A stretch of 53,536 nucleotides of DNA, from positions 1-53,536 of the forward strand of contig DYOR01000006.1 of NCBI GenBank assembly GCA_020720385.1, read 5' to 3'. Below are positions 1-53,536 of the stretch, in pieces (position 1 is the first letter of the stretch; each line of letters opens with the position of its first letter). The position numbers and the translations under genes are program-made. This DNA is from Rubrivivax sp. Lineage in GTDB: Bacteria; Pseudomonadota; Gammaproteobacteria; Burkholderiales; Burkholderiaceae_C. The notes under the pieces were generated by a model. The model made no database searches. It saw nothing but the letters and a program-made list of their open reading frames with translations, and was not told where the DNA came from.

Positions 1-54
1 CTCGCCCGCGGCCTGAAAGAGCAGCAGGATGGTCAAGCCACGAAGTGCATTCAT
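1..54 (-). CDS. CidA/LrgA family holin-like membrane protein, N-terminal fragment (runs off the left edge)
   Basis: Only the first 18 codons are present, reading from position 54 toward the window edge. The residues MNALRGLTILLLFQAAGE resemble the start of CidA/LrgA proteins: a short Asn-Ala-Leu-Arg-Gly lead into the first membrane helix, followed by Gln-x-x-Gly-Glu. Members of this family are small four-helix inner membrane proteins, described as holin-like or as transporters of small organic acids. A purine-rich stretch (gaggtgggg in transcript sense) lies just upstream and could be the ribosome binding site. The gene is divergent from dusA. The identification rests on a short stretch; the alternative is an unrelated membrane protein with a similar first helix. 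Confidence 0.6.
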   Translation of the reverse strand, partial: MNALRGLTILLLFQAAGE

Positions 55-281
55 CGTCGCCCCACCTCGATTCCTCCTCCACCGGCACCGGCCGCCCACG
101 GCGGCGCCTGCAGGCCCCGATTCTCCGCGCTGCGTCGGCTGGGTCGCCAACGGGTCGCCTGGTGAAGGCCGCGCGGACCGCACGCGGCTGCTTCGCGCGG
201 CATGGTCTACTCTTCATGTGGCGGCGGCGAAATGAGCCTCGCCTCGCCCCACCCACGCCAGGACCGAGAGGAAGAAGACCC

Positions 282-1289
282 GTGCGATCAGTTCCGTTAC
301 TCAGCCCGTGGCGCCTTTCGGTGGCCCCAATGCTGGACTGGACCGATCGCCACTGCCGTTTCTTCCACCGCCTGCTCAGCCGTGAGACGCGGCTGTACAC
401 GGAGATGGTGACCACCGGCGCGCTGCTGCACGGGGACGTGGCGCGGCACCTCGACTTCAACGTCGAGGAGCACCCGGTGGCGCTGCAGCTCGGCGGCAGC
501 GAGCCCGACGGCCTGGCCCATGCGGCGCGCCTGGCCACGCAGTGGGGCTACGACGAGGTCAACCTGAACTGCGGCTGCCCCAGCCCGCGCGTGCAGCGTG
601 GTGCCTTCGGCGCCTGCCTCATGCGCGAGCCGCTGCTCGTGGCCGACGGCGTGAAGGCCATGCGCGACGCCACCCACCTGCCGGTGACGGTGAAGCACCG
701 CATCGGCATCGGCCGCGAGGAGGGCTACGACTTCGTGCGCGACTTCGTCGGCACGGTGGCCGAGCGCGGCGGCTGCCGCGTCTTCATCGTGCACGCGCGC
801 AACGCCTGGCTCGAAGGCCTGAGCCCGAAGGCCAACCGCGAGGTGCCGCCGCTGCGCGCCGAAGTGGCCTGGCGCCTGAAGGCCGACTTCCCCGATTTGA
901 GCTTCGTCGTCAATGGGGGCATCACCGCGGATGAGCAGGTGCAGATGCAGCTGGAACACGTGGATGGCGTGATGGTCGGCCGCCATGCCTACCACGAACC
1001 CTGGGCGATGACGAGCTGGGACACGCGCTTCTTCGGCGCGGCGCCGCGGGCCCTGGAGCGCGACGAGGTGGAGGCGCAGATGGTGGCCTACATGAGCCTT
1101 CTTGCGGCCACCGGCGTGCCCTGGGCGCATGCCGCGCGCCACATGCTCGGCCTGCGCAACGGCCAGCCCGGAGCGCGGCGCTGGCGCCAGGTGTGGTCCG
1201 ACCACCGCCTGCGCGACGAGGCCCCGCAGGAGGTCTCGCGCCGCGCCCGTGCGGCCCTGGCCACGCACAATGCGGAACATGCAAACTGA
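282..1289 (+). CDS. dusA: tRNA-dihydrouridine(20/20a) synthase DusA
   Basis: This FMN enzyme reduces uridine to dihydrouridine in the D-loop of tRNAs, using NADPH. The reading frame stays open from 45, but the family begins near the motif APMLDWTDRH. I therefore place the start at GTG 282, preceded by the purine-rich stretch gagaggaag and giving 335 residues, close to E. coli DusA. The flavin-site motif NLNCGCPSPRVQ, containing the catalytic Cys of the GCP triplet, and the following GAFGACLM are present, as is the VTVKHRIGI strand of the TIM barrel. The stop is only 6 bp from the next gene, so dusA may be co-transcribed with the MTA genes; that link is likely positional rather than functional. 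Confidence 0.93.
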   Translation: MRSVPLLSPWRLSVAPMLDWTDRHCRFFHRLLSRETRLYTEMVTTGALLHGDVARHLDFNVEEHPVALQLGGSEPDGLAHAARLATQWGYDEVNLNCGCPSPRVQRGAFGACLMREPLLVADGVKAMRDATHLPVTVKHRIGIGREEGYDFVRDFVGTVAERGGCRVFIVHARNAWLEGLSPKANREVPPLRAEVAWRLKADFPDLSFVVNGGITADEQVQMQLEHVDGVMVGRHAYHEPWAMTSWDTRFFGAAPRALERDEVEAQMVAYMSLLAATGVPWAHAARHMLGLRNGQPGARRWRQVWSDHRLRDEAPQEVSRRARAALATHNAEHAN

Positions 1290-1295
1290 AAGGCG

Positions 1296-2179
<884 letters not shown>

Positions 2180-2183
<4 letters not shown>

Positions 2184-3274
2184 ACGTCGCAAACGTCGCA
2201 AGGCCGGGCCTGCGCCCGATCCGTGCGTTGCCGGGACGGCAGGGCGTGGAGGTGATCGACCAGCGGGCCTTGCCGCATGCGCTGCGCTTCGAGACGCTGG
2301 CCAGCGTCGAGGCCGTCGCCACTGCGATCCGCGAGATGTGGGTGCGAGGCGCGCCGCTCATCGGTGCGGCCGCGGCCTACGGCGTGGCGCTGCAGGCCAC
2401 GCAGGATGCCCGCGACGAGGCGCTGCACGCCGCCGGCGCGCGGCTGCAGGCGTCGCGCCCCACCGCAGTGAACCTGGCGTGGGCCGTGCAGCGCATGCAG
2501 CGTGTGCTGCGGGCCACGCCCTTGCACGAGCGCGCGCAAGCGGCATGGGACGAGGCCGACGCCATCGCCGAGGAAGACCTGCGCGTGAACCACGCCCTCG
2601 GTGAGCATGGCCTGGGCCTGCTGCGCGCCGTGGCCGCGCGCAAGAAGGACCCGGTGAACGTGCTCACGCACTGCAACGCCGGCTGGCTGGCGACGGTGGG
2701 TTGGGGCACCGCCACCTCGGCCCTCTATCAGGCGCATGCCGCGGGCATCGCCGTGCACGTGTGGGTCGACGAGACGCGGCCACGCAACCAGGGTGCCGGC
2801 CTCACCGCCTGGGAGCTGGGCCAGGCCGGCGTGCCGCACACGGTGATCGCCGACAACGCCGGCGGCCACCTCATGCAGCGCGGGAAGGTGGACCTGTGCA
2901 TCGTCGGCTGCGACCGCGTGGCGGCCAACGGCGACGTGTGCAACAAGATCGGCACCTACCTCAAGGCGTTGGCGGCGCACGACTGCGGCGTGCCCTTCTT
3001 CGTCGCCATGCCCGCCTCCACCCTCGACCTGCAATTGGCCGATGGCCAGCGCATCCCCATCGAGGAGCGCGATGGCCGCGAGCTGACGCATGTCGCCGGT
3101 CGCTCCGCCCCGGGCGAGGTGCTCGAGGTGCAGCTCACGCCCGATGGCACGGCGGTGGCCAACCCGGCCTTCGACGTCACGCCGGCGCGGCTCGTCACCG
3201 GGCTGATCACCGAGCGCGGCATCGTTGCCGCCGAGCCGCACGCGCTGCGCCGTCTGATGGAGGAGCGCTCATGA
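2180..3274 (+). CDS. mtnA: Methylthioribose-1-phosphate isomerase
   Basis: It converts the aldose 5-methylthioribose-1-phosphate to the ketose 5-methylthioribulose-1-phosphate. The 364-residue length is typical for MtnA. The family motifs are visible in order: MWVRGAPLIGAAAAYG near residue 55, LTHCNAGWLATVGWGTA carrying the catalytic Cys, and VGCDRVAANGDVCNKIGTY carrying the catalytic Asp. The start ATG at 2180 overlaps the mtnP stop, and the end overlaps the next ATG. The eIF2B-like fold is shared with ribose-1,5-bisphosphate isomerase, but the Cys and Asp motifs are those of MtnA. Confidence 0.94.
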
Positions 3275-3939
3275 GCAATGCTGCGGCCGAGAGGCAGGCG
3301 CGCGACGACACCGTGGCCGCGGTGCGCAAGCTCGACGCGCTGGGCATGAACCGCGGCAGCACCGGCAACCTCAGCCTGCGCTGGCCGGCGCAGGGGCAGG
3401 ACGGCATGCTCATCACGCCGACGGGCATGGGCGCCGACGACCTGAGGCCGCAGGACCTGGTGTGGGTGGGGGACGACGACAGCGTGGTCGGCGACTGGCA
3501 GCCTTCTTCGGAGTGGCACTTCCACCAGGCCATCTACCGCACCCGGCCCGAACTGCACGCGGTGGTGCACACGCACTCGATCCACGCCACGGCGCTGGCC
3601 TGCCTGGAGCGGCCGCTGCCGGCATTCCACTACATGGTCGCCGTGGCCGGCGGCGACGACGTGCCGCTGGTGCCGTACCACACCTTCGGCACCGAGGCGC
3701 TGTCGCACGCCGTGGCCCAGGCCATGCGCGCGCGCGATGCCTGCCTGCTCGCCCACCACGGCCTGGTGGCCGCGGGCGCCACGCTGGGGCAGGCGATGAA
3801 GGTGATGCAGGAGGTCGAGTCGCTGTGCGAGGTCTACCTCGAGGCACTGGCGGTGGCCGAGCCCGCCCTGCTGAGTGCACAGGACATGGCCGTGGTGATC
3901 ACCCGGTTCCGTAGCTACGGCCGCGCGGCACGCCCCTGA
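3271..3939 (+). CDS. Class II aldolase/adducin family protein, probable 5-methylthioribulose-1-phosphate aldolase (Ald2-like) or MtnB-like dehydratase
   Basis: The 222-residue protein belongs to the L-fuculose-1-phosphate aldolase / MtnB superfamily. The metal site is visible as HTHSIHA (two His), AHHGLVAAG (third His), and an upstream acidic residue in SEWHFH. Two functions fit: dehydration of methylthioribulose-1-phosphate (MtnB), or retro-aldol cleavage to DHAP and methylthioacetaldehyde (Ald2 of the shunt described in Rhodospirillum rubrum). The rest of the universal methionine salvage pathway (mtnC, mtnD, mtnE or mtnW/X) is not next door, and the mtnP-mtnA-aldolase order is that of the shunt, so I favour Ald2. 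The last 25 bp overlap the end of the convergent transporter gene. Confidence 0.72.
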   Translation: MSNAAAERQARDDTVAAVRKLDALGMNRGSTGNLSLRWPAQGQDGMLITPTGMGADDLRPQDLVWVGDDDSVVGDWQPSSEWHFHQAIYRTRPELHAVVHTHSIHATALACLERPLPAFHYMVAVAGGDDVPLVPYHTFGTEALSHAVAQAMRARDACLLAHHGLVAAGATLGQAMKVMQEVESLCEVYLEALAVAEPALLSAQDMAVVITRFRSYGRAARP

Positions 3940-4850
3940 ATCCCCGCGCTGGCAGCGCCGCGCTCGGGCCAGGTGGCCAGCAGCAGGCCGACCAGGGCGA
4001 GCACGAAGGCCGCCACGTGAGCGGGGCCGAAGCCCTCGCCGAGCACGACGATGCCCACCAGCGCGGCGGCTACCGGCAGCATCACCGTGAAGACGCCGGC
4101 GCGCGCGGAGGGCACGTGGCGCAGGCCCTGCATCCACAGCCACACCGTGACCATGCTCGCGGCGATGGCGTAGAACGCCAGCAGTGCCCAGACCGGCGCC
4201 ACCACGCGGGAGAAGTCGAAGGCCCAGGCCTGCCACAGCCCCAAGGGGGTGACCAGCGCCAGGCCCCACAGGTTGATGAGTGCGCTGATGCGCCGCGGCG
4301 AGACCTTGCCGGTGAGGCGCTTGCCGATGACCACGTAGGACGCTTCGCACAGCACCGCGCCGAGCAGCAGCGCGTAGCCCCAGCCTGACGCGGGAGTCAC
4401 CGAGGTCGACCCGCCGCGCGCCAGCGCCAGCAACGCGATGCCGCCCACCGCGCAGCCGATGGCCAGGGCCACGCGCGGCCGGATGCGCTCGCCGAGGAAG
4501 ACGCGCGCGAGCAAGGCCACCGCCGCGGGGATGGCGGCCATGACGACGCCGGCAGCCAGCGCCGAAGTGAGCTGCACGCCGTAGAGCATGCAGATGCTGA
4601 AGAGGAAGTTGCCGAGAAAGCTCTCCCAGAAGAGCAGCCGGCGGTCGTGCGCCGAGAGCCGGTTCTCGCCCGGCGCGCGGTGCACCCAGTGCAGCATGGC
4701 CACGGCGGCGATGGCGAAACGCAGCCAGGCCAGCAGCAGCACCGGAAACACCGCCAGCAGCAGCTTGGACAGCCCGACATAGCCGCCCACCAGGGCCATG
4801 CTGGCGGCCAGGCTGAGGTAGGCCCAGGCGGGCGCGGCGCCCCGGTTCAT
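3915..4850 (-). CDS. DMT superfamily (EamA-type) transporter
   Basis: The 311-residue protein is hydrophobic throughout, with about ten predicted membrane helices arranged as two EamA halves. Examples are the helix at SLAASMALVGGYVGLSKLL and the second-half stretch ending VLALVGLLLATWP. EamA proteins export amino acids, amines or other metabolites across the inner membrane. The specific substrate cannot be read from the sequence. The gene lies 6 bp behind the GlnT-like synthetase gene and probably ends that transcript, so export of a nitrogenous product or intermediate of amine degradation is a reasonable guess only. Its 3' end overlaps that of the convergent aldolase gene by 25 bp. Confidence 0.85.
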   Translation of the reverse strand: MNRGAAPAWAYLSLAASMALVGGYVGLSKLLLAVFPVLLLAWLRFAIAAVAMLHWVHRAPGENRLSAHDRRLLFWESFLGNFLFSICMLYGVQLTSALAAGVVMAAIPAAVALLARVFLGERIRPRVALAIGCAVGGIALLALARGGSTSVTPASGWGYALLLGAVLCEASYVVIGKRLTGKVSPRRISALINLWGLALVTPLGLWQAWAFDFSRVVAPVWALLAFYAIAASMVTVWLWMQGLRHVPSARAGVFTVMLPVAAALVGIVVLGEGFGPAHVAAFVLALVGLLLATWPERGAASAGIQGRAARP

Positions 4851-4856
4851 CGGGCG

Positions 4857-6182
4857 TCAGAACGCCGCAGCGTAGCGCTCGAGTTCCCAGGCGCTGACAT
4901 GGCGCGCGTAGCCGCTCCACTCGGCACGCTTGAGGCGCATGAACTCGCCGGCCAGCGTGTCGCCCAGCGCCGCGCAGACCACCGCGTCGGCCTGCAGCGC
5001 ATCCACCGCCTGCGCGAGCGACTGCGGCAGCAGCGCGATGCCGTGCTCGCGGATGCGCTTCAGAGGCCAGTCGAAAAGGTCGTCGGTGCAGTCCGCGCCG
5101 GGGTCGAGCTCGCGTTCGATGCCGTCCAGCCCCGCCGCCACCAGCGCGGCCGTGGCCAGGTAGGGGTTGGCGCTGGCGTCGGGCAGGCGCCACTCGAAGC
5201 GCCCGGGCAGGGTGCGCACCAGCGCCGTGCGGTTGTTCGGGCCCTGGGCGACGTAGGCCGGCGCCCAGGTCGTGCCGGAGAGGCTCTCGCCCACGGTGAG
5301 CCGCTTGTAGGAGTTGACGGTGGGCGCGGCCAGTGCGCACAGCGCGCCGGCATGGGCAAGCACGCCGGCGACGAACTGGCGCCCGAACCGGCTCAGGTTC
5401 GCGCCCGGGGTCTCGGGGTCGAAGACGCAGCGCTCGCCGGCCCACAGCGAGACATGGAAGTGCAGCCCGCTGCCGGGCTGGTCGGCGAAGGGCTTGGGCA
5501 TCATCGAAAAGACCATGCCGCGCTCCTCGGCCAGGTGGTGCGCGGCGAGCTTGAAGAGCATGAGGTGGTCGCAGCTGCGCAGCGCTTCGTCGAAGGCGAA
5601 ATTCACCTCGTACTGGCCGTGCGCGTCCTCGTGGTCGAGCTGCAGCACGTCCAGGCCGGCGGCGGCCAGGGCCTGGTGCAGGGCGTGCAGGAAGCCCAGC
5701 TGGCGCGGCAGCGACTTGAGGTCGTACGAGGGCTTGTCCAGCCGGTCGCGGTCATCGGCAGGCAGCCAGGTGCCGGCCGCGCCGCGCCTGAGCAGGAAGA
5801 ACTCGGGCTCGATGCCGATGCGCAGCGTCCAGCCGCGCGCCGCCAGCCGCGCCAGCGCGCGTTGCAGCACCTGGCGCGGGCAAGCGTCGAAGGGCTGTCC
5901 GTCGACGTAGCCGTCGCCGACGATGCGCGCCACGCCGGGCATCCAGGGCAGCGGCTGTGCCGTGCCGGCATCGCCGCGCGCGTAGTACTCCGAGCGCGGC
6001 CCGCTGCGTGGCAGGCCCGTGCCCCAGATCGAGGGGCCGGCGAACCCGGCACCGCTGCGCAGCACCTCGCCCAGGTGCGCCAGCGGCACGAGCTTGCCCT
6101 TGGCGCAGCCATGCACGTCGGTGAACTGCACGAGCAGCGTGTGCACGCCGGCCTGCTGCAGGCGCTGCTGGAGGTCGCTCAT
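4857..6182 (-). CDS. glnT: Type III glutamine synthetase-family protein (GlnT-like)
   Basis: The 441-residue protein belongs to the glutamine synthetase family that ligates glutamate to ammonia or an amine using ATP. It begins with a beta-grasp segment (QFTDVHGCAKGKLVPL), followed by GIEPEFFLL (first metal-site Glu), LDHEDAHGQYEVNF, GSGLHFHVSLW (ammonium-site His region) and GPNNRTALVR. The SGTTWAPAYVAQGPNNRT segment and the short C-terminal part match the GlnT group first described in rhizobia and not GlnA. It may recapture ammonium released by amine catabolism, or act as an amine glutamylation enzyme alongside the PuuA-like protein at 16147-17514. Its upstream region contains the inverted repeat element at 6189-6349. 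Confidence 0.82.
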   Translation of the reverse strand: MSDLQQRLQQAGVHTLLVQFTDVHGCAKGKLVPLAHLGEVLRSGAGFAGPSIWGTGLPRSGPRSEYYARGDAGTAQPLPWMPGVARIVGDGYVDGQPFDACPRQVLQRALARLAARGWTLRIGIEPEFFLLRRGAAGTWLPADDRDRLDKPSYDLKSLPRQLGFLHALHQALAAAGLDVLQLDHEDAHGQYEVNFAFDEALRSCDHLMLFKLAAHHLAEERGMVFSMMPKPFADQPGSGLHFHVSLWAGERCVFDPETPGANLSRFGRQFVAGVLAHAGALCALAAPTVNSYKRLTVGESLSGTTWAPAYVAQGPNNRTALVRTLPGRFEWRLPDASANPYLATAALVAAGLDGIERELDPGADCTDDLFDWPLKRIREHGIALLPQSLAQAVDALQADAVVCAALGDTLAGEFMRLKRAEWSGYARHVSAWELERYAAAF

Positions 6183-6188
6183 GGCATC

Positions 6189-6349
6189 AGAGCTTGTGAA
6201 GTATTCCGGCGCGCCCGAGCGGGAGTCCGAAACGGTGTCGATCTAGGCGCAAAGCACAGCCGTAGCCCAGGCTACGGCGAGCATTTGCAACGACGAGCGG
6301 CGCAGTTGCGGGCGCACGAGCGGGTGTGGTGGAATGCTTCACAAGCTCT
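6189..6349. repeat. 161-bp element with near-perfect 19-bp terminal inverted repeats and an internal hairpin
   Basis: The left end, 6189-6207 (agagcttgtgaagtattcc), is the reverse complement of the right end, 6331-6349, except for one base. Inside is a strong internal hairpin at 6249-6288, built around ccgtagcc-ca-ggctacgg (6260-6277) with imperfect extension on both sides. No protein is encoded. The element fills almost the entire gap between gabT and the GlnT-like gene, and its right end reaches the gabT stop codon. The shape suggests a MITE-like or REP-type dispersed element. It could also act as a structured intergenic region in the mRNA. No second copy occurs in this window. Confidence 0.75.
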
Positions 6350-7620
6350 CAGGCCGAACCGAGGGCGTCGCGCAGGATGGCCAGCGCCTCGTCGAACACC
6401 GGCTCGGGCGTGTTCAGCGGAAAGAGGAAACGCAGCACGTTGGCATCCACCCCGCAGCTGAGCAGGATCAGCCCGCGCGCCAGCGCCTGCGCCTGCACGC
6501 GCCGGGTGAACTCGGCATCGGGCTGGCCGCTGCCGGGCTGGCGGAACTCCACCGCCACCATCGCACCCAGCCCGCGCACCTCGGCGATCTGCGGCACCTG
6601 CGCACGCTGCGCCTCCAGCGCCGCGCGCAGGCGCGCGCCGAGCATGGCGCCGCGCTCGGGCAGCCGCTCCTCGGCCATGATCTCGACCACCGCCAGCGCC
6701 GCGGCGATGGCCATCGGGTTGCCGGCGTAGGTGCCGCCCAGGCCGCCGGGGGCCGGCGCGTCCATGATCTCGGCGCGGCCCGTCACGGCCGAGAGCGGCA
6801 GGCCCGCGGCCAGGCTCTTGGCGCTGATGACGAGGTCGGGCACGACGCCGAAGTGTTCCATGGCGTAGAGCTTGCCGGTGCGGCCGAAGCCGCTCTGCAC
6901 CTCGTCGGCGACGAGCACGATGCCATGCTCATCGCACAGCGCGCGCAGCCAGTGCACGGCCTCGGCCTGGATGACGTTGAAGCCGCCCTCGCCCTGCACC
7001 GGCTCGAAGACGATCGCGGCCACGCGCGCGGGCTCGATGTCGGCCTTGAAGAGCTGCTGCACGGCCCGCTTCACCTCGGCCAGGTCGACACCCTGGGCAG
7101 GGAAGGGGGCGTGGTAGATCTCGGCCGGGAAGGGGCCGAAGCCGGCCTTGTAGGGCTGCACCTTGCCGGTGAGGGCCACGGCGAAGAGGCTGCGCCCGTG
7201 GAAGGCGCCGCCGAAGGCGATGACGCCCGAGCGGCGCGTGTGATAGCGCGCAATCTTGATGGCGTTTTCCACGGCTTCGGCGCCGGTGGAGAAGAAGGCC
7301 GTCTTCTTGGCGTGGCTGCCCGGCGTGAGGGCGTTGAGCTTTTCCGCCAGCGCGACGTAGCCCTCGTAAGGCACCACCTGCCAGCAGGTGTGCGTGAAGC
7401 GCTCGAGCTGCGCCGCCAGCGCCGCCTTGACTTTGGCGTGGCCGTGGCCCACGTTCATCACGGCGATGCCGCCGGCGAAGTCGATGAAGCGCCGGCCCTG
7501 CACGTCCCACAGCTCGGCGCCCTGGGCACGCTCGGCGAAGAAGGGCGCCATCACCCCCACGCCACGCGGCGTGGCCGCGGCCTTGCGCGCCAGGATCTGC
7601 TCGTTGAGCGCGGGCGTCAT
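6349..7620 (-). CDS. gabT: 4-aminobutyrate aminotransferase
   Basis: This PLP enzyme moves the amino group of GABA to 2-oxoglutarate, giving succinate semialdehyde and glutamate: the end step of putrescine breakdown. The 423-residue protein is a class III aminotransferase. It has the cofactor phosphate site FFSTGAEAVENAIK, the FGGAFHGRS segment, the FEPVQGEGGF motif, the LVADEVQSGFGRTG strand with the Asp that contacts the PLP ring nitrogen, and the Schiff-base Lys in VISAKSLAAGLP. The start ATG at 7620 overlaps the stop of the upstream aldehyde dehydrogenase (ATGA), so the two are coupled. GabT and not a putrescine transaminase is indicated by the overall match along the protein. Confidence 0.93.
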   Translation of the reverse strand: MTPALNEQILARKAAATPRGVGVMAPFFAERAQGAELWDVQGRRFIDFAGGIAVMNVGHGHAKVKAALAAQLERFTHTCWQVVPYEGYVALAEKLNALTPGSHAKKTAFFSTGAEAVENAIKIARYHTRRSGVIAFGGAFHGRSLFAVALTGKVQPYKAGFGPFPAEIYHAPFPAQGVDLAEVKRAVQQLFKADIEPARVAAIVFEPVQGEGGFNVIQAEAVHWLRALCDEHGIVLVADEVQSGFGRTGKLYAMEHFGVVPDLVISAKSLAAGLPLSAVTGRAEIMDAPAPGGLGGTYAGNPMAIAAALAVVEIMAEERLPERGAMLGARLRAALEAQRAQVPQIAEVRGLGAMVAVEFRQPGSGQPDAEFTRRVQAQALARGLILLSCGVDANVLRFLFPLNTPEPVFDEALAILRDALGSA

Positions 7621-9122
7621 GCCTTGTCCGCCTCGATGCGCAGCCAGGTGGTCTTCAGCTCGGTGTACTTGTCGAAGGCGTGCAGGCTCTTGTCGCGCCC
7701 GTTGCCGCTTTGCTTGTAGCCGCCGAAGGGCACGGTGATGTCGTCCTCGTCGTACTGGTTCACGTGCACCGTGCCCGCGCGCAGCGCGCGCGCCACGCGG
7801 TGCGCGCGGCTCAGGTGGTCGCTCCACACGCTGGCCTGCAGGCCGTAGGGGCTGTCGTTGGCCAGGGCGATGGCCTCGGATTCGGTGTGGAAGCGGATCA
7901 CGCTCATCACCGGCCCGAAGATCTCCTCGCGGGCGATCTTCATGCCGTTGGCCACGCCGTCGAAGACCGTGGGTTCGACGTAGAAGCCACCGCTCTCGCC
8001 GCGCGCCTGGCGGCCACCGGCGACGCAGCGCGCGCCCTCGCCGCGGCCGGCCTCGATGTAGCCCATCACCGTGCGCAGCTGTGTTTCGTCGACCAGTGCA
8101 CCCATCACCGTGCCGGGGTGCAGCGGGTCGGCCGGGGCGTACTTGGGTGCCTGCGCCGCGACGATGGCAACGAACTCGTCGGCCACGGAGTCGTGCACGA
8201 GCACGCGCGAGGGTGCATTGCAGCTCTCGCCCTGGTTGAAGAAGAGGCTCGCGGCCACGGTCTCGGCGGCGCGCTGCAGGTCGGCGAAGTCGGGGAAGAC
8301 GATGAACGCCGACTTGCCGCCGAGCTCGTTGTAGACACGCTTGAGGTTGGAACGGCTGGCGTACTCGAGCATGCGTCGCCCGGTGCGCGTGGAGCCGGTG
8401 AAGGCAATGGCGTCGACGTCCATGTGCAGGGCCAGCGCCTCGCCCGCCTCGGCACCAAAGCCCGGCACGACATTGAACACGCCCGGCGGGATGCCCGCCT
8501 CGACCGCCAGTTCGGCCAGTCGCAGCGCCGTGAGCGGGCTCTTCTCGCTCGGCTTGAGGACCACCGAGTTGCCGGCCGCCAGCGCCGGGCCAAGCTTCCA
8601 GGCGGCCATGATCATGGGGTAGTTCCAGGGCACGATGGCCCCGACCACGCCCATCGGTTCACGCGTCACCAGCGCCAGCGCATTCGAGCCGGTGGGTGCG
8701 ATCTCGTCGTAGATCTTGTCCACCGCCTCGGCGTACCAGGCGATGCAGCGCGCGGTGCTGGGTACATCCACGGCGAGCGAATACTGGATCGGCTTGCCCA
8801 TGTCCAGCGTCTCGAGCAGGGCGAGCTCTTCCTTGGCGGCGAGGATCTTCTCGGCAAAGCGTTGCAGCAATCGCTTGCGCACGGCCGGCGGCATGCCCGC
8901 CCAGCGGGCATCGTCGAAAGCCGCGCGCGCGCTGGCCACGGCGCCATCGATGTCCGCTGCGGCGCCGCGTGCCACGCCACCGAGCAGGCGCCCGTCGATG
9001 GGCGAGTGCTTGGCGAAGGCCTCGCCGCTGGCGGCCGCGCGGCGCTGGCCGTCGACGAGCATGCGGCCGTCGGCGCGCAGCGTGGCGGCACGCTCGTGCC
9101 AGTTCGGGAGGTTGGTGTTCAT
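7617..9122 (-). CDS. puuC: Aldehyde dehydrogenase, probable gamma-glutamyl-gamma-aminobutyraldehyde dehydrogenase (PuuC-like)
   Basis: The 501-residue NAD(P)-dependent aldehyde dehydrogenase oxidises an aldehyde to the acid. In putrescine catabolism this turns gamma-glutamyl-aminobutyraldehyde, or free aminobutyraldehyde, into the corresponding acid. Visible landmarks are the nucleotide-binding GVVGAIVPWNYPM, LKPSEKSPL, FTGSTRTGRR, the general base Glu in YNELGGKSAF, and the catalytic Cys in FNQGESCNAPSR. PuuC-type enzymes are broad, so it could also oxidise succinate semialdehyde, for which no separate gabD is present here. It is preceded by the outer membrane protein gene and overlaps gabT by 4 bp. 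Confidence 0.88.
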   Translation of the reverse strand: MNTNLPNWHERAATLRADGRMLVDGQRRAAASGEAFAKHSPIDGRLLGGVARGAAADIDGAVASARAAFDDARWAGMPPAVRKRLLQRFAEKILAAKEELALLETLDMGKPIQYSLAVDVPSTARCIAWYAEAVDKIYDEIAPTGSNALALVTREPMGVVGAIVPWNYPMIMAAWKLGPALAAGNSVVLKPSEKSPLTALRLAELAVEAGIPPGVFNVVPGFGAEAGEALALHMDVDAIAFTGSTRTGRRMLEYASRSNLKRVYNELGGKSAFIVFPDFADLQRAAETVAASLFFNQGESCNAPSRVLVHDSVADEFVAIVAAQAPKYAPADPLHPGTVMGALVDETQLRTVMGYIEAGRGEGARCVAGGRQARGESGGFYVEPTVFDGVANGMKIAREEIFGPVMSVIRFHTESEAIALANDSPYGLQASVWSDHLSRAHRVARALRAGTVHVNQYDEDDITVPFGGYKQSGNGRDKSLHAFDKYTELKTTWLRIEADKA

Positions 9123-9164
9123 CGGACGGCCCTGGCTCGGATGTGGACGGCGCGGCGGCCCGCC

Positions 9165-10559
9165 TCAGAAAGCGACGATCACCGACGCCCCGAACAGGCT
9201 GTTGCTCTTGCGGTACGAACCGTCTTTCGCGTACTGGAAGACGGCGCGGTCGGCACGGTCCAGGCGGTACTCGGCCTTGAGCGTGGTGTTGGTGTCGAAG
9301 AGGTAGCTCAGGCCGAAGGACAGCGCGTAGCGGTTGGCGCCACGGTTGCACTCGGCAAGCGCGACTTCGCCGCTGCAGTCCAGCGTGCCGTCGACACCGA
9401 TGCCGTTGCGCCCGTCGCCCAGGCTGCCGCTGGCCGGGTCCCAGTAGCCCGTGTAGCCGAACAGGCCGCCGCCGTTCTTCGTGTTGTGGATGTAGTCGCC
9501 GCGCACGATGCCCTCGAAGCGCGGCGTGAACTTGTACGCTGCCAGGCCCGACGCGCCCCACCAGCTCGCGTCGCGCAGCTCGCCCGTGACCGGGTCGGGG
9601 GCGATGGCGGCCTTCTTCTGCTGGCCCAGGCTGACCTGGCCTTGCACCGTCCAGTCGCCGCGCACGAAGTAGCCGTCGACCTCGAGCATCGCGGCCATCG
9701 AATCCTCGCCATCCGGGTCGGCGAAGTTGGCCACCTTGCCCAGCACGGCGGCGGCACCCCAGCCGTTGAACTCGCCCTTCGAGTAGTCGACCCGGCCGAC
9801 CAGCGACGGCGTCCTGTTGCCACTGCTCTTCTGCGACGAGTTGACGTTGGCGAGCATGCCGCGCATCCACCATTTGCCGCTGGTCACGTCCAGGCCGACG
9901 CCGGTGTAGGCCGTGGGCAGCGTGAAATCGAAAAGCAGGTTGTGGGTGATGAGCTTGTTGAGCGTCGGCGGCAGGTACTCGTAGCCCGACCAGTCCGGAA
10001 CGTGACCGGCGATGAGACGCGTCTGCAGATCGCCCAGCGGGATCGACACCGAGGCCTCCTGCACCATGCGGTTGGAACCCGTCATCACCGATTCGGTGCC
10101 ACGGTTGGGCACGATGGTGAGCTTGTAGCGCGTGCCGCTCTCGGTCTCCTTGGCGAAGTCGATCGCCACCGTGCCGATGTAGCTGTTGTCGTAGGCGTAG
10201 CCGTCGTCCCCGGCGCCGTTGAGGAACTGGAAGCCGGCGCGGTTCTGCGCGCGGTTGTAGATGAAGCTCGGGTCCATGTAGCCACTGATCGTCAGCAGCT
10301 TGAGCCCCTGCGTTTCGAGGTTGTCCTCGGTGGCCTCGGCCTTCATCGTCGCCCGGTTGAGCTCCTGTGCCTGCTCGGGTGTCATGCCCCATTGGCCGGG
10401 GGCCGGCGCGGCCGGCTTCGCGGCGAGCTGCTTCTCCAAGGCCGTGACCCGCTCGCGCAGTGCACGCAGTTCCTTGAGCACGTCGTCGTTGCCCTGCGCC
10501 GCGGCGGGGAAGGTGGCTGCGATGGCCAGGGCGAGGGCGGTGGGGCGGCTCAGCTTCAT
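9165..10559 (-). CDS. DUF3138-type outer membrane protein (porin-like)
   Basis: The 464-residue precursor starts at ATG 10559 behind a clear GAGGAG ribosome binding site. A signal peptide of about 20 residues ends near FPAAAQG. A short coiled-coil follows (LKELRALRERVTALEKQLA), then a Pro/Ala linker, then a body of alternating aromatic and polar strands ending in SLFGASVIVAF. The C-terminal Phe is typical of beta-barrel outer membrane proteins. The N-terminal coiled coil plus C-terminal barrel resembles trimeric porins that anchor to peptidoglycan. The overall match is to DUF3138 proteins of Burkholderiales, whose function is not established. Lying between the ABC permease PotI and the aldehyde dehydrogenase, it probably forms the outer membrane entry for polyamines; that is inference. 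Confidence 0.78.
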   Translation of the reverse strand: MKLSRPTALALAIAATFPAAAQGNDDVLKELRALRERVTALEKQLAAKPAAPAPGQWGMTPEQAQELNRATMKAEATEDNLETQGLKLLTISGYMDPSFIYNRAQNRAGFQFLNGAGDDGYAYDNSYIGTVAIDFAKETESGTRYKLTIVPNRGTESVMTGSNRMVQEASVSIPLGDLQTRLIAGHVPDWSGYEYLPPTLNKLITHNLLFDFTLPTAYTGVGLDVTSGKWWMRGMLANVNSSQKSSGNRTPSLVGRVDYSKGEFNGWGAAAVLGKVANFADPDGEDSMAAMLEVDGYFVRGDWTVQGQVSLGQQKKAAIAPDPVTGELRDASWWGASGLAAYKFTPRFEGIVRGDYIHNTKNGGGLFGYTGYWDPASGSLGDGRNGIGVDGTLDCSGEVALAECNRGANRYALSFGLSYLFDTNTTLKAEYRLDRADRAVFQYAKDGSYRKSNSLFGASVIVAF

Positions 10560-10593
10560 CGGGGTTCTCCTCGGGATGGATGGGGCGAAGGGT

Positions 10594-11433
10594 TCAGGCA
10601 CGGGCGGCGGCGGCCAGGTCGAGCTGGCGCTGGCGCTCGGCGCGGGCGATCATGTAGCTGGCGACGAGCACGCCCAGGGAGACGACGGCCACCGTGATCG
10701 CGGCGACGGCATTCACGCTGGGGTTGAGCCCCAGGCGCGCGCGCGAGAAGATCACCAGCGGCATGGTCGTCGAGCCTGGGCCGGAAAGAAAGTTGGACAG
10801 CACCACATCGTCCAGCGAGATGGTGAAGGTGAGCAGCCAGGCCGAAGCCAGCGACTGCGCAATCATCGGCAGCGTCACCAGCCAGAAGACCTGGGCCGGG
10901 CGGGCGCCCAGGTCCATGGCCGCCTCTTCGAGCTGGGGGTTGAGGTCCTGCAGGCGCGACTGCACCACCACCGCGGCGTAGGCCATGCCCAGGAGCAGGT
11001 GGCCGAACCAGATCGTCATCAGGCCGCGCTCGGGGAAACCGAGGGCGCGCTGCACGCTCACCAGCATGAGCAGCAGCGACAGGCCGACCACCACCTCGGG
11101 CATCACCAGCGGCGCGTTGACCATGCCGGTGAACAGGGTGCGCCCGCCGAAGCGCTTGTACTTGACGAGCACGAAGGCGGCCAGGGTGCCCAGGACGACC
11201 GAGCCGCAGGCGGTGAGGAAGGCCACTTTCAGGCTCAGCGCAAAGCCGGCGATGATCTCGCCGTCGGCGGGCAGCGCGGCGTACCACTTGAACGTGAAGC
11301 CGCGCCAGACGTTGGGCAGCGGCGAGTCGTTGAAGGAGTACACCACCAGCGCGACGATGGGCACGAAGAGGAAGAGGTAGCCCGCCGCGAGCCAGGCGCG
11401 GCCGAACCAGACGTTGAAGCGCGAGGCCTTCAT
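10594..11433 (-). CDS. potI: Putrescine ABC transporter permease PotI
   Basis: The 279-residue inner membrane protein has about six helices. The permease EAA loop is visible as LEEAAMDLGARPAQVFWLVTLP, which docks on the ATPase. It forms a heterodimer with PotH to carry putrescine delivered by PotF. I use ATG 11433 (MKASRF) with an AGGA just ahead; a GTG 15 bp upstream (11448) is an alternative. The gap to potH is 76 bp and the outer membrane protein gene follows 34 bp downstream. Confidence 0.92.
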   Translation of the reverse strand: MKASRFNVWFGRAWLAAGYLFLFVPIVALVVYSFNDSPLPNVWRGFTFKWYAALPADGEIIAGFALSLKVAFLTACGSVVLGTLAAFVLVKYKRFGGRTLFTGMVNAPLVMPEVVVGLSLLLMLVSVQRALGFPERGLMTIWFGHLLLGMAYAAVVVQSRLQDLNPQLEEAAMDLGARPAQVFWLVTLPMIAQSLASAWLLTFTISLDDVVLSNFLSGPGSTTMPLVIFSRARLGLNPSVNAVAAITVAVVSLGVLVASYMIARAERQRQLDLAAAARA

Positions 11434-11509
11434 CGCGTCCTGCGCCACGCCGCGTCAATTGGGACGCGCGCCTCCTCGGGGAGCCACGGGCGCAGCGCGC
11501 AAGGCCATC

Positions 11510-12442
11510 TCATTTGCGCGCCTCCTGGGACTCGGCCTGGTATTTGCCGAACACCGCCAGCGGCACGATGATGAGCAGGATCATCACCACCGCCACGGTG
11601 GAGGCCATGGGCCAGTCGTTGTTGGAGAAGAACTCGTCCCAGATGACGCGGCCGATCATCAGCGTCTCGGGGCCGCCGAGCAGCTCGGGGATGACGTACT
11701 CGCCGACGCAGGGGATGAAGACGAGCATGGCGCCGGCGATGATGCCGGCCTTGGACAGCGGCACGGTGATCTTCCAGAACGCCACCCAGGGCGAGGCGCC
11801 GAGGTCCGCCGCCGCCTCGAGCAGGCGCAGGTCCATCTTCGCCAGGTTGGCGTAGAGCGGCAGGATCATGAACGGCAGGTAGGTGTAGGTCATGCCCAGC
11901 ACCAGCGAGAAGGGCGTGTTCATGAGCTTGCCCGGCGCGGCGATGAGCCCGAGCGACGCCAGCAACTGGTCCAGGCCCGAGCCGATGATCAGGTCGGCGA
12001 CGAAGCCGTTCTCGGTGAGCAGGCCCTTCCAGGCGTAGACGCGCACCAGGAACGAGGTCCAGAAGGGCAGCATCACGAGCATGAGCAGCGCCGGCTGCGC
12101 CGTGGCGCGTGCACGCGCCATGAAGTAGGCGAACGGGTAGCCGATGAACAAGCACAGCACGGTGGTGGCCGCGGCGTAGTGCAGGCTGCTCAGGTAGGTC
12201 TTGAGGTACAGGCTGTCGGTGGCGATGAACTGGTAGTTGGACAAGCGCAGCGTGAGCTGGAGCACGCCGTCGCGCAGGCTCAGCAGGTCCTTGAAGGTCA
12301 CCGCCTCCATCTCGCTGACGCTGATCTTGCCGACGATGAGGAAAGGGAAGAGAAAGAAGACGAGCAGGAACAGGTAGGGCGCGGCGATGACCAGCCGCCG
12401 CCCGCTGAGCAGGGACCGGGCTCGCGCCAGCACAGCGCTCAC
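11510..12442 (-). CDS. potH: Putrescine ABC transporter permease PotH
   Basis: The 310-residue inner membrane permease subunit starts at GTG 12442, which overlaps the potG stop (GTGA), so translation is coupled. It has a long first helix (LVIAAPYLFLLVFFLFPFLI), a large periplasmic loop, then five further helices. The EAA loop is LLEAAADLGASPWVAFWKIT. The segment FIPCVGEYVIPELLGG is characteristic of PotB/PotH-type polyamine permeases. The frame continues upstream of 12442 antisense-like through potG, but that extension has no family similarity. Confidence 0.93.
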   Translation of the reverse strand: MSAVLARARSLLSGRRLVIAAPYLFLLVFFLFPFLIVGKISVSEMEAVTFKDLLSLRDGVLQLTLRLSNYQFIATDSLYLKTYLSSLHYAAATTVLCLFIGYPFAYFMARARATAQPALLMLVMLPFWTSFLVRVYAWKGLLTENGFVADLIIGSGLDQLLASLGLIAAPGKLMNTPFSLVLGMTYTYLPFMILPLYANLAKMDLRLLEAAADLGASPWVAFWKITVPLSKAGIIAGAMLVFIPCVGEYVIPELLGGPETLMIGRVIWDEFFSNNDWPMASTVAVVMILLIIVPLAVFGKYQAESQEARK

Positions 12443-13554
12443 TGCGTCAGCACGACGTGGGCCGAGCGCGACCAGTGCGCCCAGACCTCGTCGCCCCAGG
12501 TGAATTCGTCCTCGCGGTGGCGCTGCACGTTGGCCATGCTCACCTTGAGCAGCGCGCCGCTGCCCAGCACCAGGTGATAGACGGTGAAGCTGCCGAAGTA
12601 GGCCAGCTCCTTGACCTTGCCGCAGACGGTGTTGAACTCGCTGAGCTCGCCCTGGGGCCGGTTGCGCGAAAGGTGAATCTTCTCCGGGCGCAGCGCCACC
12701 GTCACCGCCATGCCCGTGGTGCCGGTGATGCCGTGGCCGACGTAGTGCCGGCAGTCGGCGGAGTCGATGATCACGTGGTCGGGCTCGTCGGTGCTCAGCG
12801 TGCCGTCCATGAGATTGACGTTGCCGATGAAGTCGGAGACGAAGCGCGTCGCCGGTGTCTCGTAGATCTCGCCCGGCGCACCCACCTGGAGGAAGCGACC
12901 CTCGCTCATCACGGCGATGCGCCCGGCCATGGTCATCGCCTCTTCCTGGTCGTGGGTCACCATGACGCAGGTGACGCCGACCTGCTCGATGATGTTGACG
13001 AGCTCGATCTGCGTCTCCTCGCGCAGCTTCTTGTCCAGCGCCCCCAGCGGCTCGTCGAGCAGCAGCAGCTGTGGCTGCTTGGCCAGCGAGCGCGCCAGCG
13101 CCACGCGCTGCTGCTGGCCGCCGGAGAGCTGGTGCGGCTTGCGCTGCGCGAACTTGCCCAGCTGCACGAGCTTGAGCATGGCCTCGACGCGCGCGCCGAT
13201 GCGATCCTTGGGCAGCCCCTCGCGCTTCAGGCCGAAGGCGATGTTTTCCCACACCGTGAGGTGCGGGAACAGGGCGTAGCTCTGGAACATCATGTTCATC
13301 GGCCGCTCGTAGGGCGGCAGCGTGGCCAGGTCCACGCCGCCGAGCACGATCTGTCCGGCCGTCGGCGTCTCGAAGCCCGCGAGCATGCGCAGCAGCGTGC
13401 TCTTGCCGCAACCCGAGGGACCGAGCAGCGCGAAGATCTCGCCCTTGGCGATGTCCACGCTGGCGTGGTTGACCGCCTTGTAGCCGTTGAACTCCTTGAC
13501 GACGTCCTTGATCTGCAGGAACGCCTCTTCGCTGGCGGCCGCGGCCATCACCAT
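12439..13554 (-). CDS. potG: Putrescine ABC transporter ATP-binding protein PotG
   Basis: The 371-residue ATPase energises putrescine uptake. Walker A is GPSGCGKST, the signature is LSGGQQQRVALARSL, Walker B is LLLLDEPLGALD, and the switch His lies in VTHDQEEAM. A C-terminal TOBE-type regulatory domain of about 130 residues follows, as in PotA/PotG. The start is ATG 13554 (MVMAAAA), 5 bp after the potF stop, or the second ATG two codons later. The ribosome binding site is weak, which suggests coupling to potF translation. Confidence 0.94.
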   Translation of the reverse strand: MVMAAAASEEAFLQIKDVVKEFNGYKAVNHASVDIAKGEIFALLGPSGCGKSTLLRMLAGFETPTAGQIVLGGVDLATLPPYERPMNMMFQSYALFPHLTVWENIAFGLKREGLPKDRIGARVEAMLKLVQLGKFAQRKPHQLSGGQQQRVALARSLAKQPQLLLLDEPLGALDKKLREETQIELVNIIEQVGVTCVMVTHDQEEAMTMAGRIAVMSEGRFLQVGAPGEIYETPATRFVSDFIGNVNLMDGTLSTDEPDHVIIDSADCRHYVGHGITGTTGMAVTVALRPEKIHLSRNRPQGELSEFNTVCGKVKELAYFGSFTVYHLVLGSGALLKVSMANVQRHREDEFTWGDEVWAHWSRSAHVVLTQ

Positions 13555-13559
13555 GACAC

Positions 13560-14660
13560 TCAGAGCCCGGTCTTGAACGAGGTGTAGGTGCGCGTCATCA
13601 GCCGGCGCAGGTCGTTGTTGAGCGAGTCGGGCGGTGCCATCTTGGCCATGTCCGCGCCCGAGAGGAAGACCGACGGGTTGGTCGCCACCTCGGGCTTGAC
13701 GAAAGGCTTGGAGGCCGCATTCGGGTTGGCGTAGAAGACCTTGTTGGTGAGGCTGGCGTGGACCTCGGGGCGCAGGATGTAGTTGATCCACTTCTGCGCA
13801 TTGCCGGGGTGTGCGGCATCCGCCGGGATCACCATCACGTCGAAGAAGAGCACGCCGCCGATCTTCGGGATCAGCGCCTGGATGTTCTGCCCGGTCTTGC
13901 CGTCGACGGCACGCTGGCGGGCGATGTTGATGTCACCGCTCCAGCCCAGGGCCAGGCAGATCGAGCCGTTGGCCATGTCGTTGATGTAGCCCGACGAGCT
14001 GAACAGCGTCACCGAGGGGCGCACGGACTTGAGCACCGAGACCGCCGCGGTGTAGTCGCCCGGGTTCTTGCTGTAGGCGGGCTTGCCCAGGTAGTGCAGC
14101 ACGGCCGGCACGACCTCGGTGGCCGAGTCCAGGAAGGACACGCCGCAGCCCTTGAGCTTGCTGATGTACTCGGGCTTGAAGACCAGGTCCCAGGCGTTGT
14201 CGGGCATGGGCGTGCTGCCCAGGGCGGCCTTGACCTTGTCGACGTTGATGCCCACCGTGGTGTAGCCCCACAGCCAATCCACCATGTACTGGTTGCCCGG
14301 GTCCATCTTCGCCAGCGCCGCCTGCACCGCCGGGTCGAGGTTCTTCAGGTTCGGGATCTGGCCCTTGTCGAGCTTGCGCAGCAGGCCACCGTCGATCTGC
14401 AGCTTGGCCCAGTTCGAGGAGGGCACGATGACGTCGTAGCCGGTCTTGCCCGCCACCAGCTTGGCATGCAGGATCTCGTTGTTGTCGAAGTTGTCGTAGC
14501 GGACCTTGATGCCCGTTTCCTTCTCGAAGTTCTTGACCGTGTCTTCGGCGATGTAGTCCGACCAGTTGTAGACGTTGAGCACGGGCTCCTCGGCCTGCGC
14601 CAGCGCGCCGGTGGCAGTCAGGGCCAGGCACAGGGCACCGAGGGGGGACGTCAGTTTCAT
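13560..14660 (-). CDS. potF: Periplasmic putrescine-binding protein PotF
   Basis: The 366-residue solute-binding protein captures putrescine in the periplasm for PotGHI. A signal peptide of about 21 residues ends at GALAQAEE. The mature part begins LNVYNWSDYIAEDTVKNFEKE, the hallmark of PotD/PotF proteins, in which the Trp and Tyr of NWSDY line the amine site. The acidic binding-site region LGWSGDIN is also present. The ribosome binding site ggagac lies just ahead of the start. The protein heads the tightly packed potFGHI set and sits 86 bp downstream of the SpuC-like aminotransferase gene. SpuD/SpuE-like preference for spermidine cannot be excluded. Confidence 0.94.
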   Translation of the reverse strand: MKLTSPLGALCLALTATGALAQAEEPVLNVYNWSDYIAEDTVKNFEKETGIKVRYDNFDNNEILHAKLVAGKTGYDVIVPSSNWAKLQIDGGLLRKLDKGQIPNLKNLDPAVQAALAKMDPGNQYMVDWLWGYTTVGINVDKVKAALGSTPMPDNAWDLVFKPEYISKLKGCGVSFLDSATEVVPAVLHYLGKPAYSKNPGDYTAAVSVLKSVRPSVTLFSSSGYINDMANGSICLALGWSGDINIARQRAVDGKTGQNIQALIPKIGGVLFFDVMVIPADAAHPGNAQKWINYILRPEVHASLTNKVFYANPNAASKPFVKPEVATNPSVFLSGADMAKMAPPDSLNNDLRRLMTRTYTSFKTGL

Positions 14661-14746
14661 GGGCGGTCTCCGAGGTCAATGCGAATCAAAGGGGGTGGAT
14701 TCTGGCAGCCGGCACGGCCGCCGTATGTCAGGGGAAGCGCTTGCAT

Positions 14747-16135
14747 TCAGGCGAGCCAGCCTGCGCGCCGGGCGTCGGCCAGGGTCAGGTCCAGGCAGCG
14801 CCGGATGAGTGCCACCATCTCGTCGATCTGCGCGCGGGTGATGACCAGCGGCGGCGCGACGATCATGCGCTCGCCCACCGCGCGCATCACCAGCCCCTCG
14901 CGGAAGCAGTGGCCACGGCAGACCATGCCGATCTCCAACTCGGGCGGGAAGGCAGCTCCCGATTTCTTGTCCTTGACGAGCAACAGTGCTCCCATCAGGC
15001 CGCAGGTTTCGGCGTCACCCACGAGCGGGTGTTCGGCCAGTGACCGGTACTGCTGAGCAAGATACGGGCCGACCTCGTCGTGCACGTGCTCCACCAGGCC
15101 CAGGGAACGGATGAGCCCGATGTTGGCCAGCGCCACCGCGCAGGCCACGGGGTGGCCGGAATAGGTGTAGCCGTGGTTGAACTCGCCGCCCTGTTCGATG
15201 AGCACCCGGGCCATGCGCTCGCCCACCATCACGCCGCCCAGGGGCACGTAGCCGCTGGTCACGCCCTTGGCGAAGGTCATCAGGTCGGGCCGCGTGCCCA
15301 TGGTCTCGCAGCCGAACCAGCGGCCGGTGCGGCCGAAGCCGCAGATGACCTCGTCGCTCACCAGCAGCACCCCGTACTTGTCGCAGATGCGCTGCACCTC
15401 GGGCCAGTAGGTGGCAGGCGGCACGATCACGCCGCCGGCGCCCTGCACGGGCTCGCCGATGAAGGCGGCAACCTTCTCCGCGCCGATGGCGAGGATGCGT
15501 TCCTCCAGCCAGCGTGCGGCCACGAGGCCGAACTCGTCGCGCGTGAGCCCCTGCGTGCGGCCGTGCTCCCACCAGTAGGGCTGCTCGATGTGTTCGATGC
15601 CCGGGATGGGCAGCCCGCCCTGGGCGTGCATGCCGCTCATGCCGCCGAGCGAAGCGCCGGCCATGGTCGAGCCGTGGTAGGCGTTGTGCCGGCTGATGAT
15701 GACCTGGCGCTGCGGCTGGCCGAGCAGGTCCCAGTAGCGGCGCGCCATGCGCACCACCGTGTCGTTGCCTTCGGAGCCCGAGCCGCTGAAAAAGACATGC
15801 TTGAACTGCGGCGGCGCCACCTCTGCGAGCACCTCGGCCAGTTCGATGGCCGGCGGCGTGGCCGTCTGGAAGAAGGCGTTGTAGAAGGGCAGCTCGCGCA
15901 TCTGGCGCGCAGCGGCTTGCACCAGGGCTTCCTGCCCGTAGCCGACGTTCACACACCACAGGCCGCTCATGGCGTCGAGGAGCTTGTGGCCGTCGCTGTC
16001 CCAGAGGTAGATGTTGTCGGCGCGCGTGATGATGCGCGAGCCCTTGGCCGCGAGGCCCTTGAAGTCGGTGAAGGGGTGCAGGAAGTGCGCCGCGTCGGCG
16101 GCCTGCCATTCGTGGGTGCTGCGCAGGGTGCTCAT
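14747..16135 (-). CDS. spuC: Class III aminotransferase, probable putrescine--pyruvate aminotransferase (SpuC-like)
   Basis: The 462-residue PLP enzyme probably transfers an amino group from putrescine or another diamine to pyruvate. It has the family start HFLHPFTDFKGLAAKGSRII, the DAMSGLWCVNVGYG segment, the PLP phosphate site FSGSGSEGNDT, the ring-nitrogen Asp in LLVSDEVICGFGRTGR, and the Schiff-base Lys in MTFAKGVTSGYVPLGG. The pattern matches Pseudomonas SpuC and related omega-transaminases. It gives a transamination route parallel to gamma-glutamylation. It follows the PuuA-like gene by 11 bp, so they share a transcript. Confidence 0.87.
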   Translation of the reverse strand: MSTLRSTHEWQAADAAHFLHPFTDFKGLAAKGSRIITRADNIYLWDSDGHKLLDAMSGLWCVNVGYGQEALVQAAARQMRELPFYNAFFQTATPPAIELAEVLAEVAPPQFKHVFFSGSGSEGNDTVVRMARRYWDLLGQPQRQVIISRHNAYHGSTMAGASLGGMSGMHAQGGLPIPGIEHIEQPYWWEHGRTQGLTRDEFGLVAARWLEERILAIGAEKVAAFIGEPVQGAGGVIVPPATYWPEVQRICDKYGVLLVSDEVICGFGRTGRWFGCETMGTRPDLMTFAKGVTSGYVPLGGVMVGERMARVLIEQGGEFNHGYTYSGHPVACAVALANIGLIRSLGLVEHVHDEVGPYLAQQYRSLAEHPLVGDAETCGLMGALLLVKDKKSGAAFPPELEIGMVCRGHCFREGLVMRAVGERMIVAPPLVITRAQIDEMVALIRRCLDLTLADARRAGWLA

Positions 16136-16146
16136 GGCCGTGGTCC

Positions 16147-17514
16147 TCAAACGTGGAGCAACAGGTGTTCGCGCTCCCACGGCGAGATCACCTTCATGAA
16201 CTCGGCGTACTCGATCTCCTTGACCTCGGTGTAGACGGTGATGAAGGACTGGCCCAGCACCTCCGCCAGGTCGCGTTCGTCGCGCAACAGCGCCAGCGCT
16301 TCGCCCAGGCTGCGCGGCAGCGAGAAGTCGCCCAGGTAGGCATCGCCCTTGCACTCGGCCGAGGGTTCGATGCGCTTGAGGATGCCCAGGTAGCCGCAGG
16401 CCAGCGTGGCGGCCAGCGCCACGTAGGGGTTGGCGTCGGCGCCGATGACGCGGTTCTCCACGCGCCGCGCGGCCGGCGGCGCCAGCGGGCTGCGGATGCC
16501 CACGGTGCGGTTGTCCGTGCCCCACTGGATGTTGATCGGCGCGGCCACGCCGCGCACCAGACGGCGGTAGCTGTTCACGTAGGGCGCGAACAGCGCCATC
16601 GCCGCCGGGGTGTACTTCTGCAAGCCGCCGATATACCAGAAGAACTCGGCGCTGGGCGTGCCATCCTCGTTGCTGAAGATGTTGCGCCCGGTGGCCTTGC
16701 TCACCACGCTCTGGTGGATGTGCATGGCGCTGCCGGGCTCGCCGGCGATGGGCTTGGCCATGAAGGTGGCGAACATGTCGTGGCGCAGCGCGGCCTCGCG
16801 CACGGTGCGCTTGAAGAGGAAGACCTCGTCGGCCAGGCCCAGCGGGTGGTCGTGGAAGAAGTTGATCTCCATCTGGCCCGCGCCCACCTCGTGGATCAGG
16901 GTGTCGACGTTGAGCTCCATCTTCTCGCAGTAGTCGTAGACCTCCTCGAAGAGCGGGTCGAACTCGTTCACCGCGTCGATCGAATAGGCCTGGCGGCTGG
17001 TCTCGCTGCGCCCGCTGCGACCCACCGGTGGCTTGAGCGGCACGTCCGGGTCGGTGTTGCGCGCCACCAGGTAGAACTCGAGTTCCGGCGCCACCACCGG
17101 CGCCCAGCCTTGGGCCTCGAAGAGGTCGCAGACATGGCGCAGCACGCTGCGCGGCGCAAAGGGCACCAGCGTGCCGTCACGGTCGTAGCAGTCGTGGATC
17201 ACCTGCGCCGTGGGGTCGGCGGCCCAGGGCACGATGCGCACCGTGGTGGGGTCCGGGCGCAGGTGCATGTCGCGGTCGGTGGGGGTGATGACGTCGTAGT
17301 ACGGCCCCTCCTCGGGGAACTCGCCGGTCACCCCCATTGCCACCACGGCCTCGGGCAGGCGCATGCCGCGGTCCTCGGTGAATTTCTCGCGCGGCAGGAT
17401 CTTGCCGCGCGCCACGCCGGTGAGGTCGGGCACGAGGCATTCGATCTCGGTGACGCGGCGCTCGTTGAGCCACTGTTCCAGTTCGCTGAAGGTGAAGTTT
17501 TCGCGGGCCATCAT
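16147..17514 (-). CDS. puuA: Gamma-glutamylpolyamine synthetase (PuuA-like glutamine synthetase family protein)
   Basis: The 455-residue protein resembles glutamine synthetase but is most like PuuA/SpuI enzymes, which ligate glutamate to putrescine or other polyamines with ATP. Motifs in order are ECLVPDLTGVARGKILP, VAPELEFYL (metal-site Glu), GAGQMEINF, GSAMHIHQSV and GTDNRTVGIRSPL. The region EPSAECKGDAYLGDFSLPRSL is also typical of this group. It begins at ATG 17514, with a second ATG adjacent, and sits between PuuD-like and SpuC-like genes. It commits putrescine to the gamma-glutamyl pathway. Confidence 0.9.
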   Translation of the reverse strand: MMARENFTFSELEQWLNERRVTEIECLVPDLTGVARGKILPREKFTEDRGMRLPEAVVAMGVTGEFPEEGPYYDVITPTDRDMHLRPDPTTVRIVPWAADPTAQVIHDCYDRDGTLVPFAPRSVLRHVCDLFEAQGWAPVVAPELEFYLVARNTDPDVPLKPPVGRSGRSETSRQAYSIDAVNEFDPLFEEVYDYCEKMELNVDTLIHEVGAGQMEINFFHDHPLGLADEVFLFKRTVREAALRHDMFATFMAKPIAGEPGSAMHIHQSVVSKATGRNIFSNEDGTPSAEFFWYIGGLQKYTPAAMALFAPYVNSYRRLVRGVAAPINIQWGTDNRTVGIRSPLAPPAARRVENRVIGADANPYVALAATLACGYLGILKRIEPSAECKGDAYLGDFSLPRSLGEALALLRDERDLAEVLGQSFITVYTEVKEIEYAEFMKVISPWEREHLLLHV

Positions 17515-17567
17515 GTTCGGTCTCGGCAATCGGTGGGTGGGTGCAACCGGGGCCAGGGCCCCGGCAC

Positions 17568-18347
17568 TCAGGCACTGAAAGCGACACTCGGCAAGGGGCC
17601 CCTGACACGGTCTCGGTATTGGTGCATCGCGGCACCAAAGGCCTGCAGCAGGCGCATCGAAACGGGGTTCTCCGCAGCCTGCCACTCGGGATGCCATTGC
17701 ACGCACAGGTTGAAGCCCGGCGCATCCGCCATCGAGAAGGCCTCCACCAGGCCGTCGGGGGCCACGGCCTCGGTGCGCAAGCCGCTCGCCAGCCGCTTCA
17801 CGCCCTGGCCGTGCAACGAATTCACCTGGAAGCTGGCCTGCCCGATGATGGCTTCGAGCACGCCGCCACGCACCACGTCGACGCGGTGCGCGGGTGCGTA
17901 CTGCATCGCCGCGGGCATGCTGTCGTCGGCGCGATGGTCGGCCAGGCCCGCCACCTGGTGCACCGCCTGGTGCAGGCTGCCGCCGAGGGCCACGTTGGCC
18001 TCCTGGGCGCCGCGGCAGATGGCGAACAAGGGCAGGCCGCGCGCCAGCACGCGCGGCACCAGGGCCAGCACCCAGGCGTCGCGCTCGGGGTCCAGCGGCA
18101 GGGCCGGGTCGTGCACGCCTTCGCCGAAGTGCGAGGGGTGCACGTTGGAAGGCGAGCCGGTGAGCAGCACGCCGTGGGCCAGATCGAGCGCCGTGTCGAT
18201 CTCGCCGGCCTCCAGGCGCGGCACCACCAGCGGCAACGCGCCGGCCAGGCGCACCGCCTCGACGTACTTGCGGCCGACGATGTGGTACGGGTGCTCGCCC
18301 AACCGGTGATGGCAGGCCGGGACGAGGACGATGGGTCTGGAGCTCAC
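17568..18347 (-). CDS. puuD: Gamma-glutamyl-gamma-aminobutyrate hydrolase (PuuD-like, peptidase C26)
   Basis: The 259-residue class I glutamine amidotransferase-like hydrolase releases glutamate from gamma-glutamyl-GABA. The nucleophile is the Cys in LFAICRGAQEANVALGG. The His and Glu of the triad are in CVQWHPEWQ. An early motif, ILLTGSPSNVHPSHFG-like (VLLTGSPSNVHPSHFG here), is shared with PuuD and its relatives. The gene lies 7 bp after the PuuB-like oxidase gene and 53 bp before puuA, giving a B-D-A order. Confidence 0.92.
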   Translation of the reverse strand: MSSRPIVLVPACHHRLGEHPYHIVGRKYVEAVRLAGALPLVVPRLEAGEIDTALDLAHGVLLTGSPSNVHPSHFGEGVHDPALPLDPERDAWVLALVPRVLARGLPLFAICRGAQEANVALGGSLHQAVHQVAGLADHRADDSMPAAMQYAPAHRVDVVRGGVLEAIIGQASFQVNSLHGQGVKRLASGLRTEAVAPDGLVEAFSMADAPGFNLCVQWHPEWQAAENPVSMRLLQAFGAAMHQYRDRVRGPLPSVAFSA

Positions 18348-18354
18348 GATGCGC

Positions 18355-19680
18355 TCAGCCGAGGAGATCGCGCATTCTGAACCAGGCCATGGCCAGCACC
18401 AGCGCCGGCGTGCGCAGCAGCGCGCCGCCAGGGAAGCTGCGGTGGCGCAGCCGCGCGAAGAGGTCGAAACGGCCGGCGTCCCCGGTCATCGCCTCGGCCA
18501 CGATGCGCCCGGCCAGCCCGCTGAAGGCCACGCCGTGCCCGGAGAAGCCCTGCAGGTAGTAGACGTTGGCGGCCGCACCGCGCGCGGCCGGAAGGCGGCC
18601 GAAATCCGGCGCGCGGTTCATGGTGATGTCCACGAACCCGCCCCATGCAAATTCCATGCGATGGGCGGCGAGCTGAGGGAAGGTGCGCAGCATCAGCCGG
18701 CGCATGCTCTGGGCCAGGTCGCGCGGCGTGGCCGTGCTGTAGCTCACGCGCCCGCCGTAAAGCAGCCGGTGGTCCGGCGTGGGGCGGAAGTAGTCGAGCA
18801 CGAAATTCGTGTCGCACACCGCCGCGCCGCTGGGGATGAGGCTGGCGGCGAGCGCCGGGTCCAGCACCTCGCTGCAGCCGATGTACGTACCCACGGGCAT
18901 GATGCGCGGCTCGAGCTTGCGCGCGATGCCGCGCAGGTAGAGGTTGCCGGCGAGCAGCACCTGCCGCGCGCGCAGCTCGCCGGCGTCGGTGCGCAGCACC
19001 GGGGTGGCGCCCTCGCTCAGCGCCCGCACCGGGGTGCCGGCATGGATGCGCACGCCCTCGGCGGTGGCCACGCGTGCCAGGCCCTGCGTGAATTTCAGCG
19101 GGTGCAGGTGGCCCGAGCGCGGGTCGTGGACGGCGCTGTGGAAGCGCGCGCTGTCCACCCACTGCCGCATCTCGCCAGGCCCGATGCGCGCCAGCGGATA
19201 GCCGTAGACGGATTCGATGCGGTCGGCCCAGGCGCTGAGTGCGCGGCCCTTGCTCGGGCTGCAAGCCACGCCGAGGTAGCCCGGCTGCCAGTCGCAGGCG
19301 ATGCCGTGCTGCGCAATGCGTTCGCGCAGCAGGTCCAGCGCCTCGATCGACATGTCCCAGACGCGGCGCGCGTCGGCCAGGCCGAGCTGGCTCTCGATCA
19401 CGGCCTGGTCGCAGGCCAGCCCGTGGATCACCTGGCCGCCATTGCGCCCGCTGGCGCCGCCGCCGATCTCGCGCGCTTCGAGCAGCACCACATCGAGGCC
19501 GCGGCGGCGCAGCTCGATCGCCGCCGACAGGCCGCTGAGTCCACCGCCCACCACCGCCACGTCGCAGCTTGCCGTGCCCTGCAGCGGCGCGAAGGCCGGG
19601 GCGGGGCCGGCCGTGGCGGTGTAGTAGGAGGCCTGGCTCAGCGCCAGGTCGATGGCCAGGACAGCGTCTTCGCCGGGCAT
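18355..19680 (-). CDS. puuB: FAD-dependent gamma-glutamylputrescine oxidase-like protein (PuuB-like)
   Basis: The 441-residue DAO-family flavoprotein probably oxidises gamma-glutamylputrescine to the aldehyde with release of ammonium and hydrogen peroxide. The dinucleotide-binding motif VAVVGGGLSGLSAAIEL is near residue 41, followed by an acidic residue in LLEAREIGGGASGRNGGQ. The C-terminal flavin contact is the YYLQGFSGHGVAFSG region. The N-terminal SYYTATAG sequence is typical of PuuB/OrdL. Other amine substrates are possible. The start ATG at 19680 lies 17 bp after the preceding aminotransferase gene. Confidence 0.88.
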   Translation of the reverse strand: MPGEDAVLAIDLALSQASYYTATAGPAPAFAPLQGTASCDVAVVGGGLSGLSAAIELRRRGLDVVLLEAREIGGGASGRNGGQVIHGLACDQAVIESQLGLADARRVWDMSIEALDLLRERIAQHGIACDWQPGYLGVACSPSKGRALSAWADRIESVYGYPLARIGPGEMRQWVDSARFHSAVHDPRSGHLHPLKFTQGLARVATAEGVRIHAGTPVRALSEGATPVLRTDAGELRARQVLLAGNLYLRGIARKLEPRIMPVGTYIGCSEVLDPALAASLIPSGAAVCDTNFVLDYFRPTPDHRLLYGGRVSYSTATPRDLAQSMRRLMLRTFPQLAAHRMEFAWGGFVDITMNRAPDFGRLPAARGAAANVYYLQGFSGHGVAFSGLAGRIVAEAMTGDAGRFDLFARLRHRSFPGGALLRTPALVLAMAWFRMRDLLG

Positions 19681-19697
19681 GATGCGCGCCTCGAGGC

Positions 19698-21053
19698 TCA
19701 GGCCACGCGGCGCAGCGCGCCGCGCAGGGTCTCGACGATCTGGTCGATCTGGCCGCGTTGGATGATCAGCGGGGGTGAGAGCGCGATGATGTCGCCCGTG
19801 GTGCGCAGCAGCAGGCCGCGCTCGTAGCAGTCGATGAAGACGTCGAAGGCGCGTTGCGCGGGTGCGCCGGGCGCGGGCGCCAGTTCGATGCCGCCCACCA
19901 GCCCGACGTTGCGCAGGTCGATGACGTGAGGTTCGCCCTCGAGCGAATGCAGCGCCTGCGCAAAGTAGTCCTGCAGCTCGCCGGCGCGCGTGAGCAGGCC
20001 TTCCTCGGCGTAGGTGTCGAGCGTGGCGATGCCTGCGGCGCAGGCCAGCGGGTGGGCCGAGTAGGTGTAGCCGTGGAAGAACTCGATGGCCTTCTCCGGC
20101 CCGGTCATGAAGGTGTCGTGCACCTTGCCTTGCGCCAGCACCGCGCCCATGGGCACGCTGCCGTTGGTCAGGCCCTTGGCCAGCGTCATCAGGTCGGGCA
20201 GCACGCCGAAGGTCTGCGCGGCGAAGGGCTGGCCGGTGCGGCCGAAACCGGTGATGACCTCGTCGAAGATGAGCAGGATGCCGTGCCGGTCGCAGATCTC
20301 GCGCAGGCGCTCGAGGTAGCCGCGCGGCGGCAGCAGCACGCCGGTGGAGCCGGCCACGGGCTCGACGATCACCGCGGCGATGGTGCTGGCGTCGTGCAGC
20401 GCCACCAGGCGCTCCAGGTCGTCGGCCGCTTCGGCGCCATGCTCGGGCAGGCCCACGCTGAAGGCGTTGCGCGCCAGGTCGTGCGTGTGGCGGATGTGGT
20501 CCACGCCGCCGAGCATGTTGCCGAACATCTTGCGGTTGGCGGCGATGCCGCCCACCGAGATGCCACCGAAGTTCACCCCGTGGTAGCCGCGCTCGCGGCC
20601 GATGAGCCGCGTGCGCGAGGCCTCGCCGCGCACGCGGTGGTAGGCCAGGGCCATCTTCAGCGCCGTCTCCACGGCCTCGGAGCCCGAGTTGGTGAAGAAG
20701 ACCTTGTCCATGCCCGGCGGGGCGATGGCGGCAACGCGCTCGGCAAGCTCGAAGGCCTTGGGGTGGGCCATCTGGAACGGCGGGGCGAAGTCCATCTCCG
20801 CGGCCTGCGCCTGGATCGCCTGGACGATGCGCGGCCGCGCATGGCCGGCGTTCACACACCACAGGCCGGCCACGGCGTCGAGGATCTGCCGGCCCGAGGC
20901 GTCCCAGTAGTGCATGCCCGAGGCCTTGGTCAGCAGCCGCGGCGCCTTCTTGAACTGGCGGTTGGCGGTGAAGGGCATCCAGTAGGCGTCCAGGGGCGAA
21001 CGGGCGGCGGCCTCGCGGGCCTGCAGCAGGGCAGATTCGTCGGGATGGTTCAT
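19698..21053 (-). CDS. Omega-amino acid/beta-alanine--pyruvate aminotransferase (BauA-like)
   Basis: The 451-residue class III PLP aminotransferase begins with [19 protein letters not shown], typical of beta-alanine:pyruvate (omega-amino acid) aminotransferases. It also has [60 protein letters not shown] and the Lys of [15 protein letters not shown]. Beta-alanine arises from spermidine and 1,3-diaminopropane breakdown, so the enzyme would extend the pathway to longer polyamines. It is the third class III aminotransferase of the region. The stop is 17 bp from the PuuB-like start. Confidence 0.87.
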
Positions 21054-21081
21054 GCGCGGTCCTCGGTCGGTGTGCGCCGCA

Positions 21082-21609
21082 TCACTCGGTGGCGGCGCGC
21101 GTGGAGCCGCCTTCTTGCAACGCCTGGAGATGGCGTCGGGCGGCGGGGTAGACGATCGCCTCCTCGAGCGCGATGTGGTCGCGGTGCAGGGCGGTGAAGA
21201 CGGGCAGCGCGAGGCGCAGCATGGGCAGGTCGTACCAGTTGTAGCCGTTGGCGATGGCCTCGATCTGCGGCGACAGTTCGCGCCAGTCCTCCTCGATCCA
21301 GCCGTGGTCCTGCTGCAGGCGGCGCACGTGCTGGATGAGCACCGCGTCGCTGCTCGCGAGCAGGCCGGGGAAGACATGCTGCTCTTCCTCGGCATGGTGG
21401 GTGCGTCCCGGGCCCTCGAAGAAGGCCATGATCTCGCGCGCACTGGCCTGCGCCGTCTCGTCCAGGCCCTGGTCGTCGAGGTGCGCCAGCAGGCGGTCGA
21501 AGGCCTCGAGCATCTCCATGGCGGCGCGGTGCGTGCGATCCAGCGACTCGAACGCCGGCAATGCGGGCGCCGCGGGGCGCGACGGACGTGCGGCACGGGT
21601 GGTGGTCAT
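21082..21609 (-). CDS. Hemerythrin HHE domain protein
   Basis: The 175-residue protein has the spaced His/Glu pattern of a di-iron hemerythrin four-helix bundle: His in [37 protein letters not shown], and [15 protein letters not shown] 20-residue Ala/Pro-rich tail precedes the domain. The start is ATG 21609; an upstream in-frame ATG at 21666 lacks family similarity. Such proteins bind O2 or NO, or sense oxidative or nitrosative conditions. It lies 28 bp ahead of the beta-alanine aminotransferase gene, so it is probably the first gene of that transcript. Its link to polyamine oxidation, which consumes O2 and makes H2O2, is speculative. Confidence 0.86.
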
Positions 21610-21693
21610 GGGAACTCCTGTCTGGGCCGTTCGGCGTGCGGCCCCGTGGTGGTGATGTCCAGGCACCAGGGCCTGTGTGCAATCGGGGCCATC

Positions 21694-22617
21694 TTACCCA
21701 TGGTGTGCAACCCGACCACAGAGGTAAGTCCAGAGGAACACCGCCGCGGCCTGGCTGGTGAGCTCGGCGTGGTCGAAGGGCGGCGACACCTCGACGCAGT
21801 CCATGCCCACGAAGGGCAGGTCGGCGAGTTCCTCGAGAAAGGTGAGCACCTGGCTCGTGCTCAAGCCGCCGGGTTCGGGCGTGCCCGTGCCCGGCGCGTA
21901 AGCCGGGTCCAGGCAGTCGATGTCCAGCGTCAGGTACAGGGGTGGGTGACCATGCTGTGCCAGGCGCTGGCGGATGGCCGCGAGCACCGGGGCGAGCTGG
22001 GCCGGCGAGACCAGGCCGCGCAGGTCGCGCGCAGTGAACACCTGGCCGCCGTGCACCGGGATGAACTCGCGCGCGGCGCGCTCGGCGGCCGAGCGGATGC
22101 CGATCTGGGTGAAGCAATCGGCGCGCACCAGGCCTTCTTGTACGGCCTCCAAGACCCAGGTGCCGTGCCCGCCGGGTTCGCCGAAGTGCGTGTCCCAGGT
22201 GTCGCAGTGCGCATCGAAATGGACCACCGCCAGGGGCACGCCGAAGTGGCGGCGGTAGGCACGCAGCAGGGACAGGGTGATCGAGTGGTCGCCGCCGATC
22301 CAGGCCATGTGGTGGCGCGCCAGCAGGGGCGCGACGCGCGGTTCGAGCGCGGCGCGCATGCGCTCCAGCGAGGTGTTGGGCAGCGCCAGGTCGCCCGCGT
22401 CGCCGAGCAGCCCGATGGGGCTGAGCTCGAAGAACGGATGGGTGGCGTCGCACAGCATGTGGCTGGCCTCGCGCACGGCGCGCGGCGCCAGGCGCGCGCC
22501 CGGGCGGTGGGTGGTGGCGCCGTCCCAGGCGATGCCGGCCACGGCGAAGGGCGTGTCGGCGGTGGGCGGGCCCACCTTGAGGAAGCGCTGGTCGGAGCAG
22601 AACGCGAAGGAGGACAT
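21694..22617 (-). CDS. speB: Agmatinase (ureohydrolase family)
   Basis: The 307-residue protein is a binuclear manganese ureohydrolase. Metal ligands are seen in [18 protein letters not shown] and [23 protein letters not shown], the last being the family signature. The most likely reaction is hydrolysis of agmatine to putrescine and urea, which would feed the downstream putrescine genes; guanidinobutyrase or a related activity is the main alternative. It is the most upstream gene of the minus-strand run and is separated from the hemerythrin gene by 84 bp, so it may be its own unit. Confidence 0.82.
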
Positions 22618-22854
22618 GCGGGGCCTGGGTGCAGACGCACGCCGATCATACGAAAGGCCGGCGTCGACCTCGCCGCGATGCCCAGCCCCGGGGCACGCGC
22701 TTGCGCCGCCGCAGCGTGCGCGGACGGGCCGTTCCCGTATCCGGAAGGCTCATTTCGGATCATGAAACGGCGCCATGGTGCAACGCACCAAATCACCGTC
22801 ATATGGGAAAACGCCGTGTCACGATGCGGGAAACGAGCGCAAGTCCATGATTTA

Positions 22855-22883
22855 TTGATCTATTATTTTCTGTCTTATATAAG
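22855..22883 (+). promoter_or_regulatory. Predicted sigma-70 promoter of aceA
   Basis: A -35-like TTGATC (22855-22860) and a -10-like TATAAG (22878-22883) are 17 bp apart in an AT-rich island. The predicted start would lie near 22890, about 80 bp ahead of the aceA ATG. The -10 box lies inside a 16-bp palindrome, so binding there would block transcription. Confidence 0.55.
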
Positions 22884-22886
22884 ACA
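22871..22886. promoter_or_regulatory. Perfect 16-bp palindrome over the aceA -10 box (candidate operator)
   Basis: TGTCTTATATAAGACA is its own reverse complement. Its position over the predicted -10 region of isocitrate lyase suggests an operator for a dimeric repressor that responds to acetate, fatty acid or TCA status. No regulator gene is adjacent, so the protein would act from elsewhere. Confidence 0.6.
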
Positions 22887-22968
22887 TAAGTTGCACAGGT
22901 TTGGATTCGACGCGATAGCCTTGGGGCGTCCACTTTCCGCCTCTTCACGCCCTTCACCGGAGAACGCC

Positions 22969-24267
<1,299 letters not shown>

Positions 24268-24287
24268 GCGCAGTGCCCGCGCCAGGC

Positions 24288-24311
24288 GAAGAGGCCCCGC
24301 GGGGCCTCTTC
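24288..24311. terminator. Perfect 24-nt palindrome downstream of aceA
   Basis: GAAGAGGCCCC-GC-GGGGCCTCTTC forms an 11-bp stem 20 bp after the aceA stop. The following run is only cttcg, so it is a weak intrinsic terminator in the plus direction. It also lies about 65 bp past the 3' end of the convergent permease gene and could serve both strands. Confidence 0.7.
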
Positions 24312-24376
24312 TTCGTGGTGCGGGGCCGGGCGGTCCAAGGGCAGCGCGGTCGCTCCGGTCATGCGCGCGGCCGCGC

Positions 24377-25291
24377 TCAGCCCGCGCCGCCTGCGCCGCG
24401 CTGGCGCCAAAGCACGAGCAAGGCGAAGCAGCCCGCAGCGAAGAGCAGGCCCCCGGCCAGCAGCGGCGAGGCCAGGTCGCGCAAGGCGGCGCCGAAGTCG
24501 TGCAACGCCCATCCCGGAATCGCCTCCAGCATCTGGCGGCTCTGACTGGCGTTGTCGACGTTGAAGCCGCCCTGGCGGCCGTTGACCATCGCCATCCTGG
24601 CGTGGTGCAGCAGTTGCACCGTGACCTCGTTGATGAACGGCTGCCCGAAGACCCGCTTGAGCAGCACGCCGCCCAGGCCCAGGCCCACGGCGAGAACCAC
24701 CCAGCCCCAGCGCCGGAACCAGGCGGTCATGAGCACCACGAGAAGGACCAGCGGCGCCAGCCACAGCGTGGCCAGGGGCAGCCCGGCGAGCAGGCGCAGC
24801 GCCACCGCCAGCGAGCCGGGGATGATCTGGCTCCAGGGCAGGTCAAGCCAGGCTCCCACGCCGGCGACGCGGCCGACGAGGACGAAGGACAGCGCATAGC
24901 CGCCCACCAGGCCGATGAGCAAGGCCGCAGCCGGCGCGAGCACCAGATGCACGAACATGGGCGTGCCCAGGCTTGCGCTGTGACTCACCGGCAGGGAGAG
25001 CCAGAACTCGATGGAGCGGTCGGCATGGTCACGCCGGGCCAGGCCCGAGACGATGATCAGCGAGCCGGTCCACATGAGCAGGAAGACCACCGCCGTGGAG
25101 CCAGCGATGGCGATCATGCCGAGGAGGGCGGGCAGGGCCACGCCGGCGCTGGCGACGGTGTCGTCGTCGAGCTGGATCGTGCTCACCGAGGTGAGCAGCA
25201 GCGCCAGCAGCAGCGGCAGCAGGGTGAGCAGGGTCCAGCCGAAACGGTGCTGCAACCACTCGCGCTGCATCAGGGGAAGGATTCGGTTCAT
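24377..25291 (-). CDS. ABC-2 type transporter permease of a GntR-controlled export system
   Basis: The 304-residue inner membrane protein starts at ATG 25291 (MNRILPLMQREWLQH). It has about six helices, a cytoplasmic segment SGLARRDHADRSIEFWLSLP typical of ABC-2 permeases, and an extended C-terminal helix pair. The partner ATPase gene lies 35 bp upstream and the GntR regulator precedes that. Such three-gene YtrA-type units respond to cell envelope stress or antibiotics, or affect membrane or motility functions. The substrate is unknown. Confidence 0.82.
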   Translation of the reverse strand: MNRILPLMQREWLQHRFGWTLLTLLPLLLALLLTSVSTIQLDDDTVASAGVALPALLGMIAIAGSTAVVFLLMWTGSLIIVSGLARRDHADRSIEFWLSLPVSHSASLGTPMFVHLVLAPAAALLIGLVGGYALSFVLVGRVAGVGAWLDLPWSQIIPGSLAVALRLLAGLPLATLWLAPLVLLVVLMTAWFRRWGWVVLAVGLGLGGVLLKRVFGQPFINEVTVQLLHHARMAMVNGRQGGFNVDNASQSRQMLEAIPGWALHDFGAALRDLASPLLAGGLLFAAGCFALLVLWRQRGAGGAG

Positions 25292-25326
25292 CGACAAACT
25301 CCTTGGAACGCGTGGGGGCTGCAGCG

Positions 25327-26232
25327 TCAGAACTGCGTGCGGTCGAGCTCGGGCTTGCGCGTCAGCGCGACGAAGAGGTCGACGAGGCTCGGCCGCATGC
25401 GCTTGCCCAGCGCCTGCACATGCTCGGGCGGCGCACCGTCGAAGAGGGCGGCACTGCCACCCTGCACGCGGTACTTGAGCAGCGGGTGCGCCGCGGCGAT
25501 CTGCTCGGCCACCGCGGCGTCGTGGCTCAGGGCGACGAAGCGCCGGTCCATGTCCTCCAGGCTGATCGAGAGCACGAGCTTGCCTTCGTTGAGCATGAGC
25601 ACGTCGGAGAGCAGCGATTCGATCTCCTCCACCTGGTGCGTGGAGATGAGCACGCTGCGCTCGCCGTCGCACCACTCGTCGATGAGCATCTCGTAGAAGG
25701 CCTTGCGCGAAAGCACGTCCAGCCCCAGCGTGGGCTCGTCGAGGATCATCAGCCGCGCATCGATCGCCGCCACCAGCGCCAGGTGGGCCTGCACCACCAT
25801 GCCCTTGGACAGCGCGCGCACACGGTCGGACAGGCCGACGCTGGTGCGCCGCAGCAGCTGGCGCGCGCGCTCGGCGGAGAAGCGCGGGTGCAGGCCGCTC
25901 ATGAGCGTGATCAGGTCGCCCACGCGCGCCCAGCGCGGCAGGATGGCCACGTCGGGGATGTAGCACACCGACTCGAGCAGGCTCACGCGGTCGCGCTGCG
26001 GCTGCAGGCCCAGCACCTGCAACGTGCCGGCACCCTTGTCAGGGCTCATCAGGCCGACCATGGCCTTCATCAACGTCGTCTTGCCCGCGCCGTTGTGCCC
26101 GAGCAGGCCGACCACGCGGCCCTTGGGAATGCTGAAGCTCACCTCGTCGACGGCACGCTTGGCGCCGTAGCGCACGGTCAGGCCATGGGCCTCGACCAGG
26201 GGCGCGCTGGCGCTGTGGGTTGCGGCGTTCAT
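25327..26232 (-). CDS. ABC transporter ATP-binding protein (export type, YtrB-like)
   Basis: The 301-residue ATPase has Walker A LLGHNGAGKTTLMKA, a signature LSKGMVVQAHLAL (the LSKGM variant common in YtrB-type exporters), Walker B LMILDEPTLGLD and a switch His in ISTHQVEEIE. The C-terminal 80 residues form the usual accessory region of ABC-2 ATPases. The ATG at 26232 overlaps the GntR stop codon (ATGA), so regulator and ATPase are co-translated. Confidence 0.9.
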   Translation of the reverse strand: MNAATHSASAPLVEAHGLTVRYGAKRAVDEVSFSIPKGRVVGLLGHNGAGKTTLMKAMVGLMSPDKGAGTLQVLGLQPQRDRVSLLESVCYIPDVAILPRWARVGDLITLMSGLHPRFSAERARQLLRRTSVGLSDRVRALSKGMVVQAHLALVAAIDARLMILDEPTLGLDVLSRKAFYEMLIDEWCDGERSVLISTHQVEEIESLLSDVLMLNEGKLVLSISLEDMDRRFVALSHDAAVAEQIAAAHPLLKYRVQGGSAALFDGAPPEHVQALGKRMRPSLVDLFVALTRKPELDRTQF

Positions 26233-26582
26233 GCGCGCTCCTCCCAGTTGAGTTGATCGGCGCCAATGCCCAGCCGGCGCAGCCGTTGGCGCAGGCGGGG
26301 CCATTCGGTTTCCATGAAGCGCTGGCGTTCGACGGCCTTGAGCCGCTCGCGCGCGCCGGGCCGCACGTACAGGCCCATGCCGCGGCGGTTCTCGAGCAGG
26401 CCCTCGTCGCCCAGCGCCTGCAGCGCGCGATTCACGGTGAGCGGATTGAGCAGGTAGCGCCCGGCCAGCCCACGCACCGAAGGCATGGCCGCGCCTTCGG
26501 GTGGATCGCCGTCGAGCAGCTGGGCGGCGAGAATGTCCGCCAGCTGCTGGTAGATCGGTTGCCTGTCGTTCCAGGTCTGCAT
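26229..26582 (-). CDS. GntR-family transcriptional regulator, YtrA subfamily
   Basis: The 117-residue protein is a winged-helix regulator without a large effector domain, the pattern of the YtrA group. The helix-turn-helix is seen in MPSVRGLAGRYLLNPLTVNRALQAL, followed by the wing ENRRGMGLYV, and the short C-terminal helix aids dimerisation. The ATG at 26582 follows directly after a candidate operator at 26598-26621, so autoregulation of the three-gene operon is likely. Confidence 0.9.
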   Translation of the reverse strand: MQTWNDRQPIYQQLADILAAQLLDGDPPEGAAMPSVRGLAGRYLLNPLTVNRALQALGDEGLLENRRGMGLYVRPGARERLKAVERQRFMETEWPRLRQRLRRLGIGADQLNWEERA

Positions 26583-26597
26583 GGTGTGGCGCTCGAG

Positions 26598-26621
26598 GGT
26601 GTGTTGCTGATGTAGCACACC
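26598..26621. promoter_or_regulatory. Inverted repeat upstream of the GntR gene (candidate operator)
   Basis: GGTGTG (26598-26603) and CACACC (26616-26621) are perfect inverted arms separated by 12 bp, located 15 bp upstream of the regulator start codon. Spacing and placement fit a dimeric GntR protein repressing its own operon. Only the six outer bases pair perfectly, so the call is tentative. Confidence 0.45.
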
Positions 26622-26752
26622 ATAGCAGCGGCCCCAGGCAGGCCCAAGGCCGCTGCGACAGGCTGCCGCGTTGCGCGACGAAGCGTGTGCGGCGCCGGCC
26701 AAGCTCGCACCGCCCCCGATCCAGGCCAGGGCGCACACCGCACCAGGAGAGC

Positions 26753-27093
26753 ATGCCGACCATGAACCCGAACCGCAGCGACTTTCGCTTCCTCGACCGC
26801 CTGCGCGTGCGCTGGGCCGAAGTCGACCTGCCACGGGCCGCCTGCTCGCCCACGCTCCCGGCGTGGCACGCATCGGGCGCATGGCCACGCTGGCCAGCGT
26901 GCGCGGCGCCGGCTTGGGCCGGGCCGTGCTGGACGCCCTGCTGGCCGCCGCGCGCCAGCGCGGCGAGCGCGCCGTGCTGCTGCATGCCAACGGCCCGGCC
27001 GTGCCGTTCTACGAACGTGCCGGCTTCAGCCGCAGCGGCGCCGTCTACGAGGATGCGGGGCTGCCGCACCAGGAGATGCGGCGCGCCCTGTAG
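26753..27093 (+). pseudogene. Remnant of a YbgC/FadM-type thioesterase fused to a GNAT acetyltransferase, with internal deletion and frame change
   Basis: The first part, from ATG 26753 behind caggagagc, encodes SDFRFLDRLRVRWAEVDL, the usual beginning of a hot-dog acyl-CoA thioesterase. At about 26826-26835 the similarity jumps to another frame that reads PATGRLLAHAPGVARIGRMA and then the acetyl-CoA loop VRGAGLG and a normal GNAT end (FYERAGF, PHQEMRRAL) with stop at 27093. The thioesterase core, including the catalytic Asp region, and the N-terminal half of the acetyltransferase are missing. I recall intact genes of this fused type from Burkholderiales but cannot verify that here. The remnant is best explained by one internal deletion that also shifted the frame. 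A short protein from either frame is unlikely to be functional. Confidence 0.68.
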
Positions 27094-27177
27094 CGCACGC
27101 CCGCACGGTGGGGCAGCGTCGGGCAATCGTGCGGGGCGACTCGAAATCGATGGTGCAGTTGATCAGGGGAAGTCGCG

Positions 27178-27528
27178 TCAGAACACGAGCACCTTGTCGG
27201 CCTCGATGGTCCAGTCCGCCAGCTGGGCCAGGGTGCTGCGCAGCGCGCCCTCGACCATGTCCGCCTGAGCCAGCCCGCGTGCGTCCATGCAGGTGCCGCA
27301 CAACGCCACTTCGCCCTTGCGCAATACCTTGCCGAGCATCAGCTGCACGTTGTAGTAGCCCTCGGGCACCTTCTGCCCGCTCTTGGCGCAGGCCACGGCG
27401 TCGGCCATGAGGAAGAGCCTCACCTGCTGGCCCTCCTTGCTCGCCACCGCAGCGGCCAGGCGCAGCGCGTTGTAGGCGCGCTCGTTGCCGTAGGGGGCCT
27501 CGTTGAGTATGAACAGCGTGGAGCTCAT
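27178..27528 (-). CDS. DsrE family protein
   Basis: The 116-residue protein has the DsrE/F fold pattern: an N-terminal strand LFILNEAPYGNERAYNALRLA, the middle strand VRLFLMADAVACAK, and a loop with CGTCMDARG carrying candidate redox or sulfur-carrying cysteines. DsrE-like proteins take part in sulfur transfer or in handling reactive sulfur. It follows the ArsR-rhodanese regulator by 30 bp on the same strand, consistent with a small sulfide or persulfide response operon. The partner and substrate are not evident. Confidence 0.83.
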   Translation of the reverse strand: MSSTLFILNEAPYGNERAYNALRLAAAVASKEGQQVRLFLMADAVACAKSGQKVPEGYYNVQLMLGKVLRKGEVALCGTCMDARGLAQADMVEGALRSTLAQLADWTIEADKVLVF

Positions 27529-27558
27529 CGTACTTCCCTGGCAATGGGCCTGTGCTTA

Positions 27559-28221
27559 TCAAGCACGTGACACCGGCAGGCCGGCGGCCTGCCATTCGCT
27601 GACGCCGTCGACGGTCTTGCTCGCCCGGTAGCCGTGCGCGCGCAACAGCTTCACCGCCTCGTCGGACATGAGACAGAACGGCCCGCGGCAGTAAGCCACG
27701 ATGTCCACGTCGCGCGGCAGCTCGGCGAGGCGCTGCGCCAGTTCGGGCAACGGCAGCGAGCGCGCATGGGGCAGGTGGGCGGTGTCGTACTCCTGCTGCG
27801 GCCGCACGTCGAGCACGATCACCTCGCCGCGCTTGGCTTGTGCCAACAGGGCCTTGCGCCCGACGGAGGTGAGCCGATCGGGTTCGGCCATCATTTGCTG
27901 CAGCGTCATGCGCAATTCGAGCAGGTGTTCCTCGGCCACCTGGCGCAGCAGCACCCCGAGCTGCGCGACGTCGCCGCCGCTCAGCTGGTAGACCATGCGC
28001 TTGCCTTCGCGCCGGCTCTGCACCAGCCGCGCTTCCTTCAAGGCCTTGAGGTGCGCGCTGGCGAGCTTGACATCGATGGCCACTTCGGCGGCGACAGCGT
28101 CGACCGCCTTCTCGCCTTGCGCCAGTATCTCGAGCATCTCCAGCCGCTTCGGGCTGGCCAATGCCTTGCCCACGCGGGCGACCTGCTCGTACAGAAGATC
28201 CTTGAGCGTTCGGCTGTTCAT
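27559..28221 (-). CDS. ArsR-family regulator with C-terminal rhodanese domain
   Basis: The 220-residue protein has an ArsR winged helix in residues 1-100 (LASPKRLEMLEILAQGEKAVDAVA, recognition helix region VKLASAHLKALKEARLV) and a rhodanese domain in residues 115-220 (VIVLDVRPQQEYDTAHLPHA). The rhodanese active-site loop is YCRGPFCLMSDEAV with the catalytic Cys intact. This architecture suggests a regulator that reads sulfur compounds directly. It precedes the DsrE-like gene. The ATG at 28221 lies only about 8 bp past a good -10 box, raising the possibility of a leaderless transcript; an upstream ATG at 28230 falls within that -10 box. Confidence 0.9.
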   Translation of the reverse strand: MNSRTLKDLLYEQVARVGKALASPKRLEMLEILAQGEKAVDAVAAEVAIDVKLASAHLKALKEARLVQSRREGKRMVYQLSGGDVAQLGVLLRQVAEEHLLELRMTLQQMMAEPDRLTSVGRKALLAQAKRGEVIVLDVRPQQEYDTAHLPHARSLPLPELAQRLAELPRDVDIVAYCRGPFCLMSDEAVKLLRAHGYRASKTVDGVSEWQAAGLPVSRA

Positions 28222-28228
28222 GCCTAAC

Positions 28229-28257
28229 ATTCTAACGGGCGTGCGAATACAAGGCAA
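28229..28257 (-). promoter_or_regulatory. Predicted promoter of the ArsR-rhodanese gene
   Basis: On the minus strand TTGCCT (28257-28252) and TAGAAT (28234-28229) are separated by exactly 17 bp, a good sigma-70 match. Transcription would begin around 28222, at or next to the start codon. The pair ATTC and GAAT within this region could be part of a binding site for the ArsR protein itself. Confidence 0.55.
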
Positions 28258-28334
28258 ATTCTGAAGCACAACACCCGTCACATCGTCCGCCTGCGCCGAG
28301 CGGCGAGCACTTGCCTGTGCGCCGCAGCGCCCTG

Positions 28335-29279
28335 TCAGGGCGCGTCCGCCGCAATCGCGTAGGGCAGGTCGGCCAGCGACAGCTCCGGCCCCTGCAGCGA
28401 GCCCAGGTGCAGCGTGCCGCCCTCGAGCGCCGCGATCTTCAGCTCCACGAGCGCCGCATGCCGTGTGCCCAGCGAGCCTGCCAGCACCACCATGCCCGCG
28501 GGCTGGGCGGGGTCGGCGCTGTGGAACACCTCCTGGCCGGGCTGCAAGGGCAGGGGGGCATCGACGATGCAGGCGCGCCGCTTGAGCGTGCCGCGGTACT
28601 GGCTGCGCGCCACCACCTCCTGCCCGGGATAGCAGCCCTTGCGGAAATCGACGCCGCCGACGAGCTCGAAGTTCACCATCTGCGGCACGAACTGTTCCGC
28701 CGTGGCCGAGCCGATGCGTGCCACGCCGCTCTTCACCTCGAGCCAGCGCCAGCCATCGATGGACAGCTCGGGCAGCCCCGGCGGCGGCGTGCCTGCAGCA
28801 AGGTAGCGCGGCACCGCCACGCCAGCGTCGACGGCATCGGGCAGGCGCACCACCTCGGCCGTGGTGCAGGCTTCGAGCTGCCAGGCCGCGCCAGCGGCCG
28901 GCGCGCCCAGCGCCTGCTGCGCCGCTGCGCCCGCCAGGCCCCACAGGGGAAACTCGGCACTCGCGTCGGTGAGCTTGCACCTGGCGCGCAGGACGAACAT
29001 CGACAAACGCTTGAGCACGGCAGGCAGCAGGTCGGCACTGCAGGCGAGCAGCAGATCCTCGGGGCCATGCCGCCAGGCGACGAAGCTCGCCATGAGCCTG
29101 CCCTTGGCCGAGCAGTAGCCTGCCAGGCGCGCCTGCTGCGGCTCGAGGTGCTCGAAGTCCTGCGTCATCTGCCCGTGCAGGAACTTCAGCGCATCGGCGC
29201 CGCCGGCGCGGATCACGCCCCAATCGGCAAGGCGCACGGCGCCCGCGGGGAGGCTCGAAGCGGGGGGGGTCGGGTTCAT
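28335..29279 (-). CDS. ygfZ: YgfZ/GcvT-like folate-binding protein for iron-sulfur cluster maintenance
   Basis: The 314-residue protein resembles the aminomethyltransferase fold and contains the YgfZ signature KGCYPGQEVVARSQYRG, in which the Cys is functionally important. An N-terminal LKFLHGQMTQDF and LAGYCSAKGRLMASF also fit. YgfZ uses tetrahydrofolate to support assembly or repair of some Fe-S enzymes. I use ATG 29279; an in-frame ATG at 29303 would overlap the divergent mltG start. Only 22 bp separate the two start codons, so the promoters must overlap the coding regions. Confidence 0.9.
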   Translation of the reverse strand: MNPTPPASSLPAGAVRLADWGVIRAGGADALKFLHGQMTQDFEHLEPQQARLAGYCSAKGRLMASFVAWRHGPEDLLLACSADLLPAVLKRLSMFVLRARCKLTDASAEFPLWGLAGAAAQQALGAPAAGAAWQLEACTTAEVVRLPDAVDAGVAVPRYLAAGTPPPGLPELSIDGWRWLEVKSGVARIGSATAEQFVPQMVNFELVGGVDFRKGCYPGQEVVARSQYRGTLKRRACIVDAPLPLQPGQEVFHSADPAQPAGMVVLAGSLGTRHAALVELKIAALEGGTLHLGSLQGPELSLADLPYAIAADAP

Positions 29280-29301
29280 CGGCTCATTATCATCAGCCGC
29301 C

Positions 29302-30318
29302 ATGTCGCGTCGCTCGTTGTGGTCTCGCCTGGTATGGCCCGTGCTGGGCACGCTGGCCGTGGCTCTCGCGCTGGCCGCAGGCGGCGCCTGGTGGTGGCTG
29401 GAGCGGCCGCTGCCGCTGGCCGCGGCCAATGCCGAGCTCTCCATCGAGGCCGGCGCCACGCCGCGCGAGATTGCCCAGGCGTGGGTGGATGCCGGCGTGC
29501 AGACCTCGCCGCTGGCCCTTTACGAGTGGTTCCGCTGGTCGGGGCAGGCGCGGCGCATCCGCGCCGGCAGCTACGAGATCGATGCGGGCACATCGCCACG
29601 GCAGCTGCTGGCGAAGATGGTGCAAGGCCGGGAGGCCCTCGAGCAGGTGCGTTTCATCGAGGGCTGGACGCTGCGCCAGCTGCGCGCCGAGCTCACCCGT
29701 GCGCCCGGGCTCGAGCCAACCACGGCCGCGTGGACGCAGGCCGAGCTGATGGCGGCCCTGGGCGCGCCCGGGCAGGCTGCCGAGGGCCGCTTCTTCCCCG
29801 ACACCTACGTCTACAGCCGCGGCGTGAGCGACCTCACCGTGCTCAGGCGCGCCCACCGCGCCATGCAGCAGCGTCTGGCCGCGGCCTGGGCCGCGCGCGC
29901 CACGGACACGCCGTTGCAGAGCGCCGACGAGGCCCTGACCCTGGCTTCCATCGTCGAGAAGGAGACCGGCCAGGCGGCCGACCGTGGCCGCATCGCCGGC
30001 GTCTTCACCAACCGCCTGCGCATCGGCATGCCCCTGCAGACCGACCCGAGCGTGATCTACGGCCTGGGCGCAGCCTTCGACGGCAACCTGCGCAAGCGCG
30101 ACCTGCTCGCCGACACGCCCTACAACACCTACACCCGGGCCGGCTTGCCGCCCACGCCCATCGCCTTGCCCGGCTTGGCTTCGCTGCAGGCGGCCACGCG
30201 GCCCGAGCCGACGCGCTTGCTGTATTTCGTCGCCCGGGGCGACGGCAGCAGCGCCTTCAGCGAGAGTCTGGCCGAACATAATCGGGCGGTGAACAAGCAC
30301 CAGCGCGGCCGCCGGTGA
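29302..30318 (+). CDS. mltG: Endolytic murein transglycosylase MltG
   Basis: The 338-residue protein cuts nascent peptidoglycan strands to set glycan length. A single membrane anchor, [19 protein letters not shown], is followed by a LysM-like region ([15 protein letters not shown]) and the YceG catalytic domain. The catalytic Glu is in [11 protein letters not shown], and [10 protein letters not shown] and [10 protein letters not shown] are family motifs. Its last bases overlap the tmk GTG start (GTGA), making the usual mltG-tmk-holB unit. Confidence 0.95.
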
Positions 30319-30932
30319 AGCCGGGCCGCTTCATCACCTTCGAGGGCATCGACGGCGCGGGCAAGAGCTCGCACCTCGACGCCATGGCCGCGTGGGCGCG
30401 CGAGCGCGGGCACGACGTGGTGCTCACGCGCGAGCCCGGCGGCACCGCATTGGCCGAGCGCTTGCGCGAGCTGGTGCTGCACGCGCCCATGGACGCGCTC
30501 ACCGAGGCGCTGCTCGTCTTCGCGGCGCGGCGCGACCACCTCGTGCAGCTCATCGAACCGGCGCTGGCGCGCGGCTCGCTGGTGCTGTGCGACCGTTTCA
30601 CCGACGCCAGCTTTGCCTACCAGGGTGGCGGCCGCGGGTTCAGCCTGGAGGTGTTGGGCCGACTCGAGGACTGGGTGCAGCAAGGCCGGCAACCCGATCT
30701 CACCCTGTGGTTCGACCTGCCCGCCGCGACCGCCGCGCAGCGCCGGGGCGCCGTGCGCGCGCCGGACCGATTCGAGGCACAGGACCTGGCGTTCTTCGAG
30801 CGCGTCAGCGCCGGCTATGCGCAGCGGGCCAGCGCCGCCCCGGAGCGCTTCGCCCGGCTGCACGCCCAAGGTGAACGGCCCGCCGTGTGGGCCGAGATTC
30901 AGGATGTCATGCGGACGTTGGCATGGTGGTAG
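30315..30932 (+). CDS. tmk: Thymidylate kinase
   Basis: It phosphorylates dTMP to dTDP with ATP. The 205-residue protein starts at GTG 30315 inside the mltG stop region. The P-loop is [11 protein letters not shown], the DR(Y/F) segment is [18 protein letters not shown], and the LTREPGGT motif contacts dTMP. The holB frame begins 10 bp before the tmk stop. Confidence 0.96.
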
Positions 30933-31954
30933 GCGAAGAGGGCCTGGCGACGTTGCCCTGGCTCGCCTCGCCGCTGGCGGAGGCGCTGGCCACGCAGCGC
31001 GGCCACGCCTTGCTCGTGCACGCGGCGCAGGGCAACGGGGCGCTGCCCTTCGCCCTGGCCCTGGCCCAGGGCTGGCTTTGCGAGGCCGGTGAAGCTGCGC
31101 GCCCTTGCGGCCGCTGTGGCAGCTGCCGCCAGATGCAGGCGCGCGTGCACCCGGACCTTCTGGTGCTGCTGCCCGAGGTGCAGCGTCGCGCCCATGGCTG
31201 GCCCCTGGCCGACGACAGGCTTGAGGACGAGGACGGCAAGCGCAAACCCAGCCGGCAGATACGCATCGACGAGGTCCGTGGGCTGATCGACTGGGCCACC
31301 CGCACCAGCGGCCGCGGCCGCGGCAAGGTGGCCGTGCTGCATCCGGCGCAGACGCTCAACGTGCAGGCGGCCAGCGCGCTGCTCAAGACGCTGGAGGAGC
31401 CACCCGCCGGCACCCGCCTCATCCTCACCACGGCCGACCCGGCCCTGCTGTTGCCCACCGTGCGCAGCCGCTGTCAGCATCTGCGGCTGGCCGAGCCGTC
31501 GCCCGCCGTGGCCACCGCCTGGCTCGAAGGGCAGGGCGTGGCCCAGCCGCAGGTCTTGCTCGCGGCCACGTCCGGGCGCCCGCTGGATGCGCTGGCCCTG
31601 GTGCGCGCCGGCATCAGCCACGAAACCTGGGCCGCGCTGCCCGCTGCCGTGATGCGCGGTCACGCCGTGGCCTTCAACGGCTGGCCGGTGCCGCTGGCGC
31701 TCGATGCGTTGCACAAGCTGTGCCACGACGCCCTCCTGCGCGCCGCCGGCGGCGCGGCCAGGTACTTCCCGCAGGCCAGCGTGCCGGCCCACGGCCGGCT
31801 GGACGCGCTCGGCGCGTGGTCGCGCGAACTCGACCGCGTGGCGCGGCACGATGAACACCCCTGGAACGAAGGCCTGCTGCTGGAGGCCCTCGTGAAGCTT
31901 GGCGCGCAGGCGCTGGTGCCCATGCCCTCTTCCACCCCCTCTTCCACCCCCTGA
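30923..31954 (+). CDS. holB: DNA polymerase III subunit delta'
   Basis: The 343-residue clamp loader subunit has the AAA+ N-terminal domain beginning [29 protein letters not shown] (degenerate P-loop, as expected for delta'). The zinc-binding cysteines are in [18 protein letters not shown], and sensor motifs include [18 protein letters not shown] and SRCQHLRL. The start ATG 30923 overlaps the tmk end. The C-terminus contains a 12-bp tandem duplication (31927-31950) that encodes a short Pro-Ser-Thr repeat. Confidence 0.93.
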
Positions 31955-31984
31955 TCCGGGCAAGGGTTGGATACACTGCCGAAC

Positions 31985-32392
31985 ATGAACGATCGCGTCC
32001 CCACCCGCAGCGCGAGCCTTGGCCCTCCGGTGGTGCCGGGCCAGGGTGCGGCGGCGCGGCCGAGCGTGATCCAGCTCGTCTTCCGCGAGAAAGGTGCGCT
32101 GTACGCCGCCTACATGCCGCTGCTCACCGATGGCGGCCTGTTCGTGCCCACCACGCGCGAGTACCGGCTGGGCGAGGACATGTACCTGCTGCTTTCGTTG
32201 CCCGACGACCCACAGCGCTTTCCCGTCGCCGGCAAGGTCGCCTGGATCACGCCGGCGAATGCCTCCGGTGGGCGCACACAGGGCGTGGGCGTGCGCTTCC
32301 CCAACGACGACAAGTCGCGTCAGCTGAAGATCAAGATCGAGGAACTGCTGGGCACGAGCATCTCGTCGGCCAAGCCCACGCAAACTCTCTGA
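31985..32392 (+). CDS. pilZ: PilZ domain protein
   Basis: The 135-residue protein matches the type IV pilus PilZ group: SVIQLVFREKGALYAAYMPLLTDGGLFVPTT, then LLLSLPDDPQRFPVAGKVAWITP and GVGVRFP. The RxxxR motif needed for cyclic-di-GMP binding in other PilZ domains is not obvious, as in type IV pilus PilZ itself, so its role is probably through protein contacts in pilus assembly. It is in the conserved holB-pilZ-tatD order. Confidence 0.9.
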   Translation: MNDRVPTRSASLGPPVVPGQGAAARPSVIQLVFREKGALYAAYMPLLTDGGLFVPTTREYRLGEDMYLLLSLPDDPQRFPVAGKVAWITPANASGGRTQGVGVRFPNDDKSRQLKIKIEELLGTSISSAKPTQTL

Positions 32393-32415
32393 ACGGCTGG
32401 CGCCGGCGAGCGCGC

Positions 32416-33219
32416 ATGTACGTCGATTCGCACTGCCACCTGAGTTTTCCCGAACTTCACGCGCGCGTGGACGAGGTCCGGCGCGAGATGGCTGCCGCAC
32501 GGGTGGACCGCGCCCTGTGCATCTGCACGACGCTGGAAGAATTCCCACGCGTGCATGCCTTGGCCACGGCGTACGACAACTTCTGGTGCAGCGTGGGCGT
32601 GCACCCGGACAACGAAGGCGTGCAAGAACCGTCCCTGGGCGACCTGCTGACCCGCGCCGCCCTGCCGCGCGTGGTGGCGCTGGGCGAGACCGGACTCGAC
32701 TACTACCGGCTGGGCGGCCGCAGCATCCAGGACATGGCCTGGCAGCGCGAGCGATTCGGCGTGCACATCCGCGCCGCCCGCGCCACTGGCTTGCCGCTGG
32801 TGGTGCACACCCGCAGCGCCAGCGCCGACACCCTGGCCGTGTTGCGCGACGAAGGGCAGGGGGCCGTGCGCGGTGTCTTTCACTGCTTCACCGAAACCAT
32901 GGCCGTGGCGCAGGCCGCGCTGGAGATGGGTTTCCACATCTCGTTTTCGGGCATCCTCACTTTCCGCAATGCGGGCGAGTTGCGCGAAGTCGCCCGTGCC
33001 GTGCCCCTGGAGCGCTGCCTCATCGAGACGGACAGCCCGTACCTCGCCCCGGCGCCGCATCGCGGCAAGACCAACCAGCCCGCCTGGGTGCGCTTCGTCG
33101 CCGAACAGCTGGCCCAGATCAAGGGGCTTCCCGTGGCCGAGGTGGCGCGCGCGACGAGCGCCAATTTCGAGCGCCTGTTCGGCCTGTCACGACCTGCCGA
33201 GGTTGACGAATCGACATGA
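32416..33219 (+). CDS. TatD-family metal-dependent hydrolase (YcfH type)
   Basis: The 267-residue TIM-barrel hydrolase has the metal ligands in VDSHCHLSF, the ALGETGLDYYR motif, LVVHTRSA, GVFHCFTE and LIETDSPYLAP. These proteins are 3'-5' nucleases or deoxyribonucleases acting in DNA or RNA turnover. It starts 23 bp after pilZ and its stop overlaps the ankyrin gene start (ATGA). Confidence 0.93.
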   Translation: MYVDSHCHLSFPELHARVDEVRREMAAARVDRALCICTTLEEFPRVHALATAYDNFWCSVGVHPDNEGVQEPSLGDLLTRAALPRVVALGETGLDYYRLGGRSIQDMAWQRERFGVHIRAARATGLPLVVHTRSASADTLAVLRDEGQGAVRGVFHCFTETMAVAQAALEMGFHISFSGILTFRNAGELREVARAVPLERCLIETDSPYLAPAPHRGKTNQPAWVRFVAEQLAQIKGLPVAEVARATSANFERLFGLSRPAEVDEST

Positions 33220-33851
33220 TAAAACGCTTTAAAACTGTCGTCTATCTACTTGTCGCGATTGCGTTTAATTCTGCGTTTGCAGATTCTCTGGTGGATTTCT
33301 TCCGTGCCGTCAACGTCGACGACGTCGCCACCGTCAGCGGTTTGCTCGAGCGCGGAGTGGACCCCAATGCGCCCGATGAAAAGGGACAGGTGGCGATGTT
33401 TCTGGCCCTGCGGGATGGATCGCCCCGGGTCATCGAGGCCTTGCTTGCCCACCCCAAGCTGAAGATCGACGCCGCCAATGCCAGCGACGAAACCCCGCTG
33501 ATGATGGCCGCGCTGCGCGGCCAGCTGGAGTGGGCGGGGCGCCTGCTGGACCGTGGAGCGCGCGTCAACCGGCCAGGTTGGGCGCCCTTGCACTATGCCG
33601 CTGCCGGACCCGAGCCCCGGGTGGTGAACCTGCTGCTCGATCGCGGCGCCGATGTGCAGGCCGCGTCGCCGAACCAGACCACGCCGCTGATGATGGCGGC
33701 CCGCTATGGGGACGAGCTCTCCGTCGACCTCCTGCTGGCCCACCATGCCGATGTGCGCACGCGCAATGCGCTGGGGCTGAACGCCGCGGATTTCGCCCGC
33801 CTGGGCGGCCGCGCGGGCCTCGCAGCACGCCTGGAGGCAGCCGCCCGCTGA
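33216..33851 (+). CDS. Exported ankyrin repeat protein
   Basis: The 211-residue protein has a signal peptide (VVYLLVAIAFNSAFADS) and about four ankyrin repeats; examples are ASDETPLMMAALRGQLEWAGRLLDRGARV and PNQTTPLMMAARYGDELSVDLLLAHHADV. The first codons are AT-rich compared with their surroundings. Ankyrin repeats mediate protein contacts; a periplasmic role is likely but the partner is unknown. Such a gene behind tatD is, to my recollection, common in related Burkholderiales. Confidence 0.88.
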   Translation: MIKRFKTVVYLLVAIAFNSAFADSLVDFFRAVNVDDVATVSGLLERGVDPNAPDEKGQVAMFLALRDGSPRVIEALLAHPKLKIDAANASDETPLMMAALRGQLEWAGRLLDRGARVNRPGWAPLHYAAAGPEPRVVNLLLDRGADVQAASPNQTTPLMMAARYGDELSVDLLLAHHADVRTRNALGLNAADFARLGGRAGLAARLEAAAR

Positions 33852-33980
33852 GCCCGGCGACGCGGTCTTGTCAGAAGTCGCCCGACAGCGCGTTTGGCGC
33901 TGCGCCGACTCGGCAAGGCCAAGATGGATGCTTAGAGTGGCGACATGGGCTGTCGTGATCACGGCTCGAGGAGATTCGAG

Positions 33981-34205
33981 ATGCCCCAGCACGCTTCGCC
34001 GCGCAATCCGTTCATGCTGATGCTCAACCCGGAGGTGGTCCTGGCTGCCATCGAGAAGTCCGAGCGCCTCGGCAAGCTGAACCGACACCTTTGCCGCCCC
34101 CTGGATCGCGTGGCTGGCGCGCCGACCCTGCCCGGCGACGAGGCCGACGGCCTGGGCGAGGGCGAGTCGGAGCGGGCCATGGGCATGCCGACCTCCGTAC
34201 CCTGA
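33981..34205 (+). CDS. Small conserved-looking hypothetical protein
   Basis: The 74-residue product starts at ATG 33981, eight bases behind a good ribosome binding site (gaggag). Its beginning, MPQHASPRNPFMLMLNPEVV, continues LAAIEKSERLGKLNRHLCRPLDRV and reads as a genuine amphipathic protein. The C-terminal 25 residues are low-complexity and acidic. I believe similar short proteins occur in Burkholderiales but I know no function. No membrane or signal segment is visible. Confidence 0.65.
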   Translation: MPQHASPRNPFMLMLNPEVVLAAIEKSERLGKLNRHLCRPLDRVAGAPTLPGDEADGLGEGESERAMGMPTSVP

Positions 34206-34522
34206 GCTTTTCTCGACACGGGTGAGCGGCGCCACCCGGCCCTCGATCGGCGCTTGCTGAGCGACGTCGCGGGCTGGCTTCTGTTTTCATGCACCGCGCG
34301 GGTCGGGGCGCGCACTGGTTTGCGCTAGCTCAAGCCCCGGTGGCGAGGCGGTCCTTTGGGTGCCGGAGCGTCCGGCTTGGGCGACAATGCGCCACTTTGC
34401 GTCGCCCGAGGTGGCGCATGTGCTGCGGCAGGGCGCAGCAGCCGGTGCCCGCAGGGTGCGGGCCGCTGCGCCCACCCAGCGAGCTCCGAGCCCCGAACCG
34501 CTTTCGTCCAGCCCCCTTTTCC
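34206..34522. other. Leader region of the ccm operon without a gene
   Basis: This 317-bp stretch between the small protein gene and ccmA has no convincing reading frame. Its right part contains two strong hairpins (34387-34473) listed separately. A -10-like GACAAT at 34383-34388 may be the ccm promoter; no good -35 box is evident. Confidence 0.55.
34387..34473 (+). promoter_or_regulatory. Two tandem hairpins ahead of ccmA
   Basis: ATGCGCCAC (34387-34395) pairs perfectly with GTGGCGCAT (34411-34419). Next, GGGCGCAGC (34431-34439) pairs with GCTGCGCCC (34465-34473), and inside it GCCCGCA (34447-34453) pairs with TGCGGGC (34457-34463), giving a long two-part stem. No T-run follows, so these are not simple terminators. 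They end about 50 bases before the ccmA start and could form a structured leader or a protein-binding site. Confidence 0.55.
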
Positions 34523-35215
34523 GTGCACGACCCCGCCGCCTCCGACAGCCCCGCCGCGCCCGCCGCCAGCGCCGCCCCCGTGCTGGGCGCGTCGGTGCTG
34601 AGTGGGCAGCGCGGCGAGCGCGCGCTGTTTCAGGGTTTGGATCTGCAGTTGCAACCCGGTCAGGTGGTGTGGCTGCGTGGCCGCAACGGCCGTGGCAAGA
34701 CCACCCTGCTGCGCATCATGGCTGGCCTGAGCAGCCCGGCGCAGGGCGCGGTGCTGTACGACGGCGTGGAGCTGCCCAGGCTGGGCGCCGATTGGCGCAG
34801 CCGGCTCATCTACATCGCCCACGCCAGCGCGCTGAAAGAAGACCTCACGGTGGCCGAGTGCCTGCACTTCAGCGCCGCGCTGCAGGGCCGCCGCCACAGC
34901 GATGCCGACATCGTGGCAGCGCTCTCGCGTTGGAGCATCGGCGGCTTGCGGCGGGCGCCGGTGCGCACGCTCAGCCAGGGCCAGCGCCGGCGCACCGCGC
35001 TGGCACGGCTGGCGCTGCCGCATCCGACCTCGGTGTGGCTGCTCGACGAGCCCTTCGACGCGCTCGACGACGAAGGCGTGGCCACGCTGTGCCAGTTGCT
35101 GGGCGAGCAGTCGCGCCGCGGCGGCACCGTGCTGCTCACCAGCCACCAGGCGGTGCCGCTGCGTGACCCGGTGCCGCTGACGCTGGATCTCGACCGCCAT
35201 GCGATCGCTGCATGA
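34523..35215 (+). CDS. ccmA: Heme exporter ATP-binding protein CcmA
   Basis: The 230-residue ATPase works with CcmB to release holo-CcmE from CcmC in cytochrome c maturation. Walker A is LRGRNGRGKTTLLR, the signature is LSQGQRRRTALARL and Walker B is VWLLDEPFDALD. The start is probably GTG 34523, although similarity begins about 20 residues later, so a start nearer 34580 is possible. CcmA opens the operon that continues to ccmI. Confidence 0.92.
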   Translation: MHDPAASDSPAAPAASAAPVLGASVLSGQRGERALFQGLDLQLQPGQVVWLRGRNGRGKTTLLRIMAGLSSPAQGAVLYDGVELPRLGADWRSRLIYIAHASALKEDLTVAECLHFSAALQGRRHSDADIVAALSRWSIGGLRRAPVRTLSQGQRRRTALARLALPHPTSVWLLDEPFDALDDEGVATLCQLLGEQSRRGGTVLLTSHQAVPLRDPVPLTLDLDRHAIAA

Positions 35216-35244
35216 GCAAACGTCACTTGGTTACTTTGCTCATC

Positions 35245-35258
35245 CCCCCCGCGGGGGG
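35245..35258. repeat. GC-only palindrome in the ccmA-ccmB gap
   Basis: CCCCCCGCGGGGGG is a perfect palindrome within the 76-bp gap, followed by the structured ggttgggcgcagcccggccc. Blocks of this kind resemble short dispersed intergenic repeats that I recall from GC-rich Burkholderiales. It could slow ribosomes or polymerase between the two genes. Confidence 0.45.
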
Positions 35259-35291
35259 CGGGTTGGGCGCAGCCCGGCCCTGGGGGCGCTA

Positions 35292-35960
35292 GTGAGGGCC
35301 TTGTTCCTGGCCATCCTGCTGCGCGACCTGCGTCTGGCCGCGCGGCGGCGCATCGACGCGCTGCTGCCGCTGGTATTCTTCGTCGTCGCGCTGAGCCTGT
35401 TTCCGCTGGGTGTGGGGCCCGAGCCGCAGACGCTGCGCCATATCGCGCCCGGTGTCGTCTGGGTCTGCGCGCTGCTGGCCACCATGCTTTCGGTGCAGCA
35501 GCTGTACCAGGGCGATCAGTCCGACGGCTCGCTCGAGCAGATGCTGTTGTCGCCGCAGCCGGCCATCGTGGTGGCTGCGGCCAAGGCCAGCGCGCATTGG
35601 CTGCTGAATGGGGCGCCGCTGGTCGTGGTGGCGCCGCTCGCGGGTGTGTTCTTCGACCTGTCGGGGCCTGCACTGAGCGCCTTGATCATGGGGCTGCTGC
35701 TGGGCACGCCGGTTCTCAGCCTGCTCGGTGGCCTGGGTGCGGCGCTGACGCTGGGTTTGCGCAGCGCCGGCATGCTGCTCATCCTGATCGTGGTGCCGCT
35801 GACCATGCCGGTGCTGATCTTCGGCGCCGGCGCGGTAGGGGCGGTGGAAGCCGGCCTTTCAGCGGCCGGCCACTATTCGCTGTTGGGCGCGCTGCTGCTG
35901 GGCACCGCGCTGAGCGTGCCGCTGGCCACGGCCGCCGCGCTGCGCATTTCCAGTCAATGA
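35292..35960 (+). CDS. ccmB: Heme exporter membrane protein CcmB
   Basis: The 222-residue inner membrane protein has six helices and the family start LFLAILLRDLRLAARRRIDALLPLVFF. The frame is open from 35199, but family similarity starts at GTG 35292. Segments QQLYQGDQSDGSLEQMLLSP and TPVLSLLGGLGAALTLGLR are typical of CcmB. It pairs with CcmA. Confidence 0.92.
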   Translation: MRALFLAILLRDLRLAARRRIDALLPLVFFVVALSLFPLGVGPEPQTLRHIAPGVVWVCALLATMLSVQQLYQGDQSDGSLEQMLLSPQPAIVVAAAKASAHWLLNGAPLVVVAPLAGVFFDLSGPALSALIMGLLLGTPVLSLLGGLGAALTLGLRSAGMLLILIVVPLTMPVLIFGAGAVGAVEAGLSAAGHYSLLGALLLGTALSVPLATAAALRISSQ

Positions 35961-35990
35961 GCCCGCCTGGCCGCCGGCGCTGAAGAGCCC

Positions 35991-36743
35991 ATGTCCGACA
36001 AGATTCGCTGGTACACCTTCTCTGCGCCGTCGCGCTTTTATGCACTCAGCGGCCGGCTCATTCCGTGGCTGTGGGCGCTGACCGTGCTGTTCACCGCAGC
36101 CGGCCTGTACGTCGGCTTGCTGCTGGCGCCCACCGATGCCACCCAGCGCGATGCCTACCGCATCATCTTCATCCACGTGCCATCGGCCTGGATGTCGATG
36201 GTCTTGTACCTGGTGATGGCTTTCTGGGCCGCCATCGGCTGGGCCTTCAAGGCGCGCATGGCCTCGATGATGGCGCGTGCCATCGCGCCAACCGGCGCCA
36301 TGTTCACCTTCGTGGCGCTGTGGAGCGGTGCCATCTGGGGCAAGCCGACCTGGGGCACCTGGTGGGTGTGGGACGCACGGCTGACTTCGGAACTCATCCT
36401 GCTGTTCTTGTATCTAGGCTATATCGCGCTGGTGGAAGCCATCGACGACATCCGCCGCGCCGACCAGGCCGGCGCGCTGTTGGCGGTGGTGGGCGCGGTC
36501 AACGTGCCGATCATCTATTTCTCGGTCAAATGGTGGAACACCCTGCATCAGGGCGCCAGCGTCAGCGTGACCTCGGCACCCAAGATGGCCAGCATCATGC
36601 TCAGCGGCATGCTGCTGATGACATTCGCCTGCTGGGCGTATGCCTTTGCGGTGGTGTTCATGCGCACCCGCGCCATCATCATCGAACGTGAACGCGGCAC
36701 GGCCTGGGTGGCATCACTGCTCACCGGTGCCAAAGGAGTTTGA
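35991..36743 (+). CDS. ccmC: Heme handling protein CcmC
   Basis: The 250-residue protein loads heme onto CcmE. It has six membrane helices and the tryptophan-rich periplasmic motif WGTWWVWDARLTSELIL that contacts heme. The two conserved His are in IFIHVPSAW and NTLHQGAS. The stop at 36743 is followed at once by the ccmD ribosome binding region. Confidence 0.96.
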   Translation: MSDKIRWYTFSAPSRFYALSGRLIPWLWALTVLFTAAGLYVGLLLAPTDATQRDAYRIIFIHVPSAWMSMVLYLVMAFWAAIGWAFKARMASMMARAIAPTGAMFTFVALWSGAIWGKPTWGTWWVWDARLTSELILLFLYLGYIALVEAIDDIRRADQAGALLAVVGAVNVPIIYFSVKWWNTLHQGASVSVTSAPKMASIMLSGMLLMTFACWAYAFAVVFMRTRAIIIERERGTAWVASLLTGAKGV

Positions 36744-36744
36744 G

Positions 36745-36924
36745 TTGTACTGGAGTAGTGCGGCGGAGTTTTTCGCCATGGGGGGCTACGGCCTGTATGT
36801 GTGGGGATCGTTCGGCGTGACTGCCGCACTGATGCTCGTTGAACCCGTGCTCGCGGCGCGGCGCCATCGCAAGGCGTTGCAGGCTGCCGCTGTGGCACAA
36901 GACTGGAAGGAAGCAGCCCGATGA
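36745..36924 (+). CDS. ccmD: Heme exporter subunit CcmD
   Basis: The 59-residue protein helps release holo-CcmE from the CcmABC complex. I infer a TTG start at 36745: aaaggag lies just upstream, and the product then begins [21 protein letters not shown], the normal CcmD beginning, with one helix and a basic tail (AARRHRKAL). The gap to the ccmC stop is one base, and the end overlaps ccmE by 4 bp. Confidence 0.87.
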
Positions 36925-37400
36925 AACCCCGTCACCGCAGAATCGCCCTTGCCGGCGGCGTGCTGCTCACCGTGAGCGCGATCGCCGCGCTGGTGTTCAA
37001 CGCCTTGCAGAGCAGCATGGTGTTCTTCTATTCGCCCACCCAGGTCGGCGCCAAGGAAGTGCCCCTGGGCCGCACCTTCCGTATCGGTGGGCTGGTGAAA
37101 GAAGGCAGCCTGCAGCGCGATGGCGTGAACGTCAACTTCGTCGTCACCGACACGGCGCAGACGGTGCCGGTGCGCTACTCGGGCATCCTGCCCGACCTGT
37201 TCAAAGAGGGCAAAGGCGTGGTGGCGCAAGGCCAGCTCGAAGGCGAGGTCTTCGTCGCCCGCGAGGTGCTGGCCAAGCACGACGAGAACTACATGCCACC
37301 CGAGGCCGCCACGGCGCTGGAGAAGGCCCACCTGTCGGCCAAGCAAAGCCAGGGCACGCTGGTGCAGGGCGGCTCGATGGCACCGGAGGCCAGCCAGTGA
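36921..37400 (+). CDS. ccmE: Heme chaperone CcmE
   Basis: The 159-residue membrane-anchored periplasmic chaperone carries heme covalently bound to a His. That residue is the His of [13 protein letters not shown], the canonical motif. One N-terminal helix precedes a beta-barrel OB fold containing [17 protein letters not shown] and [21 protein letters not shown]. The C-terminal tail is extended and polar. The ccmF GTG overlaps its stop. Confidence 0.96.
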
Positions 37401-39409
37401 TCGCCGAACTGGGCCATTTCGCGCTGTGGCTGGCGCTGGCGGTGTCGCTGGTGCTGGGGGTGGTGCCGATGTGGGGCAGCCTGCGCGCACGCGAAGAGTG
37501 GATGGCGCTGGCGCGTCCTCTGGCGCTGCTCGTGTTTGCGCTGGTCGGCACAGCCTTCGCGTGCCTGACGATGGTGTTCGTGAACAACGACTTCTCGGTG
37601 CTCTACGTGGCCTCGAACTCGAACAGCGAGCTGCCGCTGATGTACCGCGCGGCCGGTGTGTGGGGCGGCCACGAGGGCTCGCTGCTGCTGTGGGCCTTCA
37701 TGCTCACGGTGTGGATGACCGCGGTGGTGTTCTTCAGCAAGCATCTGCCGCTCGAGGTGGTCTCGCGCATCCTGGCGGTGATGGGGCTGGTGGCGGTGGG
37801 CTTTTTGCTGTTCACGCTGATCACCTCCAACCCGTTCGAGCGCCTCTTCCCGGTGCCCGCGGACGGCCGCGACCTGAACCCGCTGCTGCAAGACCCGGGC
37901 ATGATCTTCCACCCGCCGATGCTCTACATGGGCTACGTCGGTTTCTCGGTGGCCTATGCCTTTGCGGTGGCGGCGTTGATCGGCGGCAAGCTCGACGCCC
38001 AATGGGCGCGCTGGACACGGCCCTGGACCGTGGTGGCCTGGATCTTCCTGACCCTGGGCGTTGCGCTGGGCAGCTGGTGGGCCTATTACGAACTGGGCTG
38101 GGGTGGCTGGTGGTTCTGGGACCCGGTCGAGAACGCGTCCTTCATGCCCTGGCTGGTGGGCACGGCGTTGATCCACTCGCTGGCCGTCACCGAAAAGCGC
38201 GGCGCCTTCAAGTCGTGGACGGTGCTGCTGGCGATCACGGCGTTCTCGCTGTCGCTGCTGGGCACCTTCCTGGTCCGCTCGGGTGTGCTGTCGTCGGTGC
38301 ACGCCTTTGCCACGGATCCGTCGCGCGGCCTGTTCATCCTCGCTTTCCTGGTGGTGGTGGTGGGGGCCTCGCTGACGCTGTACGCCTGGCGCGCGCCGTC
38401 GGTGGGCCTGGGCGCGCGCTTCGGGCTGCTGTCGCGCGAGTCGCTGCTGCTGGGCAACAACGTGATGCTGGCCGCGGCCATGGGTGCGGTGCTGTTGGGC
38501 ACGCTGTACCCGCTGCTGCTGGATGCGCTGGAGATGGGCAAGATCTCGGTCGGCCCGCCGTACTTCGACACCGTCTTCGTGCCGCTGCTGACGCCGGTGG
38601 TGTTCCTCATGGGCGTGGGGCCACTGGCGCGCTGGAAGCAGGCTTCGCTGCCCGAGCTGGTGCAGCGCCTGCGCTGGGCAGCCGTGGTGGCTGTCGTGGC
38701 CGGGTTGCTCAGCGGTTGGCTGGCCGGGCGCATCGCACCGATGGCCACCCTGGGCCTGGTGATGGGCTGGTGGCTGGTGGCCAGCGTGGCGGTTGATTTC
38801 TGGGGAAGAGTGAAGCCCGTGCCTGGCATGGCCCTGGCCGAGCGCGTGGCCAGGCTGCCGCGCGCCACGGCGGGCATGATGCTGGCGCACCTGGGGGTGG
38901 CGCTGTTCATCTTCGGCGTCACCATGGTCGGCACCTACCAGGTCGAGCGCGACGTGCGCATGGCGGTGGGCGACTCCACCACCGCCGGTGACTACACCTT
39001 TACCTTCAAGGGCGTGCGCGACGTGCAGGGCCCCAACTACGACGCCGCTCGCGGCACCGTCGAGGTCACCCGCAACGGCCAGGTCGTGACCGTGATGGAG
39101 CCCGAAAAGCGCATCTACCGCGTGCAGAGCAACCCGATGACCGAAGCTGCCATCGACACCGGGCTGACGCGCGACCTCTACGTGTCGCTCGGCGAGTTGG
39201 TGGCCGGCGACGCCTGGATCGTTCGCGTCTACTACAAGCCCTTCGTGAGCTGGATCTGGGGCGGCTGCGTGGTCATGGCGCTGGGCGGGCTGCTGGCCGC
39301 CACCGACCGCCGCTACCGCCTGCGCAAGGCCGACGCCACGCAACCCAGCCCCGAGCAGGCCCCTGCCACCACGGCGCAAGCCGCGGCCGGCGCCGCATCA
39401 CGCGCCTGA
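37397..39409 (+). CDS. ccmF: Cytochrome c heme lyase subunit CcmF
   Basis: The 670-residue protein attaches heme from CcmE to apocytochrome. It starts at GTG 37397, coupled to ccmE. About fifteen membrane helices are predicted. The heme-handling tryptophan motif is [19 protein letters not shown]. Conserved His are found in [37 protein letters not shown] and [13 protein letters not shown]. It is the only CcmF-type protein in the window, so it would also serve the CxxCK site of the octaheme protein unless another copy exists elsewhere. Confidence 0.96.
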
Positions 39410-39440
39410 GCGGCCGTCACTGGTACCAGCCCCTAGCCCC

Positions 39441-39965
39441 ATGAAAAGCCTCAAGTTCCTGATCCCGCTGTCGCTGTTTGTCCTGCTGGCGGTCTTTCTG
39501 GCCGTCGGCCTGCGCCTGAACCCGCGCGAAGTGCCTTCGCCGCTGATCGGCAAGCCGGCGCCTGATTTCACGCTGCCGACGCTGCACCAGCCCGAGGCCA
39601 CGATCTCGCGCAAGGACCTGCTCGGGCAGGTCTGGATCCTCAACGTCTGGGCCTCATGGTGCGTGGCCTGCCGTGAAGAGCACCCGGCGGTGGTCGAGTT
39701 CGGCCGGCGCAAGATCGTGCCCATCTACGGCCTGAACTACAAAGACACGCGCGACGCCGGGATGCAGTGGTTGGCCCGCCTGGGCAACCCTTACGTGGCC
39801 TCGCTTTTCGACGCCGACGGCAAGCTGGGCATCGACTTCGGCGTGTACGGCGTGCCCGAGACCTTCGTCATCGACCGCCAGGGCGTGATCCGCTTCAAGC
39901 ACATCGGCCCGATGACGCCGCAGATCCTGCGCGAGCAGATCGAGCCGTTGGTGAAGTCGCTTTGA
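39441..39965 (+). CDS. ccmG: Thiol:disulfide interchange protein CcmG/DsbE
   Basis: The 174-residue membrane-anchored thioredoxin-like protein keeps apocytochrome cysteines reduced. The active site WASWCVACREEHP is present, as are the GVYGVPETFVIDRQG strand with the cis-Pro and one N-terminal helix (LIPLSLFVLLAVFLAVGL). It lies 31 bp after ccmF. Confidence 0.95.
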   Translation: MKSLKFLIPLSLFVLLAVFLAVGLRLNPREVPSPLIGKPAPDFTLPTLHQPEATISRKDLLGQVWILNVWASWCVACREEHPAVVEFGRRKIVPIYGLNYKDTRDAGMQWLARLGNPYVASLFDADGKLGIDFGVYGVPETFVIDRQGVIRFKHIGPMTPQILREQIEPLVKSL

Positions 39966-40005
39966 GCACCGCCGACAAGCGGCTCTTCAGCCTCCCCCCA
40001 GAACC

Positions 40006-40491
40006 ATGAATATCGCCAAGACCCTGTTGCGCCGCCTGGCGGCGACTGTGCTGTGCCTCACGCTGGCCGGCCCCGCCCTGGCCGGCGAGGCCGCCCCGGC
40101 GGCGCAAGACCCCGCGCTGGAGAAGCAGATGCTCAGCGTGGCCGCCGAGTTGCGCTGCCTGGTCTGCCAGAACCAGACCATTGCCGACTCCAACGCCGAG
40201 CTTGCCGTGGACCTGCGCAACCAGGTGCGCGACATGCTGCGCAAGGGCCAGACGCAAGACCAGATCATCGACTACATGACCGCCCGCTACGGCGACTTCG
40301 TGCTCTACCGCCCGCCGCTGAAGCAGACCACCGCCCTGCTGTGGTTCGGCCCCGCACTGCTGCTGCTTGTTGCCGTGGCGGGCCTGGTGCTGGCGCTGCG
40401 CCGCCGCTCGCGTCTGCCCGACGACCAGTTCGATGCCGAAGCCGAACTGGCCGAAGACAACCCCGTGCTGCCGGGCCGCCCCGCGCCCTGA
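40006..40491 (+). CDS. ccmH: Cytochrome c maturation protein CcmH (CycL type)
   Basis: The 161-residue protein presents apocytochrome to the heme lyase by thiol exchange. The active motif LRCLVCQNQTIADSNAELAVDLR is intact. A signal peptide ends near AGEAAP, and one C-terminal membrane helix (LLWFGPALLLLVAVAGLVLAL) anchors it. It is the short CcmH form, with the TPR part encoded separately as CcmI. Confidence 0.95.
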   Translation: MNIAKTLLRRLAATVLCLTLAGPALAGEAAPAAQDPALEKQMLSVAAELRCLVCQNQTIADSNAELAVDLRNQVRDMLRKGQTQDQIIDYMTARYGDFVLYRPPLKQTTALLWFGPALLLLVAVAGLVLALRRRSRLPDDQFDAEAELAEDNPVLPGRPAP

Positions 40492-40496
40492 CCCCA

Positions 40497-41744
40497 ATGA
40501 CGCCCAACGTACAAGCGCTGCGCCAGCAGCTTCAGGATCTGCGCGCGCGCCACGCCGCAGGCTCGATCACCCCGGAACAATTCGCCGCCGACAAGGCGCG
40601 CATCGAGCGCGCGCTGCTCGACGCGCTCGAGCACGACGGGCCGCCGGCTGCAAGCAGCGGCGCCGCGGCTGCCGGCCGCGGCCGGCGTGCCGGGGTGCAG
40701 ACCTGGTCCTTGCTCGGCGTGTTCATCGTCGCCGTCGCGGCGGTCGGCTACGCCCTCACCGGCTCGCCCGACAAGATCAGCACCGTGCCCGGCGAGGGCA
40801 CCGCCGCGGCCGGCGCGGGTCACGAGATGGACGCCAAGCAGATGGCCGAACTCGTGCAGCGCCTGGCCGAGCGCATGCAGGCCAACCCGGGCGACATCGA
40901 GGGCTGGCTCATGCTCGGGCGCTCGTACGCGGCAATGGGCCGCGCCGACGACGCCTTGGCGGCATTCGACAAGGCCATCAAGCTGCGCCCGGACGACGCC
41001 AACGCGCTGGCCGACTACGCCGACGTGCTGGCGGTGAAGAACGGCGGCACGCTCGAAGGCGAGCCGATGCGGCTCATCGAGCAGGCGCTGAAGGCCGACG
41101 CCACGCACGTCAAGGCCCTGGTGCTCTCCGGTACGGGCGCCTTCAATCGGGGCGACTTCGCCGGCGCGGTGGCGATGTGGGACCGCGCGGTGCAGGCCGG
41201 CCCGCAAGACCACCCGCTGGTGCAGATGGCTGCGGCCGGCGCTACCGAGGCGCGCACGCGCGGCAAGCTGCCTTTGCCGTCCGCGGACGCGACGTCCGAC
41301 GCCAGCACCCGCACAGCGCCCGTGGGGCCGCAGGCCGCACTGCCGGCAACGGCTGGTGCGGCGCCATCACCGCATGCTGCGGCCTCGGCCGTGGATGCCA
41401 GCAAGTCCGTCAGCGGTACGGTCACGCTCAAGCCCGAGTGGCAAGGCCGGGTCTCGCCCGAAGACAGCGTCTACGTCTACGCGCGCGCCGCCGGCGGCTC
41501 GCGCATGCCGCTGGCCCTGCTGCAAAAGAAGGTCAAGGACTTGCCGATCCGCTTCACGCTGGACGACAGCACGGCCATGTCGCCGTCCACCAAGCTGTCG
41601 AGCGTGGCGCAGGTGATCGTCGGGGCGCGGATCACAAAGACCGGTCAGGCAACGGCCCAGCCAGGTGACCTGGAAGGCGCCAGCCAGCCGGTGGCTCTGG
41701 GCGCCGTGGCGGTGGCCGTTCAGATCTCGACCGAGGTCAAGTAG
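40497..41744 (+). CDS. ccmI: Cytochrome c maturation TPR protein CcmI (form with a single membrane helix)
   Basis: The 415-residue protein holds apocytochrome c for heme attachment. It has a charged N-terminal segment of about 60 residues, one membrane helix (SLLGVFIVAVAAVGYALTG), TPR repeats at about residues 110-260 (IEGWLMLGRSYAAMGRADDALAAFDKAI), an Ala/Pro linker and a C-terminal domain beginning SVSGTVTLKPEW. Standard CcmI proteins have a first membrane helix before the charged loop; here the protein begins directly with the loop. Either the helix was lost or I miss an upstream start; no in-frame ATG or hydrophobic stretch is seen upstream. Compare the short paralogue at 52153-52899. Confidence 0.9.
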   Translation: MTPNVQALRQQLQDLRARHAAGSITPEQFAADKARIERALLDALEHDGPPAASSGAAAAGRGRRAGVQTWSLLGVFIVAVAAVGYALTGSPDKISTVPGEGTAAAGAGHEMDAKQMAELVQRLAERMQANPGDIEGWLMLGRSYAAMGRADDALAAFDKAIKLRPDDANALADYADVLAVKNGGTLEGEPMRLIEQALKADATHVKALVLSGTGAFNRGDFAGAVAMWDRAVQAGPQDHPLVQMAAAGATEARTRGKLPLPSADATSDASTRTAPVGPQAALPATAGAAPSPHAAASAVDASKSVSGTVTLKPEWQGRVSPEDSVYVYARAAGGSRMPLALLQKKVKDLPIRFTLDDSTAMSPSTKLSSVAQVIVGARITKTGQATAQPGDLEGASQPVALGAVAVAVQISTEVK

Positions 41745-41789
41745 GCCTTCCGGGCAAGGCGGTTCCCGAGGGCGCCGCTTGTTCGCGCT

Positions 41790-41808
41790 ACGGGCCCCGC
41801 GGGGCCGT
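41790..41808. terminator. Hairpin between the convergent ccmI and napC genes
   Basis: A GGCCCCGCGGGGCC palindrome (41793-41806) with near-matching flanks lies between the two stop codons. There is no long T-run on either strand, so termination efficiency is uncertain. It probably helps separate the converging transcripts. Confidence 0.5.
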
Positions 41809-41813
41809 CTCGG

Positions 41814-42509
41814 TCAGCTCTTGGCCGCCGAAGCCTCTTCCCCAGCCGGTTTGGCTTCGGGCTTGGGCTCGGCCTTGGCGTCGTCGGCCGGCTTGGTCTT
41901 GTCGGCCTTGCCGGCGTCTTCGGGTTCAACGGGCTCGGCGTGGGCCATGCCGGTGTGGCAATCGATGCAGGTCGCCTTGCCCGAGGTGAACTTCTTGTGC
42001 GACTTGACGGCGTCTTCCGACTGCTTGCTCGTGTCCCAGGTTTCCGGGTTGTGGCAGGTGCGGCAGTTGGCCGAGTTGTTGGCGCGCATGTCGTCCCAGA
42101 CATGGTTGGCCAGTTCCCAGCGCCGGGCTTCGAACTTCTCCTTCGTGGAAATCGTGCCCTGGAACTCGGCGATCACGTCGCGCACGCCCGCGCGGGCCTT
42201 GTAGATCAGCTTCTCGGGGTAGCTGTGCGGCACGTGGCAGTCGGTGCAGCCCGCATGCACGCCGGTGCGGTTATGACCGTGTGCCGACTTCTGATATTCG
42301 GGGTACACGAACTGCGCGTGCGAATGGCACGCGGTGCCGCAGAACTCGTTGGTGCCCGACCAAGCCACGCCGACCTGGGTGCCCACCGTGGCGCCAAAGC
42401 CCAGCACCACGCCAAGCAGCAGCAACGCGAAGACCGACCACTTGGCCGATGGCGAGAACAGCCAGCGCAGGAATCGGCGCAACAGGCCAGGCTGGGAAGT
42501 GGGTGACAT
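41814..42509 (-). CDS. napC: NapC/NirT-type tetraheme cytochrome c (quinol dehydrogenase) with one CX3CH heme site
   Basis: The 231-residue membrane-anchored cytochrome takes electrons from quinol and passes them to periplasmic reductases. One helix (residues 23-47) precedes the heme domain. Three sites are regular: CTDCH (88-92), CRTCH (149-153) and CIDCH (181-185). The first site is C57-GTA-C61-H62, a CX3CH spacing and not CXXCH; the DNA reads tgc ggc acc gcg tgc cat, so it is not a reading error on my part. A charged, Pro/Ala-rich tail of about 40 residues follows. Electrons could go to NapAB or to the octaheme reductase. It is separated from napB by three cytochrome genes. Confidence 0.88.
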   Translation of the reverse strand: MSPTSQPGLLRRFLRWLFSPSAKWSVFALLLLGVVLGFGATVGTQVGVAWSGTNEFCGTACHSHAQFVYPEYQKSAHGHNRTGVHAGCTDCHVPHSYPEKLIYKARAGVRDVIAEFQGTISTKEKFEARRWELANHVWDDMRANNSANCRTCHNPETWDTSKQSEDAVKSHKKFTSGKATCIDCHTGMAHAEPVEPEDAGKADKTKPADDAKAEPKPEAKPAGEEASAAKS

Positions 42510-42600
42510 GGGGTGAGTTCTCCGTGGCGGCTGCGGCCGGCCGGCTTGGCATCAGCGCTGCCGGGGGCCCGGGTTGCAGGGCACAGCCCGCGCCGGCTGT

Positions 42601-42626
42601 CGGCCGGTCCTTTGAAGGGCCGGCCG
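42601..42626 (-). terminator. Hairpin between the small cytochrome c gene and napC
   Basis: CGGCCGGTCCTT and AAGGGCCGGCCG form a 12-bp stem with one mismatch and a 2-base loop, located 20 bp after the cytochrome stop on the minus strand. No T-run follows, so partial termination or mRNA stabilisation that sets the ratio of cytochrome to NapC is more likely than full termination. Confidence 0.5.
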
Positions 42627-42646
42627 GTGGTCGGCGCGATGCGCGC

Positions 42647-42958
42647 TTACTTGCGCGACAGCACGTAAGCGACGACGGCCTTGATCTCGTCGTCGCTGGC
42701 CTTGAGCTGCTTGTGGTCGTCTTCGTCGCCCATCTTGCCACCTGCCTTCAGGCCCGCAAAGAGCTTGTTGGCGGCATCGGCCTTGCCGGCGTACTTGGCC
42801 GCCACGTCCTTGTAGGACGGGCCCTTCTTGCTCGTCGTTTCCTTGTGGCACTTGGTGCACTTGTTGGAGGCGATGATCTCTTCGGCCGAAGCGGCATAGG
42901 CGCTGCCGCCCAAGGCAAGGGCAAGCAAGGCGGCGGTGGTGGCAAGCGACAGTTTCAT
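42647..42958 (-). CDS. Small class I cytochrome c
   Basis: The 103-residue precursor has a signal peptide of about 22 residues ending AYAAS, one heme site CTKCH (residues 34-38) and a likely axial Met in GGKMGDED. The mature size of about 80 residues and the C-terminal helix IKAVVAYVLSRK resemble cytochrome c551/c552 or c5-type electron carriers. It could shuttle electrons among NapC, the diheme cytochromes, and the nitrate or nitrite reductases in the periplasm. Confidence 0.92.
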   Translation of the reverse strand: MKLSLATTAALLALALGGSAYAASAEEIIASNKCTKCHKETTSKKGPSYKDVAAKYAGKADAANKLFAGLKAGGKMGDEDDHKQLKASDDEIKAVVAYVLSRK

Positions 42959-43192
42959 CAGTGTTCTCCGATTGGATTTGGCGGGGCGGTTCAGATCGAC
43001 TTGAAACCGACCCAGAGCCCAAGCACGAAAGGTGCGCCACGGACGACTCCGAATTCCGAGGCCAGTGACGCGTGTGCCGGGATTTTACCGATCCGCCATG
43101 CCGATATCCTTGACCTGGGTCAGGCCTGCATCGGGTGCGTCGCCGCCACGCCCGGACCTCGGCACCTGCGCGGCGAGCGCCGCCTTCAGCCT

Positions 43193-43879
43193 TCAGCGCA
43201 GCGCTTGCACCGGCAGGCGCGACATGTGGTCGGCCAGCGCCTCGATGCTCTCGTTGCTCAGGCCCTTCACGACGTCGCGCATGCGCGGGTTGGCATTCGT
43301 TCTCGTGCCGTCGCGGATGTCGATCGTCTCGCGCCGCAGGTACTTGTAGTGCTGTCCGGATACACGGGGGTAGAAGCGCTGCGCGTCGCCCTCGCCGGCG
43401 TTGCCGTGGCAGTGCGCGCACTCGGCTTCATAGGTCTTGCGCGCCTGTGCCAGCCCACGGCCGGGACCGCGTCCGTGATCGGGCGGCACCGGCAGCGCTG
43501 CCAGGTACGCGGCGATGTCGGCAATGTCCTGCGGGCCGATCACGTGGCGGTCGGCAAAGGGCAGCATCTTGGTGTTGAGCCGGCGCCCAGCGCGCACGTC
43601 CGTGAGCTGCTTGATGAGCACCGTGGCGTGCTGTCCGGCCAGGCGCGGGTAGCTGCCGTCGGGCCGGCCCAGCGCCTGCGCGCGGTGGCAGCCCTGGCAG
43701 ATCTCGAAGGCGATGGCGCCGCGCGCCGCGTCGCCCTGTGCCTGCAGGGCCTGCAGCTTCTCGCCCTGCATGGTGTTCCACTGCGGCTCGGGTTCGCTGG
43801 GCGGTGGCGTCTGCGCCAGCGCCAGTGCGCAGGCGAGCGCCAGTGCGCAGGCCGGCCAGGAATGCGTTGTGCGGAACAT
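43193..43879 (-). CDS. Diheme cytochrome c (c4-like)
   Basis: The 228-residue exported protein has a signal peptide ending near ALAQTPP and two heme sites, CQGCH and CAHCH, in two class I domains. YPRLAGQHATVLIKQL and YPRVSGQHYKYL are the paired c4-type repeats. An axial Met is likely in NTKMLPFADRHV, with another in NPRMRDVV. It is one of two c4-like proteins in tandem between napB and the small cytochrome. Confidence 0.9.
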   Translation of the reverse strand: MFRTTHSWPACALALACALALAQTPPPSEPEPQWNTMQGEKLQALQAQGDAARGAIAFEICQGCHRAQALGRPDGSYPRLAGQHATVLIKQLTDVRAGRRLNTKMLPFADRHVIGPQDIADIAAYLAALPVPPDHGRGPGRGLAQARKTYEAECAHCHGNAGEGDAQRFYPRVSGQHYKYLRRETIDIRDGTRTNANPRMRDVVKGLSNESIEALADHMSRLPVQALR

Positions 43880-43957
43880 GCGTTTGGCCTTCTGCGGGTG
43901 CGGGTGTGGGTGCGGTGCGGGCGGCGTGGACGGCGCGCGTTTGCCGGGTCGGCAGGG

Positions 43958-44584
43958 CTAGGGCAGGGTGGCAAGGTACTCGGACACCGCGACCATCTCG
44001 GCCTCGCTCATGCGCGCGGCCACTGCGCGCATGATGCGTGCCTTGTCGTTGCTGCGTGTGCCCGCCTTGAACTGCTTCATCTGCGCCAGCGTGTAGGCCG
44101 CGTGCTGACCCGCCAGGCGCGGATAGCGGTGGTTGCCGGCCCCCTCGGGCTGGTGGCAGCCGAAGCAGGCCGGCACGTCGGTACGCGTGTTGCCATCCTC
44201 ATACAGGCGCTTGCCGGCGGCAACGGCTTTCTTGTTGCCGCGCGGGCGTGGGCCCGACGGCGTCTGCTCGGCATAGTAGGTGGCCAGGCCGGTGATGTCG
44301 GCGGCCTGAATCTGTGCCAGGAAGGGCGCCATGGCAGCATTCTCGCGCTTGCCTGAAATGAAGTCCTCGAGCTGCTTGGCGATGTGGTCGGCCTGCTGGC
44401 CGGCCAGCCTCGGGATGGCTGGCGCGCTGCTGTTGCCGCCTTCGCCGTGGCACGACACGCACAGGCGGGTCACGAGTTCGGTGGCGTCCGCTTGCGCCAA
44501 GGAGCAGGCAGCGAGCAGCGGCAAGGCGAAAAGGAAGTCCCACCGTGGAAAGGGGCCGCGCTGACGAGAGGTTCTAAGGAGCAT
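43958..44584 (-). CDS. Diheme cytochrome c (c4-like)
   Basis: The 208-residue protein starts at ATG 44584 with AGGA close upstream. A signal peptide (FLFALPLLAACSLAQADA) is followed by CVSCH and CFGCH heme sites and the c4 repeats IPRLAGQQADHIAKQLEDF and YPRLAGQHAAYTLAQMKQF. Axial Met candidates are in NAAMAPFL and RIMRAVAA. The cysteine in the signal region could be read as a lipobox (LAAC), so membrane attachment is possible. It follows napB after a 127-bp gap. Confidence 0.9.
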   Translation of the reverse strand: MLLRTSRQRGPFPRWDFLFALPLLAACSLAQADATELVTRLCVSCHGEGGNSSAPAIPRLAGQQADHIAKQLEDFISGKRENAAMAPFLAQIQAADITGLATYYAEQTPSGPRPRGNKKAVAAGKRLYEDGNTRTDVPACFGCHQPEGAGNHRYPRLAGQHAAYTLAQMKQFKAGTRSNDKARIMRAVAARMSEAEMVAVSEYLATLP

Positions 44585-44711
44585 GGACTGGGCCAGGGGG
44601 AACGGGGGGCGAGATGGCGCATCGTAGCGCGGGCGCGCACGGGCCGCACTACAAGCACCGCCGCGCGCCACCTGCGCCGCGGCGGCGACGCCAGGCCGTC
44701 GACCCGATGCC

Positions 44712-45155
44712 TCAGTTGGAGACGTTGCGCACCAGCGGCTGCACCTCGGCCTGTGGCGCGTGGCAGGTCATGCAGTTGAACTGCTTGCCCGCCAGGGCCA
44801 TGGCCTGGCCGGGCAGGGCCACGTAGTGGTTGGCCGGCGCCGGCCGCGGCTTACCCGCAGCCACCGGCTTGCCGATGTTCCTGGGCTTGTCGTGGCACTC
44901 CAGGCATTCGTTGTTCTTGAAGGTCAGCGGCAGGTACTCATCGACCGCGTGCGTGATCATCGGCGGCATGCCCGAGCCGGGCAGCGGTGCGATGACGCCG
45001 GAGGCTTTCTCGGCGTCGTACCCGAAGGGTGAGGGCTTGACGACGTCGAAGACGCTGGCCTTGCGCAGGCTGACCTGGCTGTCCTCGATGGCCACGGCGG
45101 CGCAGCCGGCCAGGGCAGCCAGGACCACGGCGGCAAGGAGTGCGGGACGCTTCAT
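44712..45155 (-). CDS. napB: Periplasmic nitrate reductase diheme subunit NapB, possibly lipid-anchored
   Basis: The 147-residue protein passes electrons to NapA. Two heme sites are seen, CLECHDK (84-88) and CMTCHAPQ (128-132), with the NapB motif PPMITHAVDEYLPLTFKNNECLECH and NHYVALPG carrying axial His residues. The signal segment contains LAGC at residues 15-18, a good lipobox, so the protein may be a lipoprotein and not soluble. Its start overlaps the napH stop by 4 bp. Confidence 0.93.
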   Translation of the reverse strand: MKRPALLAAVVLAALAGCAAVAIEDSQVSLRKASVFDVVKPSPFGYDAEKASGVIAPLPGSGMPPMITHAVDEYLPLTFKNNECLECHDKPRNIGKPVAAGKPRPAPANHYVALPGQAMALAGKQFNCMTCHAPQAEVQPLVRNVSN

Positions 45156-46123
45156 GAAGAACCTCCGGATACAGGGGGTGCGCTGCCGACCGGCTGAACA
45201 GGGGCAGCGTGGATACGAAAACGCAGGTCGAAATTCAGGCACTGCTCGGGGCACACGGCCACGCAGGCGCCACAGTTCGTGCATTCGCCGCTGACCACCA
45301 CGCCGATCGGGGCGATCTCGTTGAAGTGCAATACGCGCGGCTCGGGGCAGGCCTTGACGCAGTCGCCGCAGCGTGAACAACGGGCATCGTCGAAGGCCAC
45401 CTTGATGAGCCCGACGCGCCCCACCAGCGCCCAGAATGCCCCCAGCGGGCACAAGTGGCCACACCAGCCGCGCTGCAGCACCAGGGTGTCGATGAGCCAG
45501 ATGCCCAACGCCGCGCCCAGCCCCAGGCCGACGCCGTAGATCAGCTCGCGGTGCAGCATGGCGATCGGGCTGTAGGCCTCGAACGCCGCCAGCCCTGCCA
45601 GCGCCGAGACCACCAGCGCCAGGGCCAGCGCGACGTAGCGCGTGTTCGGCGGCAGGCGCACCAGGTCGCGGCTGATGTCCACGCCGAGCTTGTGGCGCGA
45701 CCAGGCCGCCGCATCGGTGACGATGTTCATCGGGCAGACCCAGGAGCAGAACATGCGTCCACCGAGCAAGGCATAGATTGCCAGCGTGAGCAGGGCGCCG
45801 AGCAGCACCTCGCTGGCCAGCGGGTGGCGTGCCACGAGCATCTGCAGCGTCGCAAAGGGGTCGGCCAAGGGGATGCTGCCGAACAGTTGCGCCGACGACA
45901 GGTTGCCGGTGAGCAGCGGCACGCCGAGCAGCTTCCAGCCCCAGTGCAGGCTGCCGTAGAAGAGCAACAGCACGCCGATTTGCACCGCACGGCGGGAGAG
46001 CATGAAGCGTTCGCGATGCAGCCATTGGCCCGGTGTGGCCGGGCGCGCCAGGTGGCGCACCGGTGGCCTGCGCGCGCCGGCCGTGGCCTTGTTCGGGTGG
46101 TCTGGGGTGGCGGGTTTGCTCAT
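45152..46123 (-). CDS. napH: Quinol dehydrogenase membrane subunit NapH
   Basis: The 323-residue inner membrane protein has four helices and two cytoplasmic [4Fe-4S] motifs near the C-terminus, CSRCGDCVKACP and CTNCGACVAVCP. The conserved cysteine pairs in GRMFCSWVCPMN and GWCGHLCPLG are also present. NapH accepts electrons from quinol and works with NapG. An N-terminal basic extension of about 40 residues precedes the first helix. Confidence 0.95.
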   Translation of the reverse strand: MSKPATPDHPNKATAGARRPPVRHLARPATPGQWLHRERFMLSRRAVQIGVLLLFYGSLHWGWKLLGVPLLTGNLSSAQLFGSIPLADPFATLQMLVARHPLASEVLLGALLTLAIYALLGGRMFCSWVCPMNIVTDAAAWSRHKLGVDISRDLVRLPPNTRYVALALALVVSALAGLAAFEAYSPIAMLHRELIYGVGLGLGAALGIWLIDTLVLQRGWCGHLCPLGAFWALVGRVGLIKVAFDDARCSRCGDCVKACPEPRVLHFNEIAPIGVVVSGECTNCGACVAVCPEQCLNFDLRFRIHAAPVQPVGSAPPVSGGSS

Positions 46124-46136
46124 GTCGCGCCGTGCA

Positions 46137-46910
46137 TCAGGGCTTGCCGCGGTTGAGATAGTCCAGCGCCTTGGGCAGCGTGTCGGGCTGCGCTGGCGCC
46201 GGGGCGGCCGGCGCTGCCGGGGCTGCGGTGCCGTCCTGGCCGGGCAGGGGGGCGACGTACTGCTCGTGCTTCCAGCCCAGCCGGTAATGCTCGCCCACCT
46301 TGCCTTGCACCAGCGCCGGGTCGAGCACGCGGATGGACGCCAGTTGCGTGGGGCACTGCTTTTCGCAGATGCCGCAGCCGGTGCATGCCTCGGAGTGCAC
46401 CACCGGCACGAACATCGCGTGCTTGCTGATCTGCCGCTGCTGCACGTGCAGCGTGATGGCCGTGCCCTTGAGTGGGCAGACGCGGTAGCAGACCTCGCAG
46501 CGCAGGCCCAGCCACGACAGGCAGTGCTCGGGGTCGATCACCGCCAGGCCCATGCGCGCCTGCGTCACGTCGGTGAGCAGCGGGTCGAGCGCGCCGGTGG
46601 GGCAGGCCTTCACGCACCACAACTGCTCGCACATGTAGCACGGGATGTCGCGCGGGGTGATGGTGGGCAGCCCGGCCAGACCCGGCTCGCCGGTCTTGAT
46701 GAGGCGGATGGAGTGGTACGGGCAGGCCTGCACGCACTGCCCGCACTTGATGCATGCGCCGCTGAAGCCGTCGCCGACCAGCGCGCCGGGTGGACGCATC
46801 GGCGACGCGGCGTGGGCCTGCTGGATGAGCAGCGTGAGCCAGCCCAACCCCACGCCGCCGGCTGCAGCGGCGCCCTGCGCGGTCTTCACGACGAACTGGC
46901 GGCGGTCCAT
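46137..46910 (-). CDS. napG: Periplasmic ferredoxin-type protein NapG
   Basis: The 257-residue protein has a Tat-type start (MDRRQFVVKTAQG) and four [4Fe-4S] cluster motifs: CIKCGQCVQACP, CYMCEQLWCVKACP, CEVCYRVCP with its upstream Cys, and CTGCGICEKQCP. It relays electrons from NapH toward NapB/NapA. The C-terminal 50 residues form a Pro/Ala-rich tail. Confidence 0.95.
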   Translation of the reverse strand: MDRRQFVVKTAQGAAAAGGVGLGWLTLLIQQAHAASPMRPPGALVGDGFSGACIKCGQCVQACPYHSIRLIKTGEPGLAGLPTITPRDIPCYMCEQLWCVKACPTGALDPLLTDVTQARMGLAVIDPEHCLSWLGLRCEVCYRVCPLKGTAITLHVQQRQISKHAMFVPVVHSEACTGCGICEKQCPTQLASIRVLDPALVQGKVGEHYRLGWKHEQYVAPLPGQDGTAAPAAPAAPAPAQPDTLPKALDYLNRGKP

Positions 46911-46945
46911 GGCTGGAGCTCAGTGCAGCGCGAGGGGAACGCGTC

Positions 46946-49705
46946 TCAGGCCTTGTAGACCTTGGCCGCGCATTTCTTGAAGTCCGGCTCGCGCGAGATC
47001 GGGTCGAGCGCGTCGAGCACGAGCGAGTTGATGAGGATGTTCTCGTCGAAGAAGGCCACCGACACCATGCCCTTGGGCACGCGGTTGCGGCCCTTGGTGT
47101 CCACCACCACCTGCACCTTGCCGCGGCGCGACTCGACCCAGGCCAGGTCGTTGCGCTTCAGCCCGCGCTTGGTGGCGTCGGCCGGGTGCATGTACATCAC
47201 CGTGCCGGGTTGCGCGCGGTGCAGCTCGGCCACGCGGCGCGTCATGCTGCCGGTGTGCCAGTGCTCCAGGATGCGGCCGGTGGTGAGCCACAGGTCGAAG
47301 TGGGCGTCGGGCTGCTCCACCGGCGCGGCGTAGGGGCGGAAGAAGATCTTCGCCTTGCCCGGCAGGGGCGTGGGCTTGGGCTCGGTGATGCCGTCGAGGT
47401 TGCCGCTGGGCAGTGCCTTGAGCGCCGGGCCGTAGAAGTCGAAGCCCAGGCCGGCCTTCACGTAGGGGTCGTTGCCCTCGGAGAAGCGCCACTTGGTCTC
47501 CTGCCAGCCGCCACCGGCAGTGGGCATCACCGGCCAGCGCAGGCCGCGCACGTTGTCGGCGTAATACACGTCGAATGGTGCCAGGTCGTGCTGGTGGTTG
47601 ACGGTGAACTGGCGGTACTCGTTGAACAGCGCTTTCTCGGGGAACCAGTTCTCGCCCAGCGCCTGGGAGGTGGCGTTGGCGTGGCCCTTGGCCACAGGGT
47701 CGGGCCAGGCCACCTTCTTGTTTTCGGGCCGCGCGAAAAGCACGTCGTACAGGGTGCTGTCGGGCGTGTATCCCAGGGCGGCGATGTCACCCAGCACGCT
47801 GGGCAGCTTGCCGTCGGCAAAGCCATCGGCCTTGAGCCCGGGCAAGACCTTCTCGCCCCATACCTCGCGCAGCTTGAAGCGCTTCGCGAACTCCAACATC
47901 ATCCACACGTCGGTGCGCGCCTGGCCCGGCGGGTCGACCTGCTGGCGCCAGGCCTGCGTGCGGCGCTCGGAGTTGCCGTACATGCCCCATTTCTCGAGCA
48001 TGTAGGCCGCCGGCAGGATGAGGTCGGCGACCTTGCCGCTGATGGTCGGGTAGACGTCGGCGACGACGATGAAGTTGTCCTTCTCGCGCGCCGCTTTCGT
48101 CCAGTGCGTGCCGTTGGGGCTGCTCTGGAAGGGGTTGGTGACTTGCACCCAGAGGAAGCCGATGCCGCCGTCCTCCAGCCCGCGCAGGATGGCGATGTGG
48201 TCGGCGCCGACCTTCGGGTTGATGGTCTTGGCCGGCAGGCCCCAGATCTTTTCGGAGCGGGCGCGGTGCGCGGCGTTGTCGACCACCATGTCGGCGGGCA
48301 GGCGGTGCGAAAAAGTGCCGACCTCGCGCGCGGTGCCGCAGGCCGAAGGCTGGCCGGTGAGCGAGCACGCGCCGTTGCCCGGCGTGCCATGCTTGCCCAG
48401 CAGCAGGTGCAGCGCGTACATCTGGGTGTTGACCCACACGCCGCGCTGGTGCTGGTTGGCACCCATGGTCCAGAAGGTCAGGATGTTGGCCGGCTTGTTG
48501 CAGTAGGCGTCGGCGAGCTGCACCAGCTTGGCCTTGAAGCTCTCGATCGACTCGTCGGCGTCGCCCTTGGCCAGCTCGGCCACGAAGTCCAGCGTGTAGG
48601 GCTCGACCCCGCGCTTGTACTCGTCGTAGCTGATCAGCCAGTGCTTGCCGGCGGCCATGCGGTCGACCTGCTTGACCTTCTGACCCGCCGTGCGGCGCTG
48701 GCCCACGGCCTCGAAGCGGTCGAGCGTGTTCTCCATCTCCTTGGCCACCGTGTCGTGCTCGGCCTTGCCCGAATACTGCAGCGTGGGCCGCATGCCGTAG
48801 CCGATGTCCACCGCGCCGGCGGCGAAGACGCAGTGCTTGCGCACGAACTCCATGTTCACCGCGCCGCGCGCGATGATCTCGCGCGCCAGGTAGTTCATGA
48901 TCGCCAGGTCGGAGCTGGGCTTCATCACCAGCGTCACGTCGGCGATGTCGCTGCTCAGGTTGGTGTAGGTCGTGAGGTTGAAGATGCGCGTGGGCTTGTG
49001 CGCCAGCTTGCGGTCGGTGATGCGGCTCCACAGCACCGGGTGCGCCTCGGCCATGTTGGCGCCGCACAGCACGATGGCGTCAGCCAGTTCGATGTCGTCG
49101 TAGACATTCGCCGGCTCGTCGATGCCGAACACCTGCATGAAGCCGACCACCGCACTGGCCATGCAGTGGCGCGCGTTGGGGTCGAGGTTGTTGGAGCGGA
49201 AGCCCGCCTTGAGCAGCTTGACCGCGGCGTAGCCCTCGGGGATGGTGTACTGGCCCGAACCGATGATGGCCACGCCCGCCGGGCCCTTGGCCTCGTAGTG
49301 CTTGCGGAACTGGCGCTCCATCTCGTCCAGCGCCACCTGCCAGCTCACCGGGGTGAAGGCCCCGTGCTTGTCGTATTTGCCATCCTTCATGCGCAGCAGC
49401 GGCTGCGTCAGGCGGTCGGCGCCGTAGGCCATCTTGCCGTTGAAGTAGCCCTTGATGCAGTTCAGGCCGCGGTTCACCGGGGCGTCGGGGTCGCCCTTGG
49501 TGGCCATGATCTTGCCGCCCTTGGTGGCCACCTGGATGCCGCAGCCGGTGCCGCACATGCGGCACACGCCCTTGTCCCAGGCCCAGCCGGCTTCGGCCGG
49601 CGAGCCCTGGGCCAGGGCGGTGGTGGCAACCGGCAGCCCGGCCACCGCAGCGGTGGTGGCGGCCATGCTCGATTTGAGGATTTCGCGGCGGGACAGGCTG
49701 GTCAT
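46946..49705 (-). CDS. napA: Periplasmic nitrate reductase catalytic subunit NapA
   Basis: The 919-residue molybdoenzyme reduces nitrate to nitrite in the periplasm. The start ATG 49705 gives a Tat leader with SRREILKSS and cleavage near TTALAQG. The [4Fe-4S] cysteines are C48, C51, C55 (CRMCGTGC) and C83 (GLNCIKG). The molybdenum-ligand Cys is C181 in NARHCMASAV, which separates Nap from Nar (Asp) enzymes. Length and full-length similarity are normal for bis-MGD NapA. The chaperone gene napD precedes it. Confidence 0.97.
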   Translation of the reverse strand: MTSLSRREILKSSMAATTAAVAGLPVATTALAQGSPAEAGWAWDKGVCRMCGTGCGIQVATKGGKIMATKGDPDAPVNRGLNCIKGYFNGKMAYGADRLTQPLLRMKDGKYDKHGAFTPVSWQVALDEMERQFRKHYEAKGPAGVAIIGSGQYTIPEGYAAVKLLKAGFRSNNLDPNARHCMASAVVGFMQVFGIDEPANVYDDIELADAIVLCGANMAEAHPVLWSRITDRKLAHKPTRIFNLTTYTNLSSDIADVTLVMKPSSDLAIMNYLAREIIARGAVNMEFVRKHCVFAAGAVDIGYGMRPTLQYSGKAEHDTVAKEMENTLDRFEAVGQRRTAGQKVKQVDRMAAGKHWLISYDEYKRGVEPYTLDFVAELAKGDADESIESFKAKLVQLADAYCNKPANILTFWTMGANQHQRGVWVNTQMYALHLLLGKHGTPGNGACSLTGQPSACGTAREVGTFSHRLPADMVVDNAAHRARSEKIWGLPAKTINPKVGADHIAILRGLEDGGIGFLWVQVTNPFQSSPNGTHWTKAAREKDNFIVVADVYPTISGKVADLILPAAYMLEKWGMYGNSERRTQAWRQQVDPPGQARTDVWMMLEFAKRFKLREVWGEKVLPGLKADGFADGKLPSVLGDIAALGYTPDSTLYDVLFARPENKKVAWPDPVAKGHANATSQALGENWFPEKALFNEYRQFTVNHQHDLAPFDVYYADNVRGLRWPVMPTAGGGWQETKWRFSEGNDPYVKAGLGFDFYGPALKALPSGNLDGITEPKPTPLPGKAKIFFRPYAAPVEQPDAHFDLWLTTGRILEHWHTGSMTRRVAELHRAQPGTVMYMHPADATKRGLKRNDLAWVESRRGKVQVVVDTKGRNRVPKGMVSVAFFDENILINSLVLDALDPISREPDFKKCAAKVYKA

Positions 49706-49736
49706 GGGGGGTTCCTCGGTGCCTTGAAGGGTGGAA

Positions 49737-50024
49737 TCAGGGTTGGAGCGCTGGAGCGGAGCCGCTGGGCTCGGCGTCCTGGGTTTCGTCGTCCGCATCC
49801 AGGCAGTGGCAAACCAGGTCGGTGCAGACCACATGCGGCAGGCCGCGGATGCGCATGAAGCCGTCGACTTCGGCGCCGACGTCGGCGGCCTCCTGCACCA
49901 CGACGATGCGCCCTGTGCGGACGTCGTGCTGGCGTACCTCCACGCCCGGCAACTCGACCAGACTGGCCAAGACCTGCTGCACGCGCGAGGGCTCGGCAGT
50001 AACGAGAATGCCCGAAAGGTTCAT
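49737..50024 (-). CDS. napD: NapA maturation chaperone NapD
   Basis: The 95-residue cytoplasmic chaperone binds the Tat signal of NapA. It begins NLSGILVTAEPSRVQQVLASL, with GVEVRQHDVRTGRIVVVQE as the second half of the ferredoxin-like fold. The C-terminal 30 residues are acidic and variable. It is the first gene of the nap run, reading away from the octaheme gene. Confidence 0.93.
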   Translation of the reverse strand: MNLSGILVTAEPSRVQQVLASLVELPGVEVRQHDVRTGRIVVVQEAADVGAEVDGFMRIRGLPHVVCTDLVCHCLDADDETQDAEPSGSAPALQP

Positions 50025-50242
50025 GGCCAGGTCATACCCAAGCTGTCGTGACGGGGGGCAGTTTGGGACTCCTGCCGCTGCGCTTGGGAACGCAACGTGG
50101 AACGCGTTTGACGCTCGTCAAACACAGCTCACTTTTCCCGTAGGCAGGGCCGCGGAGCTTTGAGAGCATGTCAATGTCGGCCCTGCGAGAAGAGGGCTTT
50201 CGGGGTACGGGTCGAAGGCAACGCTGTTGAGGAGCAAAGCAA
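50025..50242. promoter_or_regulatory. Divergent control region between napD and the octaheme nitrite reductase gene
   Basis: The 218-bp gap must hold both promoters. Its main feature is the FNR/DNR-like palindrome at 50106-50123. A weak -10-like TAGGCA (50141-50146) lies downstream of it on the plus strand, which would place the palindrome near -38 to -41 of the octaheme gene, the usual place for activation. Confidence 0.6.
50106..50123. promoter_or_regulatory. FNR/DNR-like binding site
   Basis: GTTTGACG-CT-CGTCAAAC is a perfect inverted repeat with 8-bp arms. Its core TTGAC-N4-GTCAA has the half-site spacing of the CRP/FNR family and resembles the variant used by DNR/NnrR-type nitrogen oxide regulators more than the strict FNR site TTGAT-N4-ATCAA. 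It lies 82 bp from the napD start and 120 bp from the octaheme gene start, so one site could control both. Confidence 0.65.
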
Positions 50243-52021
50243 ATGGTTCGAAAAGATTCAAGATGGCTGGCCAGGGTGTTGGGCATGTCCTGCGCGCTGG
50301 CTTTGTCGATGGGCGTGTCGCTGGCTCTGGCGCAGCCGCCGAGCAAGGTGCAGCAGGCCAAGGCGGCACGCGACGCCAAGGCGCCGGCCACGATGCTCAA
50401 GACGAATGCGACCAAGCTCAAGGCCTACGACGCGACCGAGTGCTACGAGTGCCACGAGGAAGTCAAGGGTTTCCACTACACGGGTGGCCACAAGAGCGTG
50501 GGCTGCGACGCCTGCCACGGCGAGCTGGATGCGCACAAGCCCAAGGGCAAGGGCCGGCCGACGACGAACATGGATCCGGCCAACTGCGGCACCTGCCACG
50601 AGGCGCAGTACAAGAGCATGTACACGATGAACCCCGAGAAGCAGGCGAATCGCGAGAAGTCCGTTGCCACCTTCGCCACCTACGAGAAGCTGCTCATGCC
50701 GCATGGCTTCACCAAAGAGCACAACCAGCCGCGCTCGCACTCGTTTGCGCTGTACGACCAAGTGGTCGTCGACCGCGCCTTCGGCGGCCGTTTTGTCAAC
50801 AAGGAAGGCAAGCAGGGCCTGGCCCGCATGGGCGGCAACTTCAAGATCTGGGACGTCCTCAAGGACGAGTTCCCGGGCGAACCGCACAAGGTCTTCAAGC
50901 CGGGCACCGCTGCGGCCGTGAACCCGGTGTGCATCAGCTGCAAGACCTCCGACCACATCCTTGACTGGGCCTATTTGGGTGACCCGCACCCGGCGGCCAA
51001 GTGGAGCCGCGTGTCCAAGGTCAACGAGATGGTCAAGGACGTGAACCACTCGCTGAACTGCAACTTCTGCCATGACCCGCACAGTGCCAAGCCGCGCATC
51101 ATCCGCGACGGCCTGATCCAGGCGCTGACCCGTCCGGAAGCCGACACACTGTGGCACAAGGATCCCAAGGGCGCGAAGATCGAGGTCAAGGATCTGGGCG
51201 AGCGCGGCTTCACGCGCAAGATCGCCATGCTCAGCCGCTACGACACCAAGCTGCAATGCGGCCAGTGCCACGTGGAATACAACTGCAACCCTGGCACCGA
51301 CCCGACCACCGGCCAGCCCATCGGCATGGGTGACCAGCGCACCAACCACTTCCCGCTGAAGGACGTGACGCAGATCCAGAAGCACTACCAGGACCTGAAG
51401 TTCGGTGATTTCAAGCACGGCATCACCGGGGCCCTGCTGTTCAAGGGCCAGCATCCTGATTCCGAGGTTTACTACAACAGCACGCACCAGAAGGAAGGCG
51501 TGGAGTGCAACGACTGCCACATGCCCAAGGTGAAGGACAAGAAGACCGGAAAGACCTACACCCTGCACTGGCAGACCTCGCCCAAGAACTACATCAAGGA
51601 GACCTGCCTCACTTGCCACAAGGACTGGACCGAGAAGCAGGCCGTCTACAGCATCGACTCGCTGAAGAACCGGTGGGACGGCAAGATGCGCAAGGCCGAG
51701 TTCTGGCTCACCCGGTTGATCGACAAGTTCGAGGCGGCGCAGAACATGGGTGTGGACGAGGCGGTGCTCAAGGACGCGCGCGCCAAGCACGCCGAAGCGC
51801 ACATCAACTACGAGTGGTGGTCGGCGGCGAACGGCTCGCATTTCCACAACCCGCAGCAGTTCGATGTGTCGATCAACAAGGGCATGGCCGTGGCGCAGGC
51901 CGGCATCAAGCTGCTCGACGATGCGATGGCGAAGAAGCGTGCCGAGATGGCTGCACCTGCCGCCGCCAAGCCGGTGGCCGATGCCGGCATGCTCAAGCCG
52001 GTGGCTGTCGTCACCAAATAG
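50243..52021 (+). CDS. Octaheme cytochrome c nitrite reductase (ONR, TvNiR-like)
   Basis: The 592-residue exported protein (signal peptide 1-30) carries eight heme sites: CYECH 67, CDACH 88, CGTCH 115, CISCK 230, CNFCH 273, CGQCH 339, CNDCH 422 and CLTCH 455. The fourth is CxxCK, giving a Lys-ligated catalytic heme as in nitrite reductases. The catalytic Tyr and His appear as Y346 (CHVEYNC) and H404 (KGQHPDSE). C348 two residues after the Tyr matches the Tyr-Cys cross-link of the octaheme enzyme from Thioalkalivibrio; pentaheme NrfA lacks it. The catalytic Arg is probably R164 (NQPRSHSF). Expected reaction: nitrite to ammonium by six electrons. The ribosome binding site gaggag is 8 bases ahead of ATG 50243. 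Hydroxylamine oxidation (HAO) is unlikely because HAO lacks CxxCK. Confidence 0.9.
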   Translation: MVRKDSRWLARVLGMSCALALSMGVSLALAQPPSKVQQAKAARDAKAPATMLKTNATKLKAYDATECYECHEEVKGFHYTGGHKSVGCDACHGELDAHKPKGKGRPTTNMDPANCGTCHEAQYKSMYTMNPEKQANREKSVATFATYEKLLMPHGFTKEHNQPRSHSFALYDQVVVDRAFGGRFVNKEGKQGLARMGGNFKIWDVLKDEFPGEPHKVFKPGTAAAVNPVCISCKTSDHILDWAYLGDPHPAAKWSRVSKVNEMVKDVNHSLNCNFCHDPHSAKPRIIRDGLIQALTRPEADTLWHKDPKGAKIEVKDLGERGFTRKIAMLSRYDTKLQCGQCHVEYNCNPGTDPTTGQPIGMGDQRTNHFPLKDVTQIQKHYQDLKFGDFKHGITGALLFKGQHPDSEVYYNSTHQKEGVECNDCHMPKVKDKKTGKTYTLHWQTSPKNYIKETCLTCHKDWTEKQAVYSIDSLKNRWDGKMRKAEFWLTRLIDKFEAAQNMGVDEAVLKDARAKHAEAHINYEWWSAANGSHFHNPQQFDVSINKGMAVAQAGIKLLDDAMAKKRAEMAAPAAAKPVADAGMLKPVAVVTK

Positions 52022-52065
52022 GCCTGGAGCTGCCGGCGTGCCGGCGGCTCGGTAGACTGGTCTGG

Positions 52066-52105
52066 CCGGGCGCACCGCCCAAGCGGTGCGCCCGGTTTTT
52101 CTTTC
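52066..52105 (+). terminator. Intrinsic terminator after the octaheme reductase gene
   Basis: CCGGGCGCACCG (52066-52077) and CGGTGCGCCCGG (52084-52095) form a perfect 12-bp stem with a 6-base loop, followed by tttttctttc. It is the strongest rho-independent terminator in the window. The octaheme gene is therefore mainly transcribed alone, with the next gene depending on readthrough or its own promoter. Confidence 0.92.
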
Positions 52106-52152
52106 ACTCACGCGTTGCGTGCCTCCCGCGCTGAGCAGGCGAAAACACAAGC

Positions 52153-52899
52153 ATGACTCTCGATTCGCAATGGGCCTTCGTGGCCGCCGCTGCGGCTCTC
52201 ATCGCGCTGGCCCTGGCCGGCACGCTGCCTTTCCTGTGGCGCGGCATGTTGCGCCGCGACGCCACCGCCGCCGGTCGCCGGCGCGCGCTGTGGATGACGC
52301 TGGGCCTTGGGCTGGCCGTCCCGGCACTGGCAGTCGCCCTTTATGCGCTGCGCGGAGACATAGGCGCGGTGGGTCACACGCGCGCCGAGCTCAGCAGCAA
52401 GCTGCTCGAAGACGGTTTGGCGGCCGAAGGCGGCGCCACGCCCGAGCAGGTGTACGCCGAACTGCTGCTGCACCTGAAGAAGCAGCCCGACGACCCGCGC
52501 GCCTGGGTGTTGAAGGGCCGTCTGGATGTGCGCGCCGAGCGCTTTGACGACGCCGTGGCCGCCTACCGCCGCGCCGTGGCTGGCAAGAGCAAGGCCGGCA
52601 ATGACGCCGGCGTCTGGGCCGAATTCGCCGAAGCGCGCGCGCTGGCCCAGGGCGGCACGCTGGCAGGCGAGCCGCTGGAACTGGTGCAAAAGGCCTTGTC
52701 CATCGATGGCGGACACGCGCAGGCGCTGGATCTGGCCGGGAGTGCCGCCTGGGAGGTGAAGGACTACGCCAAGGCCATGACTTACTGGCGGCGGCTGCAG
52801 GAGAGGATTCCCGCGGGTGACCCTAGGCAGGTGGAGCTGAGCAAGGCCATCGAGCGAGCGCAGGAGCAGGCCCAGTTTGTGCTGCCCGGCCGCCCGTGA
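52153..52899 (+). CDS. Short CcmI/NrfG-like TPR protein
   Basis: The 248-residue protein has two N-terminal membrane helices (about 7-29 and 46-66) with a short basic loop between, then a periplasmic TPR region (PRAWVLKGRLDVRAERFDDAVAAYRRAV). The segment GGTLAGEPLELVQKALSIDG parallels GGTLEGEPMRLIEQALKADA in the CcmI at 40497-41744, so the two are related. It lacks the C-terminal domain of CcmI, which makes it resemble NrfG, the TPR protein needed with NrfE and NrfF for heme attachment at the CxxCK site of E. coli NrfA. Its position right behind the octaheme CxxCK protein suggests such a role; this is inference. Confidence 0.83.
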   Translation: MTLDSQWAFVAAAAALIALALAGTLPFLWRGMLRRDATAAGRRRALWMTLGLGLAVPALAVALYALRGDIGAVGHTRAELSSKLLEDGLAAEGGATPEQVYAELLLHLKKQPDDPRAWVLKGRLDVRAERFDDAVAAYRRAVAGKSKAGNDAGVWAEFAEARALAQGGTLAGEPLELVQKALSIDGGHAQALDLAGSAAWEVKDYAKAMTYWRRLQERIPAGDPRQVELSKAIERAQEQAQFVLPGRP

Positions 52900-53019
52900 A
52901 TACTGCCGCCCATGCCGGAAGGCGCCCCGAGAGTCCCCCCGAGCGCCGCGATATGCCTGCCGGCCCCAGGCAGGCAATCGCGCCATGCGCTCGCCGCCGG
53001 AAGGCGGCGGCGGTGGCGC

Positions 53020-53268
53020 CTACGCGGGTGGATGCGACGGTGCCGACTTGGAGATGCGCACGCGCCAAGTGGCCGGCCCTTCGGTCAGGTAATGCCACTC
53101 GAACTGGCCCTTGCGCGCCTGCCGAAACTGGAAGAACAGCGGCACCGGGTCGTGGTTGTTGATGAGCTCGAATGCGGCGCCGGGCGGCAGCTCGTCGAAA
53201 GCGGAGAAGATCAGCGTGTGCCGCTCCAGCGGCGGCACGGCCCGTGCATCAATCACTGCGTGGCTCAT
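53020..53268 (-). CDS. DUF2249 domain protein
   Basis: The 82-residue protein consists of one DUF2249 domain: IDARAVPPLERHTLIFSAFD, then ELPPGAAFELINNHDPVPL and FEWHYLTEGPATWRVRISK. Proteins of this type often lie near genes for nitrogen oxide metabolism, hemerythrins or heme proteins; their function is not established. The motif INNHDPVPL, with His-Asp-Pro, is the most conserved part. It converges on the TPR gene and is probably transcribed from the AT-rich region at 53470-53520. Confidence 0.85.
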   Translation of the reverse strand: MSHAVIDARAVPPLERHTLIFSAFDELPPGAAFELINNHDPVPLFFQFRQARKGQFEWHYLTEGPATWRVRISKSAPSHPPA

Positions 53269-53343
53269 GTCGAGTCGGCGTCCTCGAAGTGTGCGTTTAG
53301 CGTGCAGCGTAGGCCAGGCTGCCGCGCGGCGCCTTGAACCAGT

Positions 53344-53445
53344 TCAAGGACGCACAGCGGCCTGGCGTGCCGTGGGGCGGATCTGGGCGTCTGGTCGCTG
53401 GCGGAGGGTTGCAGGTCCAGCGATGCTGGAAAGCTGCAGGTTCAT
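53344..53445 (-). CDS. Possible 33-codon reading frame ahead of the DUF2249 gene
   Basis: ATG 53445 is preceded by a strong ribosome binding sequence (ggaggggg) and followed by 33 codons (MNLQLSSIAGPATLRQ at the start) to a stop at 53344. There is no similarity I recognise. It could be a leader peptide, the start of a gene broken by a frame change, or chance. The DUF2249 start is 75 bp further on. Confidence 0.3.
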   Translation of the reverse strand: MNLQLSSIAGPATLRQRPDAQIRPTARQAAVRP

Positions 53446-53486
53446 GGTGCACGCCCCCTCCGTCCCATTCTTTAACAGTGCACAAT

Positions 53487-53509
53487 GTATATGTGCTCAA
53501 TTGATATAC
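53487..53509. promoter_or_regulatory. Inverted repeat in the AT-rich region upstream of the DUF2249 gene
   Basis: GTATAT (53487-53492) and ATATAC (53504-53509) are perfect inverted arms 11 bp apart, in a stretch much more AT-rich than its surroundings. The dyad could be an operator for a dimeric regulator or overlap the promoter of the minus-strand DUF2249 unit. It does not match the FNR/DNR-like site at 50106-50123. Confidence 0.45.
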
Positions 53510-53536
53510 CCCTGGAAAGAGTTTCATCGAATATCT

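Follow-up and report, generated by a model that had tools for sequence, protein, structure and literature searches.

What would an octaheme nitrite reductase (ONR) do in a Rubrivivax genome, encoded back to back with a periplasmic nitrate reductase? The question is raised by onr, a gene in a stretch of 53,536 nucleotides of Rubrivivax sp. (the window), taken from an assembly of 3.36 Mb that is 93% complete and consists of 210 contigs. Judging from sequence and gene context, we put the probability that the protein serves as a respiratory nitrite-to-ammonium enzyme at about 0.8. The genes for a NapC/NirT-family protein, Nap, ONR and heme maturation all lie on one island of about 18 kb (Table 1). 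Elsewhere in the window, at about 3900-17700, genes read by eye resemble those for polyamine uptake and breakdown, including a binding protein near 13560-14660, a permease-like gene (10594-11448) and a glutamine-synthetase-like gene (4857-6182).

Table 1. Features of the island around onr, with positions in the window
Feature	Position	Strand	Evidence or remark
ccmABCDEFGHI cluster	34523-41744	+	Pfam CcmB, Cytochrom_C_asm, CcmF_C, Redoxin, CcmH
ccmA	34523?-35215	+	
ccmB	35199-35960	+	
ccmC	35991-36743	+	
ccmD	36778-36924	+	
ccmE	36921-37400	+	
ccmF	37397-39409	+	
ccmG	39441-39965	+	
ccmH	40006-40491	+	
ccmI	40497-41744	+	
CymA/NapC-like (NapC/NirT-family) tetraheme protein	41814-42509	-	Pfam Cytochrom_NNT 4.6e-57, over cut-off
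Monoheme class I cytochrome c, 103 aa	42647-42958	-	Pfam Cytochrom_C 1.3e-8
Diheme class I cytochrome c	43193-43879	-	Pfam Cytochrom_C 6.9e-16, two CxxCH
Diheme class I cytochrome c	43958-44671	-	Pfam Cytochrom_C 3.6e-19, two CxxCH
napB, diheme subunit	44712-45167	-	Pfam NapB 2.3e-17, over cut-off; NCBIfam below; start approximate
napH, quinol dehydrogenase ferredoxin subunit	45152-46123	-	NCBIfam NapH 317.8 bits, cut-off 234
napG, ferredoxin-type	46137-46910	-	NCBIfam NapG 276.3 bits, cut-off 269
napA, periplasmic nitrate reductase catalytic subunit, 919 aa	46946-49705	-	NCBIfam NapA 1233.7 bits, cut-off 904
napD, chaperone	49740-50024	-	Pfam NapD 6.9e-17, over cut-off; NCBIfam below
FNR-type palindrome TTGACGCTCGTCAA	50108-50121	.	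napD/onr divergent intergenic region, 218 bp
onr, octaheme nitrite reductase	50243-52021	+	Eight heme motifs HHHKHHHH; PDB and fold matches
CcmI/NrfG-like TPR protein, 248 aa	52153-52899	+	Directly downstream of onr; Pfam TPR_CcmH_CycH 1.5e-15, over cut-off

In the list of open reading frames onr starts with ATG, ends exactly as given in Table 1 and encodes 592 amino acids without an internal stop; its GC content by codon position is 0.57/0.41/0.90. The protein begins with a signal-like stretch (read by eye) and has heme motifs starting at residues 67, 88, 115, 230 (CISCK), 273, 339, 422 and 455, i.e. three CxxCH, one CxxCK and four CxxCH, with H404 between sites six and seven. Eight C..C[HK] motifs compare with a mean of 0.08 and a maximum of 2 in 5000 shuffles of the protein. 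The active-site residues R164, K234, Y346, C348, Q403 and H404 are present, and R164, Y346 and C348 line up with the enzyme of Thioalkalivibrio nitratireducens (TvNiR) in a sequence alignment. The motif count and an active-site Arg, Tyr and Cys belong to the definition of ONRs in PMC5433712, and the motif order with its His is that given in PMC10716430. The first-pass annotation, made from the letters alone, had described seven CxxCH sites and one CxxCK as the fourth; these, the ends of the frame and the residues that it named are all correct. It had also considered the Tyr-x-Cys pair (Y346/C348) to identify an ONR. The pair is indeed there, but cannot identify the family by itself, because an NrfA-type protein with five hemes from the same genus (L006) also reads CHVEYYC. 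That protein, encoded in genome G026, has CxxCH throughout, and two kinds of ammonifying reductase, the ONR and the NrfA type, seem to occur within one genus.

The active-site columns were invariant in 44 aligned ONR rows (the window and 43 chosen from 80 fetched loci), and E345 and K401-x-Q403, which we take to be the calcium ligands, are kept in the same alignment. The loci had been collected with the patterns QCHVEYN and DCHMPKV, 80 of 505 confirmed loci being taken; since the scan used QCHVEYN, the conservation of CHVEYN over the 80 loci is biased towards the tyrosine and is not independent evidence. A Tyr-Cys cross-link and catalytic activity are predicted for the protein. The eighth heme motif is CX4CH (e.g. 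CLTSxCH) in place of CxxCH in 14 of the 80 loci (L037, L046, L051, L060, L062, L064, L067, L071, L073, L079, L083, L084, L087 and L088), and the ONR of L068 has CX4CH at heme 3, whereas the consulted parts of a survey of the family give the last motifs as four CXXCH (PMC10716430).

Comparison with known structures gave the same identification. The nine best rows of a PDB search were octaheme nitrite reductases at 483-490 bits (TvNiR, E 7.8e-146), whereas the other 13 rows were pentaheme NrfA at 80 bits or less. An AlphaFold2 model of the protein (pLDDT 87.4, pTM 0.87) retrieved Thioalkalivibrio and Trichlorobacter ONR at Foldseek ranks 1-8, with TM scores by query of 0.89-0.93; it superposes on TvNiR 3rkh at TM 0.93 / 0.91 with 42% identity and on the Trichlorobacter ammonificans ONR 8rv0 at 0.89, against 0.54-0.62 for NrfA folds. 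HAO and OTR were found neither among the 24 PDB chains matching at E up to 10 nor among the best 50 of 211 fold matches. HAO, OTR and NrfA were accordingly rejected by the sequence and fold searches in PDB, the pentaheme NrfA also by its motif number, eight here and not five. A whole-genome search with PF13447 gave no match anywhere, controls included.

A tree made by a quick method, with TvNiR and two NrfA-type outgroup rows and without HAO or OTR, separates the ONRs, including that of the window, from the outgroup with support 100; TvNiR joins near the outgroup by long branches. (L001, L002, L003 and L005, being the same proteins as the window, L011, L012 and L059, were omitted.) A more careful tree, without NrfA, combined 31 betaproteobacterial rows with 16 chosen from 51 other loci. 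The 31 sequences, the window included, fall on one side of a branch with support 100/99, which is not an independent test because the group was drawn from the quick tree; the window protein groups with L011 and L012 (97/90). One ONR labelled betaproteobacterial, that of a member of the Thiobacillaceae (L033), lies outside the clade and was counted among the 51 others. The ONRs of L018 (titled Lysobacter) and L028 (titled Bordetella parapertussis) lie inside it, and their titles look like loose bin labels. Membership of the ONR family, rather than of pentaheme NrfA, as originally proposed for this protein, is thus as certain as sequence can make it.

GTDB places the Burkholderiales under the Gammaproteobacteria. 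The first-pass annotation had called the genome Burkholderiales-like, in agreement with the ONRs of three relatives, G010 and G018 of the same genus and G055 of the same order, whose sequences are the same as in the records titled Burkholderiales bacterium S01.Bin058, Rubrivivax sp. bin.222 and Duodenibacillus massiliensis. It had also supposed that ONRs come mainly from haloalkaliphilic sulfur oxidisers and deltaproteobacteria and that one would be unusual here. This view finds no support in the 18 of 399 sampled Burkholderiales genomes (own genome included) that match the ONR with an E of 1e-60 or lower, one of them at an identity of just 33%, nor in the literature: ONRs from bacteria living at neutral pH and low salt were described in 2017 (PMC5433712), and a 2023 survey reported onr from 14 bacterial phyla, the Gammaproteobacteria being one of the dominant groups, though its main text does not mention the Burkholderiales by name (PMC10716430). 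The 18 genomes and the clade of 31 betaproteobacterial sequences therefore make the ONR in Burkholderiales no exception; judged by these relatives, it is a lineage and not an oddity. Carriers of clade ONRs include the isolate Rubrivivax sp. A210 (L016), Ramlibacter, Aquabacterium and Sutterellaceae. The genome paper of strain A210 describes NarGHI and NirBD and never uses the word octaheme (PMC8218464).

Within the genus, a full-length ONR was found in four of 37 genomes, some of them incomplete, and none of 72,556 plasmids had a match over 80% of the ONR. In both trees the same-genus ONR of L004 belongs to another subclade than that of the window. Between the two genomes the identities are 59% for napG, 63% for napH, 58% for ccmF, 60% for ONR and 83% for NapA. 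As the other island genes diverge as much as onr, and the completeness of G009 is no more than 73%, we do not claim that onr moved horizontally within the genus.

The nap genes D, A, G, H and B all point away from onr, as first annotated. NapA, NapG and NapH exceed their NCBIfam cut-offs, and NapB and NapD exceed those of Pfam only. A periplasmic route from nitrate through nitrite to ammonium, as proposed in the first-pass annotation, is plausible and the best reading of these family matches taken with the ONR identity. The gene list of that annotation lacked ccmA-I, the CymA/NapC-like gene, the TPR gene behind onr and the FNR-type box. In a second species of the genus (G009, L105), napBHGAD likewise diverges from onr and its TPR gene, and a CymA/NapC-like gene, a monoheme cytochrome c and ccmF-I lie, differently ordered, within a span of about 10 kb. 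With the window proteins as queries, napA was found within 8 kb of onr in two of the 31 clade loci (the window and L004), many loci being cut by contig ends, and in 20 of the 51 loci outside the clade. No nap gene adjoins onr in L106 and L107, the same-genus genomes with the closest ONRs. On both counts, the clade shows no general linkage of nap to onr. L023 has a napD-like stretch after onr and its TPR gene (12597-12845), with no napA match in the available flank.

In the 93% complete assembly, Pfam finds no other member of the family of the CymA/NapC-like gene, whose product scores below the cut-offs of the NCBIfam models for TorC, NapC/NirT and NrfH. Its first heme motif is CX3CH (CGTACH), as is that of its counterpart in the second species (L105:13368-13979); the residues that follow differ, CHSHAQ in the window and CHSMQW in L105. 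An atypical CX3CH near the membrane helix is on record for the CymA homologues of Rhodoferax ferrireducens in the part consulted of PMC6295460.

The palindrome between napD and onr is the only match in the 53.5 kb to TTGAYNNNNRTCAA (TTGAYN4RTCAA), which we take to be an FNR-type site; 0.03 matches were expected, and 3 of 100 shuffles had one. Up to 400 nt upstream of onr the pattern occurs in 21 of 30 clade loci, which are not 21 independent events because the loci are related, against 0.03 expected in all of them by first-order Markov resampling (L021, with 9 nt upstream, was left out). Outside the clade it occurs in four of 50 loci against 0.1 expected. Spacers and positions of the box differ among the clade loci, and it is missing from nine of the 30, all six Sutterellaceae among them; a near variant is present in L015 and L022. 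On the contig of ccoN the genome has a gene for an FNR that exceeds the curated cut-off and contains a CxxCx5C motif (two of four Crp-family matches in the genome were scanned). Binding of FNR at the predicted nap/onr box would fit these features. No description of the box or of the CcmI-like neighbour of betaproteobacterial onr was found in the partly consulted literature, a search that left subscription papers mostly aside.

The CcmI-like gene is an under-described partner of betaproteobacterial onr. It adjoins onr in all 29 assessable clade loci: among the 31, it lies within 1.4 kb downstream in 24, is the ccmI of a ccm operon just upstream in five, and two (L013 and L055, left out of the count) end too early. 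For L004, L011, L015, L022 and L024, where the TPR frame starts before the end of onr, a downstream place was counted from tblastn positions; the distance from onr to the gene is about 1.4 kb in L081 and L082. Within 5 kb and on the same strand, none was found in the 51 other ONR loci except a weak match in L084; as the window protein served as seed of the TPR profile and the flanks of some of these loci are short, the absence weighs less than the presence. The NrfG model matches the window protein at 4.2e-12, below its cut-off. A similarity search with the window proteins placed ccmE within 8 kb of onr in nine of the 30 other clade loci and in none of the 51 outside the clade.

In the ccm cluster itself the CcmF/NrfE-family and CcmI models score over cut-off; CcmA has an ABC-transporter match only and was named, like CcmD, CcmE and CcmG, from position and sequence. 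The single CcmF_C match in the 93% complete genome lies in this cluster; a second lyase of the CcmF/NrfE type was not found. Of two NrfE subfamily models, the window CcmF passes one and fails the other, which does not make it an NrfE, because the CcmF of Cupriavidus necator behaves in the same way. Among 20 chosen ONR carriers, 11 have one CcmF-like gene and nine have two; a lone CcmF is, in these genomes, common but not universal. The first 590 positions of L015, an Aquabacterium bin, hold the end of a CcmF-like coding sequence, 50% identical to the window CcmF and directly upstream of onr, possibly a dedicated lyase.

According to a review consulted in part, CxxCK sites need their own recognition, for which E. 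coli uses NrfEFG, and S. oneidensis lacks nrfEFG (PMC12285233). For Shewanella, CcmI is proposed to act with CcmF in maturing the CxxCK-type NrfA (PMC6976685, likewise consulted in part). The gene context favours a chaperone-based attachment of the CxxCK heme in the Rubrivivax-like genome, and that the onr-linked TPR protein is this chaperone has somewhat less than an even chance. Plasmid pHG1 of C. necator H16 also carries napD, A and B, a NapC-type gene and ccmABCDEFGHI together. They run in one direction throughout, napE (napEDAB) is annotated in place of napGH, and onr is missing; the genera with an ONR or NrfA plasmid match (tallied for all 18 rows) do not include that of C. necator. For this reason ccm beside nap need not concern ONR. 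It also counts somewhat against the reading, in our view rather less probable than not, that the betaproteobacterial ONRs form a distinct FNR-controlled ammonifying lineage in which the CxxCK heme would be attached without a separate NrfE, an onr-linked CcmI paralogue or a ccm operon at onr re-targeting the general CcmF to the lysine heme.

As for the fate of nitrite elsewhere in the genome, no match to NirS was found and none to NirK over cut-off, so that ONR is the only respiratory nitrite reductase found in this 93% complete assembly. Two matches far below the NirK cut-off were taken as multicopper oxidases. No NarG was named among eight of ten molybdopterin matches (the window napA and seven that were scanned, three of which matched no family with an E of 1e-100 or lower), so that a NarG or Nas may be present. 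With an assembly of 210 contigs at 93% completeness and a search that covered NirS and NirK, a second lyase or another nitrite sink, such as NirBD, may have escaped notice. The genome encodes cNorB, an aa3 and a cbb3 oxidase; cNorB fits the nor-rich pattern of onr genomes, which often carry nor (PMC10716430, in part).

Hydroxylamine, sulfite and peroxide are likewise reduced by ONRs in vitro (PMC5433712), a point against nitrite respiration as the role of the protein. In a rival reading the ONR detoxifies nitrite, hydroxylamine or NO, with nap serving redox balancing: cNorB is encoded without a NirS match or a NirK over cut-off, the closest same-genus ONRs lack adjoining nap, and some NrfA act in this way (PMC12285233). 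Against it stand the promoter region common to nap and onr, with its one FNR-type box, and a gene of the NapC/NirT family on the island, no other member having been found in the genome; we regard it as unlikely. Sulfite or another oxyanion as the physiological substrate is suggested by TvNiR, which reduces sulfite to sulfide (PMC5433712, in part) and was crystallised with sulfite according to PDB titles; with onr divergent from napDAGHB and the sulfite reductase MccA far away by fold (best E 0.07), it is very improbable. That onr is a decaying or silent acquisition, as its patchiness in the genus and the other subclade of L004 might suggest, is equally hard to credit for an intact frame with its active-site columns, a promoter box and a partner gene such as the clade retains, and a place within a group of 31 betaproteobacterial sequences.

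Under respiratory nitrite ammonification, the reading we prefer, the region would form a periplasmic nitrate-ammonification island. At low oxygen an FNR-type regulator would bind the single palindrome between napD and onr and switch on both divergent transcripts. NapA/NapB would reduce nitrate to nitrite in the periplasm, with quinol electrons arriving via NapGH and/or the CymA/NapC-like tetraheme protein, and ONR would carry out the six-electron reduction of nitrite to ammonium at its Lys-ligated heme 4. There R164, Y346 (probably cross-linked to C348) and H404 would surround the substrate, with Ca2+ near K401-x-Q403. Electrons may pass to ONR straight from the CymA/NapC-like protein or by way of the small cytochromes c. 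The hemes would be attached by the Ccm system of the same island; because no second CcmF/NrfE-type lyase was found, we propose that the CcmI/NrfG-like TPR protein presents the CxxCK site to the ordinary CcmF.

The ONR enzyme, its pairing with Nap and a genome-inferred DNRA by NrfAH in two Rubrivivax species (PMC8012365, as far as consulted) are already in print. TvNiR (PDB 2ot4, 3rkh) shares with the window protein the order HHHKHHHH, the active-site Arg, Tyr, Cys, Gln and His and the whole fold; the present host is betaproteobacterial and its ONR lies on the other side of the 100/99 branch. At the present locus a CcmI-like gene and an FNR-type box adjoin onr. In Trichlorobacter ammonificans and T. 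lovleyi, ONR likewise partners Nap in reducing periplasmic nitrate to ammonium (PMC11972089, in part). In T. lovleyi onr is directly downstream of nap, whereas here the two diverge from one promoter region, and ccmA-I and the CymA/NapC-like gene share the island. The ONRs of Rubrivivax sp. A210, Ramlibacter, Aquabacterium and Sutterellaceae in public genomes belong to the same clade as that of the window; napA lies within 8 kb only in the window and L004. The pentaheme NrfA of E. coli also has a CxxCK active-site heme and a homologous catalytic half; it differs in its five hemes, its score of 80 bits or less and its NrfEFG, no second CcmF-type lyase having been found here. The CymA homologues of R. 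ferrireducens are of the NapC/NirT family with a similar CX3CH; a role of the present protein as a hub for Nap and ONR may be supposed.

DNRA surveys lean on nrfA, and the Burkholderiales are usually counted among the denitrifiers. A carrier of Nap and ONR in which NirS has no match and NirK none over cut-off would retain its nitrogen as ammonium and yet resemble an incomplete denitrifier. Besides, the recurring CcmI-like gene bears on which protein recognises CxxCK, a question posed in the consulted part of the NrfA review (PMC12285233).
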